Shown piece by piece: positions 1 to 64,000 of a stretch of 64,000 bases of DNA. The first letter of the stretch is position 1, and each line of letters opens with the position of its first letter. The position numbers and the translations under genes were made by a program. The notes under the pieces are model-generated. The model saw only the letters and a program-made list of their open reading frames with translations. It did no database searches and was not told where the DNA came from. Origin of the DNA: Bolinopsis microptera (Eukaryota; Ctenophora; Tentaculata; Lobata; Bolinopsidae); assembly GCF_026151205.1 (NCBI RefSeq), contig NC_087072.1:24455799-24519798 (forward strand). The letters are read 5' to 3'.

Positions 1-356
1 AGGTCCTTTTTGAAACCAAAATTTATCAAAAATCCCGGTTTGGTCCCGGCTAAATTATCAAATTTTGACCAGGACCGGCATAATTAAAAAAAAAACGATT
101 TTGACAGGGACCGAGACTAAGCCGGGATTCCGGTCGACCTTGGCCTTGATGGCACATTGTTTTGTTTGCCTCATCGTAGAACCAAAATATAATATTATAA
201 ACAACATAGTACATAATATAAATAATACCTGTATATTGTGTATTAGTATAATGTACATTGCATTGTACATTCTGCTAGGTAACATAATATTATATAATGA
301 GACGTGTATTTGCATAGCGTTTATCAAAAAATGTAATGTAATCAAATTGAACCAAC
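1..356. other. Intronic sequence with degenerate repeat at the left edge
   Basis: Lies downstream of the exon at 357-446 on the minus strand, so it should be intron of the SEC23IP/DDHD2-like gene. Bases 1-150 carry repeated CGGTCCCGG/CCGGGA motifs that resemble 61785-61880, which suggests a dispersed repeat. Overlapping open frames on both strands here look fortuitous. No gene seen otherwise. Confidence 0.4.
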
Positions 357-446
357 CGCAATCTACGAAAGATCTGAACTTGAGGTCACCCACTGATCCA
401 ATACCATGAACCACGAAAAGTAAGTGATCCACCTCGTCCTTCTCGT
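357..446 (-). CDS. SEC23IP/DDHD2-like gene, exon 5 (start of lipase-like region)
   Basis: A 90-base exon on the minus strand with acceptor TTTCAG at 447-452 and a GT donor at 355-356. It encodes DHLLFVVHGIGSVGDLKFRS, close to the conserved VDHLVFMVHGIG...DLRFRS segment that opens the phospholipase part of SEC23IP/DDHD proteins. Its start phase fits exactly the phase left by the exon ending at 9837, giving a join of IPP to DEKDEVDH. I therefore read it as the next exon of that gene across a 9,390-base intron that contains another gene. The catalytic serine and the DDHD motif would lie beyond the left edge of the window. Confidence 0.85.
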
Positions 447-2795
447 CTGAAATTAGAGATTTAGAGTTTTAGAAGGCAGAGTTAGTAAAAAGTACTAATT
501 CTATACTACAAATATATTTGTGTGTTTGTTTATAGAACCCGTCCCCAATTTCGTATCGGAAAATGAATTAAACTCAGTTCTAAGTGTGAATACGGGTGGT
601 ACCTACACCTACCTCACCCTGACTTTTCACGAGAATACTAGCTTAGAATTAGTTTTAGTGAGCTGCACGATTTAGACCACTGACCCAACCCAGAGAATAG
701 TTAGATTTAGTTTGCACCATTAGTTTGGATGGAGCTGTATCCTTGGAGAATCCTGGCACACTTTTGTCACTTTCAACCGAGATTCACTGAGCTTGCTACT
801 GCTGCCTATTCGTGTGTTGAGCGAATACCCTTTGACTTTTTGGCATCTGCCCAGAGAGACCATTTAATCGAATTCCATACACCAAGGTGTAGGATGAGCC
901 AAGAGTTCGACAATGTAGTGGTCACGAATATGGAGCATGCTACTCAAGCTCATAAAGGCCAATAACACGGACAAACCGTTTAACCTTCGGCTTGAGATAT
1001 TCTCGACGCCACAAATGATCCAAATTCTTAATTTTTAATTATGCAACCTACCATAACCAATGGTGCCCTCCCCGAGCTCTTTCCTCTCGCATTTGCGAGG
1101 GTCGACTCCAATGTGTAAAAGGAGTTCAGGATTTGTTCACACTAAGCTCTAACATCGCTATTTGTTGACCATCAGCCTTCACTAAAGGTAATTTTTTAGA
1201 GAGTGGAGGCCGACCGTCAGCTTGGGATGCAGGGCCATATAGCAGGAATCAGGATCTTGTGGTTTGTATTATGCTGTCACGTGACAAGATTCATCACGTG
1301 GCCCAGAAATTTAGAGTCCTGGAAAACAATTGGCTGGCCGGCTAACACTTTGCTTTAACAGGCTTAGTTCTTTCACGTGATAACTTTGAGAACTAATACC
1401 AAAGACGCAGCGAGCAGGATAATGCCATTAGGGTTACTGGTCGCTCTGTTTTGTGATAGAAAATTCTAGAAGCTTTACCACTCATTCGCATTGAGTATGG
1501 TTTTTATGAGCTCTCAGTCTTCAACTCTTAAGCAAGACCAGTCTTTTTTTCCCCACAACCTCGCTGCAAAATACAAAAGATCACATTGAGTATTATTCCG
1601 TCCAGAGCCACGTTGCAAAGTCATGACGGTCTTAATGTCTTATTCGTCCTTAGTTAACACAATATACTAAATTACAGAAATAGATCGCATTTGAATCCTA
1701 AGGTGATATAATGAGCGCATAGAAATTAATCACTATTCTTATTTGGCTTTGTTTTCATCAGAACACTGAAATACCTGTGATTAAACAAATATATTTAAGC
1801 GAGACCTAGTATGGAAAAACAATATTATGCAATATTATGTACTAAACAAATATCATCTTTAGTCATAACAAAATCTGGCAAAAAATAGACATGATTTTCC
1901 AAAAAGACTAGCTCAGAGCTTTATAATGATCCAAGAGCTTAGTAAGTAGTGGTTAGTCGTCTGTGGCCCTAGCTTACTATTTTACTCCTTTTTGCCGCTT
2001 GCTCCACATAACTGTGTAAACAGGCATCGGTAAGCTGGAGGCGGTATGTGGTAGTGTGGTAACTGCTATCTAGGCGGTCTGTGGTAGTGTGGTAACTGCT
2101 ATCTAGGCGGTCTGTGGTAGTGTGATAACTACTATCTAATGGTACAGAGTTCAGTGGTACTTATACAGGAAATAGAAACTATGCCAGCAGTAACTTTAAC
2201 TTATGAGACTGAGGATTTAATAACGTCTCCCTCTTACTCTTGTTGTCTAGACTAGCGTACCCCTTGCTATTTATATAATACTTGTTATCGGCTATTTGTG
2301 CAACTCGATTTTATTTTCTTACACGTAACGTTGACGGTATGTTTGATCAGGGCACGCTCGTTTTCTCAATAATATTTGAATACAAAATATTGAATTTTTT
2401 TTTCTATTAACGTGTTGGTATATTATCAACAAAAAAAGCTATGCCTAATAATATTTCGTGGATTTGGCCATATTATGAATTTCAAATTTCCACATCGTCC
2501 GGCTTCGGTGATTTCACCTGTTTATGGAATTTTCATTGGTTTGATAAGCAAAACTTATCAATCCAAGCAAAACACACTGAAAACTTTTCCTAGATACAAC
2601 TGCATTATTAAACTGGTAATTATTGTGTCTTAGTGAAACAATAGTAATTTTAAATCATTGCAGTTTTCAGATTCGAACATTACTTTCCTACTTTACTGTC
2701 ATACACTTGCAAAGAGAATTCATAACCCATCATCATTAGTGATCATTTGAAAGAGGAAGGCAAGCTATTGCGAGTCACCTTAACTTGCCAGTGAT
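447..2795. other. Non-coding part of the long intron, with a 33-bp tandem triplication
   Basis: No exon with conserved residues or convincing splice sites was found on either strand. A 33-bp unit starting AGGCGGT is repeated three times at 2039-2137, with the third copy slightly diverged. The segment presumably also holds the promoter of the plus-strand gene that begins at 2796; I saw no TATA box that I would defend. Confidence 0.45.
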
Positions 2796-5700
2796 ATGGG
2801 CTTTAGAGCGAACGTTTGGTTCGCCCTAATACTTCTATCTCAAGTAAACGCCACGGACACAGGTTAGTCTTACTAAATATTTCAAATAAATTTATAGAGG
2901 TTATTATTTTAAAATATTTCATTTACCAATTACCTCTCGACAATACTGGCAACATTTAACTTCATTTGTCAATTTACTCAATCAATTAATGACTTCTTTC
3001 TTAACTTCCAGTATATATAGTAGTTTATATCTATACTATAATGATTCGATTAATGATCTACAATCTGTTTCCAAAACATTTTGTAGAATGTTTCAACTGA
3101 AATTAAAATAATCCATTTAGGTTGGATAACAGTCAGCAAAAACAAAATCATACCACACGACAGTTCAGCACCGTTAGAGGTCAAGACCTCGGCTGAAATA
3201 GGCAGCAACAAGCAAATCTATCTGGAGTTCCTTGATTCTAGTAATGTAGTGAGAGGAAATCTGAGGGTCAATTTTTATAGCCCAATCAAATACTTCACTA
3301 CGGCAAATTGTGTACATGGTGGGAATGAAATTGTCATTCCTTCAAGCTCTTCAGAGGGATGGGTGTTAACTGTTCAAAAGACGGAAAAGTCGCTCACAAT
3401 TCACGGCAACAATGTTTTGATCACAAATCTCGTGTTCAGTGAACATATGTATGGAAACTGTGAAGCACGGTGGAATCTCGAACCTCTGCTGAAGATAAGA
3501 TTTAGATCATCAGACACGGCTTCTGAAATTTACCGAGTAAAACCTCGAGGTAACAAATAATAAAAAGTATTGATTGTGATCAGCGACAGATTTATAGGAT
3601 GACCAGATATGCTTATATAACTCACAACATTATCGTTATCAGTTAGTGACAGTGAATTCTCCTTTATAAAATCAACACTTTGTTTCAGGTCAGTGCACAG
3701 GCTTAAACCACGGACTTGAGCACCTTGAGATACAACAAACATTCCCGGTTAAAAGTGACACTGTGATCAACGTAAACTGCATTGAAAATAACGAACAACT
3801 GTTTGGAGACGAAACCATAACCTGCTACGACCAAACTTTCTTCCTGTTTGAACGAATTCCTAAGTGTATTGCCCCAGGTATCCATTTTGTTTTTAGTTAA
3901 TTGTTTTAGTTTAAAAAAAGGTTGTATAACTATAACCTACTGGCTACATGATAAACTTTGACAAAAGTTTAGAACTATATGATGTCAAAAAATAGGAAAA
4001 TAGGGTTTCGATCACTTCATTATATATATCACTAGAAACCCGCTAGTCGAAAGCTTTGTTCGAGGAAATTTTAAAAATCAGTTATGTTTTAATTTCTCTT
4101 CATCATACAGCTCTGTTATTCAGTAGACATAATGGAATTTATTTAACAATGGCGACAGCGTTGTTAGTATTCGGATTCCCAAAACGATACTTTTTACCGC
4201 ATCAAAAAATACCAATCACAACCAAAGTTATGAATATAAGTCATAGCGTGAGCGTAAATGTGAGCTAGTTTTGAAGTTATGACGTAGCATACAGCATAAC
4301 AACGCGCGTAGTTAAGATGTTCTTGCTCGCGCACGTGCATTTTTATCGTTGCTACGCAACAGCGCAGTAAACCTTTGCTAAAATAACGCCATTATTCTAA
4401 CGATTATTTAACCTCACTTCCGACGATAATTATAAAAAATCTAAAGCCTAAATCAAAATTCTAAGAATGTTATAGCCTATTCCTATCCTTTTTCTACAAC
4501 CCTGCTAAAAATGGCGAGGTTTCAACTCCATTTGCGAGCTGGGTTTGGCTTCACCAGAGGGTCATTTTGAGGTCGATTTTCGGTGTTTTTTCTTCTATGT
4601 CCCCGTTGCCGGGGAAATTTCGTCAAGTTTAAAATATTGTATAGATATTATCATATTAACATCTATTTGTTACAGCATCTTGCACCGCATTGCCTACAGC
4701 TCGGCTAATGCCCTACGTCATTCGTGAGGGTGTGGAGTTTCCTAAATCGTCTGGCACAGAGATCCAACTTTCTTGCTACGAAGGATTTGAGTTAGAAGGA
4801 GACAAGAAAATGACATGCTACTCCGGCACCTACTACACATACTCAGGAGATAGTGGAGAGCTACCAAAATGCACGCCAACTCCTTCTTCAGGTATGCCAG
4901 GTGGATCAGACGATAGACAGTGTAAGGATTTGTATTTCTTTAAATGCATGATTTTATACTTCATTAGTATCATTTACATCTTGATGATGGATTCCTCTTC
5001 AGGATGGAAAATAGCGGAACATGATTGGTCCATGATCCAAGTTAGTGGCCAGCCTTTCGACGTGATAACAAATTCGATGCCCAACTCATATGACATGCTT
5101 AAATTTGAGTTTCATGGCATAGGTTCGATAACTTTAGAAATGAGAGAAGAGTTCACTGCCATGTATCAAATGAGATACGGCTGCACACCTGACATGAAAA
5201 AGACAGCGCGACTCCCTGATGCTTTGGTGAAAGTTTGGACATTTTCTAAAACAAGCTCTTCGTTGATCATACATTGTAATGGTCAGATTGCTGCCAACAT
5301 CCCTTTTGATGAAGGAGTGACACGTTGTGAAAGAAGATGGTCAAAAAATGTGGAACAAATACGATTCATATACGATGGAGATGCAGCGTCTGATTATTAC
5401 AGAGTCAAGCAGGCATCAGGTACATGCGTAACACTTTAAATAAAAGAGACATTATATTTTGATAGATACAATATAAAGATTAAATATGATAGAAAAAATT
5501 GTCCTGTCCAGTGCAGTGGCCAGATCCCAATCAGTTGGAAGTCATACAATTACAATAAACTATATAGGGGTAGGTAAGAACCTCCAGGTAAAAATAAGTG
5601 TTGGTTAAGTCGGGACACGGAAATAGTGTTTTGACTTTACCCTTTTTAACACTTTATTAGCTAAAACCATAATTTCCAGATTGCACCGGTCTTCACCCAA

Positions 5701-8700
5701 GCTGGAAAGGATTGACTTTGGAACCAGATGTCTTTTCCTCTGAAGGTTCCAGCATAAGTACAGGAACCATAGTTGCACTGTCATGTGGCACTGGGACGAG
5801 ACTATTTGGTGACAAGGAAGTGACATGTTACAGTGGTACTTACTACACATTCCAGAGGATCCCGCACTGTGTCTCACCCGGTTAGGGTTATTTGAATGTT
5901 AATTATAAAGTTATCAGAAGAGCTGTTTTATCTTAGAGTTTGAGATATTCAAAGTCCTTTGTAAGATCACAATATAACATTTGTCAAGACTCCTCGATTT
6001 TCAGGAAGCTGCACTGCATTACCCAGGATACTGAAATGGTTTAACATGAAAGCAACAACCCTCAATGACAAAGAGTATCCAGTTTCCTCCGGAGAGGTGC
6101 TCACTCTTTCGTGTACTGATGGGCTCCAACTGAAGGGATCAAAAACATTGACCTGTCAGAATGAGGGCTATTATTTCCATGACGAGAGCGAGGATGAACC
6201 GAGATGTATACCATCACAACAATCAGGTACTAAATATAACACAATTATTTCCTTCGTGTTTCTGATTGCATTGGAATGTATATTTTATAAAGAAAATTAT
6301 GAGGAAAATTCAATAAAACTGTCGTGGGAGTGGCTCAGATTCTTTTGATCAAAGTAGTGATTTTTATTGGTCTACGCTTTTAAACACTGCTGGGTTCATA
6401 ACTTTTTCGAACAAGTTTGCTCTTAACCTTCTACAAGCTTTCAAGTTAACTTAGTTATGTTATTATTGTTTCATAACATTATTTTACCACAAGTATTTTA
6501 GAAACAAGAATTTATTTACAGATTTACGGTAAATTGAATTTACCTCAGGTTGGAAAAAAGTTATTACTGACGAGATTGATTATAATCTTCGTGTACCCCT
6601 GGACATATTTACGGATTCTTTTACTTCAAAAGAGTCAAATGGGATAAAGCTCTATTTCTACGATGACTTTGGAAAATCAGGATTTTTGGGACTAACAAAA
6701 GGAAATGAAAATGATATCAGATATCGCATTGACTTTTGTTCGAGTGTGAGCTATCAGTCGACTGGACACCAAATACCAGATGATGAACTTGATGAAATCG
6801 TTGTTTGGACGATTCACTCAACTACATCGTCAATCACAGTTCATTACTTCGACAAGGCCATAATTCACATTCCATTTGATGAACTTCGTTCAAGCTATTG
6901 TGAAGAGAAGCTGAAAACTCAAAAGGGGATAAGATTTTCCACCACTGACTTAATGTCACGTTACTACAGGCCAAAACCCACAGGTACATTGTAACATTGT
7001 AGTTAGATTGAACCTTAAGTTTATATTTTAACTTGTTATTGGTGAAGTGTTTGATTCCAGTTTCCATTTAAAGAGTTCACAGAATCTATGTGAATATGGT
7101 CAATAATACAGAAAATAACCAGATATTTCCAGGAAGGTGCACTGGTCTGGATTCTTCATGGGAGGGAGTAGAAGCACTCACTCAATTCCCTGTCGAATAC
7201 GGAGTGAAAATAAACTTAGGGTGCACACAGAGTGATGCAATCAACGTGGGAGATAGCCAAGTAACTTGTTATGAAGGAACATTCTTTCTGTTCAACCAAC
7301 GTCCTCATTGCTTAAAACCAGGTCAAATAAGATGGAATTTGTTTTATAGATGAATCTCTCTGGAAAGGGCACGATTGATTTTTTCCTTTTACATATAAGC
7401 TTTTAATTATTGTTGTGTTAGTTTTAATTCCATCTTTCAGCCGAGTGTAACATTCCAAGTCCACAAAAAATGTGGTCTTATCTTCGAACGAGTGCTACTT
7501 TCCCCGTTCCTACTGGTGCAACTGTTGAATTGTCATGCTCGAAAGGCTTAGCATTGACTGGAGAGGATACGATAACTTGTTTCGGTGGAGGTCACTACAA
7601 TTTCAATGCTGAAAAGAAGCCCACGTGCACGCAATCCAATGGTACAGTTTAACATTCATTTTTTAACAATTTATATCGATACTGATGTGTGGCAGGGGGG
7701 CAACTTATTGTTTCTCTTAGTTCCACGAACAATGTTATTGTATAGTAAACATATGCAATATCATGTACATCTAATTGAGTTAGTTATGATGCGGAAACAG
7801 CTTCCATCTGAAATTATGATGGAGAGATGAGAAACAAATCCTTCGGCTTCCTGTAATTGGCTGGTTGCACTTGTGTAACAATATGGCTGTTGGAATACTC
7901 CGAAGTAAAATAAGTGTATAGATTAAAAAAAAATGTATCGTGCAGATTGGCAGTTCATCAAAAGAGGTGATATGATTGGATACGATTTAGAGGAATACCC
8001 ATTGGAAATACTGACAAACTCTGAAATAGGAGGCTATGAAGTAATCCATCTAGTTTTCTACGACACCTCTAGATCACAAATAGAAGACATGACGATCCAT
8101 TACGGAGGGAAAAAATCAATAACATGGACTATGTTCTGTTATGACGGAGTTGAAATTCCTAGTTCAGCTCTGCCAACAACACCAAATAAGATCTGGAAAA
8201 TAATAAAGAAGGAAAGAGAAACAGTGCTGTACTGCAACGAACAATATGTCACTAAAATAACCTACAGTGATAGCACAACATCTGCAGAGTGTGAAGATAT
8301 GGGCACAAGAGATGTTGACTTCATAATGATACATACTGGAGACAGTGCTACGGATTTTATAAAGAGAAAAGGTAATATCATGTAGTTGCTCATTTAAACT
8401 ATGTTAAGTCCACTTTTCATGATTTGCTCCCAAATAATTTGACGGTGTGAAAGTGGACCATAAATTACTAATTTCAGCTAAAAAGATAAGAAAAACAAAA
8501 CAATCCTTAATAAACTTGTATTCTCAGAAACCTGTGTTGGACTAGACCCGGCTTGGGAGAACGCTCAGTCCTCAGCTTCCTTCCCAATACCACGTGGTAC
8601 AGTGATATCAGTGTCATGTGACCCCAACTACATACACAGTGGAGATACAGAGGTTACTTGTGATCGGAGGGAACAGTTCTATTTTACAACTCAACCTCTG

Positions 8701-9393
8701 TGTACCCTTCAACGTAAGTATATTACTTTATATTCTAACAGCTTTCAGTAATGCAACTATATATCACAGGAATGACTCCAAGGGAATTTCCTGAAACTTG
8801 ATCAGATAAATTTGATGACAGATAATAAACATAATGGACCTGTTATCTACAGAATGCACTGGACTGGACAGCAGGTGGGAGAATCTTAAAACAGAGACCA
8901 CATTTCCGATACAAAGTGAAGAAACAATAACAGTGACATGTCAAGAATTGTACATCAACCAGGGATCTGATATGATTACCTGCAATGAGATGACATCCTT
9001 CTCTTATGAAACAGAACCGCTGTGTGAAATGGTTAAAGGTAAACTAATTTTAATTAAAAGAAGCTTTTCAGGTATGGCTATACAATTTTCACTACTTGAG
9101 AGTTTTTCATAATTAATAAACTATCAAAATGTGACTGGGGTTAATAGTGATTTCTTATTTCTGATAAACTTCAGAATTCAATAAATTATTATCAAAACAC
9201 AAAACACCCCCAGACAAATTATGTACTGTTCTACCTGAAGAACTCTCGGGACTAGGTCTACTTTTACCAGTAATTGTTGGAACGGTGTTAAACGTAAAAT
9301 GTGATGAAGGAGCACACCTTGGGGATAAGACTGTAACATGTCTCGGTGAGCAGACATTTTCTTACGATATCCAGCCATATTGTGGTCCCACCG
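2796..9393 (+). CDS. Secreted multidomain protein: four modules of an unknown ~140-residue domain plus sushi/CCP domains
   Basis: Signal-peptide exon 2796-2862 (MGFRANVWFALILLSQVNA). Then come thirteen symmetric phase 1-1 exons, nearly one domain each: 3121-3549, 3689-3877, 4676-4891, 5003-5419, 5680-5880, 6005-6226, 6549-6983, 7133-7321, 7441-7641, 7946-8371, 8528-8713, 8853-9038, 9175-9393. The 186-222 base exons each encode four cysteines in sushi/CCP spacing (C..C..TCY..C). The 417-435 base exons encode a domain starting G/D-W and ending YYRVKP-like, with an internal pair of cysteines; I do not recognise it. Order is D-CCP-CCP repeated four times, with an extra CCP at the end. CCP domains usually mediate extracellular binding, so an adhesion, recognition or complement-like role is an inference. 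The 3' end is unresolved: a 12-base microexon at 9561-9572 or a short terminal exon near 9490 are both possible. No transmembrane segment is seen. Confidence 0.85.
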
Positions 9394-9836
9394 GTGAGTT
9401 AATGCTTATATATTCTACTGCGAACAGTTGGCGGAAATTCATGTTAGGGAATATGAATTTTCGTTGGCTGTTCTGATCACATTAATACAGCTCAAATTAC
9501 TGATTATATATTATTATCAACAAATTATATTTAATGAGCAGAAGTTTGATTTGTTCCAGTTTACAGTAAAGGTAAGTATATGGGTGCATTACACAATATA
9601 TATTACTGGCTCGTGCCCAGAATTAATATACTTAATGCAATAAAGTTTAAAGAATGGAAGTCAAATATTGTTTCCTTTTGAATGACTATTGCAGTATCTT
9701 TGAAGCAAATCAATAATCTCATTATATATCATAACACGATTTTAAACTATTCCCTACTGATCTTTTGCCCTTAGCAAATGGTAGGCAAAATATATCTATA
9801 AATTAGAAAAACAGAATAAACGTAATCTGCTTGAAC
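9394..9836. other. Tail of the nested gene and remaining intron
   Basis: This gap lies between the last clear CCP exon on the plus strand and exon 4 of the minus-strand gene. It contains a candidate 12-base phase 1-1 microexon (TTTACAGTAAAG between AG and GTAAGT) at 9561-9572. It also has an alternative acceptor near 9490 followed by a 14-codon frame and stop. Neither can be confirmed without transcripts. Confidence 0.3.
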
Positions 9837-11615
9837 CTGGTGGTATCTTGTCTTCGTCAGGAACTCCTCTTTTAACGAGACGGGGAGCATTCTGTAACTC
9901 AGATTCTGCTGTAAGTTGCGTATACTGGACCATCATTGTGTGTGAGTTTATTATCACTGCCTGCAATCATAAAGGGTATTTATATTAGTAGTACTAAGCA
10001 GATTCTGCTGTAAGTTGCGTATACTGGACCATCATTGTGTGTGAGTTGATTATCACTGCCTGCAATCACAAAGGGTATTTATATTAGTAGTACTAAGCAG
10101 TTATTGTATATTTCTTGACAATCGTAATAACTTTGTATTATATTATATGATGACAAAAAGAACTTAATATTGATTATAAATTCCAACAGCCCAATTCAAA
10201 GACTTACTTCACCATTGCCGAGCTCAACCCTCATCGGGAAGGTCTTCAGCTTCATTGCGGTCGCGTAATGTTCCTAAAACAGCTTTAATTTAGAATTTAA
10301 GTATTATGTTGATACTTCAGGGTCACTGTAAAAATCAAAATCAACGCATTTGTCAAACGTTTAAAACCACATTATACTGAATTCATTAACCAACCTCCAG
10401 AACGTTTGCTTTGTCCTCGTTGTAAGGTTGCATGATATCATTGTTCCCGCGATAGAACCACGAACAACGTCTGATAGCAGAAGCCAAACCATCCCAGTAC
10501 ACAGGTATTCTTTGTCTAGCTGACATGTTTACGTCGTACCTCCCTCCGTCCGTGCTTACTTGTACTTGTACTTTATCTGAACCTGGGTTTTATTACAACT
10601 TCAATTTAGATCAAACTAAAAATTTCATATTTTAATTTTTAGATTTTTGTGCTCCTCATAGATGATATCAAAACGGTATTAATGAACGGGGAATTGTCAA
10701 ATCAATAACCTGTAGGCATTCTTGTGGTATATGCTTTTTCTAGTTTTTCAGAATCTCGATAAGAAAACGGATTCCAGCTGCCTCCAGGATTACTGTAGTA
10801 CCAGTGAACTGACGGTTTTAAAAGCAGGGAAGTGGTTGGTGAGGTGATTGGTGAAAGTGATATGCCCATGCTCTCCTGAGGGGAATTTTGAGTGTTATCA
10901 ATTTGAGATTCCACACTTTTTTCAGATTGAACAACAGGGATATAGTATCTGGAGCTTGATAAACGTAAGACCCTGATGGTCTCTGTCCGATGTGAGAAGA
11001 AGGCTTCGATATATTTCCTGTCAATGGAGGATGGAATCGAGAGACATCCATCAAGGGGACAGAAGAGCGGGATTGTATCTGTTGAAGTGTTGGTGCAGAT
11101 GGCTGCCTATCAATCTCTTTAGAGTCTGTATTTTGACTCAATCCATCCGTAGTATTCTGTAGGCTACTATTGTATGTCACTTGATTTGAAGGGAACTGAT
11201 TTTCATTGTTAGAAGCAGGAAAATAATTAGACAGTGGCATTTCAGGATGATAAGCTTGAGACAAATCTTTGTTAAAAGTCTTAAAGTAAGCCGGATCAAT
11301 ATCTATCTGAGTTGGAGACTCAGCAGTGTGCATTATCGAACCACTAAACATTGTTGTTGGTTCAATTTCGTTAGTCAACTGCTGAATCTTGTATTCCACA
11401 GCAGTTTCATCATTACTCTGGTTCACATCACTAGAAAGCCTTATACTACGCTCTAGGACATCAGCTTCAGACTCCTCAGAATCTGCTGGGGAGTCTTTTC
11501 TTATATCCATTGCATCAATTTGACTTACAAATGCCTCAGATGTGTTATGAGTGATGGATCTGGGAGTTGAACACACTTCAGGGACACTATTCTCTGCTTT
11601 ATCACCATCCATCAT
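9837..11615 (-). CDS. SEC23IP/DDHD2-like phospholipase family protein, exons 1-4 (N-terminal region and WWE-like domain)
   Basis: Minus-strand gene. Exons read as 11615-10710, 10582-10395, 10273-10208 and 9960-9837, all GT-AG with matching phases (1, 0, 0, 1). Exon 1 encodes a long Ser/Thr/Asn-rich low-complexity N-terminus, then HWYYSNPGGSWNPFSYRDSE. Exon 2 has STDGGRYDVN and RRCSWFYRGN, exon 4 has RLVKRGVPDEDKIPP. These match the WWE-like module and following linker of SEC23IP and DDHD2, which are membrane-trafficking/phospholipase A1-type proteins of the ER-Golgi. The metal-binding DDHD lipase part lies further 3', beginning in the exon at 357-446. The N-terminal frame breaks once: a run of six T (10917-10922, plus strand) needs one more base to join the two open frames. 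This may be an assembly error or a true lesion. I cannot say which paralogue it is. Confidence 0.85.
9901..10098. repeat. 99-bp tandem duplication overlapping a splice acceptor
   Basis: Two 99-base units (9901-9999 and 10000-10098) differ at only a few positions. On the minus strand each carries the ATTGCAG acceptor and the first part of exon 4 of the SEC23IP/DDHD2-like gene. Only the unit at lower coordinates continues into the full exon. The upstream unit is therefore a decoy acceptor plus a partial exon with no obvious donor. Confidence 0.9.
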
Positions 11616-11899
11616 TAGTGACCTATAACATGTGATGATGTGAATATATTTAGATTATATCAAATTAGAAAATAAAGAAAACATCAAAAATGTACAAATT
11701 GGTCCTGTTTTAATTAATTAGAGCAGCATATAATAATGACAACTGAATTATGACATGATTGGCAAATAATGGAATTTAATTGAAAATAGTGGATAACTTA
11801 TATAATAAAGAAGTACACAGTAAACACAATTCAAACATAAACATCGCTATCACAATATCATGAAAAAGAATTTTATTCATGTTTGACATTATAGATTTA
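11616..11899. other. Intergenic spacer between the zinc-finger gene and the SEC23IP/DDHD2-like gene
   Basis: About 280 bases with no coding signal. The left limit of duplicated block A (match to 24417 onward) falls near 11703. A minus-strand acceptor (ATAG) lies just before the ATG at 11615, so an upstream untranslated exon is possible. Confidence 0.4.
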
Positions 11900-12823
11900 T
11901 CATAATAATTCAAGGCTCTTGTGGCTCTTCGCATGAATCCCCATTGAAGCAGGTCTTTTTGTAATAAAGGGACATAAATTACATCTCAATATGTAAGCCT
12001 CAGAATTATTACTATCTGAATGATGACTGAGCAAATGCTTATCTAATAGCATTTTTTTTGAGCTGTTATAAGAACACTTATCACATTTCCACTTCCTTTC
12101 ATTTGTGTGAGTTGACTCATGATCTCGAAGTTTTGTCTTGTCTTTCAACATCTTCAAACAATACCTACACTTCAGTTTATGAGACTTAGTATGATTTCTG
12201 AACTCAGAGCTCTCTCTTGTAGAATATGGACATTTTGAACAATATTTTAACTCATGTATCTTCATATGATTTTGTAGTTTAGCTCGTGTGCGTGTTGCAA
12301 AGTTGCACATCACACATTTGAAAAATAAAGAATCCTCATCATGAATTTTTTTATGCTGGGAGATAGCAGACTTCGAGGCAGCTTTATAGGGACAAACATT
12401 ACACTGAAAAGGTTTTTCTCCAGTATGCTTTCTTTGATGGATGGTCAGTTGTCCACTCTCTGTAGCTGACCAAAGACAGAATTGACACTTATAAGGTCGA
12501 ATACCAGTGTGTCGCTTCAAATGTGTATCTAGAGACTGCTTGTGAGCAGTTCTGAAACTGCAATAACTGCATTTAAATGGCTTTAAGCCAATGTGTTGGC
12601 TATTGATGTGTGATAGAACATGTGATTTACAACGTCCACTGTAATCACACATCCTACACTTGAAAACTTTCTTTGACGACTTTTGATCATAAAAACTTGT
12701 AGGGACTGAATTACAGTGATGCGAACTCAGTGTCACATTTGCTCCACAAGGAGCGATATCCTCATCTTCTGTGACGCAGTTAGTAGATTTCCAGTCATTT
12801 CCACAATGTGTCTCATCTGTCAT
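11900..12823 (-). CDS. C2H2 zinc-finger protein, copy A (nine fingers)
   Basis: An intronless 307-codon frame on the minus strand. The N-terminal ~60 residues are unstructured, then nine consecutive C2H2 fingers follow. The linkers TGIRPYKC and TGEKPFQC are typical of DNA-binding arrays, and several fingers are of the short CSKCPYS or CRYCLKM type seen in REST- or CTCF-like poly-finger proteins. The role is inferred as a nuclear sequence-specific DNA-binding factor. A splice acceptor (TTCAG) 11 bases upstream of the ATG suggests a non-coding 5' exon. It differs from copy B by about seven residues and one single-residue indel. No KRAB, BTB or other accessory domain is visible, and I cannot assign orthology. 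Confidence 0.85.
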   Translation of the reverse strand: MTDETHCGNDWKSTNCVTEDEDIAPCGANVTLSSHHCNSVPTSFYDQKSSKKVFKCRMCDYSGRCKSHVLSHINSQHIGLKPFKCSYCSFRTAHKQSLDTHLKRHTGIRPYKCQFCLWSATESGQLTIHQRKHTGEKPFQCNVCPYKAASKSAISQHKKIHDEDSLFFKCVMCNFATRTRAKLQNHMKIHELKYCSKCPYSTRESSEFRNHTKSHKLKCRYCLKMLKDKTKLRDHESTHTNERKWKCDKCSYNSSKKMLLDKHLLSHHSDSNNSEAYILRCNLCPFITKRPASMGIHAKSHKSLELL

Positions 12824-12861
12824 ATTTTTATCCCTGAATCAATATGCATGGATTAAAATAA

Positions 12862-14240
12862 TAATAATAATAATAATTTAAACTTTTATATTATAGTGGC
12901 ACAACAACTTAAAATGCACAGATGTGCCACGAAAACAGTTCAGGATACAATAAAACCTGAAAAAGCAACCCACATTTATATTCTAAACCAGATAAGGGTG
13001 ATTAGACTTGATTCACTAAATAAACGATAATGTGTATGCATTTTCCAGTAGAACCAAATAGGGAAAACTAGGATTGAAAAATATTAAGATACAATATCTT
13101 ATCTTATCTTATCTTATATTATGAGGATTTGTTGCGACGCAACAAGGCCATCGAATGAGTCGACCACCTTTGTTATTTTACTTTGGCATTACCTGCATTA
13201 CAATGTAAACCAGCACTTTCAAGGAAGAGCTTTACAAGAAGCCGAAGGATCGTTCCTAAGGCCAGCGACGGTTAAGGCACTATGCCACACTTTCTTCGCC
13301 CGAGGCTTCGCTGTGTTGATCAAGCACAGCTCCTCATTTAACCCTCACACCCGATTTCTCGAGCATTCGGCTGAGTGAACCGTGGGGCTACATAGACCAC
13401 TCGGGATCCTTTTACAGTCACAACAAGGACAAAAAGTCATACACCAAATGAGCATTATATTTTTATAAATTGTTTTACATCTCTTTATTCTGTAAAATCT
13501 GCTAAAAATTAAATTTCTTGTTTCATTGAAAAAAAAATTTCTTGCTTCATTGTCAACGACGCTCACCCCACGACTAGGCAGGCAGTGGGATTCGAACTCG
13601 CAACCTCACGATTACAAAGCCGATGATTAACCAACTGCGCTACCTGGCCCGTTTCAAAAGAAATGTTTTCAGATACACTTTAAAAGAGTCCAATGTTGTA
13701 CAATTCTTAATCTCAAATGGTAGTTCATTCCATAATTTAGGGCCAAGTTTCTGAAAAGATCTTTCTCCATATTGTGTGTGCACTCTAGGTTCAGTCAAAT
13801 AGATAAGATGATTATAGTTTGCAAATTTAAACGTTGTACTTAAATAATCTGGTCCCATGCCATTTAGACATTTATAAACAAGAAGTAATAATTTGTACTG
13901 AATTCTGTAACTGATAGGCAGCCAATGAAGGTCTTTCAGAGTATCTCCTAAATGATCATGTTTATATAGTCCTACTATTGCTTTAGCAGCAGCATTTTGA
14001 ATGAGTTGAAGCTGATGGATGAGGTAGTCACTGATTCCAAAGTAAAGGGCGTTGCAGTAATCCAATTTGCCGACGATAATGCTATTAACAATGAGCTTAA
14101 GCTGAGCTTTACTAAAAAGATACTTTCTTCTGATAACATTCCTGAGGAGTCTACAACAATGTTTTTTTAGGGACATGATTTGAGGCTCAAAGGTAAGGTG
14201 ATGGTCGATTTGCACACCAAGATTTTTTGTTGTGCTGACA
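12862..14240 (-). mobile_element. 5'-truncated LINE with tRNA-like segment, inserted in block A only
   Basis: Absent from the matching position of block B near 25590. On the minus strand it runs from a reverse-transcriptase C-terminal frame (14254-13640) into a tRNA-like segment (13651-13567) and on to an (AAGAT)n tail near 13118-13093. A second simple repeat, (AAT)n, at 12858-12880 marks the far boundary. The end points are estimated from the alignment of A with B and no clean target duplication was identified. Confidence 0.65.
13567..13651 (-). repeat. tRNA-like segment (SINE head or decayed tRNA)
   Basis: On the minus strand the segment reads GGGCCAGGTAGCGCAGTTGG, with an A-box-like TAGCGCAGTTGG and a B-box-like GGTTGCGAGTTCGAATCC in the right order and spacing. 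I could not fold a proper anticodon stem, so I treat it as tRNA-derived rather than as a working tRNA. It joins directly to the end of the LINE frame. Confidence 0.6.
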
Positions 14241-14254
14241 AATCTGATACACAA
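13640..14254 (-). pseudogene. LINE reverse transcriptase C-terminal fragment
   Basis: A 204-codon frame with motifs typical of the post-RT region of L2/CR1/Rex1-type ORF2: KNLGVQID, KLDYCNALYFG, LHWLPISYRIQYK and GPKLWNELP. The catalytic RT core and the endonuclease are missing, so it is a 5'-truncated copy. The last codons and stop are supplied by the start of the adjoining tRNA-like sequence. The native C-terminus has therefore been replaced or the frame simply runs into the neighbour. Confidence 0.85.
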
Positions 14255-15419
14255 AATGGTGAGGTTACGTGCTACGCCCTAGCTATAGTGCCCAATGAAC
14301 CATAGCAAGCAAGTAGAGATGTCAACACTGCACCGTACAATTAGATCTACAGTGCTATGGGGTCAGCTCTCAGCTTCCCCTATATAAGGAGATAAGGGGA
14401 CCCCTCAACATACAAAATGTTTGTATAATAATGTTACATAACTATTTCACCCCACACAAGACATAATAGAAGCATAAGAACGGGGAGGCAGCTCAATTAA
14501 GGTGGTAACAAGATAAACAAAATGCTTGATAACTTTGTCATTTCAAATCTGTTTCACATCATTTTTTAGATCAGATGCAGCAATTAATGATCAACAGTAA
14601 GTTGAAAAACTGGGGCATCCAGTATTTTCGGAAAGAACAATATATGTAATTTAACATTAAATGAGTAAACAGAGTTTGACAAGAGTAGGTACCACCCATG
14701 TTTTACTGAACACAATACACGTAGAAACAAACTTAGAAGATCCCTTAAAGTTAAATTAATTTATGATCAATCGTGAGCGACGAAAATTAAGGATGACGAA
14801 AATTTTGAAGTATGATGTTGCATATAGTACATAGTAATGTATTCAGTAAAAGCGCCAATAAAACATTAAAAATATTTGCTTTGGCGCTTTATTTTATATT
14901 TTACGGTGTAAATATGAAATAGTAAACTAGCGAAAACTTGCGCGGCGCGTATAAAATTAGATTTATATGTTTATTATTTATTGGTAATATCAATTAATTA
15001 TTAATCGTTCGTCGTCTTATTAGCCCTATTTGCTTTAAATTATGCTATCGATCGTTGACCATTTTTAATGGTTTGGCCCGGCGCGCGCTACTATATCCGT
15101 CAATATCAATCGCCCTTGCAAAATGTGACTTACAGTGCATTAGCACGTACGTGACCGCCATACAACATGACAAGCACAATACACATTATACCATGGATGC
15201 AGACATGTATAGGTTTACTTAGTCTATACTCTCTAGCTTATTGCTCACTTGATTTGCGCTCTGATCTCTGCATGTACAAGCAGGATCTCGAAAAAAGCGC
15301 CACGCAAAGGGAACTTAGGGACAGGCACATCTGGTAAGGCCTTGCTTTAACCAAAGCCCTCTCGCTTGCAATAGCGCGCGACTGCCGAAGGTTACCTGGG
15401 GACCTCAGGCTATCATGCA
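14255..15419. other. Non-coding spacer of block A
   Basis: The first ~570 bases match block B (25605-26380). From about 14830 the sequence is specific to A and includes an imperfect hairpin around AAAGCGCCA / TGGCGCTTT (14850-14890). GC-rich palindromic patches occur near 14940 and 15075. No gene was seen. Confidence 0.4.
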
Positions 15420-16120
15420 CATATTAACATAGAATAGAATATTCCGCCGAATAGAGATTAGGCGGAATGACAGGCTGAGCGCGGCCCAGTAAGCGGAAGG
15501 CTGCAAAATTTATTCTACTTGTATATTCTACTTGTGAAACAAGCGCGTCACGCAGTACGCGTATACACTATACACATGACTATGCGTAACCCAGTCCCTG
15601 ACAAAAGCATACGCTGAAACGAGAAATTAGACAAACTTCCTTATATATTATTATACGGTCATATCACGTGATCGAGACAGTTTTTTGCCAATATCTCGCG
15701 CCATGGCGCGCCGGAGCCTTTTAACCCGATGTCATATTGTCATGGGGGTGATCCGGGATAGATACAAGTTGGTTTCAACTGAGAACTGTTATGTTGCTAA
15801 CATAACAGTTCTTCGAGATTTTTCTTAAAGGGCCGGCCGAACAGTTACTGCTGGGGCCCTTTTAGAAAAATCTCGAAGATCGAGTGATTTAGCACGCTAG
15901 GCTAATATGAACTCGGAAATTCAGATTTGTGATTACCTGGGGGTCTGAGGGACCCAAGGCTATATTGCCTCACGGTGTAGGCCCGACGCGTACGAGTGCG
16001 CGGCTGTATCGCGTGGCTTTCGCCCCATACCAAGACGCCTCCACTAAGTGAAATGAAAATGGGGGTCACGACGTGATACGAATTGAAACAGTAATTAATT
16101 TTTGGTTCAAACAATTAATA
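15350..16120. repeat. Cluster of palindromic MITE fragments, block A
   Basis: This cluster contains a sequence ending TACCTGGGGACCTCAGG on one side and GCGGCCCAGTAA on the other (about 15350-15495). The same ends recur at 27078-27151, 26640-26700 and 61600-61720. Around 15785-15890 two nested hairpins occur: AACTGTTATG/CATAACAGTT and AAGGGCC/GGCCCTT flanking TTAGAAAAATCTCGAAG. This looks like several small non-autonomous DNA elements nested together. Reading frames here are not coding. Confidence 0.6.
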
Positions 16121-16199
16121 TTATAAATTATAAGTAGAACGCATATAATATATAATAAAGTCAGTTTCTTTGCAGAGCATTTATAAAAATATTAGCTTA

Positions 16200-17043
16200 C
16201 CTTATCGGACCTTATTTGGACGACCATTACTTGAACGCTGGAGGCCCTAGCGTTCATCTTTATGTCCGTTCAAATAAAGTCCGTTCAATTAATGTCCGTC
16301 CAAGTTAAAGTCCGTTGAAATTTTTTCAAAAATTTTTCCATTTCGAACTTTTTGTCCAGAATATGACAACTATGAGAACTTTATTGTGCCGTAAGTTAAC
16401 GACGGAAAGGTTCTCCTTGGTCTGCCGGAGGCACAGAAAACTCTACTAGTATATGATGTCTTCAAGGGTCACTTGGCGGAAAAAGTCAACGAAATTATGG
16501 CACTCAGCCTCTAGATATTACGGTAAATCGTGTTGCCAAGGACATTGTCTGACGTTGTTATAGTTCATATTACTGAGGGGAGGTAACGAAACAGTGCTAG
16601 GAAAGCTCCACGTGATGTTAAGGTTAACCTAAAGTTGTCTAAGATAAAAACCACTTCACGCCGAATGGCCAGTGAAAGTTAACACTGAAATGCAGGACCG
16701 GGGTAGTTTGATAAAAAAGGTTTCCATAAAGCTAGAAATCACTGATGCTTGTGTAAGCATGGACTATTTCATGCACGAAAACCCATTTGATGAAGATGAT
16801 ATGTGATATTAGACACTGATCATGTACACATATTTTAACATTTTTACTGCTTAATGACTGCTTTTCTTACTTACTGTATAAAAAATGGATTTAAAAATCA
16901 TTTGCTGAAATTAAAAAAAAAGTTAAAAAATTGAAAAAAATTCGGATTTTTGATGGTTTTGAATGCCTTCTAGCGTTCATATTAATGTCCGTTCATAATT
17001 ATGTCCGTTCATGTAATGTCCGTCCAAATAAGGTCCGATAAGG
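16200..17043 (+). mobile_element. Degenerate pogo/Tigger-like DNA transposon with TA target duplication
   Basis: Terminal inverted repeats begin CCTTATCGGACCTTATTTGG at both ends (perfect for about 23 bases) and are flanked by TA. Block B lacks the element at the matching site near 27465. Inside, broken frames at about 16405-16806 read LLVYDVFKGHLAEKV, QPLDITVNRVAKDIV, VKVNLKLS and LHAEW. These are recognisable pieces of the C-terminal half of a pogo-family DDE transposase (DVFKG, QPLDxxVN, KPLHAEW). The frame is shifted and internal sequence is missing, so it is dead. Sub-terminal GTCCGTTCA repeats occur at both ends. Confidence 0.8.
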
Positions 17044-17489
17044 TATATCAATATATCTCACCTTTACAATATTAAAACGGTTACCAGACGTCAGTCAAAA
17101 AACTTAAAGCTCAAACTGAAGCTAACATATTATATATGTATAAATTGTAATAACAACCACTAAATAAGTAACGCTATTATTTCATCGCTAAAGCATTAAC
17201 AATTTTCGATTAAATTTAATAACAAAATCAAATCATTGTTTCAATCCCTCAAATCTGCTAGTTGTAGTAAAACATTGATAATTTTTTTTCAAAAGATTAA
17301 AATGTACCATTAAGGGGAACAATGTCCTCCCGATTTAGATTACCCAGTATGCAGTAACATTTATATTTATTAAGGAACGATGATTATAAAGGTTAAAAAT
17401 AAATTATTTTTGACGTCAATGGTTCAAAGGCTGCGCGAGACTTCGTTTCATCGAGAAAAATATAAGCGTTAACAACGCTAACTCATAAC

Positions 17490-20400
17490 TCAGCCGATAA
17501 GTTTGCGGATATTATCCTTGATGAAGGACTTTCGGTCCGTCAAATCCACACCAGGATATAAACCATATATCTTTTTGAGGGCATCTTTCATGGAGACTTC
17601 TTCCAAGTCTATATTTTCAACAGTCTTCTTAATTGCACCAATCAAATCTTCATCGGTTGGACCAGAGAAGGAATCATCTTTCGAAATGTCCGTTATAGAT
17701 TCACTGAGTTTACGTTTTTTCGTTGGGTTAGTAATAGTATTTGTTTCAAGATCATTGTCTTCTGAAACTGATTCTGACTCACTTAAGGAGTCGTCTCCTT
17801 CTACTTCATCGTCCGTGTCCCGTTTCTTTGGAGTAGCTTTCTTTCTTTTTGGAGTCGTTTTCGGTTTCGATTTTGCAGACGATTTCTTTTTGGCAGGAGT
17901 TGTCTTTCCCTCGTCATCTTTAGTGGTCGACCTTCGTCTTTTGGAGGGTGTCTTACTTTTCTTTTTGCTAGGAGCATGTCTGCCTTTATCTTCTGGTGAC
18001 ATGAGAAAGTCCATGAGTTCTTGCATGGTTGAGTTCTGATTGAGGCCCAGCAGTTTCATTGACAGTTTCCTGTCGACTGACTTCATTTTCCTGCAATAAG
18101 TGAAAACTATTATTGAAGTTTAAAAAATTGGCCGGGCAAATGATTTAGCGAGAGCGCAATTTCTGAGGGCAGGATATCGTTAATTTGACGAAACAATCTT
18201 AAAGGACCAGTTAACTGAAAAAAAAGTTATCCTCATATTTTGACAGATTGTGACAAATAGCAAACTAAGCAACGAGTCGAAATTCCTAAATCTCTAACTG
18301 CTCTCTAACGCGTGTAAATAGCGTTTGTATTATTTTGGCGATGACGTCATAAAGTCCCTTGCGCGCGCAGAGGAGCTCGTTAGACTGTATTTTACAGGTA
18401 GAAAATGGACATAATACAATGTTTTTCCCCGAATAACTCGAAAAGTAAGTAATTTAGGGTACATGTTGCTTCATAAGTTGTATATAAACACGGCCATTCT
18501 GCACAATTTGCACACATTTAAAAAGGGCCTTCATAGCCCAATTTACCAGATACCCATAGTTTTGCATGATTTCTGGAACCGAAAATCAGTTTTTCGCCAA
18601 TAACTGAAAAAGTAAGCACTTTAAGGCATATGTTTGTTCGTAAGTCATATATTAATATGCTAATTGCGGTTCTTTTGCACCCTGTCTAAAGACCCCTTCA
18701 CGATCCTATCAAAAATGGGCTCAGTACCACGCCCAAAATGGTTTTTGGCAAATTTCTCGAAAAGTAAGGATTTTAGGCCATGTGTTGCTCAGTAGCTCCT
18801 ACATAAACATGCATATGCCGCTTCGTTTAAGCCTATTTTGAAGTCTCTACGACCTTCAGAAGCAAGGGGTCGGTTACGTTATTGGGTCAATATGGGCGTG
18901 GCCCTCCTGGGTTTTCTCCACGGTCAAAAAAATGTCTCCAAACGAAAATCGTTTATTCATACCTTCAGGAAGGTCTGTGCAAAGTTTCGTGAGTATTTGA
19001 ACATTTGCAGGTTCATTTCCATAAATGTCCATAAATGACTGGACTACACAACTTTAGAGTTAACTTTAGAGAAACTCATAAGTCATTTATCTCAAATTAA
19101 GCTGTTAGTGTCCATGATCAACCTGTGGCGACAATGTTTTACGTGAAATGTAAAAATCAGGAGTAATATAAAAAGTGTATTTGTAGATTAAAGTGCTAGC
19201 TCATAGTTTTATAGAATTGTATAGATTAACGTTGGTCGTTTAGCCATCTAACAATCGATCGTGCCGTAATATATGGCCAGAGAATAATAGGGTCTTGGAA
19301 ATTCTATAGTTGTTCAGTGGGTCGATTGACTGAACACGTTTGCACTTGGTATTTAAACTTACCAGTAGTTTATTTATGTTATGTACCGATGATAATGCAA
19401 TTAGGATAACAACTAGGTAAGCCGTAAGTCTAATTCAAAACACACCGCACACTCCAATCAGTATTACTATTTGGTAGACCGGGTATTTTGGCGGGAATTC
19501 TGTTCCCACGGCACTGTTCTGATAGAAGCTACTTCTACTAATGGTCCCAGAGGAACGGCCGTAAAGTAGCCAGACTTCTTGTCTCCTGTACTGGCTGACA
19601 CATGCGGATTAAAGTTAGAAATTTCGCTATGATATAAATATAATTGCTCTCGGAATTGAACAAACTCCCACTTAATATCTAGATCCTTTCTAAATTCGTT
19701 AGAGTTTCATGGACTGGGGAAAAATAATCGGTACAGTCTCCCTGCTTGTGTAATTAAGCAATGAAAACAATCCAAAATTATCACATATGACATAAGTTGT
19801 AATAGCAGAAACTTTCTAACCGTACATTCACCCGCCACTGTTCAAAAACCTATACCACTGTTTAAAATCATGACGTGAGCACTGTACATCCAATCAGCTA
19901 TTTCTTTAGTTAGGATGATAGCCAAAACTATAAGGATTTTGGAGAACTAGGGTATTAGTCATAATTCTAAAATTTGAGTGAGTTACACGTGTTTTATTGA
20001 CGATGATAAACATTTGCAATGTATTACGCTATGCAAGCGCGCACTGAGGGACTTTACGACGTCACGAGGCCACAGCTTATTATTGCAATAACACGCGTTA
20101 CACGTACGCTAGAGAATTGGTTCTTTCGGCGATACGATTCTTTACCAGTTTGTCACAGCTGATTTAAATCTTAGCCAAATTGGAGACTACAAATTTTTCA
20201 GTTAACTGGTCCTTTAAACTCTTATTATATTATGAACTCAAAGATAAATAACAAACACTAACTTGATTGAGGTTAGTTTGCTTGAGTACAATTTGGAATC
20301 CTCGTCGAAATTGAACCCGTTGAACCTGCGGACATTTCCTTTGCGTTGTAGGGACACTCCTTGACTATTGTACATGAGCCGGTGCATTGAGATGTAGCTA

Positions 20401-21564
20401 TCCGAGTGTGTCTTACTCATGTACTCCGTAACTATAAACATTTATAATCAAGAAATCTCTTATTTAAATGAATTATGAGATATTATCCAGCAAGTATAGA
20501 GATATATTTTGAACTAGATAACAAGTAGCCGGTAGCCATTAAAATTAAATGTTCCTAGAAATTCATCGATAAATCTATAAATAATTGCTATATAAATCGT
20601 TTAAATATAATTACTTCCTTTCTAAACTCAGAAACCCCACTGATTTATTCCTCAAGAAGTTAGAAAGAAAGCTGCCAAACCTATCTCAATTTCTCCAAGT
20701 AGAGTACCACGTCCCACTTCAAAATCCAAGCCCTTTTTCTCTTTCGCAGGAGCTGCACTGGTGAAAGTTTGTACAGCAGTCCTCCGTCGTTTTCCTTCTA
20801 CTATCAATGGTTTCTGGTCTGGAGTTAAGACAATGCAGTTAGAAAAGTACACTGCATTCATAGGTACGGGCGAGATCATCATCGACTAACAGCTATCTTC
20901 AAGCGGACGCAAATTGATATTTTTCACTCTTATCTATAACAGCTAACTATTTCCAGGGTGTACTTTATAACGAGGATATTAATATTTTGATGAGCTGGTG
21001 TAAGACAAAGACGTGTACAGGGATCTGTGTAACACCATGTGTAACACCATGTGTAACACCATGTGTAACACCATGTGTAACACCATGTGTAACACCATGT
21101 GTAACACCATGTGTAACACCATGTGTAACACCATGTGTAACACCATGTGTAACACCATGTGTAACACCATGTGTAACACCATGTGTAACACCATGTGTAA
21201 CACCATGTGTAACACCATGTGTAACACCATGAGTGCTTCAGAGGTACAGAATATGCACGAGGGGACTAGTGGCGCAGGTTTGTCATATCACTTAATAGTT
21301 TGCATAATTTGTTATTTTTCCTAAAATCAAATTAAATAGTTTCACTGATAAAAGGGAGCACACATCTCTTATTCACGTAAGACTCGCACACTCAAATTGA
21401 ACTATACTCCCAACAAAGTAACATTTTAATGCTACAAATAGTTCTTAACAAGAAAAACCTGATGATTTGGAGAAGGAGTCATCAATTGCTAACTCTTCTT
21501 TCTCAGATTCTTCAGTTTCTCCTTCCACCCGGGAATCCTCCAGCTTTGAGTCGTTACTCTCAAC
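17490..21564 (-). CDS. DEK: DEK chromatin protein, copy A
   Basis: Minus-strand exons: 21564-21459 (acidic segment), 20818 to about 20655, 20431-20263, and 18090-17490. Exon 2 has LIVEGKRRR, as in DEK (LIVEGKREKK). Exon 3 has HRLMYNSQG and FNGFNFD, matching the KLLYNRPG...FSGFPF region. Exon 4 has a SAP-like helix pair, a Lys-rich linker and the DEK C-terminal domain (DLEEVSMKDALKKIYGLYPG...DLTDRKSFI). DEK binds DNA and histones and acts in nuclear chromatin. The intron between exons 3 and 4 carries a 2.0 kb TTAA element absent in copy B. The donor of exon 2 is unclear: the frame meets a stop right after FFLTS with no GT nearby. The initiator exon was not found. Confidence 0.85.
18203..20213. 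mobile_element. TTAA-flanked non-autonomous element (piggyBac-like)
   Basis: Ends are AGGACCAGTTAACTGAAAAA and its inverse (about 20 bases), each flanked by TTAA (18199-18202 and 20214-20217). Block B has a single TTAA at the matching site, a clean empty allele. TTAA duplication is the hallmark of piggyBac-type insertion, but the termini are not the usual piggyBac ends. No transposase frame was found. Three diverged direct repeats of about 150 bases, each with a CGAAAAGTAAG-like motif, lie at 18430-18830. The element sits in an intron of DEK copy A. Confidence 0.85.
21026..21231. repeat. 12-bp minisatellite in DEK copy A intron
   Basis: About 17 perfect tandem copies of GTGTAACACCAT. The unit length is a multiple of three, so both strands are open (CNTM/CVTP-type and MVLH/WCYT-type repeats), but nothing suggests translation. 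The matching array in copy B is shorter and mixed. Confidence 0.95.
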
Positions 21565-21651
21565 CTGAGGGAAAAATGTATTTAAGTCTATTATTATTGA
21601 AATTGTAGATAATTGATCATTGTTGATGAATGATGATTGCCTGTAGTGGTA

Positions 21652-22880
21652 AAAATTTCATCTACATATAATGGAAGTTATGCGCTGAAGTGTTAGCAAA
21701 GTGCTTAGCCGATAGATATCTTATCTCTGCAAGTTCTTTAATCTTTACCGGAGCAGTATGAGAATTAAAATTAACCGATGAGATCATTTTCCCACCAAAC
21801 TCCTTGCTTTCCAGCCTGTTAGTGTTATCATCCATGGACCAGAATTGTTCAGCCTCAAGAGCATCATATATTATGTGCGACAGAGCACTGTTGTGCTCTA
21901 TTGGCCCAACCAGGCCCGAGCTACACTCTCGCTTCAATACCATTAGTATAAACTAACCCTAAATAGAATAGTGCCTGGCGGCTGGCATGCCTTACAATAC
22001 CATTAGACTGTTAGAAAGGAAGTTAAACTTTGGCACCGCCATTTTTTCAGTACTGGTACATTAAGTCATGTGGAGGAAATAAAAACTGTAGCTAACTCGT
22101 ATCCAACATTGGACCAATGTTTGTTTACATGTTGGTGACAGTAAGGGAGAAGTACAATATTTTATTCTGTGTGGTTGCTTAGTACCAGTGCTTTAGTACA
22201 TGGTTTCAGTACTAGTATAAATGTACCAATACTTTCTGATGCCTGTTCATGTAATCAGAGGCATTTTACTATATTGCTCCCGAATACATTCCCGTACGTA
22301 TCATTATATTCGATGGAATCCAGCCTTGTCAATTTCCAGTGCTCCGTCGTACGGAGTTATTCGTCTACATATAGTCTACAATATAGTTCCATTTTTAGAT
22401 CTGCTTATTTAAAGAGGGCTACCACCCCCTCAATGAGACGTCAACACTACTAATGTTATCATGGTTAATTCGTGGTGAACTTCTTTAAAACTGCGCCTCC
22501 CAGTTCCATACTACTCATGAGCTGCCTCACTGCAATAATAGCGCTTCTGGTGAGGAGACGACGTCCATGGCTATTCTTTAACTGTTGCTATTACTATTCC
22601 TATTGTGCTTACCTCGTTACCAACGACGGTGATCTGCTGCACCAAATCTGGGGTCTGTGAGTGGCTGAGCTGCAACTCAGACCTGCATGTGACACAGGGG
22701 TTTCATAAACCTCTCAGAGGTGTATAAGAGTTCAAGGTCACCACGCAATCCGTGTCACTTGTGTTTTTGGGCGTTGATAATAAAATACTATTCGTGTTTT
22801 AATCAGTTCGTACCTCCTATCTGTTTCAAATAGTCGTTGATTTGTTGATATAAAAGCCAAAAGTTTCAAACTTAATATTA
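21652..22880. repeat. Repeat R, copy 1
   Basis: A unit of about 1.2 kb that starts TTTCATCTACAT and ends in AAGCCAAAAGTTTCAAACTT. It recurs six times in the window and follows the DEK gene in both duplicated blocks. The minus strand has two short phase-compatible coding-like pieces. One contains TPDLVQQITVVGNE before GTAAGC, the other ELGGAVLKKFTTN before a stop. Unit R might therefore contain the 3' end of an unrecognised gene. It is not an obvious LTR or known transposon. Confidence 0.8.
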
Positions 22881-22883
22881 AAA

Positions 22884-23815
22884 AAAGTGTTAGCAAAGTG
22901 CTTAGCCGAGATGATAGATATCTTATCTCTGCGAGTTCTTTACCAGAGCAGAATGAGAATTAAAATTAACCGATGATATAATTTTGCCACCAAACTCCTT
23001 GCTTTCCAGCCTTTTAGTGTTATCATCCATGTATCAGAATTGTTCAACCTCAAGAGCATCATATATGTGCGACAGAGCACTGTTGTGGTTTATTAGCCCA
23101 ACCAGGCCCAAGCTACACTCATGCTTCAATACCATTAGTATGAACTAACCCTAAATAGTATAGTGCCTGGCGGCTGGCATGCCTTACAATACTATTAGAC
23201 TGTTAGGAAGGAAGTTAAACTTTGGCACCGCCATTTTTTCAGTACTGGTACATTAAGTCATGTGGAGGAAATAAAAACTGTAGCTAACTCGTATCCAACA
23301 TTGGACCAATGTTTGTTTACATGTTGGTGACAGTAAGGGAGAAGTACAATATTTTATTCTGTGTGGTTGCTTAGTACCAGTGCTTTAGTACATGGTTTCA
23401 GTACTAGTATAAATGTACCAATACTTTCTGATGCCTGTTCATGTAATCAGAGGCATTTTACTATATTGCTCCCGAATACATTCCCGTACGTATCATTATA
23501 TTCGATGGAATCCAGCCTTGTCAATTTCCAGTGCTCCGTCGTACGGAGTTATTCGTCTACATATAGTCTACAATATAGTTCCATTTTTAGATCTGCTTAT
23601 TTAAAGAGGGCTACCACCCCCTCAATGAGACGTCAACACTACTAATGTTATCATGGTTAATTCGTGGTGAACTTCTTTAAAACTGCGCCTCCCAGTTCCA
23701 TACTACTCATGAGCTGCCTCACTGCAATAATACGGCTTCTGGTGAGGAGACGACGTCCATGGCTATTCTTTAACTGTTGCTATTACTATTCCTATTGTGC
23801 TTACCTCGTTACCCT
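22884..23815. repeat. Repeat R, copy 2 (3'-truncated)
   Basis: Nearly identical to copy 1 over its length. It is cut at CCTCGTTACC, where sequence shared with the LINE 3' region at about 32310 begins. The region equivalent to the last ~200 bases of R is missing. Confidence 0.85.
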
Positions 23816-24125
23816 GGATACGTAATAATCCACATTTTTAAAACCTGTCCTCTTATATATCTTCCCTTGCTATGCAAGCCCTGTCTCTTGTTTATACAAT
23901 TTGTAACCCGTATATTGGGTAGACTGTGTAATTGTTAGTATTTTATATTAAATACAGTTTTGTTACAAGTAATTATTGTTAATTTAACTGGACTAAGGGT
24001 ATACATGGTATTGGAGATTTTCTCTTATTCTTCTACTCTTGGCTTCGCCTGACCTGATTCCATGGTATAAACATGATTGTTGTTTAAATATGTATATTTC
24101 TTGGTATTGATTTGGTATTTTGTAG
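23816..24125 (+). repeat. LINE 3' UTR fragment, second copy
   Basis: Closely matches 32320-32600, where it follows a non-LTR retrotransposon C-terminus. It contains the CTTGCTATGCAAGCCCTGTC motif. No coding part is preserved here. Confidence 0.6.
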
Positions 24126-24416
24126 GCTGCCACTCCGATAATTGTAACCGATAATTATCGCCGATAATCCGTTAAAAAAAGTTATCTGTTTATCTAGATA
24201 AAACAAATTTTCACGGTAATAAAATTCCACATAGACAATTACCGAAAATACTGCCACAAAACCGGAAAATTGTAAAGAAATATTATGTTTCTGCTTCCCA
24301 GTAATCCAAGAAACAGTCCCAAAACTTCTAGTATGATAGAAGAGGTGTTTTACTTAAACGTGAGCTTAGAGGTTTATTAACATTTTGTTTACCTCTGGAA
24401 CTGTAGAAGTAGAACG
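24126..24416 (+). mobile_element. 5' fragment of the TAGGCTATCC hAT-type element
   Basis: Starts TAGGCTGCCACTCCGATAAT, matching the left end of the element at 32601. It stops abruptly at TAGAAGTAGAACG, where block B begins. The duplication breakpoint therefore lies inside this element remnant. Confidence 0.7.
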
Positions 24417-24612
24417 TCCTGTTTTAATTAATTAGAGCAGCATATAATATGACAACTGAATTATGACATGATTGGCAAATAATGGAATTTAATTGAAAAT
24501 AGTGAATAACTTATATAATAAAGAAGTACACAGTAGACACAGTTCAAACATAAACATCGCTATCACAATATCATGATAAAGGATTTTATTCATGTTTGAC
24601 ATTATAGATTTA

Positions 24613-25539
24613 TCATAATGATTGAAGGCTCTTGTGGCTCTTTGCATGAATCCCCATTGAAGCAGGTCTTTTTGTAATAAAGGAACATAAATTACATCTC
24701 AATATGTCAGCCTCAGAATTATTACTATCTGAATGATGACTCAGCAAATGCTTATCTAATAGCATTTTCTTTGAGCTGTTATAAGAACACTTATCACATT
24801 TCCACTTTCTTTCATTTGTGTGAGTTGACTCATGATCTCGAAGTTTTGTCTTGTCTTTCAACATCTTCAAACAATACCTACACTTCAGTTTATGAGACTT
24901 AGTATGATTTCTGAACTCAGAGCTCTCTCTTGTAGAATATGGACATTTTGAACAATATTTTAACTCATGTATCTTCATATGATTTTGTAGTTTAGCTCGT
25001 GTGCGTGTTGCAAAGTTGCACATTACACATTTGAAAAATAAAGAATCCTCATCATGAATTTTTTTATGCTGGGAGATAGCTGACTTCGAGGCAGCTTTAT
25101 AGGGACAAACATTACACTGAAAAGGTTTTTCTCCAGTATGCTTTCTTTGATGGATGGTCAGTTGTCCACTCTCTGTAGCTGACCAAAGACAGAATTGACA
25201 CTTATAAGGTCGAATACCAGTGTGTCGCTTCAAATGTGTATCTAGAGACTGCTTGTGAGCAGTTCTGAAACTGCAATAACTGCATTTAAATGGCTTTAAG
25301 CCAATGTGTTGGCTATTGATGTGTGATAGAACATGTGATTTACAACGTCCACTGTAATCACACATCCTACACTTGAACACTTTCTTTGACGACTTATGAT
25401 CATAAAGACTTGATGTAGGGACTGAATTACAGTGATGCGAACTCAATGTCACATTTGCTCCACAAGGAGCGATATCCTCATCTTCTGTGACGCAGTTAGT
25501 AGATTTCCAGTCATTTCCACATTGTGTCTCATCTGTCAT
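24613..25539 (-). CDS. C2H2 zinc-finger protein, copy B (nine fingers)
   Basis: A 308-codon frame paralogous to 11900-12823, with all nine C2H2 fingers and their zinc ligands intact. Differences lie mostly in the N-terminal tail (one inserted residue near SLYDHKSS) and in the last finger and tail (CSF for CPF, SLQSL for SLELL). The same acceptor-like TTCAG precedes the ATG. Retention of both frames suggests recent duplication or continuing constraint. Confidence 0.85.
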   Translation of the reverse strand: MTDETQCGNDWKSTNCVTEDEDIAPCGANVTLSSHHCNSVPTSSLYDHKSSKKVFKCRMCDYSGRCKSHVLSHINSQHIGLKPFKCSYCSFRTAHKQSLDTHLKRHTGIRPYKCQFCLWSATESGQLTIHQRKHTGEKPFQCNVCPYKAASKSAISQHKKIHDEDSLFFKCVMCNFATRTRAKLQNHMKIHELKYCSKCPYSTRESSEFRNHTKSHKLKCRYCLKMLKDKTKLRDHESTHTNERKWKCDKCSYNSSKKMLLDKHLLSHHSDSNNSEADILRCNLCSFITKRPASMGIHAKSHKSLQSL

Positions 25540-26011
25540 ATTTTTATCCCTGAATCAATATAGTTATCAATGTATGGATTAAAGAATGATACACATAATG
25601 GGTGAGATTACGTGCTACGCCCTAGCTATAGTGCCCAATGAACCATACCAAGCAAGTAGAGATCTCAACACTGCACCATACAATTAGATCTACAGTGCTA
25701 TGAGGTCAGCCCTCAGCTTCCCCTATATAATATATAAGGAGATAAGGGGACTCCCTCACATACAAAATGTTTGAATAGTAATGTTACATAACTATTTCAA
25801 CCCACACAAGACATAATAGAATCATAAGAATGGGAGGCAGCTCAATTAAGGTGGTAACAAGATAAACAAAATGCTTGATAACTTTGTCATTTCAAAGCTG
25901 TTTCACATCATTTTTTAGATCAGATGCAGCAATTAATGATCAACAGTAAGTTGAAAAACTGGGGCATCCAGTATTTTTGGAAAGAACAATATAAGTAATT
26001 TAATATTGAAT

Positions 26012-26172
26012 GAGAGTGGTCTGGAATGTTCCAATTTTCAAATTTTGGCCATAGGATCCTCGAATGAGTAAACAGACTTTGTCTTCCGCAAAGCCACAAG
26101 TCTCAAATGTGAAACACGGCGGTGGTATAAGGTCCAACGTATGTATAACGACGTTTGACCCCCCCTGTATAT
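26012..26172 (-). mobile_element. Fragment related to the mariner-type MITE at 51999
   Basis: On the reverse strand it shares segments with 51999-52160: the GGGTCAAACGTCG-like end, the CACCGCCGTGTTTCACATTTGAG-like stretch in short pieces, and AATTTGAAAATTGGAACATT. The insertion is absent in block A near 14665. It is truncated on one side. Confidence 0.55.
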
Positions 26173-26965
26173 ATTCTACAAAGAGCATACCTCACATTTC
26201 GCACAAGTAGCAACTGACATCCTTAGCATCGTCTAAGAACATAATAATGACAAGAGTAGATACCGCCTATGTTTTACTGAACACAATACACTGAACACAA
26301 TACACTTAGATAAGAAGATCCCTTAAAGTTAAATCAATTTATGATCAATCGTGAGTAACGAAAATTAAGGATGACAGAATTTTTGAAGATATTGGATACG
26401 AAACATGTATCAATTTTTTGCCAATATCTCGCCATATTGGGAACATTTTAACCCGATGTCATATTTTCATGGGGGTGATTCGGGATTAGTGTTCTGAGAT
26501 ACTTACAACATAGATTCATGATTCAAGTTCAAAGTTCAAAGTTGGTTTCAACTGTGAACTGTTGCTAACAGAATTCTTCGAAATTTGTTTTATAAAGGGC
26601 CGGCCCAACATAACAGTTACCATGTGTACTGGGCCGCGCTCAGCCTGTCATTCCGCCTATAAATATTTATGGACATGATAGCCTGCGGTCCCCAGGTAAG
26701 CCCAACAATTACTGTTGGGGCCCTTTTAGAAAAATCTCGAAGATCGAGTGATGTAGCACGCTAGGCTAATATTTAATTGACGATGTCAATTCATCGCAGC
26801 TCTGAGCTCGGCGCGGCACAATAGCGCATTTCGCCGATCTAGCGAGAGAAGCCTCATTGAATGCGCGGCGCGGCACAGTAACGCATTGCGCTACAAGGCT
26901 AATATGAACTCGGAAATTCAGATTTGTGATTACCTGGGCGACCTAATACAGGGCTATATATACAA

Positions 26966-27044
26966 TTGTATCACGTGTATCGTCTTCGACGATACAGGGG
27001 GAGCCGCGCACTTCGTGCGCGGCGGGTCATACGACGTATGACAA
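26966..27044. mobile_element. Short MITE (TTGTATCACG...GTATGACAA) with 8-bp TSD
   Basis: 79 bases with imperfect inverted ends TTGTATCACGT / ACGTATGACAA, flanked by ATATACAA on both sides. The core is the strong palindrome GCCGCGCACTTCGTGCGCGGC. Same family as 27203-27310 and 53656-53801. Confidence 0.8.
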
Positions 27045-27077
27045 ATATACAAGGCTATATTGCCTCACGGTGTAGGC

Positions 27078-27151
27078 TTACCTGGGGACCTCAGGCTATC
27101 ATGTCCCGAATAGAGATTAGGCGGAATGACAGGCTGAGCGCGGCCCAGTAA
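27078..27151. mobile_element. Short MITE (TTACCTGGGG...CCCAGTAA) with 9-bp TSD
   Basis: 74 bases flanked by GGTGTAGGC on both sides (27069-27077 and 27152-27160). Block A has a single GGTGTAGGC near 15980, an empty site. The ends resemble those of sequences at about 15350-15495 and 61600-61720. Confidence 0.75.
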
Positions 27152-27202
27152 GGTGTAGGCCTGACGCGCGGCTGTATCGTGGCTTTCGCCCCAAGATGCC
27201 TC

Positions 27203-27310
27203 TTGTCATACGTTGTATGACCCGCCACGCACGAGTGCGCGGCTCACCCTGTTGCCTGTATCGTCAGGACGGTAAAGTGGAACGACCGTGGGGGTCACAA
27301 CGTGATACAA
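27203..27310. mobile_element. Short MITE, inverted copy, with 8-bp TSD
   Basis: 108 bases from TTGTCATACGTTG to AACGTGATACAA, flanked by GATGCCTC and GACGCCTC (one mismatch). Block A carries GACGCCTC once at the matching site (about 16034). Confidence 0.8.
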
Positions 27311-27903
27311 GACGCCTCCACTAAGTGAACTGAAAATGGGGGTCACGACGTGATACGAATTGAAACAACAGTAATTAATTTTTGGTTCAAACAATTAATA
27401 TTATAAATTATAAGTAGAACGCATATAAAGTCAGTTTCTTTGAGCATGTATAAATATATTAGCTTATATATCTCACCTTTACAATATTAAAACGGATACC
27501 AGACGTCAGTCAAAAAACTTAAAGCTCAAACTGAAGCTAACATACTATATATATATAAATTGTAATAACAACCACGGAATAAATAACGCTATTATTTCAT
27601 CGCTAAAGCATTAACAATTTTCGATTAAATTTAACAACAAAATCAAATCATTGTCTCAATCCCTCAAATCTGCTAGTTGTAGTAAAACAGTGATAATTTT
27701 TTTCAAAAGATTAAAATTTACCATTAAGGGGAACAATGTCCTCCCGATTTAGATTACCCAGTATGCTGTAACATTTATATTTATTAAGGAACGATGATTA
27801 TAAAGGTTAAAAATAAATTATTTTTGACGTCAATGGTTCAAAGGCTGCGCGAGACTTCGTTTCATCGAGAAAAATATAAGCGTTAACAACGCTAACTCAT
27901 AAC

Positions 27904-30116
27904 TCAGCCGATAAGTTTGCGGATATTATCCTTGATGAAGGACTTTCGGTCCGTCAAATCCACACCAGGATATAAACCATATATCTTTTTGAGGGCATCT
28001 TTCATGGAGACTTCTTCCAAGTCTATATTTTCAACAGTCTTCTTAATTGAACCAATCAAATCTTCATCGGTTGGACCAGAGAAGGAATCATCTTTCGAAA
28101 TGTCCGTTATAGATTCACTGAGTTTACGTTTTTTCGTTGGGTTAGTAATAGTATTTGTTTCAAGATCATTGTCTTCTGAAACTGATTCTGACTCACTTAA
28201 GGAGTCGTCTCCTTCTACCTCATCGTCCGTGTCCCGTTTCTTTGGAGTAGCTTTCTTTCTTTTTGGAGTCGTTTTGGGTTTCGATTTTGCAGCCGATTTC
28301 TTTTTGGCAGGAGTCGTCTTTCCCTCGTCATCTTTTGTGGACGACCTTCGTCTTTTGGAGGGTGTCTTACTTTTCTTTTTGCTAGGAGCATGTCTGCCTT
28401 TATCTTCTGGTGACATAAGAAAGTCCATGAGTTCTTGCATGGTTGAGTTCTGATTGAGGCCCAGCAGTTTCATTGACAGTTTCCTGTCGACTGACTTCAT
28501 TTTTCTGCAATAAGTGAAGATGAAGGTTTAAAAAAAGAAGATATAATTTTCCCGAAAAATTTTGCAAGTTTAAAAAATTGGCCAGGCAAATGATTTAGCG
28601 AGAGGGAAATTTCTGAGGGCAGGATATCGTTAATTTGACGAAACAATCTTAAACTATTATTATACAATGAACTCAAAGATAAATAACAAACACTAACTTG
28701 ATTGAGGTTAGTTTGCTTGAGTACAATTTGGAATTCTCGTCGAAATTGAACCCGTTGAACCTGCGGACATTTCCTTTGCGTTGTAGGGATACTCCTTGAC
28801 TATTGTACATGAGCCGGTGCATTGAGATGTAGCTATCCGAATGTGTCTTACTCATGTACTCCGTAACTATAAACATTTATAATCAAGAAATCTCTTATTT
28901 AAATGAATTATGAGATATTATCCAGCAAGTATAGAGATATATTTTGAACTAGATAACAAGTAGCCGGTAGCCATTAAATGTTCCTAGAAATTCATCGATA
29001 AATCTATAAATAATTGCTATATAAATCGTTTAAATAAATAAGCGTATTACTTCCTTTCTAAACTCAGAAACCCCACTGATTTATTCCTCAAGAAGTTAGA
29101 AAGAAAGCTGCCAAACCTATCTCAATTTCTCCAAGTAGAGTACCACGTCCCACTTCAAAATCCAAGCCCTTTTTCTCTTTCGCAGGAGCTGCACTGGTGA
29201 AAGTTTGTACAGCAGTCCTCCGTCGTTTTCCTTCTACTATCACTGGTTTCTGGCCTGGAGTTAAAACAATACAGTTAGAAAAGTACACTGCATTCATAGG
29301 TACGGCCGAGATCATCATCGACCAACAGCTATCTTCAAGCGGACGCAAATTGATATTTTTCAGTCTATGACAGCTAACGATGTTTGACATAATTCAGCAT
29401 AAAGGGGAGAGAAGTGTTGGATTCTACAAAAATGATGTACTTGAAGGAGTGCGGGGGAAGCTTCATGTAGAGCTGCTCTGCTTTGAACCAAACCATGGAT
29501 CAAGTAAGGGATTTCACGTCTTATATCAAAATTTGAATAACTCTTGAAAGAATAAATAGCTTCGTTTTTATCAATATTTTCCCATCTTACCTGCATTAAA
29601 TTTCCAGGGTGTACTTTATAACGAGGATATTAAGGAGACACCATGTGTAACACCATGTGTAACACCAGGTGTAACACCAGGTGTAACACCATGTGTAACA
29701 CCAGGTGTAACACCAGGTGTAACACCACGTGTAACACCACGTGTAACACCACGTGTAACACCATGTGTAACACCAGGTGTAACACCATGAGTGCTTCAGA
29801 ATATGCACGAGGGGACTAGTGGCGCAGGTTTGTCATATCACTTAATACGTAGTTTGCATAATTTGTTAATTTTCCTAAAATCAAATTAAATAGTTTCACT
29901 GATAAAAGGGAGCACACATCTCTTATTCACGTAAAACTCGCACACTCAAATTGAACTATACTCCCAACAAAGTAACATTTTAATGCTACAAATAGTTCAA
30001 CAAGAAAAACCTGATGATTTGGAGAAGGAGTCATCAATTGCTAATTCTTCTTTCTCAGATTCTTCAGTTTCTCCTTCCACCCGGGAATCCTCCAGCTTTG
30101 AGTCGTTACTCTCAAC
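27904..30116 (-). CDS. DEK: DEK chromatin protein, copy B
   Basis: Exons 30116-30011, 29254 to about 29089, 28866-28698 and 28504-27904, with the same phases as copy A. In the final exon it differs from copy A by three residues (for example IGSIKK for IGAIKK). It keeps the SAP-like region, the basic PKKxKxx linker and the DEK C-terminal domain, so it is not visibly damaged there. The intron before the last exon is short (about 190 bases) because it lacks the TTAA element. As in copy A, exon 2 runs into a stop after FFLTS without a clear GT donor, and no initiator exon is found. Upstream lies repeat R. Confidence 0.85.
29636..29790. repeat. 12-bp minisatellite in DEK copy B intron
   Basis: About 13 copies of the same 12-bp unit as 21026-21231. 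Here it is a mix of three variants at one position (CCATGTG, CCAGGTG, CCACGTG), whereas the copy A array is uniform. Confidence 0.9.
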
Positions 30117-30209
30117 CTGAGGGAAAAATGTATTTAAGTCTATCATTATTGAAATTGTAGATAATTGATCATTGTTGATGAATGATGATTGCCTGTAGTG
30201 GTAAAAATT

Positions 30210-30265
30210 TCATCTACATGTAATGGAAGTTATGCGCTGAAGTGTTAGCAAAGTGCTTAGCCGAT
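30210..30265. repeat. Repeat R, copy 3, left piece
   Basis: The first ~56 bases of R up to CTTAGCCGAT, interrupted by the foldback element. R continues at 37254. Confidence 0.85.
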
Positions 30266-30793
30266 AGTAGTATATGATGCATTTTTCAATAGCCATTTTG
30301 GGAAAAAGTGGGGCACACATAATGAAAGTAAGCATATTACGTAATGTTACCGGCGGCGGCCTTGTAACTAGTGTGATATATCATGTTCCATGTGGAAACT
30401 ATACTGGATGTAACTTGATTATTACGTCATGTTCATTGCTCACGGTACATTTGTGATCTTATCATGTAACGATCTTACCAGATTAGAGTGGGTCAAAGTG
30501 AAGTTATAATGTGTCACAAGCACACAATCCGTTATCCTATAGATCGCTCGAGTGACTCATATTAATATTTTTAACCCTTATAATTGGTGTAATATTACGC
30601 TCCACGTGGAAGCTGCATTGGATCAATGTGACTCAAAAATTTGTTAACATCACAATTTGTATAGATCACCCCGGTGTTATTAGATCATAATGTTTTCAAG
30701 TGATCACCTGAACAATTATCGTACCCCACATGATCAGGGTACCTCTAAAATATCAGACATTATATGTTGCTACGTAGTCCCACGTGAAAATGT

Positions 30794-32045
30794 ATTATTA
30801 TTATTAATGACGAATATTATTATTATTAATGACGGGTATTATTATTATTAGTGGCGGTATTATTGTTAATAATGACGGGTATTATTATTAATGACGGGTA
30901 TTATTAATAATGACGGGTATTATTATTATTAATGACGAATATTATTATTATTAATGACGGGTATTATTATTAATGACGGGTATTATTATTAATGACGGGT
31001 ATTATTATTAATGACGGGTATTATTATTATTAATGACGGGTATTATTAATAATGACGGGTATTATTATTAATGACGGGTATTATTAATAATAACGGGTAT
31101 TATTATCAATGACGGGTATTATTATTATAAGTAACAGTATCATTATTATTAATAATGACGGGTATTATTATTAATGACGGGTATTATTATTAATGACGGG
31201 TATTATTATTATTAGTGGCGGTATTATTGTTAATAATGACGGGTATTATTATTAATGACGGGTATTATTAATAATGACGGGTATTATTATTATTAATGAC
31301 GAATATTATTATTATTAATGACGGGTATTATTATTAATGACGGGTATTATTATTAATGACGGGTATTATTATTAATGACGGGTATTATTATTATTAATGA
31401 CGGGTATTATTAATAATGACGGGTATTATTATTAATGACGGGTATTATTAATAATAACGGGTATTATTATCAATGACGGGTATTATTATTATAAGTAACA
31501 GTATCATTATTATTAATAATGACGGACATTATTAATAATGACGGGTATTATTATTAATGACGGGTATTATTATTAGTGTCGGGACGGATATTCTTATTAG
31601 TGACGGGTATAACCAATGAATACGGAATAATGACGGAAATTTTTAATAATGACGGGTATTATTATTAATGACGGGTATTATTATTAGTGTCGGGTATTAT
31701 AATTATTAGTGCTGGGTATTATTATTATTATTAGTGACGGGTATTATTATTATTATTAATAATGACATTATTAATAATGACGGGTATTATTATTAATGAC
31801 GGGTATTATTATTAGTGTCGGGTATTATAATTATTAGTGCTGAAATGTTTAATACCGTCATTAATAATAACAATACCCGTCATTAATAATAATACCCGTC
31901 ACTAATAAAAAATAATAATAATAATACCCGTCACTAATAATAATAATAATACCCAGCACTAATAATTATAATACCCGACACTAATAATAATACCCGTCAT
32001 TAATAATAATACCCGTCATTATTAATAATGTCATTATTAATAATA
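30794..32045. repeat. ATT-rich minisatellite, left array of the foldback
   Basis: Irregular units built from ATTATTATTAATGACGGGT, with a higher-order repeat (blocks of about 360 bases recur from 30830 and 31200). Around 31855 the polarity flips: the remaining copies read AATAATACCCGTCATTAAT, so the array contains its own inversion point. Confidence 0.9.
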
Positions 32046-32052
32046 ATAATAA

Positions 32053-32240
32053 AGAGAAATTAAGAAGAACTGGAATTTACGAAAGGTCACAATCGTCCCT
32101 GTGGTGATTGGCGCATTAGGAACTATCACCATTAACTTTCGTAAATACCTCGACGCAGTCCACTGCAATCTGAGCATCTCTAATCTCCAGAAGACAGCTC
32201 TGCTTGGATCAGCCAGAATTCTCAGGATGGTCTTAGACAT
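32053..32240 (+). pseudogene. C-terminus of a non-LTR retrotransposon ORF2
   Basis: A plus-strand frame reads VTIVPVVIGALGTITINF and ends QKTALLGSARILRMVLDI before a stop. This IPVVxGALG...LQKxALLGxARILR signature is typical of the extreme C-terminus of many metazoan non-LTR retrotransposon polyproteins. Nothing upstream of it is coding; the 5' side is minisatellite. The 3' UTR appears to follow to about 34268, split by a hAT-type insertion. Confidence 0.75.
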
Positions 32241-34268
32241 ATGATATTACTGAGAGTATAATACACTGTAGATACTCTATATTTAGTTTATTCTTCACTG
32301 GATACTGTAATAAACACTTTTTACCTGGTCCTCTTATATATCTTCCCTTGCTATGCAAGCCCTGTCTCTTGTTTATACAATTTTTAACCCGTATATTGGG
32401 TAGACTGTGTATTTGTTATGTATTTTATATTAAATACAGTTTTGTGTACAAGTAATTATTGTTATTTACTGGACTAAGGGGTATACATGTATTGGAGTTT
32501 TTCTCTTATTCTTCTTCTCTTGCTCTGCATGACCTGATTCTTGTATAAACATGATGTTTGTTTAAATATTGTATATTCTTGTATTGATTGTGGTATTTTG
32601 TAGGCTATCCACTCCGATAATTGTAACCGATAATTATCTCCGATAATCCGTTAAAAAAAGTTATCTGTTTATCTAGATAAAACATATTTTTATCGGTATA
32701 AAAATTCACTAGATATTACCGAAAATACTGCCACAATACCGTAAAATTGTAAAGAAATATTAGTGTTTCTGCCTTCCCAAGTAATCCAAGAAACAGTCCC
32801 AAACGTCTTCTAGTATGATAGAAGAGGTAGTTTACTTAAACGTGAGCTTAAGAGGTTTATTTACATTTGTTTACCTCTGGAACTGTAGAAGTAGAACTAT
32901 ATGAACTGTTGAAATCCAGAGAAGGTTATTGACATTGTTCTGTTGAGGAAGATGCTGGCATTTTATCTTACAACCATTTTGGAGACGGGCACGAGCATGT
33001 TACTGTTAACAAGAGTCAAAAATACCTGCAGGGCACTCAATTGAATTCCGTAAGTGTTCTGGGCGTGAAACATTGTCTTCAGGAGAAGGAATCTGTTGCT
33101 CCAAGTTATCAACAGGATAAGAAAATGGTTCACTGAATCTCTTTAAATGCTTTACTGTTTCTCAGTCTACTGTTTTGAAGAGAACAAGTGCACTACTGTT
33201 CTCAGGAGAAGGAAACCCTTGGTCTACTGTTTTGAAGAAAACTAGTGCACTACTGTTCTCAGGAGAAGAAAACCGGTGGTCTACTGCACTGTTTTGAAGA
33301 GAACTAGTGCGTTACTGTTCTCAGGAGAAGAAAACCGGTGGTCTACTGTTTTGAAGAGAACTAGTGCGTTACTGTTCTCAGGAGAAGAAAACCGGTGGTC
33401 TACTGTTTTGAAGAGAACTAGTGCGTTACTGTTCTCAGGAGAAGAAAACCGGTGATCACTAGTTTACTGTTTTGAAGAGAACAGGTGCACTACTGTTCTC
33501 AGGAGAAGGAAACCCTTGGTCTACTGTTTTGAAGAGAACTGGTAGTACACTACTGTTCTTAGGAGAAGAAACCCGTTGGTCTACTATTTTGAAGAAAACT
33601 GGTGCACTTCTGCTCCCCGGAGAAGAAAACTGATGCTCTTATATTTTCAAAAGAAAGGAAGTGGTACTTTAGCAAGATTACTGGTAAACAGTAATAAAAG
33701 TCGACAATTAGTTTTTGCGAAATTTTGAAAATATTTTGGCTTTGGCCTTCAGCAGAAAAATTATCGGTTTTATCGGTTTTATCTAGATAAAACCTAAATC
33801 TTTATCTGTTTATCTAGATAAAAGATTTCATACCGATAATGGATAGCCTAGTATTTTGTGGGTCAGATTCAGCAATACCCAATGGATACTTGCTGAATCA
33901 CTGTTTTATACACTCTGTAGCCAGTCCCTGTGTTCCGTCCCTTGCCCTGCAAGCCCTGTTTCTTGATTATACAGCATTTATTTATCGTGTATTACATTGT
34001 AGTAGGTAATAAACATTTGTAGTAGTGTAGGATTGTTTTAATTTCTTTTTGCTAGGTTTTATAATATTTATTTGTATAATTTGTGATTGTTTCTCCCGGT
34101 TTTCTTCCCTTGCGTAGCAAGCCCTGTCTCTTGTAAAAACAACCTCGAAAGATTTGTAGATACACATAGTCTCTACACCTTTACCCTCTGGTCCCTAGGG
34201 TCAGCTGATCCCGGGCCAGAGGAAAACTACCGACTGCCAAGGTTTGACGCCTAGGCAGTCGAGACCTC
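32241..34268 (+). repeat. LINE 3' UTR split by a hAT-type element
   Basis: Sequence 32241-32592 and 33859-34268 flanks the element at 32601-33850. It carries three variants of a CTTGC...GCAAGCCCTGT(C/T)TCTTG motif (about 32346, 33940 and 34107). Near its end are two stable-looking hairpins, CCTCTGGTCCC/GGGCCAGAGG (34187-34223) and CGACTGCC/GGCAGTCG (34231-34261). The CTTGC motif also occurs at 23860. Confidence 0.55.
32601..33850 (+). mobile_element. Non-autonomous hAT-type element, copy 1
   Basis: Ends TAGGCTATCC / GGATAGCCTA with a perfect 8-bp duplication GTATTTTG (32593-32600 and 33851-33858), the size typical of hAT elements. Sub-terminal sequence is rich in TTATCTAGATAA palindromes. 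The interior has about eight copies of a 57-bp unit (TGTTTTGAAGAGAAC...). No transposase is present. Confidence 0.85.
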
Positions 34269-35077
34269 TTATTGAGACCTTTTATAATAATAATACCCGT
34301 CACTAATAATAATAATAATACCCAGCACTAATAATTATAATACCCGACACTAATAATAATACCCGTCATTATTAAAAATTTCCGTCATTATTCCGTATTC
34401 ATTGGTTATACCCGTCACTAATAAGAATATCCGTCCCGACACTAATAATAATACCCGTCATTAATAATAATACCCGTCATTATTCCGCTCCAAAGGAGCT
34501 CCATCAGACGTTAGCCACAACGCGGACGTAGCCTCCTTGCTAATCCGGGGAGGTAGAGTGAGCGCCCTCGACCAAAAAAAAAAAAAAAAAAAATTATTCC
34601 GTATTCATTGGTTATACCCGTCATTAATAATAATACCCGTCATTAATAATAATACCCGTCATTAATAATAATACCCGTCATTATTAATAATAATGATACT
34701 GTTACTTATAATAATAATACCCGTCATTGATAATAATACCCGTCATTATTAATAATACCCGTCATTAATAATAATACCCGTCATTATTAATAATACCCGC
34801 GTCATTAATAATAATAATACCCGTCATTAATAATAATAATACCCGTCATTAATAATAATAATACCCGTCATTAATAATAATACCCGTCATTAATAATAAT
34901 ACCCGTCATTAATAATAATACCCGTCATTAATAATAATAATATTCGTCATTAATAATAATAATACCCGTCATTATTAATAATACCCGTCATTAATAATAA
35001 TACCCGTCATTATTAACAATAATACCGCCACTAATAATAATAATACCCGTCATTAATAATAATAATATTCGTCATTA
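34269..35077. repeat. ATT-rich minisatellite, right array of the foldback
   Basis: Same unit family as the left array, mainly in the AATAATACCCGTCATT orientation. Interrupted by a poly(A) insertion at 34488-34593. Confidence 0.9.
34488..34593 (+). mobile_element. Short poly(A)-tailed retroposon with 9-bp TSD
   Basis: About 85 bases starting CTCCAAAGGAGCTCC and ending in about 20 A residues. Flanked by ATTATTCCG on both sides (34479-34487 and 34593-34601). This is the layout of target-primed reverse transcription. I do not recognise the source RNA, and it is not clearly tRNA-like. Confidence 0.75.
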
Positions 35078-35085
35078 ATAATAAT

Positions 35086-36714
35086 TAGGCTATCCATTAT
35101 CGGTATGAAATCTTTTATCTAGATAAACAGATAAAAATTTAGGTTTTATCTAGATAAAACCGATAAAACCGATAATTTTTCTGCTGAAGGCCAAAGCCAA
35201 AATGTTTTCCAAATTTCACAAAAACTGATTGTCGACTTTTATTACTGTTTACCAGTAATCTTGCTAAAGTACAACTTCCTTTCTTTTGAAAATATTAGAG
35301 CATCAGTTTTCTTCTCCGGGGAACAATAGTGTACCAGTTCTCTTCAAAACAGTAGACCAACGGTTTGTCTTCTCCTAAGAACAGTAGTGTACCAGTTCTC
35401 TTCAAAACAGTAGATCACCGGTTTCCTTCTCCTAAAAACAGTAGTGTACCAGTTCTCTTCAAAACAGTAGACCAAGCGTTTCCTTCTCCTGAGAACAGTA
35501 ACGCACTAGTTCTCTTCAAAACAGTAGACCACCGGTTTCCTTCTCCTGAGAACAGTAACGCACTAGTTCTCTTCAAAACAGTAGACCACCGGTTTCCTTC
35601 TCCTGAAAACAGTAGTGCAACAGTTCTCTTCAAAACAGTAGACCACTGGTATCCTTCTCCTGAGAACAGTAACGCACTAGTTCTCTTCAAAACATTAGAC
35701 CACCGGTTTCCTTCTCCTGAGAACAGTAACGCACTAGTTCTCTTCAAAACAGTAGACCACCGGTTTCCTTCTCCTGAGAACAGTAACGCACTAGTTTTCT
35801 TCAAAACAGTAGACCACCGGTTTCCTTCTCCTGAGAACAGTAACGCACTAGTTCTCTTCAAAACAGTAGATCACCGGTTTCCTTCTCCTGAGAACAGTAG
35901 TGCACCAGTTCACTCAAAACATTAGACCACCGGTTTCCTTCTCCTGAGAACAGTAGTGCACCAGTTCTCTTCAAAACAGTAGACCACCGGTTTCCTTCTC
36001 CTGAGAACAGTAGTGCACCAGTTCTCTTCAAAACATTAGACCACCGGTTTCCTTCTCCTGAGAACAGTAGTGCACCAGTTCTCTTCAAAACAGTAGACCA
36101 CCGGTATCCTTCTCTTGAGAACAGTAGTGCAACAAATACCAATTCTCCTCGAAACAGTAAAACATTTAAAGTGATTCAGTGAACCGTTTCCTTATCCTGT
36201 GGATAACTTGGAGCAACAGATTCCTTCTCCTGAAGACAATGTTTCACGCCTAGAACACTTACGGAATTTAATTGAGTGCCCTGCCGCCTGCCGGTATTTT
36301 TGACTCTTGTTAACAGTAACATGCTCGTTCCTGTCTCCAGAATGGTTGTAAGGTAGAACGCCAGCACCCTAGCCTCAAGATAACAATGTCAATAACTTTC
36401 TCTAGACTTCTACAGTTCTACAGTTCTACAGTTCCATAGGTATACAAATGTAAATAAACCTCTTAAGCTCACATCTAAGTAAACTACCTCTTCTATCATA
36501 CTATAAAACGTTTGGGACTGTTTCTTGGATTACTTGGGAAGGCAAAAAACACTAATATTTCTTTAAAATTTTACGGTATTGTGGCAGTTTTTTCGGTAAT
36601 TTCTAGTGAATTTTTATACCGATAAAAATATGTTTTATCTAGATAAACAGATAACCTTTTTTAACGAATTATCGGAGATAATTATCGGTAACGATTATCG
36701 GAGTGGATAGCCTA
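35086..36714 (-). mobile_element. Non-autonomous hAT-type element, copy 2 (inverted, expanded)
   Basis: Same TAGGCTATCC termini as copy 1 but in opposite orientation, with ATAATAAT on both sides (35078-35085 and 36715-36722). It holds about 14 copies of the 57-bp unit from 35330 to 36140. The unit length is a multiple of three, so long frames stay open on both strands (a 186-codon frame at 35365-35925). The repeated peptide (SPENSNALVLFKTVDHRFP) has no recognised homologue, and I regard the frame as fortuitous. Confidence 0.85.
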
Positions 36715-37253
36715 ATAATAATAATACATTTTCACGTAGGACTACGTAGCAACATATAATGTCTGATATTTTAGAGGTACCCTGATCATGTGGGGTACGA
36801 TAATTGTTCAGGTGATCACTCGAAAACATTATGATCTAATAACACCGGGGTGATCTATACAAATTGTGATGTTAACAAATTTTTGAGTCACATTGATCCA
36901 ATGCAGCTTCCGCGTGGAGCGTAATATTACACCAATTATAAGGGTTAAAAATATTAATATGAGTCACTCGAGCGATCTATAGGATAACGGATTGTGTGCT
37001 TGTGACACATTATAACTTCACTTTGACCCACTCTAATCTGGTAAGATCGTTACATGATAAGATCACAAATGTACCGTGAGCAATGAACATGACGTAATAA
37101 TCAAGTTACATCCAGTATAGTTTCCACATGGAACATGATATATCACACTAGTTACAAGGCCGCCGCCGGTAACATTACGTAATATGCTTACTTTCATTAT
37201 GTGTGCCCCACTTTTTCCCAAAATGGCTATTGAAAAATGCATCATATACTACT

Positions 37254-38870
37254 GCCGATAGATATCTTATCTCTGCAAGTTCTTTAATCTTTACCGGAGC
37301 AGTATGAGAATTAAAATTAACCGACGAGATCATTTTCCCACCAAACTCCTTGCTTTCCAGCCTGTTAGTGTTATCATCCATGGACCAGAATTGTTCAGCC
37401 TCAAGAGCATCATATATGTGTGACAGAGCACTACATTGTGCTTTATTGGCCCAACCAGGCCCAAGCTACACTCTTGCTTCAATACCATTAGTATGAACTA
37501 ACCCTAAATGGTATAGTGCCTGGCGGCTGGCATGCCTTACAATACCATTAGACTGTTAGAAAGGAAGTTAAACTTTGGCCACCGCCACTTTCCCAGTACA
37601 GGTACATTAAGTCATGTGGACGAAATAATAACTGTAGCCAACTCGTATCCAACATTGGACCAATGTTTGTTTACATGTTGGTGACAGAATGGGAGAAGTC
37701 CAATATTTTATTCTGTGTGGTTGCTTTAGTACCAGTGCTTTAGTGTATATCAAAGGACCTGAGGGTCACCAAAACACAGATGTTGAGAGCAAAATGCACC
37801 TCCTGCACAAGTATATTATATTCGATGGAATCCAGCCTTGTCAATTTCCCGTGCTCCGTCGTACGGAGTTATTCGTCTCCATATAGTCCACAATATAGTT
37901 CCATCTTTAAATCTGCTTATTTAAAGAGGGCTACCACCCCCTCAATGAGACGTAGACACTACTAATGTTATCATGGTTAATTCGTGGTGAACTTCTTTAA
38001 AACTGCGCCTCCCAGTTCCATACTACTCATGAGCTGCCTCACTGCAATAATAGCTGTTCTGGTGAGGAGACGTGGCTATTCTTTAACTGTTGCTATTACT
38101 ATTCCTATTGTGCTTACCTCGTTACCAACGACGGTGATCTGCTGCACCAAATCTGGGGTCTGTGAGTGGCTGAGCTGCAAATTAGACCTGCATGTGCAGG
38201 GTTGCCGGCATTTTTGAGAGTCATTTTTAAGGGTCTTTTCACGTCTTTTAAGGCCCCTTTTGACCCATTTTTAAGGTCCAAAACAGTAAAAATCAAGATT
38301 TTTAAAGGTCCACAGTGCGAAAGTTTGGACAAACGTAGTGCAATAAAGTGCAAATTTAAGGTTTCTTAAGGTTTTCCGCTACAGAAATTGCAATCATATC
38401 TAAAGGGGGAAGGTATAATTTCAGAAAACCCCAATTAGATCTACACCGAGCTAGGTATAATTTCAGAAAAACCCAATTAGATCTACAACAAGCTAGGTAT
38501 AATTTAAGAAAAACCCAATTAGATATACACCGAGCTAGGTATAATTTCAGAAAACCCAATTAGATCTACAACAAGCTAAGTATAATTTCAGAAAAACCCA
38601 ATTAGATCTAAACCGAGCTAGGTATAATTTCAGAATATCCAATCAGATCTACATCAAGCTAGGTATAATTTAGGTATGGAAACTTAAAAAACCTTAAAAA
38701 CCCGAAAATTTGCCCGTTTTTCGCGTCTTTTTTAAGATTTTTTGCCCAAAATTGCCGTTTTAAAGGTTTTTAAGGTTTTTAAAGGCAACCCTGTGCATGT
38801 GACACAGAAGTTGCATACACCTCTCAGAGGTGTATAAGAGTTCAAGGTCACCACGTCCAAAATCGACGTT
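37254..38870. repeat. Repeat R, copy 3, right piece, with hAT-type insertion
   Basis: R resumes at GCCGATAGATATC after the foldback and runs to AGTTCAAGGTCACCACG. It lacks the segment around CTGATGCCTGTTCATG and instead has CCTGAGGGTCACC, a variant shared with copy 5. The element 38197-38793 is inserted in it. Confidence 0.85.
38197..38793. mobile_element. Non-autonomous hAT-type element (CAGGGTTGCC ends), copy 1
   Basis: 597 bases with ends CAGGGTTGCC / GGCAACCCTG. A perfect 8-bp duplication TGCATGTG (38189-38196 and 38794-38801) flanks it. CAGGG termini and 8-bp duplications are typical of hAT. The interior has about six copies of a 41-bp unit with AGGTATAATTTCAGAAAA. The uninterrupted site is present in R copies 1, 4 and 6. 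Confidence 0.9.
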
Positions 38871-38936
38871 TTTCTGCAAAAACGACCATTCCTAACCTTT
38901 CACTATTGTTTTTTTACAAAAGGGTGAAATATGAAA

Positions 38937-40155
38937 AAAATTTCATCTACATATTATGGAAGTTATGCGCTGAAGTGTTAGCAAAGTGCTTAGCCGAGAT
39001 GAGAGATATCTTATCTCTGCAAGTTCTTTACCAGAGCAGTCTGAGAATTAAAATTAACCGATGATAATCTTCCCACCAAACTCCTTGCTTTCCAGCCTGT
39101 TAGTGTTATCATCCATGGACCAGAATTGTTCAGCCTCAAGAGCATCATATATGTGCGACAGAGCACTGTTGTGCTCTATTGGCCCAACCAGGTCCAAGCT
39201 ACACTCTTGCTTCAATACCATTAGTATGAACTAACCCTAATGGTATAGTGCCTGGCGGCTGGCATGCCTTACAATACCATTAGACTGTTAGAAAGGAAGT
39301 TAAACTTTGGCCACCGCCATTTTTCCAGTACTGGTACATTAAGTCATGTGGACGAAATAAAAACTGTCGCTAACTCGTATCCAACATTGGACCAATGTTT
39401 GTTTACATGTTGGTGACAGAAAGGGAGAAGTACAATATTTTATTCTGTGTGGTTGCTTTAGTACCAGTGCTTTAGTGCATGGTTTCAGTACTAGTATAAA
39501 TGTGCCAATACTTTCTGATGCCTGTTCATGTAATCAGAGGTATTTTACTATATTGCTCCCGAAGACATTCCCGTACGTGTTATAATATTCGATGGAATCC
39601 AGCCTTGTCAATTTCCAGTGCTCCGTCGTACGGAGTTATTCGTCTACATATATAGTCTACAATATAGTTCCATTTTTAGATCTGCTTATTTAAAGAGGGC
39701 TACCACCCCCTCAATGAGACGTCAACACTACTAATGTTATCATGGTTAATTCGTGGTGAACTTCTTTAAAACTGCGCCTCCCAGTTCCATACTACTCATG
39801 AGCTGCCTCACTGCAATAATAGCTGTTCTGGTGAGGAGACGACGTCCATGGCTATTCTTTAACTGTTGCTATTACTATTCCTATTGTGCTTACCTCGTTA
39901 CCAACGACGGTGATCTGCTGCACCAAATCTGGGGTCTGTGAGTGGCTGAGCTGCAACTCAGACCTGCATGTGACACAGAGGTTTCATAAACCTCTCAGAG
40001 GTGTATAAGAGTTCAAGGTCACCACGCAAACCGTTAACGCTTGCCTCTCTGGACGTTGATAATAAAATACTATTCGTTTTTTATCAGTTCGTACCTCCTA
40101 TCTGTTTCAAGTAGTCGTTGATTTGTTGATATAAAGCCAAAAGTTTCAAACTTAA
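38937..40155. repeat. Repeat R, copy 4
   Basis: Full-length R without the hAT-type insertion. A spacer with CGTTTTTCTGCAAAAACGAC (38871-38936) links it to copy 3. The same spacer occurs before copies 5 and 6. Confidence 0.85.
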
Positions 40156-40412
40156 TATTAACAAGAATTGCGCCCGTTGTTTCGTTTTGGCGGACGCTAG
40201 ATTTCCATTTCACATTTACTGTAAATTTAAGTATAAGCTCCAATCAGCTCACTTCAATCTTCATGATAATAATATTGATAAATTATGCATCAAATACGGG
40301 AAACACTTGAAATTCAGTTCAATTGCCGTAGAACTTAACTTGTATTTGTTCTGTAGTTATTTATACACTGGGTGGTATACATTTTATGTACATTGCTTCT
40401 TGAAGAACTATT

Positions 40413-41612
40413 ATGGCAAGTGGCAGTAATCAGAAATCAGAAAGCGATGAAGCGAAAAAGCTAGTACTTGGAAACCTGCTCAATAAAGCTGATGCTCCCA
40501 GCAAGAAAGTGCTAAGCTCGTATAGTTTCGCTGTAACCTACAAGGTCAATTTGGACAATATGCTGAAAAATAATGCCACATTATTAGAAGCTTGTGCGAC
40601 ATATCTTGGTTTCACCGTCCGAGAAAAAGAAACAGAAAAGAAATTGTACAAGAACCAGCAAGTCCTGTGCGATAAGATGATACTCAAGATTGAAACCCTG
40701 TTTGACATAGACTGTGCTATGTGCAAGGGAACTTACTGCAACGAACTGACTGATGAACCGCTTTTGAAATGTCGGCTCTGTTTGCAGGGTTCTCACAATT
40801 GTGAAGCTATGATTGAGAAAGCAAAAGCCCTCAACCAACTGATTCAGGATGGCACGCTACCTCCTGGAACATCATGGCAATGTTTTGGGTGCGACAAGAA
40901 GAATGACACCTCGCTCCAACAGGTGCTCACTGCCAAACCCACAAGTTCTACCGAAGCTGCTTTGCACCCTATAAAAGAAGAAGGTGAAGCGGAAGTAGAG
41001 AAGAATGAAGACGACGCTAACGACAGAGAGAGCCCCAGGCGGGGTAGGGAAGAAATTAGAAATGATATTAATGAAAACGAAACCACATCAACACAGATCT
41101 GCAAAGAATACACAATGAGAAGATGCCCCCATGGTCTCACTGGGAAGAGACCCATTGAAGGGAAGAATTGCCCGTTCCAGCACCCTATTAGGTGCCGTTA
41201 TTACACGCAGTATGGTAATGATAGACACCAAGGGTGTAAGAAAATGAAAGATTGCACTTTCTACCACCCAAAACTGTGCAGAGATTCAGTATCCCAGCGA
41301 TGTTGCCTGAACAAAGAATGCGGCTATGTTCATCTAAAGGGAACTGCCAGAAAAACTGTTGGTACTGCGACGGCAATAAACGACAGACAAAATTCCCGGC
41401 AGCAACAGCAACAACAAGCTCAACCAAGGCAAAGATTAGAGTCATATAGCAACCAAAATAACAGAGGACAATGGCCCCCTCTTAACTCATATGACCCTGA
41501 AAAATGGGAAGCTTGTACTCCGTATACACCCCACACCCGCCCACTGTCGAAAATGGAAGACCTGCCAGACGTCATAAAGACAGTACCTCTGAGAAAGACA
41601 GTGCTTTTTTAG
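40413..41612 (+). CDS. LINE ORF1 protein with PHD-like and CCCH zinc motifs
   Basis: 399 codons from ATG. Residues ~100-165 form a PHD-like Cys/His cluster (CAMCKGTYC, CRLCLQGSHNC, WQCFGC). Residues ~229-310 carry three CCCH-type fingers (CKEYTMRRCPHG, CRYYTQYGN, CRDSVSQRCC). A Gln-rich stretch follows. ORF1 proteins of such elements bind the RNA and act as chaperones; that role is inferred. The frame probably continues after a shift. The +2 frame 41504-41857 has a coiled-coil-like segment (FLEKLLENLKDGIISQMDSK) that looks like genuine ORF1, so 41560-41610 may hold an indel or a programmed shift. Confidence 0.8.
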   Translation: MASGSNQKSESDEAKKLVLGNLLNKADAPSKKVLSSYSFAVTYKVNLDNMLKNNATLLEACATYLGFTVREKETEKKLYKNQQVLCDKMILKIETLFDIDCAMCKGTYCNELTDEPLLKCRLCLQGSHNCEAMIEKAKALNQLIQDGTLPPGTSWQCFGCDKKNDTSLQQVLTAKPTSSTEAALHPIKEEGEAEVEKNEDDANDRESPRRGREEIRNDINENETTSTQICKEYTMRRCPHGLTGKRPIEGKNCPFQHPIRCRYYTQYGNDRHQGCKKMKDCTFYHPKLCRDSVSQRCCLNKECGYVHLKGTARKTVGTATAINDRQNSRQQQQQQAQPRQRLESYSNQNNRGQWPPLNSYDPEKWEACTPYTPHTRPLSKMEDLPDVIKTVPLRKTVLF

Positions 41613-41712
41613 AGAAACTATTGGAAAATCTCAAAGATGGCATAATATCCCAAATGGACTCCAAAATGACGGAACTTCGGAGCCAACTTCCATCAATCAT
41701 CCAGGAGACTCA

Positions 41713-44700
41713 ATGGACCCTACAGCGCCCAAGGTCCCACCAAGGTCCTATACAAATGCCATTATCGATGCCGCCAACTGCCCCTATGGTGATCCCCAAC
41801 CAAACGCATCACATGCCAATGAACCTCATCCCCAACTATCCCGCATCCTGCTTTTGAATGCAAGGTCCATTTCCCCAGCCGCCACTAGCACGGTCAAATG
41901 GAAGATACCATTCTTGAAAGACCACATCATTGAAGAGGAAGGAGGCCTACCTGTACCCTTCTTCGCAATAACAGAATCTTGGCTCAAGCCTTACATAAGT
42001 GATGCCCAAGTCGCAATCCAAGGCTACAACTGTATCAGAGCAGACCGTCCTACCCGAAAAGGGGGTGGCTGTGCTCTATATGTTGCGGAACCGCTTATCT
42101 TCTCTGACGCCATCAGTCACAGTGACAAACACTGCAATATGCTGTACGTTTTTATAGACAGTATGAATACATTTGTCTCTGTAATCTATCGTCCACCTGA
42201 TGCCCCCGCAAACTCATTTAGAGAAGTCTTGAACACGGTTCAAGAAAAACTTAACCACCTCACATTAGAAAATAGGACACCAGATCTATATATCATGGGA
42301 GACTTCAATCTTCCAAATATAGACTGGGAGACTCCTGACGCAACTCAAGAACTGTCCATTGTTAACCAACAAGCATGTTCGGATCTTTTGGAATTCATGA
42401 ATAAGAACTTCCTGTCGCAAATGATCCTCAAGCCTACTAGAAAGGACAACATCATCGACCTGGTGTTTACTAACAAACATCAGGATATAGTGGAAACAAA
42501 CATCAGGGAAACCCAAGTGTCTGACCATCGACTCGTGGAACTCCTGTTAGGGTACAACCCCCTCAGTCCTAAAAAAGATACCGCATCATCACATGATAAA
42601 TACTCATTTAGAGCTGCTGATTTCCACAGGGCAGACTTTGATACAATGAATGAGCAATTTTCTAGTGTAAACTGGAAATCACTGAACGAACTATGTGACA
42701 AAGATAAGGACGGGAGTGACTTTTTAGAGCTTATCAGACTAACGGTCCTCCAGATTACCCTCCTTCACTCTCCCCTCAAAAGCACAGCAGATTCTAGTTC
42801 GACCTCAACCGGCAAAAGCCGCCAGCAGCGAGACAAGTATGTTCTTAAAAGAAGAAGAAGAAAACTTAATGTACGCATTAAAGCCCTCACCGAAAGAAAC
42901 CCGTCTTCTCAAAACATTGCTAAGTTGAGTAAAGAAGTGAGCCTACTCACATTTGAAATTAGCGAACTGATTACTAAGCAATTGAATGAGAATGAAGCTA
43001 AAGCTGTAAGCACTATCAAAACGAATCCACGCTTCTTTTACAGCTATGCAAAACGATTTGCTAAGACGAAGTCGTCTGTCTCCCCCATCAGAGATAATAG
43101 TGGGACTCTGAAAACGGACGCAATTGACAAAGCAGAGCTTCTCCAGGCGCAATACGTCAAAGTATTCAGCGACCCCAACGCCGCCAACGTCGACGCATGC
43201 CTTGCTGGACTAAACCCCGTCCCAGATAGAAATCTGGACAGCATAACCTTCACTGTGGACGACATAGTAGAAGCCATTAAAGAACTGGATCCCTACTCTT
43301 CAACCCCTGATGGAGATATCCCAGCTAAAGTTCTCACAAAGTGTAAGGATAGCCTTGCAGTCCCTATATTTTTACTTTGGCACGATTCGTTTAGATCAGG
43401 AGTAATACCACCAAGTATGAAGACCCAGTATATAACACCAATATACAAAAAGGGAGACCGCACATCAGCAGCCAACTACCGCCCAGTCTCCATCACGTCT
43501 CATCTAATCAAGATTTTCGAGAGAGTGCTAAGAAAACACATCGTCCAGCACATGGAATCAAACAGCTTTTTGTCTCCGCACCAACATGGTTTCCGTAAAA
43601 AAAGGAGTTGCCTCACTCAACTTTTGGACCATGTAGACAATATTCTGAAGACCCTCAATAGTGGCGATGAAGTGGATGTTATATACCTTGATTACGCCAA
43701 GGCGTTTGACAAAGTGGATCACAACATTCTTCTAGCTAAAGCCAAACGCTACGGTATCACGGGCAAAACTCTACAGTGGCTTGCTGAGTTCTTAAAGAAT
43801 CGCCTGCAGACAGTGGTCGTCGAAGGAGAAAAGTCGTCCTTCCAGATTGTGATAAGTGGTGTCCCACAGGGAACTGTGTTAGGTCCAATCTTGTTTATTC
43901 TGTATATAGATGACCAACTGGACACGTTATTAACTGCTCTTGGAAAGGTCTTTGCTGATGACACGAAGCTTATAAGCAAAATTACTGATTTAGTAGCAAG
44001 GTGTTTGCTTCAAGAAGATCTGTTTAATGTCATCAAATGGGCCCTGCAAAATAACATGCAGCTAAACGAAACCAAATTTGAAGTTATCAACTACAAGCTG
44101 AATAAATCCCTGCTATTGAGAGAACTTCCCTTCTCCAACGAAGACTACAGCTACAGCTCAACAAACGGGGAAATTATCGAACCAACGCAAACAGTCAGAG
44201 ACCTTGGAGTACTCCTCTCAAATGACTGCTCATGGACGCCCCATATCCATCAGATGCTGAAAACTGCTAAGAAAATGGCATCGTGGGTTTTCAGTGTCTT
44301 CAGTGACAGATCACCTTTCCTGATGCTCACCCTTTTCAAAACAATGGTGAGGAGCAGGCTAGAATACTGTTGCCCGGTCTGGAACCCCAGCAAAATCACC
44401 GATATAGAAGCAATCGAAAATGTTCAGAGGAACTACACTCGCCGTATCATAGGTTGTCAGCAATTGGACTATTGGGACCGTCTTAAGAAGCTGAACCTGC
44501 TCTCCCTGCAGAGGCGGAGAGAGCGATACATCCTGATCCATACATGGAAGATGGCAAACGACCTTGCTCCAAATGACATCAACATGGTATTCAAGGAAAA
44601 CGCTCGACATGGCATAAAAGCCATAGTCCCACCACTGAACAACAAATCGCAACGATCAGTGGCCACTCATTACGAGAATTCCTTTGGAGTGAATGCAGCG

Positions 44701-44880
44701 AGACTATGGAACCTCCTCCCACGACAAGTGAACATTTTAACTGCTCTAGGACCCTTCAAGGTATTACTTGCTCGATTTTTGGAGACGTTTCCCGATACCC
44801 CGCCAACCAAAGGATACACCGCCATCACCAACAACTCACTCCTGGAATGGAATCTACAGAAAGATCTGAACCAGGAATGA
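41713..44880 (+). CDS. LINE ORF2: apurinic-type endonuclease and reverse transcriptase
   Basis: 1,055 codons without interruption. The N-terminal endonuclease has NARSIS (~53), ITESWLKP (~85), GDFNLPNIDW (~195) and SDHRLVE (~269). The RT domain has PIYKKGDRTSAANYRPVS (~576), YLDYAKAFDKVDHN (~658), GVPQGTVLGPILF (~717) and the catalytic FADDTKL (~746). The C-terminal region has RSRLEYCCPVWNP and RLWNLLP. This is the layout of CR1/Jockey-group ORF2, which nicks target DNA and copies the element RNA at the nick. The first ATG overlaps the shifted ORF1 tail frame, so translation may depend on reinitiation or frameshifting. Confidence 0.93.
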   Translation: MDPTAPKVPPRSYTNAIIDAANCPYGDPQPNASHANEPHPQLSRILLLNARSISPAATSTVKWKIPFLKDHIIEEEGGLPVPFFAITESWLKPYISDAQVAIQGYNCIRADRPTRKGGGCALYVAEPLIFSDAISHSDKHCNMLYVFIDSMNTFVSVIYRPPDAPANSFREVLNTVQEKLNHLTLENRTPDLYIMGDFNLPNIDWETPDATQELSIVNQQACSDLLEFMNKNFLSQMILKPTRKDNIIDLVFTNKHQDIVETNIRETQVSDHRLVELLLGYNPLSPKKDTASSHDKYSFRAADFHRADFDTMNEQFSSVNWKSLNELCDKDKDGSDFLELIRLTVLQITLLHSPLKSTADSSSTSTGKSRQQRDKYVLKRRRRKLNVRIKALTERNPSSQNIAKLSKEVSLLTFEISELITKQLNENEAKAVSTIKTNPRFFYSYAKRFAKTKSSVSPIRDNSGTLKTDAIDKAELLQAQYVKVFSDPNAANVDACLAGLNPVPDRNLDSITFTVDDIVEAIKELDPYSSTPDGDIPAKVLTKCKDSLAVPIFLLWHDSFRSGVIPPSMKTQYITPIYKKGDRTSAANYRPVSITSHLIKIFERVLRKHIVQHMESNSFLSPHQHGFRKKRSCLTQLLDHVDNILKTLNSGDEVDVIYLDYAKAFDKVDHNILLAKAKRYGITGKTLQWLAEFLKNRLQTVVVEGEKSSFQIVISGVPQGTVLGPILFILYIDDQLDTLLTALGKVFADDTKLISKITDLVARCLLQEDLFNVIKWALQNNMQLNETKFEVINYKLNKSLLLRELPFSNEDYSYSSTNGEIIEPTQTVRDLGVLLSNDCSWTPHIHQMLKTAKKMASWVFSVFSDRSPFLMLTLFKTMVRSRLEYCCPVWNPSKITDIEAIENVQRNYTRRIIGCQQLDYWDRLKKLNLLSLQRRRERYILIHTWKMANDLAPNDINMVFKENARHGIKAIVPPLNNKSQRSVATHYENSFGVNAARLWNLLPRQVNILTALGPFKVLLARFLETFPDTPPTKGYTAITNNSLLEWNLQKDLNQE

Positions 44881-44960
44881 ATGGAGGACGTACTAGTTAC
44901 TGTTGCCCAGAAGCAATCCCTGCCAAACCAACCTAAAGTACCTAAAGTAAGTAAGTATCT

Positions 44961-45324
44961 GTAATTCAAGAAATTATCAGCAAAGGTAAACTATACTCGT
45001 GTACACATCAATATACTACGCGTGCCACGTACAAATTGGGCGTATTACCTAATAGTAATATTATACATTACATGCATCATATACATTAAAACACAGTCGC
45101 GCCGCGCATACATAGATCACAGGCTATCTATACATCACATCTCCGCAAGCAATCCTCGCGCGCGCCCAACTTTTTCGTTGCATGGTAACGAACGGAAGGA
45201 AGGAAGGACACACGACATATTTAAACCCACCTATCTCGTTCTCCAAAATCCACGTTTTTCTGCAAAAACCTCCATTCGTAACCTTTCACTATTGCCTTTT
45301 TTCAAAAGGGTGAAAAGGAAAAAA
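44961..45324. other. Spacer between the LINE and repeat R copy 5
   Basis: No gene was seen. The last ~85 bases match the R-linking spacer found at 38871-38936 and 47010-47095. Confidence 0.5.
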
Positions 45325-46985
45325 TTTCATCTACATATTATGGAAGTTATGCGCTGAAGTGTTAACAAAGTGCTTAGCCGAGATGATAGATATCTTATCT
45401 CTGCGAGTTCTTTACCGGAGCAGTAAGAGAATTAAAATTAACCGATGAGATCATTTTCCCACCAAACTCCTTGCTTTCCAGCCTGTTAGTGTTATCATCC
45501 ATGAATCAGAATTGTTCAGCCTCAAGAGCATCATATATGTGCGACAGAGCACTGTTGTGCTTTATTGGCCCAACCAGGTCCAAGCCACACTCTTGCTTCA
45601 ATACCATTAGTATGAACTAACCCTAAATGGTATAGTGCCTGGCGGCTGGCATGCCTTACAATACCATTAGACTGTTAGAAAGGAAGTTAAACTTTGGCCA
45701 CCGCCACTTTCCCAGTACAGGTACATTAAGTCATGTGGACGAAATAATAACTGTAGCCAACTCGTATCCAACATTGGACCAATGTTTGTTTACATGTTGG
45801 TGACAGAATGGGAGAAGTCCAATATTTTATTCTGTGTGGTTGCTTTAGTACCAGTGCTTTAGTGTATATCAAAGGACCTGAGGGTCACCAAAACACAGAT
45901 GTTGAGAGCAAAATGCACCTCCTGCACAAGTATATTATATTCGATGGAATCCAGCCTTGTCAATTTCCCGTGCTCCGTCGTACGGAGTTATTCGACTCCA
46001 TATAGTCCACAATATAGTTCCATCTTTAAATCTGCTTATTTAAAGAGGGCTACCACCCCCTCAATGAGACGTAGACACTACTAATGTTATCATGGTTAAT
46101 TCGTGGTGAACTTCTTTAAAACTGCGCCTCCCAGTTCCATACTACTCATGAGCTGCCTCACTGCAATAATAGCTGTTCTGGTGAGGAGACGTGGCTATTC
46201 TTTAACTGTTGCTATTACTATTCCTATTGTGCTTACCTCGTTACCAACGACGGTGATCTGCTGCACCAAATCTGGGGTCTGTGAGTGGCTGAGCTGCAAA
46301 TTAGACCTGCATGTGCAGGGTTGCCGGCATTTTTGAGAGTCATTTTTAAGGGTCTTTTCACGTCTTTTAAGGCCCCTTTTGACCCATTTTTAAGGTCCAA
46401 AACAGTTAAAATCAAGATTTTTAAAGGTCCACAGTGCGAAAGTTTGGACAAACGTAGTGCAATAAAGTGCAAATTTAAGGTTTCTTAAGGTTTTCCGCTA
46501 CAGAAATTGCAATCATATCTAAAGGGGGAAGGTATAATTTCAGAAAACCCCAATTAGATCTACACCGAGCTAGGTATAATTTCAGAAAAACCCAATTAGA
46601 TCTACAACAAGCTAGGTATAATTTAAGAAAAACCCAATTAGATATACACCGAGCTAGGTATAATTTCAGAAAACCCAATTAGATCTACAACAAGCTAAGT
46701 ATAATTTCAGAAAAACCCAATTAGATCTAAACCGAGCTAGGTATAATTTCAGAATATCCAATCAGATCTACACCGAGCTAGGTATAATTTCAGAATATCC
46801 AATCAGATCTACATCAAGCTAGGTATAATTTAGGTATGGAAACTTAAAAAACCTTAAAAACCCGAAAATTTGCCCGTTTTTCGTGTCTTTTTTAAGATTT
46901 TTTGCCCAAAATTGCCGTTTTAAAGGTTTTTAAGGTTTTTAAAGGCAACCCTGTGCATGTGACACAGAAGTTGCATACACCTCTC
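45325..46985. repeat. Repeat R, copy 5, with hAT-type insertion
   Basis: Almost identical to copy 3, including the CCTGAGGGTCACC variant and the hAT-type element at the same position. The R3-R4 pair was therefore duplicated as a unit to give R5-R6. Confidence 0.9.
46316..46953. mobile_element. Non-autonomous hAT-type element (CAGGGTTGCC ends), copy 2
   Basis: Same element and target site as 38197-38793, carried along by duplication of R. It is 41 bases longer because the internal tandem array has one more unit. Confidence 0.9.
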
Positions 46986-47097
46986 AGAGGTGTATAAGAG
47001 TTCAAGGTCACCACGTCCAAAATCGACGTTTTTCTGCAAAAACGACCATTCCTAACCTTTCACTATTGTTTTTTTACAAAAGGGTGAAATATGGAAA

Positions 47098-48315
47098 AAA
47101 TTTCATCTATATATTATGGAAGTTATGCGCTGAAGTGTTAGCAAAGTGCTTAGCCGAGATGATAGATATAATCTTATCTCTGCGAGTTCTTAACCGGAGC
47201 AGTATGAGAATTAAAATTAACCGATGAGATCATTTTCCCACCAAACTCCTTGCTTTCCAGCCTGTTAGTGTTATCATCCATGGATCAGAATTGTTCAGCC
47301 TCAAGAGCATCATATATTATGTGCGACAGAGCACTGTTGTGCTTTATTGGCCCAACCAGGCCCAAGCTACACTCTTGCTTCAATACCATTAGTATGAACT
47401 AACCCTAAATGGTATAGTGCCTGGCGGCTGGCATGCCTTACAATACCATTAGACTGTTAGGAAGGAAGTTAAACTTTGGCACCGCCATTTTTTCAGTACT
47501 GGTACATTAAGTCATGTGGACGAAATAATAACTGTAGCCAACTCGTATCCAACATCGGACCAATGTTTGTTTACATGTTGGTGACAGTAAGGGAGAAGTA
47601 CAATATTTTATTCTGTGTGGTTGCTTTGGTACCAGTGCTTTAGTGCATGGTTTCAGTACTAGTATAAATGTGCCAATACTTTCTGATGCCTGTTCATGTA
47701 ATCAGAGGTATTTTACTATATTGCTCCCGAAGACATTCCCGTACGTGTTATAATATTCGATGGAATCCAGCCTTGTCAATTTCCAGTGCTCCGTCGTACG
47801 GAGTTATTCGTCTACATATAGTCTACAATCTAGTTCCATTTTTAGATCTGCTTATTTAAAGAGGGCTGCCACCCTTCAATGAGACGTCAACACTACTAAT
47901 GTTATCATGGTTAATTCGTAGTGAACTTCTTTAAAACTGCGCCTTCCAGTTCCATACTACTCATGAGCTGCCTCACTGCAATAATAGCGCTTCTGGTGAG
48001 GAGACGACGACCATGGCTATTCGTTAACTGTTGCTATTACTATTCCTATTGTGCTTACCTCGTTACCAACGACGGTGATCTGCTGCACCAAATCTGGGGT
48101 CTGTGAGTGGCTGAGCTGCAACTCAGACCTGCATGTGACACAGGGGTTTCATAAACCTCTCAGAGGTGTATAAGAGTTCAAGGTCACCACGCAATCCGTG
48201 TCACTTGTGTTTTTGGGCGTTGATAATAAAATACTATTCGTATTTTAATCATTTCGTACCTCCTATCTGTCTTAAAGTAGTCGTTGATTTGTTGATATAA
48301 AAGCCAAAAGTTCCA
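47098..48315. repeat. Repeat R, copy 6
   Basis: Full-length R without the hAT-type insertion. Ends in AAGCCAAAAGTTCCAAACTC just upstream of the signal-peptide exon at 48464. Confidence 0.85.
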
Positions 48316-48463
48316 AACTCAATTATATTAGGTCTAATAACCTTAAACCTTAAATAACCGCTTATTCCGTGTCACTCACTAACTGGGTTCGTTAAACGTA
48401 CATAAATTGCGCAAGTTAAATGACTCCTATATTAGCAACTAAAAGATGCATTGTTTGTAGAAA

Positions 48464-51438
48464 ATGATGATACGGACAACCCTTCTCCTAGTACTGATCT
48501 CGTCTTTATCAGCAGGTTCGTTCTTATTATCTTACTTAACCAGACACCGGGCCCTTATCAGCAGGTTCGTTCTTATTATCTTACTTAACCAGATACCGGG
48601 CCTTTATCAGCAGGTTCGTTCTTATTATCTTACTTAACCAGACACCGGGCCCTTATCAGCAGGTTCGTTCTTATTATCTTACTTAACCAGATACCGGGCC
48701 CTTATCAGCAGGTTCGTTCTTATTATCTTACTTAACCAGACACCGGGCCTTTATCAGCAGGTTCGTTCTTATTATCTTACTTAACCAGATACCGGGCCTT
48801 TATCAGCAGGTTCGTTCTTATTATCTTACTTAACCAGACACCGGGCCTTTATCAGCAGGTTCGTTCTTATTATCTTACTTAACCAGATACCGGGCCTTTA
48901 TCAGCAGGTTCGTTCTTATTATCTTACTTAACCAGATACCGGGCCTTTATCAGCAGGTTCGTTCTTATTATCTTACTTAACCAGACACCGGGCCTTTATC
49001 AGCAGGTTCGTTCTTATTATCTTACTTAACCAGACACCGGGCCTTTATCAGCAGGTTCGTTCTTATTATCTTACTTAACCAGACACCGGGCCTTTATCAG
49101 CAGGTTCGTTCTTATTATCTTACTTAACCAGATACCGGGCCTTTATCAGCAGGTTCGTTCTTATTATCTTACTTAACCAGACACCGGGCCTTTATCAGCA
49201 GGTTCGTTCTTATTATCTTACTTAACCAGATACCGGGCCTTCATCAGCAGGTTCGTTCTTATTATCTTACTTAACCAGATACCGGGCCTTTATCAGCAGG
49301 TTCGTTCTTATTATCTTACTTAACCAGATACCGGGCCCTTATCAGCAGGTTCGTTCTTATTATCTTACTTAACCAGATAACGGGCCTTTATCAGCAGGTT
49401 CGTTCTTATTATCTTACTTAACCAGATACCGGGCCCTTATCAGCAGGTTCGTTCTTATTATCTTACTTAACCAGATACCGGGCCTTTATCAGCAGGTTCG
49501 TTCTTATTATCTTACTTAACCAGATACCGGGCCTTTATCAGCAGGTTCGTTCTTATTATCTTACTTAACCAGATACCGGGCCTTTATCAGCAGGTTCGTT
49601 CTTATTATCTTACTTAACCAGATACCGGGCCTTTATCAGCAGGTTCGTTCTTATTATCTTACTTAACCAGATACCGGGCCCTTATCAGCAGGTTCGTTCT
49701 TATTATCTTACTTAACCAGATACCGGGCCTTTATCAGCAGGTTCGTTCTTATTATCTTACTTAACCAGATACCGGGCCTTTATCAGCAGGTTCGTTCTTA
49801 TTATCTTACTTAACCAGATACCGGGCCTTTATCAGCAGGTTCGTTCTTATTATCTTACTTAACCAGATACCGGGCCTTTATCAGCAGGTTCGTTCTTATT
49901 ATCTTACTTAACCAGATACCGGGCCTTTATCAGCAGGTTCGTTCTTATTATCTTACTTAACCAGATACCGGGCCCTTATCAGCAGGTTCGTTTTTATTAC
50001 CTTACTTAACCAGATACCGGGCCTTTATCAGCAGGTTCGTTCTTATTATCTTACTTAACCAGATACCGGGCCTTTATCAGCAGGTTCGTTCTTATTATCT
50101 TACTTAACCAGATACCTTTATCAGATCCCCCAGTTTATAGGTTACCCAGATTCACCGGGGTAAATACATTTTCTTCTACATCTCCGGTTAATTGGAGGTT
50201 TACTGTATCAAGTAATGGACTAAAGCGAAAATTATGCAATTTTGCTCAGTTTGGAAGCCATAGGAATAATGGAAGTTTTGAAGATGATTTCAAAAATTTA
50301 ATCTCACGATTTAAATGCTCACCAAAATGTATTATTTTAAAGTAACTGAAAATTTAATAATACCATTTCAGTTGAATACAAGGTTACAACAGTAACAGCA
50401 GATGTGGAAGATGCTGATACAGATTCCGGATTTTACTACACTATTATCGGGACCAAGGGAACAACATCTGAGTACCAATCAGACAATCCTGGGAATGACA
50501 GACAAAGAGGGAAAACTGATACTTACACCATAACAGATAGTGCGGAAATTGGAGAGTTCAGATGTGTTTCAATAAGGATACACGATGATGATGGGGATGG
50601 ATGGTTCATCACAGAGGTATGGCTCACAATATTTAATTTCTGATAAATGTTTACAGCTAAATGTTCAGATGGCTTGAACTGAATCTTTGGTTTTTGAGTT
50701 ATTTTTGGCTATAAAACGATGTATAAATGTCTATACATATCCGGGCAACAGCCTTTTGTTTTCATAGAGAACATAATATAAATGCAGTATAATTACGAAC
50801 CAACTGTTTCTAGATTGTCGTTGAGATGAGTGGACAAGTCATACCAAAGATTACAGTCGGAGTGGGTTGGATTAATGATGATCCGAATATATTGAGTGAA
50901 GTAGCATTTTGCGCCACTGATTTTGGTAAGATCACAATTTTATTATAGAATCTCTATTATAATTCGAAATTTTCTATTTGTCTGTTTGTCCGGCCACGTG
51001 CAAATTAGGCAGAAAGCAAACAGTTGCATAGTACGCAGGTAAAAACGCACAGGTTCACGCACAATGATTGTTGGAACGGAATTTTGATCGGTTTTGTGGT
51101 AATTACGTTGTGTTTAAAGTGTTTCACATATAACATACTTCCTGGATTGTGTCATGTAGTGTAAGAATGACACAATGAATTAGAAGATTATTTGATAATT
51201 GGACGATAATTAATTTCAGAAAATAAGGTTAGAAACAGATGCCCGAGCAGCCATCCTTACTCGTTTCATCAAAACAACCGATGCTGTTCCAACAACAAAG
51301 AGAAAGTTTTCAGTGCTACTGGGCTGCATTCAGAGTACAACACTTACTGCGATGAGAGAATTCTAGGAGATACAAGTCTTTGCTGTGATGGAGACAGTAT
51401 GGAATGTCCAAATAAACCTTGCTTCGACTATGCTCAAA
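48464..51438 (+). CDS. Secreted protein with PLAT-like domain and cysteine-rich segment
   Basis: Exon 48464-48515 encodes a signal peptide (MMIRTTLLLVLISSLSA) and ends in phase 1. The next secure exons are 50372-50616, 50814-50925 and 51220-51438, all with GT-AG ends and compatible phases. Exons 2-3 encode a beta-rich domain resembling PLAT/LH2 (SDNPGNDRQRGKTDTYTI, RIHDDDGDGWFITE). Such domains often bind calcium, lipid or protein partners. Exon 4 is cysteine-rich (CPSSHPYSFHQNNRCCSNN, CCDGDSMECPNKPCFDY). The 3' end is unresolved. A possible last exon at 51970 (SWSKRVKQGHQ) runs into the mariner-type element at 51999. Intron 1 consists mostly of the 49-bp array. Confidence 0.7.
48505..50118 (+). 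repeat. 49-bp tandem array containing duplicated splice sites
   Basis: About 33 head-to-tail 49-base units, nearly identical. The first unit overlaps the 3' end of the signal-peptide exon. Every unit repeats its TTTATCAGCAG end and GTTCGT donor, followed by TTACTTAACCAG, a plausible branch site and acceptor. Between acceptor and donor lie 21 bases, seven codons in the phase of the gene. Confidence 0.95.
50119..50371. repeat. Rest of intron 1 with a possible pogo-like terminus
   Basis: Contains CCGGTTAATTGGAGGTTTACTGTA (in pieces), resembling the ends of pogo/Tigger MITEs. A related end, GCGGTAAATTGGGG followed by TTATACTGTA, occurs at 51626-51652 in intron 4. Too short to define an element. 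Confidence 0.35.
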
Positions 51439-51998
51439 GTAAGATTAATAATAATGTTATAATATTTATGATAAAACAGACCATATCAAGGCAGATGTCC
51501 TAAAGCCCCAACCGCGTACGAGCAATTTCCTTTCCCGACATGGGGCTTAACATACATAACAAACAAAACCCTGACTTACCGCAATCCCTGATTTACCGCA
51601 GCAGTTTCCTTCCCCCAATCTCTGCGGTAAATTGGGGTTATACTGTACATTGTACAACCTCAACTTAGATATCATCAACCAAGGAACAATGAGCTGTTGG
51701 ATAAAGTTTTGCTACATTGCGATCATGTTAGCACAATGAAACTAATGAGTATTGTACCTATTGAGAAGTTTAGAAAATGGCATCTTCACGGGTATGGGTT
51801 TTCTGTTATCCAGGAGTATATACGGCGGTGCAGACGGCAGAACACTGCGTTAGCCCTATATAATACAGAGAACATCTGAAAAACATTCGCAGCCAGAGCT
51901 CTCATGCATGAAGTTGTGAGGCAAATATTTTTCCAGACTTAGAATATTTGTAATTTTTCTTAGGTTGGTCGAAGAGAGTCAAACAAGGTCATCAAATA

Positions 51999-52744
51999 CA
52001 GGGTGGGCCAAAAGTCAGTGTGCAAACGTTGGGTCTTATACCTCCGCCGTGTTTTATATTTGAGGGTTGTTGCTTTGCAGATGGTTTACTGTTCCTACTG
52101 GTTCGAGGATTCCGTCACCAAAATTTGAAAATTCGAATATTTTAGACCACGCCCATTCAATATTAAAACATGTATATTGTTTCTCAGAGACGGTAGATTA
52201 TTAAATGTTGCATCTGATCTGAAAAAATGAGACAAAACGAATTAGAAATGACGAAGTTATCAAGCATTTTCTGCATCTCGTTATCAACATTGACTGGGTG
52301 ATTATGTGACACCGTGACAAGACACCTTAATTGGGCACCCTTAACAATTCCCATAATGTTTAACGGGGTAGTTAACGGGGTCACCAAATCACGTGATTAG
52401 GTAAACCAATCACCTGATCACACGTAATGAATAAACTCGTTATGCTTCATAATTCATATCTCTGTCACATGAGAAGCTACAGTTCTAATTTTTTCAGGAC
52501 AAGCGTAATTCGAATGGCCAAACACAATTCAATAAAATTTAGCTCGATTAGACTATCAAAACTATCAAATAAATGCAAAAATGAACCTTCATTTGAAAAA
52601 AATGAACTCTAATATTTATCAATTTGACAAATTCCTCGAACCAGTGGTGGTAGTAAGTCATACCAGAAATAATTATTTCAATTGGGCACTCAGTGACTGA
52701 GCTATTAAGGCCAACGTTTGCACACTGACTTTTGGCCCACCCTG
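51999..52744. mobile_element. Mariner/Tc1-type MITE
   Basis: 746 bases with inverted ends CAGGGTGGGCCAAAAGTCAG (about 33 bases near perfect), flanked by TA. CAGGG ends and TA duplication fit the Tc1/mariner group. No transposase frame was found. A fragment of a relative lies at 26012-26172. Confidence 0.85.
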
Positions 52745-53221
52745 TACCATTAGCACATGATAAGGAAACCAGTTAAACGTAAAGACACCAGTTAAAGACT
52801 TAATCCGTTTTATAAATTTCCAATAGCAACACGTCATTGTGTGTAGCTGCAGTTATTTTTTCAAAGATTTTGTCAAAGATGGCAAACCGTAACAACGGGG
52901 GACATCAAAATATACTTCGTTGTAAGAAGATAACACGTGATCTTAAGTTACAGCTAAATGATGTTTAAATCAAAGGCTGATATAGCTGATATAATCGCAT
53001 ATTACTTCGAAATAGAAAATTGACCATGTAATTGTTCATGATAAATCATAAGTGCAAGTTTGCTCACTACACAGAGTTGCTAGCCACACAAATTTATTTT
53101 GATCCTTTCTTGGTAGCCTTACTCATTATCCTTCACAATTATTCAGCATTTCTACAATCCTTTTTTATTGTTGGAATGTGGTGATAATGTTTTTCGGATT
53201 ATATAGATGTTGTTATGATTG
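52745..53221. other. Intergenic sequence
   Basis: AT-rich. No gene, repeat or RNA feature was recognised. Confidence 0.4.
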
Positions 53222-54203
53222 GGCGACATCTGTCCGACAGCGACATCTGTCCGACAGCCGAATTGGGGATTTCGGACAGATGTCGCTGTCGGACAAGAGT
53301 CGTTTTTGGCGACATCTGTCCGAATTTCGGATCATATTGTAATTTCGGTTCACATTCTTATTTCACAAGCTCACGGGTAATCTTGTGACGTTGCTCCCTA
53401 TGTTCGAATGCTGATGTGATCCACTGAGATCTGATCCATCGATACGTGATTGACTATTTGAGGACAGGATTTTGCTAGCCGTACACTGTCGATCACATCA
53501 CAGGACACAGCCTACATGAGTACATATAGGACAGCGGCCTTATGGAGATCAGTTATCGCAATCCACAAAATCAACCAATCTTCAGTAAACAGACTCGTCG
53601 ATATTTCCTCTGGGGTACTCCTAAGAACGCAGATCATATGGCGGACGCGGAGCATTTGTATCACGTTGCGACCCCCACGGTCGTTTCACTATAGTCACTA
53701 TAGTCACTATAGTCACTATAGTCACTATGGTCCTTTATCGTCCTGACGATACAGGGGGAGCCGCGCACTTCGTGCGCGGCGGGTCATACAACGTATGACA
53801 ACGGAGCATTGGGTAGTCGACGGTACCTTCAAATCCGCACCTAAACTCTTCCATGATCAGCTCTTCACAGTCCACGGACTCTTCCCTGATGGCTGGCACC
53901 TCCCCCTCTCCTGATTATTCCTGAAAATCGACTGATTATTCCTAGAAAATCGACGACCATCTACCACAACGCAGTTTCCTCATGCCTGCCTGCCTAGTAT
54001 GGGTCGAAAATAAACTAGTAGTAAACTATGGCTCAGATCATATCTCAAATTGGCAATGTTACGTATACAAATTTGCAAGTAACAGTTCAGATCATGTCTC
54101 TAATTGGAAATGTGTCGTATTGAAATCAGATCACAATTTCGGACAGATGTCGTTTTTTTCTGGTACCCTTAGTCGGACAGATGTCGCTGTCGGACAGGAG
54201 TCG
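53222..54203 (+). mobile_element. MULE-derived element remnant
   Basis: Both ends consist of repeated CGACATCTGTCCGA motifs in inverted orientation. Inside, 53802-53913 reads HWVVDGTFKSAPKLFHDQLF then TVHGLFPDGWHLPL and a stop. The W..DGTFK.AP..F.QL...HG pattern marks the first catalytic aspartate region of MULE-type transposases. Upstream, 53516-53650 may be further transposase sequence. The rest is missing, so the copy is inactive. It is interrupted by a MITE at 53656-53801. Confidence 0.65.
53656..53801. mobile_element. Short MITE (TTGTATCACG...GTATGACAA) inside the MULE remnant
   Basis: 146 bases flanked by CGGAGCAT on both sides (53648-53655 and 53802-53809). It carries the same GC palindrome as 26966-27044. 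It also has a run of five CACTATAGT-type repeats (about 53690-53730) absent from the other copies. It interrupts the transposase-like frame. Confidence 0.85.
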
Positions 54204-54826
54204 TGTTACCTGTTGTTATTTGACAATAAAAACAAGTTAAATGGATGTTTTTGTTCGTTATTTAATATTAATTGTTGCTTTTTTTACTCCCACATATTAA
54301 CTAAGTACCTTAGAGACAGATATCTTATAATGAAGCAGAAGCAGCAGCATGTGCATTGTGCAGGTACGCAGGTACGGTCCAAGACAAAGTTTTTCAACAA
54401 TGGAAAGTAAGATTTTTGTATCGTGTATTAGCTATTAACCAAAAATGGGGGATATCTTTAATCAAAACCCAAAAATTTAGTAGAGTGGACCGTAATGTCT
54501 TCTTCTACACGACGGTGGGTTGAGAGCCAATATGGATTCGAAGCAGTCATTAAGTGGCGCTTGTTGTAATAATGATCCGCGGTCTGTACTATGGGCAGAT
54601 AGCGTTTACCAGAAATTGTAACTTCTTTTCTGGAGAATGGGTTCTTGAAAGATATTTAAATGATACGATAGTTCGTGGTAACAGTACCTTTAAAAAACAA
54701 GTGTCAATCGTCTACAGCTGTATACTTTCTGAACATATAATTATCATGACATTTATTAAAAAACAGTACAACCTCATAAACAAATAAATTATCAATTCAC
54801 ACCAGTCATAACAGATAAACAGGACT
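54204..54826. other. Intergenic sequence
   Basis: No supported gene. Short open frames here have no recognisable motifs. The 3' UTR of the minus-strand gene starting at 54827 is expected here. Confidence 0.4.
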
Positions 54827-57284
54827 TTATCTGTCATACAAGACAAACTTTCCCAAACATACAAGTTCCTTTCCTAATAACTTGCCACGTTGACTCATCA
54901 CAAAGTTCACCTCGAGACCCTGGTTGTCACCCTGGTTACCGTTCTCATCCCAAGACCGCACGACCAGCTGTCTACCCAGCACCACAGGGTACTTATACTC
55001 TATATCAATGGTCTGTACCCTCTGGAGAGGAGATCTGAGGAGAAGTACTGGTATTTAATATGGTACGCACTGTCCAGTAGGTAGTCCACGTACACGGGGT
55101 GCCCCACGTGGTTGTTGAAGTCCAGGTCAGAGGGACGCACTGTTAAAGTTGTTTCTCCAGCTGATATTGGTACGTCCGTGTTCAGTGAGAAGCGAATATT
55201 AGACTTGCCGGGATTATTAGCTGTAAACTTGGCTGGGAGATCGATTGGTTTACCAGTTGTGGCTGAAACGTACACCATTTTCCGGACCAGTGTTGCAATG
55301 AGGTCACCGTCGAAATACCAATGGATAGTCATGTCAAATGATGTCTTTCCTGTGTAGCTGTTATAAGCTTCAACAGTCAATTTGTAAGGTTTTTCTGGCC
55401 AAGAGATATTATACAATTTTTCAGTCAAAGTAAGTCTGATATTCCTCATAAAGACCGTCTTGGATTCATTGAATTCGAACAATCCATAATCACAGAAATT
55501 GTTCAACCTCAAAAATTCTGCCGTCTCCTGACCCCATTGAACGAAGACTTTAGGGTTGACCTTGTGGTTTCGGCTCAGATACATTCCAATGGGTATCTCA
55601 CCTCGGTACACCTGAAAGCCGTTCATCGGAGACGTCGAGAAGTTTAATCTTCGGAGGATATCGTGGGCTAGATAAATCATTGTGTAATAGACAGCAAATA
55701 TCATCGTGCAAACGCAACGAACTGCAGACTGCAAGACAATAAGTGAATCAGTGTAATACAGTGTGTAGGCGTGTAGAGTATTGAATAATGTGGATCAAAT
55801 TACTACTACCAACGTGATGCGTCCTACACGCTATTCTAACATAGCACTAGAATTTACTTGCGTCTTCCGGTTATATTATACATACCACATGTATTGTATA
55901 CACGTCGTCTAATGTAGTGATTATATATAGTCTAGGTAATGGATATCTGAAAATTAGAGCTAGCATTCTTATATCTTGAACCAGTGCTCTTATAAAAGCT
56001 TGAGCTACTCCATTAATAGCTTGAGCCAGTACTCTTTTAAAAGCTTGAGCCACTCCTTTTATAGCTTGAGCCAGTACTCTTATAGATTGAGCCAGTACTC
56101 TTATAAAAGCTTGAGCCACAACTCTTAAAGATTGAGCCAGTACTCTTATAAAAACTTGAGCCACAACTCTTGTAGATTGAGCCAGTACTCTTATAAAAAC
56201 TTGAACCACAACTCTTGTAGATTGAGCCAGTACTCTTATAAAAGCTTGAGCCAGTACTGTTAAAGCTTGAGCCAGCACTCTTATAAAAGCTTGAGCAAGA
56301 ACTCTTGTAAAGTGAGTCAGTACTCCCATAGCTTCAACCAGTACTCTTATAGCGGAGAGCCAAGATACAATCAATAATCACGCTAACGCATAATAAACAA
56401 AACACAGCACACTAGCAGCAGAACGATCTCAAGAAATAGCGGCTGCTCGATACTCCTTCATAAATCCTCTAACCTGACCACTGCCATTAAAACTAAATAA
56501 AAATACAATTTAGTATCTGAAATCCAACGCTCATTAATCCTTCAAGAGCCTAAATATTGCTAGATTGTAAAATCATGACGTCCATTATAGTAATATCGGA
56601 ACGAAAGTACAAATTAGCTTATGTTCACTCTTTAAATAACCCACGGCAAGAAGTGGAACTACCAGTTCGAACTTCTTTCTCTGTGACTCCTCTGGATTTG
56701 TGATAATTATGCTGCTGCCCACTCAGTTTGAGCTACACAAGATATTATGCCAGACTACACAGCTGTCTACGCCACTTCATGCCGTGAAGCTGCACTGCCA
56801 GTTCGATGTGCGAGCTTTTCATGCTCGATATCAGATCAGAATATCAGGTGACGGACTGCTCAACATCAATTATTAAATTACCAAATCAGGGCAAAAAAAT
56901 TAAACATTTGCCCCCGCAACGGTATTTACGGCCCTGTGCCAAATTGTACTATAGATAAGATCCAAGAATAAGATATTATAATATATATATTATAATATCT
57001 TATATTTCGCTTATAAACATTAAACATTTACTTAGATTTTCAATTTAAGTCAGCCTTGGCAAGGGTCCAACCGTAATTACATATACGATGAATTTGAGTA
57101 TTTACTTTCTTTATTATAAAGGGTACACAGCAGGAGAGCAAACAATGTTGACAGATGAGCCCGACCTACAATGAAGTTACTGAAGTTCTAAAATGCATAT
57201 CATGTCCTGTCCCGATGTGTCAACGTCAACAAAAAAGTAAAGAATAAAACTCACCGTTGTGTCATTGTCCACCACTGTTGCCAT
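54827..57284 (-). CDS. Membrane-anchored hot-dog fold, acyl-thioesterase-like protein
   Basis: Exon 1 is 57284-57255 (MATVVDNDTT, then GTGAGT). Exon 2 starts at 55728 after TTGCAG, in phase 0. A hydrophobic segment (TMIFAVYYTMIYLA) near residues 18-31 suggests an N-terminal membrane anchor. Two hot-dog-like halves follow. The second has DLDFNNHVGHPVYVDYLLDS, the D-N-H-V pattern of acyl-ACP/acyl-CoA thioesterases, and ends VMSQRGKLLGKELVCLGKF. The likely role is thioester hydrolysis at a membrane, by family analogy only. A one-base frame shift between 55015 and 55050 separates the main frame, which would stop at 55000, from the conserved C-terminal frame starting QTIDIEYKYPVVLGRQLVV. This may be a sequencing error or a lesion. 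Confidence 0.7.
55970..56360. repeat. 24-bp tandem repeat in the intron of the thioesterase-like gene
   Basis: About 16 diverged copies of a unit close to TTGAGCCAGTACTCTTATAA. The period is divisible by three, so the minus strand is open for 167 codons (VLAQAFIR-type repeat). It lies in an intron, and I regard the frame as non-coding. Confidence 0.85.
56709..56876 (+). CDS. Possible small exon or gene, unrecognised
   Basis: A 55-codon plus-strand frame, MLLPTQFELHKILCQTTQLS onward, compositionally protein-like and ending in a stop. A GTGACG donor candidate lies within it after RISG. It lies in an intron of the minus-strand thioesterase-like gene. No homologue is recognised and chance is a real alternative. 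Confidence 0.2.
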   Translation: MLLPTQFELHKILCQTTQLSTPLHAVKLHCQFDVRAFHARYQIRISGDGLLNINY

Positions 57285-57801
57285 GACGTCTCTTCGCAAC
57301 TTGAACTAGTGCGAGTTCAAGAGATTAATTTCTACATTTCTATAATCATATTGTGAATTGTGAACGATTACGTTTGGGTAGTACTAGTAGATAAGTAGAT
57401 GACTTAACAATTGTGTTTGGAGTTAGTTTATTTCAGCTTTTGAAAGTAAGTTAAATCGATAATCAATAAGTAAACCTGATTTGTAATGGATAATAAATCT
57501 ACAAACTGTTATAATATATATACATGCTTAATACCCTAAAAATAATATTACAGAAATAAATTTAATGTCATGCAAACTGCTAATAAATTCAAAAAGCAAC
57601 TTTCAAATATTTTATTGCCCAAAATATTCGCAAATCTATAAACTGTTAAACTGTTAATTTGACATAGTACAAAACTTGCAGATTTATCACAATAAAAACG
57701 ATCAAAATATGCTGAATTCAAAAAATACATCACGACCCTCACAAAAAGCATCTAAATTAAGCCCAGAAAAGCCATGCGACAATTAAAAACTACGCTGTTA
57801 A

Positions 57802-59135
57802 TCATTCGAGGCCAAGATTTTCCAATCTATTATGCAGCTCAGACAGTTTTTCGGATTTCTTGGTTTCGTTGAGTTTTATGATGGTGAAGAGATGCTCCTG
57901 AAGGCCCTCCTTCAGCTCCTTGCACTTGTGTAAGTCCAGTTTCGCTGCCACGAATTCCTGCTCTGCAGTCTCGTATCTCTTACTGGGTGCAGCATAAAGA
58001 TTAAATTAATTTTACAGGTTCAAAACAGAAAATCTCTCTGCAACTGTTAATCTAAGTTGCTTAATTTCCATAAAAATGTTTAAACAAATAACAATGAAAT
58101 GCACGTGGATTATAACGTTCTTTCTCATAAAGAACTACCTGGCATCGTGACATCTCCTGTTGCAATGATCAATTCTATCCCTCAGAATGGAAATGTCACA
58201 TGTGAGTTCTCTTTCTACTGAAGCCACTTCATTTTGTAGAGTTTTCAAGAGGTTCGCTTGTTGTGCAGTTTTTGTGAACTTCTCGGTTATGGTCTCTTTT
58301 AGATGTTTCTGTTTCTGTCTATTCTCTTTTTGAAGTTTTGCTTGAGCTTGCTGAAGCTGTTCGACTTTCGTCCTGAATAGAAAGATCTATCTTAACGATT
58401 AAGTTTAATTGTTTTTGATGCAGATTGTAAATATAAAAGTTAAGAACTAACATTTTGAAGCCAGAATTTTGTGAAAATCAGTTCATTTCTCTTATAATAC
58501 CATCAAGACTTACAGCTGAACTTCAAAGTCAAGGTTTTGCTGTTGGTATGGCTTAAAAGGATTGTCATCCTCCGTCGCTGTTGTACTTTCAGTCTCCTCA
58601 TTGACCCTATCATTGCTAGCACCCTCACTTTCGTTCTCAGATGGTATCACTACCTCTTCATTAGCTTGTAAAGAGGTCTGATTCATGATTTCTTGTTGCA
58701 CTGGTTTTTGAGGAGATGACTCCTGGACCAGGGTTACCTCATCAGTAACTGAAACTTCGGGAGACTTCACAGATTTCGTTTCTGCTGCTAACTTTTCTCG
58801 AAACTCCCTCTGTTTTGCAGCACGATCAACTGGCTTCGTAAACGATGCACCATCTGAAATATATACAATTAGGGCACTCTACACTGTAGTAGCCATTAAA
58901 TGAAATATTTTTACTTATCTTGAAATAGAGTTCCTACCATATTGGAACAATAAAGTCTTGTTGTCCGAATATAAAACGTACTTAAATCGCCAATGACTTT
59001 AACATGTTTGCTAGAGGGTTGAGATGTCCGCTCACTCCTCTGTCCGTTCGTCTTAGTGGTTGTTTGTTTTGACTGAAGGTTCCTGTTGCTGTTCAGTTGG
59101 TTGATCTCGTCATCCGTAAACCCTATTTCATCCAT
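57802..59135 (-). CDS. GORAB: RAB6-interacting golgin (GORAB)
   Basis: Four exons: 59135-58982, 58853-58514, 58372-58139, 57982-57802, with consistent GT-AG phases. About 300 residues in total. The start (MDEIGFTDDEINQLN) corresponds to the GFSEEELRRLK start of GORAB. The middle is an acidic, disordered segment. Exons 3-4 form the conserved coiled coil, with DISILRDRIDHCNR and AEQEFVAAKLDLHKCKELKE matching the GORAB core (ILRNRIDQ, AEAEYIVAKLDIQ). GORAB is a trans-Golgi scaffold that binds RAB6 and SCYL1 and helps COPI retrieval. It ends at LENLGLE, without the long tail of vertebrate GORAB. It lies 417 bases downstream of KAT8 on the same strand. Confidence 0.88.
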
Positions 59136-59552
59136 ATCATGACTACCAAATAGTAATAGTCTCAGTTCAGTTTAAATTACCAAAATATTATTCATTGTAG
59201 ATTTTAGTTCATAGCTAAATTCTTTTAGTTTATATTAATATTCGCTATGGGTCTGCAAAACATTTTATGTTCATGAGATTGAGTATGACACCGAGTAAGA
59301 AGATGATACTTCTGGGAAGTAAATTAAACTGGTAAATTTGTAGAATGGTATTATCATCGAACTTTGAATCATATTAAATGCGATCCGTCTTAAAATCATA
59401 ATACAAAATGAATGAAAAATAAAGTCATTTGTTAACATATCGAACTATGATGTTGGCTGATTTCCAAAATGGGCCGATCACATCATCATCTGAGAAGAAT
59501 TTGTACGGAGTCCTGCAGCAATGTAGTAAATGTGGTACTCATAGAGACATCT

Positions 59553-60293
<741 letters not shown>

Positions 60294-60508
60294 CTAGAGT
60301 CTGGAGATAAAACCATCTGAATCATAATACGATTTGTAGATAATTTTGAGAGGCATTTTGGAGTGGAAAATGGGAATAGAAACAACAGCTACCACACTGG
60401 ATTCGATACCACCAACCCGATAGAAATCCTGGCGTTTGCTAAGAAGACCTTGCTTGAGGGACCCTTAGACGCCTAGCCCATCACCACCACAACAGCTATT
60501 AAAATAAA

Positions 60509-60608
60509 NNNNNNNNNNNNNNNNNNNNNNNNNNNNNNNNNNNNNNNNNNNNNNNNNNNNNNNNNNNNNNNNNNNNNNNNNNNNNNNNNNNNNNNNNNNN
60601 NNNNNNNN
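60509..60608. other. Assembly gap (100 N)
   Basis: Exactly 100 N bases, a conventional placeholder for a gap of unknown size. It is followed directly by a CT-rich microsatellite, which probably caused the break. KAT8 exons may be missing here. Confidence 0.99.
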
Positions 60609-60664
60609 CCTCCCTCTTCCCTCTCCCCCTCTCTCTCTCTATATCTCTCTATCTATCTCTCTCA
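60609..60664. repeat. CT-rich microsatellite next to the gap
   Basis: Runs of CTCT and CTAT. Likely the reason for the assembly break. Confidence 0.9.
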
Positions 60665-61560
60665 TACCACAATGCGCCATAAATGGCAGATTATAGCAGG
60701 ATTACTTCTTTTAACGTAACACGCATAGCGAAGATTAAATGATTCTTCGCGCGAAAAACGCGCGCGCGCGTCTGTGACGGTTTCAGTGTAAAGTCGGTTT
60801 TAAAGTAATGCAATATGTATGTACTACGGCTTAACGGTCATTCAAATTGATATCATTGCCTTTTGTTTGGGAAAGAGAGACACTGACAGCGCTCCACTCT
60901 ACCCTAATGATGGGTTTTGGTCAAATCAATATATATATAATATGACCATCAGCTGGTTAGGTTAGAGTGTAAAAAATATGCAATAAATTGTTGGACATTG
61001 GTATGGTGACCAGCCTCACAGAGATAGCTCTATGAGTCTGGTCAACAAACCAGCAGGACAATAAGAAAATGTCAAACATGCCCCGTGACGGTTAATAGGT
61101 CTCAGCGAACCTTAACATTAGATGAAATATTAACTCCTTAGCATCACGAGGCTATATATTATATTGTTAACAAAGAAGCTTAAAATTGTGTGTAACAGAA
61201 TAACTTGATGAAGGAATAAGGATTACACCACTTGTTTTGGACGCCGGGGCTAATAAAAATATAATTATAAGTATTGCCGGTTGCTGATACTGATAAAATT
61301 TGTACATCAAGATCATGCAAATCATGTTCCCGCGCGCGCTGATTGCCGAACATTGGCATTAAATTTAAAGTTTGAGATATTTTTTCTAACGTGCAAAGAC
61401 TGTCCGGGTCCCAAGGAAATCTTACTGGCTGGCCGTGTTACTAGAGGTGATAATTTTTCAATATCATATTATCTTTTGTCATGTCGTGAATCAAAAAAAT
61501 CCCTGTAGTTCAAGTTCAAAGTTGATCTGCACTCATGCAGTATTTTCATGGCGAGCGGTA
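60665..61560. other. Intergenic or intronic sequence without recognised genes
   Basis: Includes a CGCG-rich palindromic patch near 60750-60770 and otherwise AT-rich sequence. I looked for MYST-domain exons on the minus strand and found none. Confidence 0.4.
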
Positions 61561-61730
61561 GTATAATTATTGGAATGCGGAAGGCGCTCACTCACGCTCA
61601 GCTAGCCTGTCATTCCGTTACTGGGCTGCGCTCAGCCTGCATCATTCCGCCGAATATAATTTTTATTCATATCATGTTTATGAACATTATATTATAGCCT
61701 GGGGCCCCTAGGTAAGTCGGTAACTTTATT
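61561..61730. repeat. MITE fragments of the TTACTGGGC/CCTGGGG family
   Basis: Contains AGCCTGTCATTCCG, TTACTGGGCTGCGCTCAGCC and ATAGCCTGGGGCCCCTAGGTAAG, matching the ends of elements at about 15350-15495 and 27078-27151. Confidence 0.6.
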
Positions 61731-61922
61731 TGTACGATCATGTAATCCAATGTGAGTATGGCCATGAGCCAAAAAACATGGGTCTTGAGCAAGGCTCGAC
61801 CGGGATCCCGGTCCCGCTGAAAATCGGACTGGGAACTCCGGTACGGTCCCGGCCAAAATGCTGAATTTTGAACGGGACCAAACCAAGATGTTTTCTAAAT
61901 GTTAGCATATCTTTTTTTGCAG

Positions 61923-62105
61923 TTATCGGACCTCGATTGTGGAACTTAATCCAACCAAACCTCCATATACTATCGAAAATCCCCTGCACTTTAAAGAAAT
62001 GCTTACGATGTTTGTGAAAACATTCCCAGATGAGCCTCCAGTGGCAGGATACAGCTGCACCAGAATGGAAACTCGTTACTGGATTAGAGTGGAATTAAGG
62101 CAGTG
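61923..62105 (+). pseudogene. 5'-truncated fragment of the CR1-like LINE ORF2
   Basis: The plus strand reads IGPRLWNLIQPNLHILSKIP and then, after a one-base shift, EMLTMFVKTFPDEPPVAGYS. These match ARLWNLLPRQVNIL and LLARFLETFPDTPPTKGYT at the end of the ORF2 at 41713-44880. It is an old, diverged 3' fragment. Confidence 0.75.
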
Positions 62106-63027
62106 ACCTCGCTGTCCGGGTGGTCAGCAACTCTGATAACCCGATATGCAATATGGGATTCTGTGAACTTAAAGCACACCAAAGTAACCAAACTCCAAAG
62201 TGAGTATTACAAGTTTATTACTTATAGTTATAGTTCATTAATTTAGGACGGTGTTTGGTTCCACCCTCGTGTCCATGTTAAACTGAGTCATGTGACTCGC
62301 CCTTGTGTCCACCCTTTTAGGAATAGGACGCCCTTGTGGCTTGTGTCCAACGCGTCGTGTCCGGTTCTCGGCTGAAATTAGCCATAGCACATAGAATCGT
62401 CCTGGAAAACTGTGCCTTTCATACATTGATCTATAAGTCTGGCTCGAGAAATCTAAGATTCGTCTTGCCAAGTAACTGCTTCAGTTTGTCTATGAGGCCC
62501 AGGTGAAATCTGTGTTGTTGTACAAGTACAACTGTTTTATTGAACAATTACAAAGCGGTTTTCAGGAATTCTGATTTTGACTGATATCATGAGTTCACAA
62601 ACAACGATGAATGAAATCGCCGAATGTTTACTGAATACAATTACAAGGTAAAAACTTCAAAAAATTTAAGGTTATCTTTACAAGCTTTAAATCATTATAA
62701 ACCCCTTAATATTTGTATGATTCTATCAAATCTGACGAATCGAATTAAAATATATTTATAAGGACGTGTCGTTTATCAACAAATTGAAAAACTCAAAAAT
62801 CTTAATTAAAAACTGCATAAATTTGCAAGTTCGATTCTGCCTCAGTTTTGATAATCATGGAATCCATCAAAATTATTTGATCTCCATCACTTACTCTTCA
62901 GTATTCTTCATACAATATACATCGACTATCGATAGATGCTCTTTACTTATTTTTATCGTACCTCATTTTCACTAGCGTAAACTAATCTGACCGAAAGCTG
63001 ACAAGGAGCTCTTAAAAATACTGAATT
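62106..63027. other. Intergenic sequence between the LINE fragment and slingshot
   Basis: No exons were recognised. 62238-62360 has repeated GTGTCCA/CCTTGTG motifs. The 3' UTR of the slingshot gene is expected near 62950-63027. Confidence 0.4.
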
Positions 63028-63773
63028 CTACCCTACTTCACCACCAGCCGCATAAAGTTCATTTATATCAGCAGAATCCAGGATTTGATTCAATGTCTGC
63101 TCATCATTGTGATACTCTGTGATGGTTTTCTGATAGAGCTCTAACTGTTTTTGAAAACCCCAATTAGGTTTGACACAAGACCTGCGATGCTTCACGAAGG
63201 AAGAGGCGTCTGAGAGCGACATGTCGTATTCTCTCATTAAGTAGGACATAGTGGTGGACCCTGATCTGCTAATGCCCATCTGACAGTGTACTAACACCTG
63301 ACGGGCAAGTGGAGTCAACATCATAGTTGGGATTTTATATAGTTATGTATTACATAATATGTTAGTGATGAATCATTATGCAACTTGGCTAATTTTGCCT
63401 TAAATAATCACGTCTGGGGGGACTTACCTTGCCTTTGGAGTCCCGGCAATTCTTAATGTACTTATGAGTATTTTCCCAGTGTTCCAAAAGATTAGACTTC
63501 GGCACGTCCAACACTTCGATCCTTGACGGGGAGAAGGATTTAGAGAGGAATATAATACTGTAATTATTTGTTATTGTTATCATGATAGTATCTTACTCAC
63601 ACCCACTTCTAAGAATGCCCACTGTAAATATCTTAGTACTTAATAGTGGCTTTAATACCTAAGATAGTCGAATGAAGACTCGAAAGGAGAATCTATCTCT
63701 GAGGTAACGTTGAGAATGTGAGTTATGCCGTTCTCAACCAGTTCCTCGTAGTTACACGCGTTCCATTCCGATC
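63028..63773 (-). CDS. SSH: Slingshot-type cofilin phosphatase, catalytic-domain exons (5' end outside window)
   Basis: Three exons on the minus strand: 63773-63659, 63521-63428, 63297-63028, joined in compatible phases. They encode GSEWNACNYEELVENGITHI, LNVTSEIDSPF, IEVLDVPKSNLLEHWENTHK, and VLVHCQMGISRSGSTTMSYL with the catalytic HCX5R loop, then VKPNWGFQKQLELY. This is the slingshot dual-specificity phosphatase core (GSEWNASN, LNVTREID, HCKMGVSRS). Slingshot dephosphorylates ADF/cofilin and so promotes actin turnover. The frame stops about 40 residues after the core, so the long Ser-rich tail of animal SSH is absent or encoded by an alternative exon. The N-terminal SSH domain lies beyond the right edge. 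Confidence 0.9.
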
Positions 63774-64000
63774 CTGGAGGAGTGCACATTGTTTAACGAC
63801 ATGAGGAATGGATAATTATTTGGGAGGAACATAAATTTTACAGAAAATGTAAAATCCATAAGCATTTTGTAATTGATCAAATGGTCACGAGAATGAGGCC
63901 CTTTTTAGAAGGTACTAAGGTAGAGTTTGAGACTTTGTTCTTCTGTTCTGTTTGACGATATAATACCCGATTGATCTAAGCTAACAGTAACTGATCACGT
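63774..64000 (-). other. Slingshot intron reaching the right edge
   Basis: Upstream intron of the slingshot gene. The previous exon is outside the window. No coding motif was seen. Confidence 0.5.

Follow-up and report, generated by a model that had tools for sequence, protein, structure and literature searches.

How one donor is chosen when the end of the exon that carries it has been copied many times over into the adjoining intron, and whether such copies matter to the gene, are the questions raised by the locus described herein. In the present study, a stretch of 64,000 bases of ctenophore DNA (the window) was analysed, in which the first exon-intron boundary of a gene lies within a tandem array. 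This array is a real boundary-spanning minisatellite, and it is most likely a passenger in intron 1. Its 33 donors do not differ from one another, and the normal protein results from the first alone, when this is joined directly to exon 2, which makes the locus a natural experiment on the selection of one donor among 33.

The host gene and the array across its first boundary

The host gene lies on the plus strand, and its four exons join to an intact protein of 230 aa with a cysteine-rich C-terminal end and a PLAT/LH2 domain at residues 20-106 (Pfam E 2.5e-11). The coding part of exon 1 (48464-48515, +) encodes a stretch, MMIRTTLLLVLISSLSA, that is signal-peptide-like as called by eye and by a crude hydrophobicity value, and ends in phase 1, one base into the following codon. 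Exon 2 (50372-50616, +) encodes most of the PLAT/LH2 domain, exon 3 lies at 50814-50925 (+), and exon 4 (51220-51503, +) carries the cysteine-rich C-terminus and the stop. A genome search with exon 2 gave 38 matches, one being exon 2 itself, and 14 of these, the focal exon among them, were retrieved for comparison. A homologous exon 1 was observed in 11 paralogues, which resemble the focal gene in their short and hydrophobic first exon, in the phase-1 join and in the acceptor, and do not have this array; for two further loci (L017 and L018), no exon 1 was found within 1.5 kb upstream. The donors of the paralogues' first exons are GTCAGT, GTGAGT, GTTAGT or GTAAGT, and the focal one is GTTCGT. 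Nine of their 11 first introns measure 121-280 nt and the remaining two 1838 and 3022 nt, the exon 1 belonging to the 1838-nt intron (L008) being uncertain owing to a cysteine-rich, exon-4-like stretch inside that intron. The focal intron 1 (48516-50371, +) is 1856 nt long, or 288 nt after 32 units are subtracted.

The array consists of 33 tandem units with an exact spacing of 49 bp (48505-50116, +), and it stands astride the end of exon 1, the first unit starting 11 bases inside that exon. Tandem Repeats Finder (TRF) placed it at 48504-50116 with 32.9 copies and a 98% match; the donor GTTCGTT occurs 33 times from 48516 to 50084, all 32 spacings being 49 bp; and a 39-bp core has 33 matches in the window at up to 3 mismatches, compared with a mean of 0.00 in 100 shuffles. 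Each unit contains, in order, the last 11 bases of exon 1, the donor GTTCGT, a T-rich stretch with a putative branch-like TTACTTAAC, a CAG and then ATACCGGGCC. The hexamer GTTCGT is identical in 33/33 units (48516, next 48565, then every 49 bases to 50084), and its first copy (48516-48521, +) stands where the paralogues have the donor of exon 1. In unit 1, a 28-base intron-like stretch containing TTACTTAAC leads from this donor to the CAG (48516-48543, +), and the first cassette of 21 bases, reading DTGPLSA, follows at 48544-48564 (+). In the last unit, GGGCC is missing, and one more TTTATCAG follows at 50117-50124 (+), just outside the array; this is the second copy of an 8-bp direct repeat, the other copy of which opens the first unit.

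The units carry 33 acceptor-like CAGs and 32 complete cassettes, all of 21 nt, in phase and stop-free, of which 30 read DTGPLSA, one DTGPSSA and one DNGPLSA. These results bear on an earlier interpretation made from the letters alone (the sequence-only reading). Its amplification of the exon 1 boundary into some 33 units is borne out by the donor count, the spacings, TRF and the core matches, and the limits of exon 1 (48464-48515) and exon 2 (50372-50616) in the gene model are supported by the paralogues. Its in-phase DTGPLSA cassettes hold for the phase of every one, with the corrections that 32 rather than 33 are complete and that 30 have this peptide, and the amino-acid-changing differences that it placed near 49246 and 49377 are in fact at 49242 and 49380.

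With the truncated last unit set aside, six unit positions vary: four of the 21 cassette bases and two of the 28 intron-like ones, the latter both in a single unit, at 49975. Counting positions of the unit from 0, eight of the first 14 units have a C at index 40 and the other 19 have none, and index 0 is C in 7/33 units. By these variants, the 3' part of the array looks more recently homogenised. The same ordered variants speak against an assembly error that has inflated the unit number, or created the array itself, and the sole run of N in the window (60509-60608) lies away from the array, so that we regard such an artefact as very improbable.

A genome query of 257 bases from the start of the array matched at one locus only, with no second allele met, in a search limited to top-ranked candidates and blind to very frequent words, and a mobile-element origin of the array was rejected on this result. 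An Rfam scan of the window at gathering thresholds returned no match, and a COX1 search of the genome was likewise negative. Tandem arrays are common in the window (6929 of 64,000 bases). Among the splice sites of the PLAT family, 1 of 24 donors (that of the focal exon 1) and 0 of 25 acceptors lie inside an array, the donor of one exon 3 (L006) having been left out of the 25 family donors. Several paralogue loci have other arrays in or near their introns with the tested splice sites untouched (L020, 5339-5493; L008, about 370-950; L018, about 1790-2150).

The nearest copy of exon 2 by identity (contig C9, 88% over 32 aa) was rejected as a truncated fragment, with no credible exon 1 match in 8.5 kb. 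This fragment of a PLAT gene (C9:10592464-10592559) comprises the end of intron 1 and some 30 codons from the start of exon 2, and it ends at a stretch whose reverse complement, judged by eye, stands upstream, as if the fragment lay between inverted repeats.

Strength of the copied sites and the in-phase cassette

The strength of the copied sites was scored with matrices from the same genome. In matrices of 31 donors and 36 acceptors, a small set that leans towards consensus, the array donor (6.29) scored above 14 of 31 real donors and the array acceptor (4.98) above 14 of 36 real acceptors. The set draws on 17 inferred myosin introns of at least 20 nt, selected by a script biased towards the consensus, and three with a score of 0 or less were omitted from the matrices. 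Only 4.2% of the 3638 GTs and 9.2% of the 3658 AGs in the window score as well, the array's own counted. When the true exon 2 acceptor was left out of training, it scored 7.77 and the array acceptor 4.72. With a matrix from the PLAT family only, which is small, the array donor ranked above 2 of 17 donors and the array acceptor below all 22 acceptors, and 12% of the GTs and 29% of the AGs in the window score as well as the array sites. None of the 105 other array strands compared, which came from 53 arrays in 173,937 bases and counted the reverse strand of the focal array, equalled the array in the quality of donor and acceptor together; in this comparison the arrays had not begun from a real donor, eight loci (L001-L005 and L028-L030) were omitted and some arrays were counted twice through the overlap of L013, L016 and L017. 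The copied sites are not degenerate, and with the larger matrices their scores fall within those of real sites.

The products of splicing were computed for each donor. Joined straight to exon 2, 1 of the 33 donors, the first, leads to the normal C-terminus, and none of the 32 later donors reaches it, those products that were inspected stopping after 34 or 57 aa. A pure chain of cassettes preserves the reading frame. The intron between neighbouring units would be 28 nt, and it would lengthen to 77, 126, 175 nt and beyond as one, two, three or further units are skipped. The shortest introns in a small sample were 121 nt among the 11 paralogue first introns and 124 nt among the 17 inferred myosin introns, consistent with the view of the sequence-only reading that splicing between adjacent units is unlikely. 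An RNA structure that draws the sites together was rejected, the fold being not unusual (z 0.74 for six units and -0.60 for one).

The sequence-only reading also held that nearly all differences between units in the cassette are silent. Counted by unit, this stands, with 15 silent differences and 2 amino-acid-changing ones; however, the by-unit excess is uninformative since the units are copies of one another, and counted by event it does not stand, for the four variable cassette positions consist of two silent, recurrent changes and two amino-acid-changing singletons. Silent transitions are possible at 8 of 21 cassette positions, so that two or more silent events among four are expected with a probability of 0.49, and both recurrent changes being silent with one of 0.15. 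Nor was variability lower in the cassette (4/21) than in the intron-like part (2/28), with few sites and low power (Fisher p 0.38). The silent pattern is no evidence of coding constraint, with little power to detect it, and constraint was therefore rejected as an argument.

How often such a cassette arises by chance was estimated in two ways. Among 5000 shuffles of the unit with the donor fixed, 16.6% held an acceptor at least as good, and 5.0% gave a cassette that was in phase and free of stops. Among 21,386 virtual units laid across 34 real boundaries, the acceptor appeared in 14.9% and the cassette, stop-free in some frame, in 4.8%; when the exact 11 + 38 bases were used, an acceptor was found at 4 of 34 boundaries and the phase at 0 of 34. 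The cassette with its acceptor is mildly unusual and may be luck, because a unit born across a real donor yields an equally good in-phase one in about 5% of cases by chance, in a test devised after the cassette had been seen.

A probable mirage minisatellite and its rivals

Tandem repeats across exon-intron boundaries have been described in amphioxus as "mirages", in Adh3, globins and other genes (PMC3087553), a described kind that the sequence-only reading missed. The units reported are 10-72 bp long in Adh3 and 150-160 bp in globins (PMC3087553, PMC3902484). RT-PCR of the globins and the data for Adh3 are described as suggesting regular splicing, although many repeats hold AG/GT signals (PMC3087553), and undisturbed splicing is stated for Adh and troponin C and expected for PGBD5 (PMC3902484). 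As those reports describe them, the mirages of Adh3, BflGb6, BflGb9, troponin C and PGBD5 have the same architecture as the ctenophore array, in which we observed near-identical tandem repeats, a unit that spans a real boundary and splice signals in 33/33 units. The differences are of number, host and perhaps content. The ctenophore array has 33 copies, whereas 6 and 3 are given for two haplotypes of BflGb6; its unit combines a donor, an acceptor and an in-phase cassette, a combination that amphioxus units may or may not share; and the host is a ctenophore, another animal group than the lancelets. By listings and the openings of abstracts, a literature search found no mirage described outside lancelets, and a search for ctenophores and minisatellites returned by title nothing on boundary-spanning arrays. 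First-intron minisatellites in earthworm metallothionein (PMC12783039) and sea-bream myostatin (PMC3045353) are presented, in the text available from those reports, with no boundary crossing described. With its 33 nearly perfect copies, the present array adds a comb jelly to the lancelets as hosts of this kind of boundary-spanning minisatellite.

Two further systems are related. In the AGGT model of intron gain, illustrated by potato RdRp, ATP2A1 and 24-bp repeats in fission yeast, tandem copying supplies a ready GT and AG (PMC4974935), and the trait shared with the present locus is, from that account, a tandem-copied segment with splice signals. In contrast, the ctenophore copy holds a pre-existing boundary, and the introns between neighbours, known here from genomic sequence, would be 28 nt. 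In human variable internal tandem repeats, the repeat number is reported to change at the boundary, with cryptic splice sites and, in some cases, novel introns (PMC2812944); that report draws on transcripts in recent human paralogues, whereas the present comparison draws on genomic sequence. Repeats at boundaries or in exons have been described as giving new introns in human, potato and fission yeast (PMC2812944, PMC4974935), and the ctenophore array bears on the question of whether new introns, or small exons that keep the frame, can arise from arrays of this type.

Herein, we propose that the array is a mirage minisatellite born across the boundary of exon 1 and intron 1, which is spliced out with intron 1 and whose copied sites are passengers, and we give this reading a probability of about 70%. 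The ancestor would have been single-copy, with TTTATCAG present twice, in exon 1 and 44 bp on in the intron. The stretch between the two copies would then have been doubled by slippage or by end joining with a 5-bp filler, GGGCC, giving the 49-bp unit, and unequal exchange could subsequently have enlarged and homogenised the array to 33 units; the TTTATCAG at 50117-50124 may mark the likely birth point. The first donor (48516) is predicted to be joined to 50372, so that the array would leave with intron 1, and its copied donors and acceptors, like the 21-base cassettes, would be used rarely, if at all. Both this outcome and the route of birth are what we infer. Since the stretch after the donor aligned to three paralogue first introns no better than shuffles did (the real score was attained by 143, 124 and 103 of 300 shuffles, the introns being too diverged), the birth model takes its evidence from the TTTATCAG repeat and the missing GGGCC. 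In favour of the mirage reading, the left edge of the array falls inside the first exon of a gene that is intact over its four exons, and the 288 nt that remain of the focal intron without 32 units compare with 121-280 nt in 9 of 11 paralogues. Against it, the copied sites are not degenerate, with 0 of 105 other array strands equalling them at both sites, and mirages have been reported from cephalochordates whereas the host here is a ctenophore.

The functional alternatives start from the same copied sites. As a decoy or copy-number brake, 32 identical donors downstream would compete with the real one, and the use of any later donor would retain array sequence and truncate translation, so that output would drop as the array grows. 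One donor in 33 yields the normal protein, and with the larger matrices the scores of the array sites lie among those of real ones. Among duplicated donors, the one nearest the acceptor tends to win, a tendency that counts in favour of such competition. The gene has nevertheless remained intact alongside the array, and the amphioxus mirages, with their duplicated splice sites, are reportedly free of aberrant mRNAs in the published accounts (PMC3087553, PMC3902484). Decoy action of the copied sites is possible, and as the explanation of the array we consider it unlikely, at perhaps a fifth of the weight given to the mirage reading. Some transcripts might instead take at least one 21-base cassette as a microexon between non-adjacent units, adding repeats of DTGPLSA after the signal peptide; because each cassette ends in LSA like the signal peptide itself, cleavage could remove or keep the cassettes. 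The parts for this are present, with an acceptor, an in-phase, stop-free exon of 21 nt and a donor in 32/32 instances, coding constraint not being detected (at low power), and the skipping of units gives introns of 77 nt and more. On the other side, a chance of about 5% for such a cassette (5.0% in shuffles, 4.8% in virtual units) and the absence of any preference for silent changes by event leave in-frame microexons as an unsupported option of low probability. Exons of 21 nt are usually skipped, which counts against them as well.

A combination of both functions can be envisaged, in which the array acts as a repeat-length dial, splicing of non-adjacent units producing a ladder of 0 to many DTGPLSA heptads and later donors producing dead transcripts. 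If this were true, unit number would set both output and N-terminal length and could shift fast between individuals; we rate it as improbable, marginally more so than the microexons. Finally, the 33 acceptor-like sites might be trans-splice targets that take a spliced leader directly, giving transcripts without the signal peptide. A cluster of spliced-leader genes on contig C13 would supply the leader; however, no ATG is found within the repeat unit and nothing else points to leader addition, and we hold this to be as improbable as an assembly artefact.

Spliced leaders and neighbouring features of the window

The cluster itself (C13:12811467-12902749) consists of spliced-leader RNA-like genes whose leader exons end in AATTTGAG, followed by GT and a common downstream stretch. 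The leaders of Hormiphora and Mnemiopsis are described as having a mostly conserved AATTTGAG in common (PMC8527503). A leader pattern derived from Hormiphora in that report led to one locus, and a pattern built from that locus was found at 12 places, compared with 8 in the reversed control; 8 of the 12 lie on one strand within C13:12,811,467-12,902,749. In the four copies that were read, the likeness extends beyond the leader and GT follows AATTTGAG. In the host gene, the 5' end of exon 1 may lie at a spliced-leader acceptor, TTTGTAG/AAAATG (48461-48463, +), a possibility suggested by the presence of spliced-leader genes in the genome; this putative acceptor at 48461 scores 3.4, inside the leave-one-out range of 1.72-10.65 for the 36 training acceptors.

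Other duplicated and repeated features were observed in the window. At 3087-8385, several ORFs share a repeated domain, and of the two scanned, one had no Pfam match and the other a weak Sushi match below the cut-off. An ORF for a C2H2 zinc-finger protein occurs twice in nearly identical form, 12.7 kb apart (11900-12838 and 24613-25554), as does an ORF with a DEK C-terminal domain, 10.4 kb apart (17490-18119 and 27904-28527); the two pairs look as if a segment had been duplicated, the Pfam assignments having been made on the first copies. Long open frames at 40404-44880 resemble a non-LTR retrotransposon, the second having endonuclease and reverse transcriptase domains, and these frames are flanked by two arrays of one 42/83-bp unit containing AGGTATAATTTCAG, at 38411-38671 and 46530-46831.
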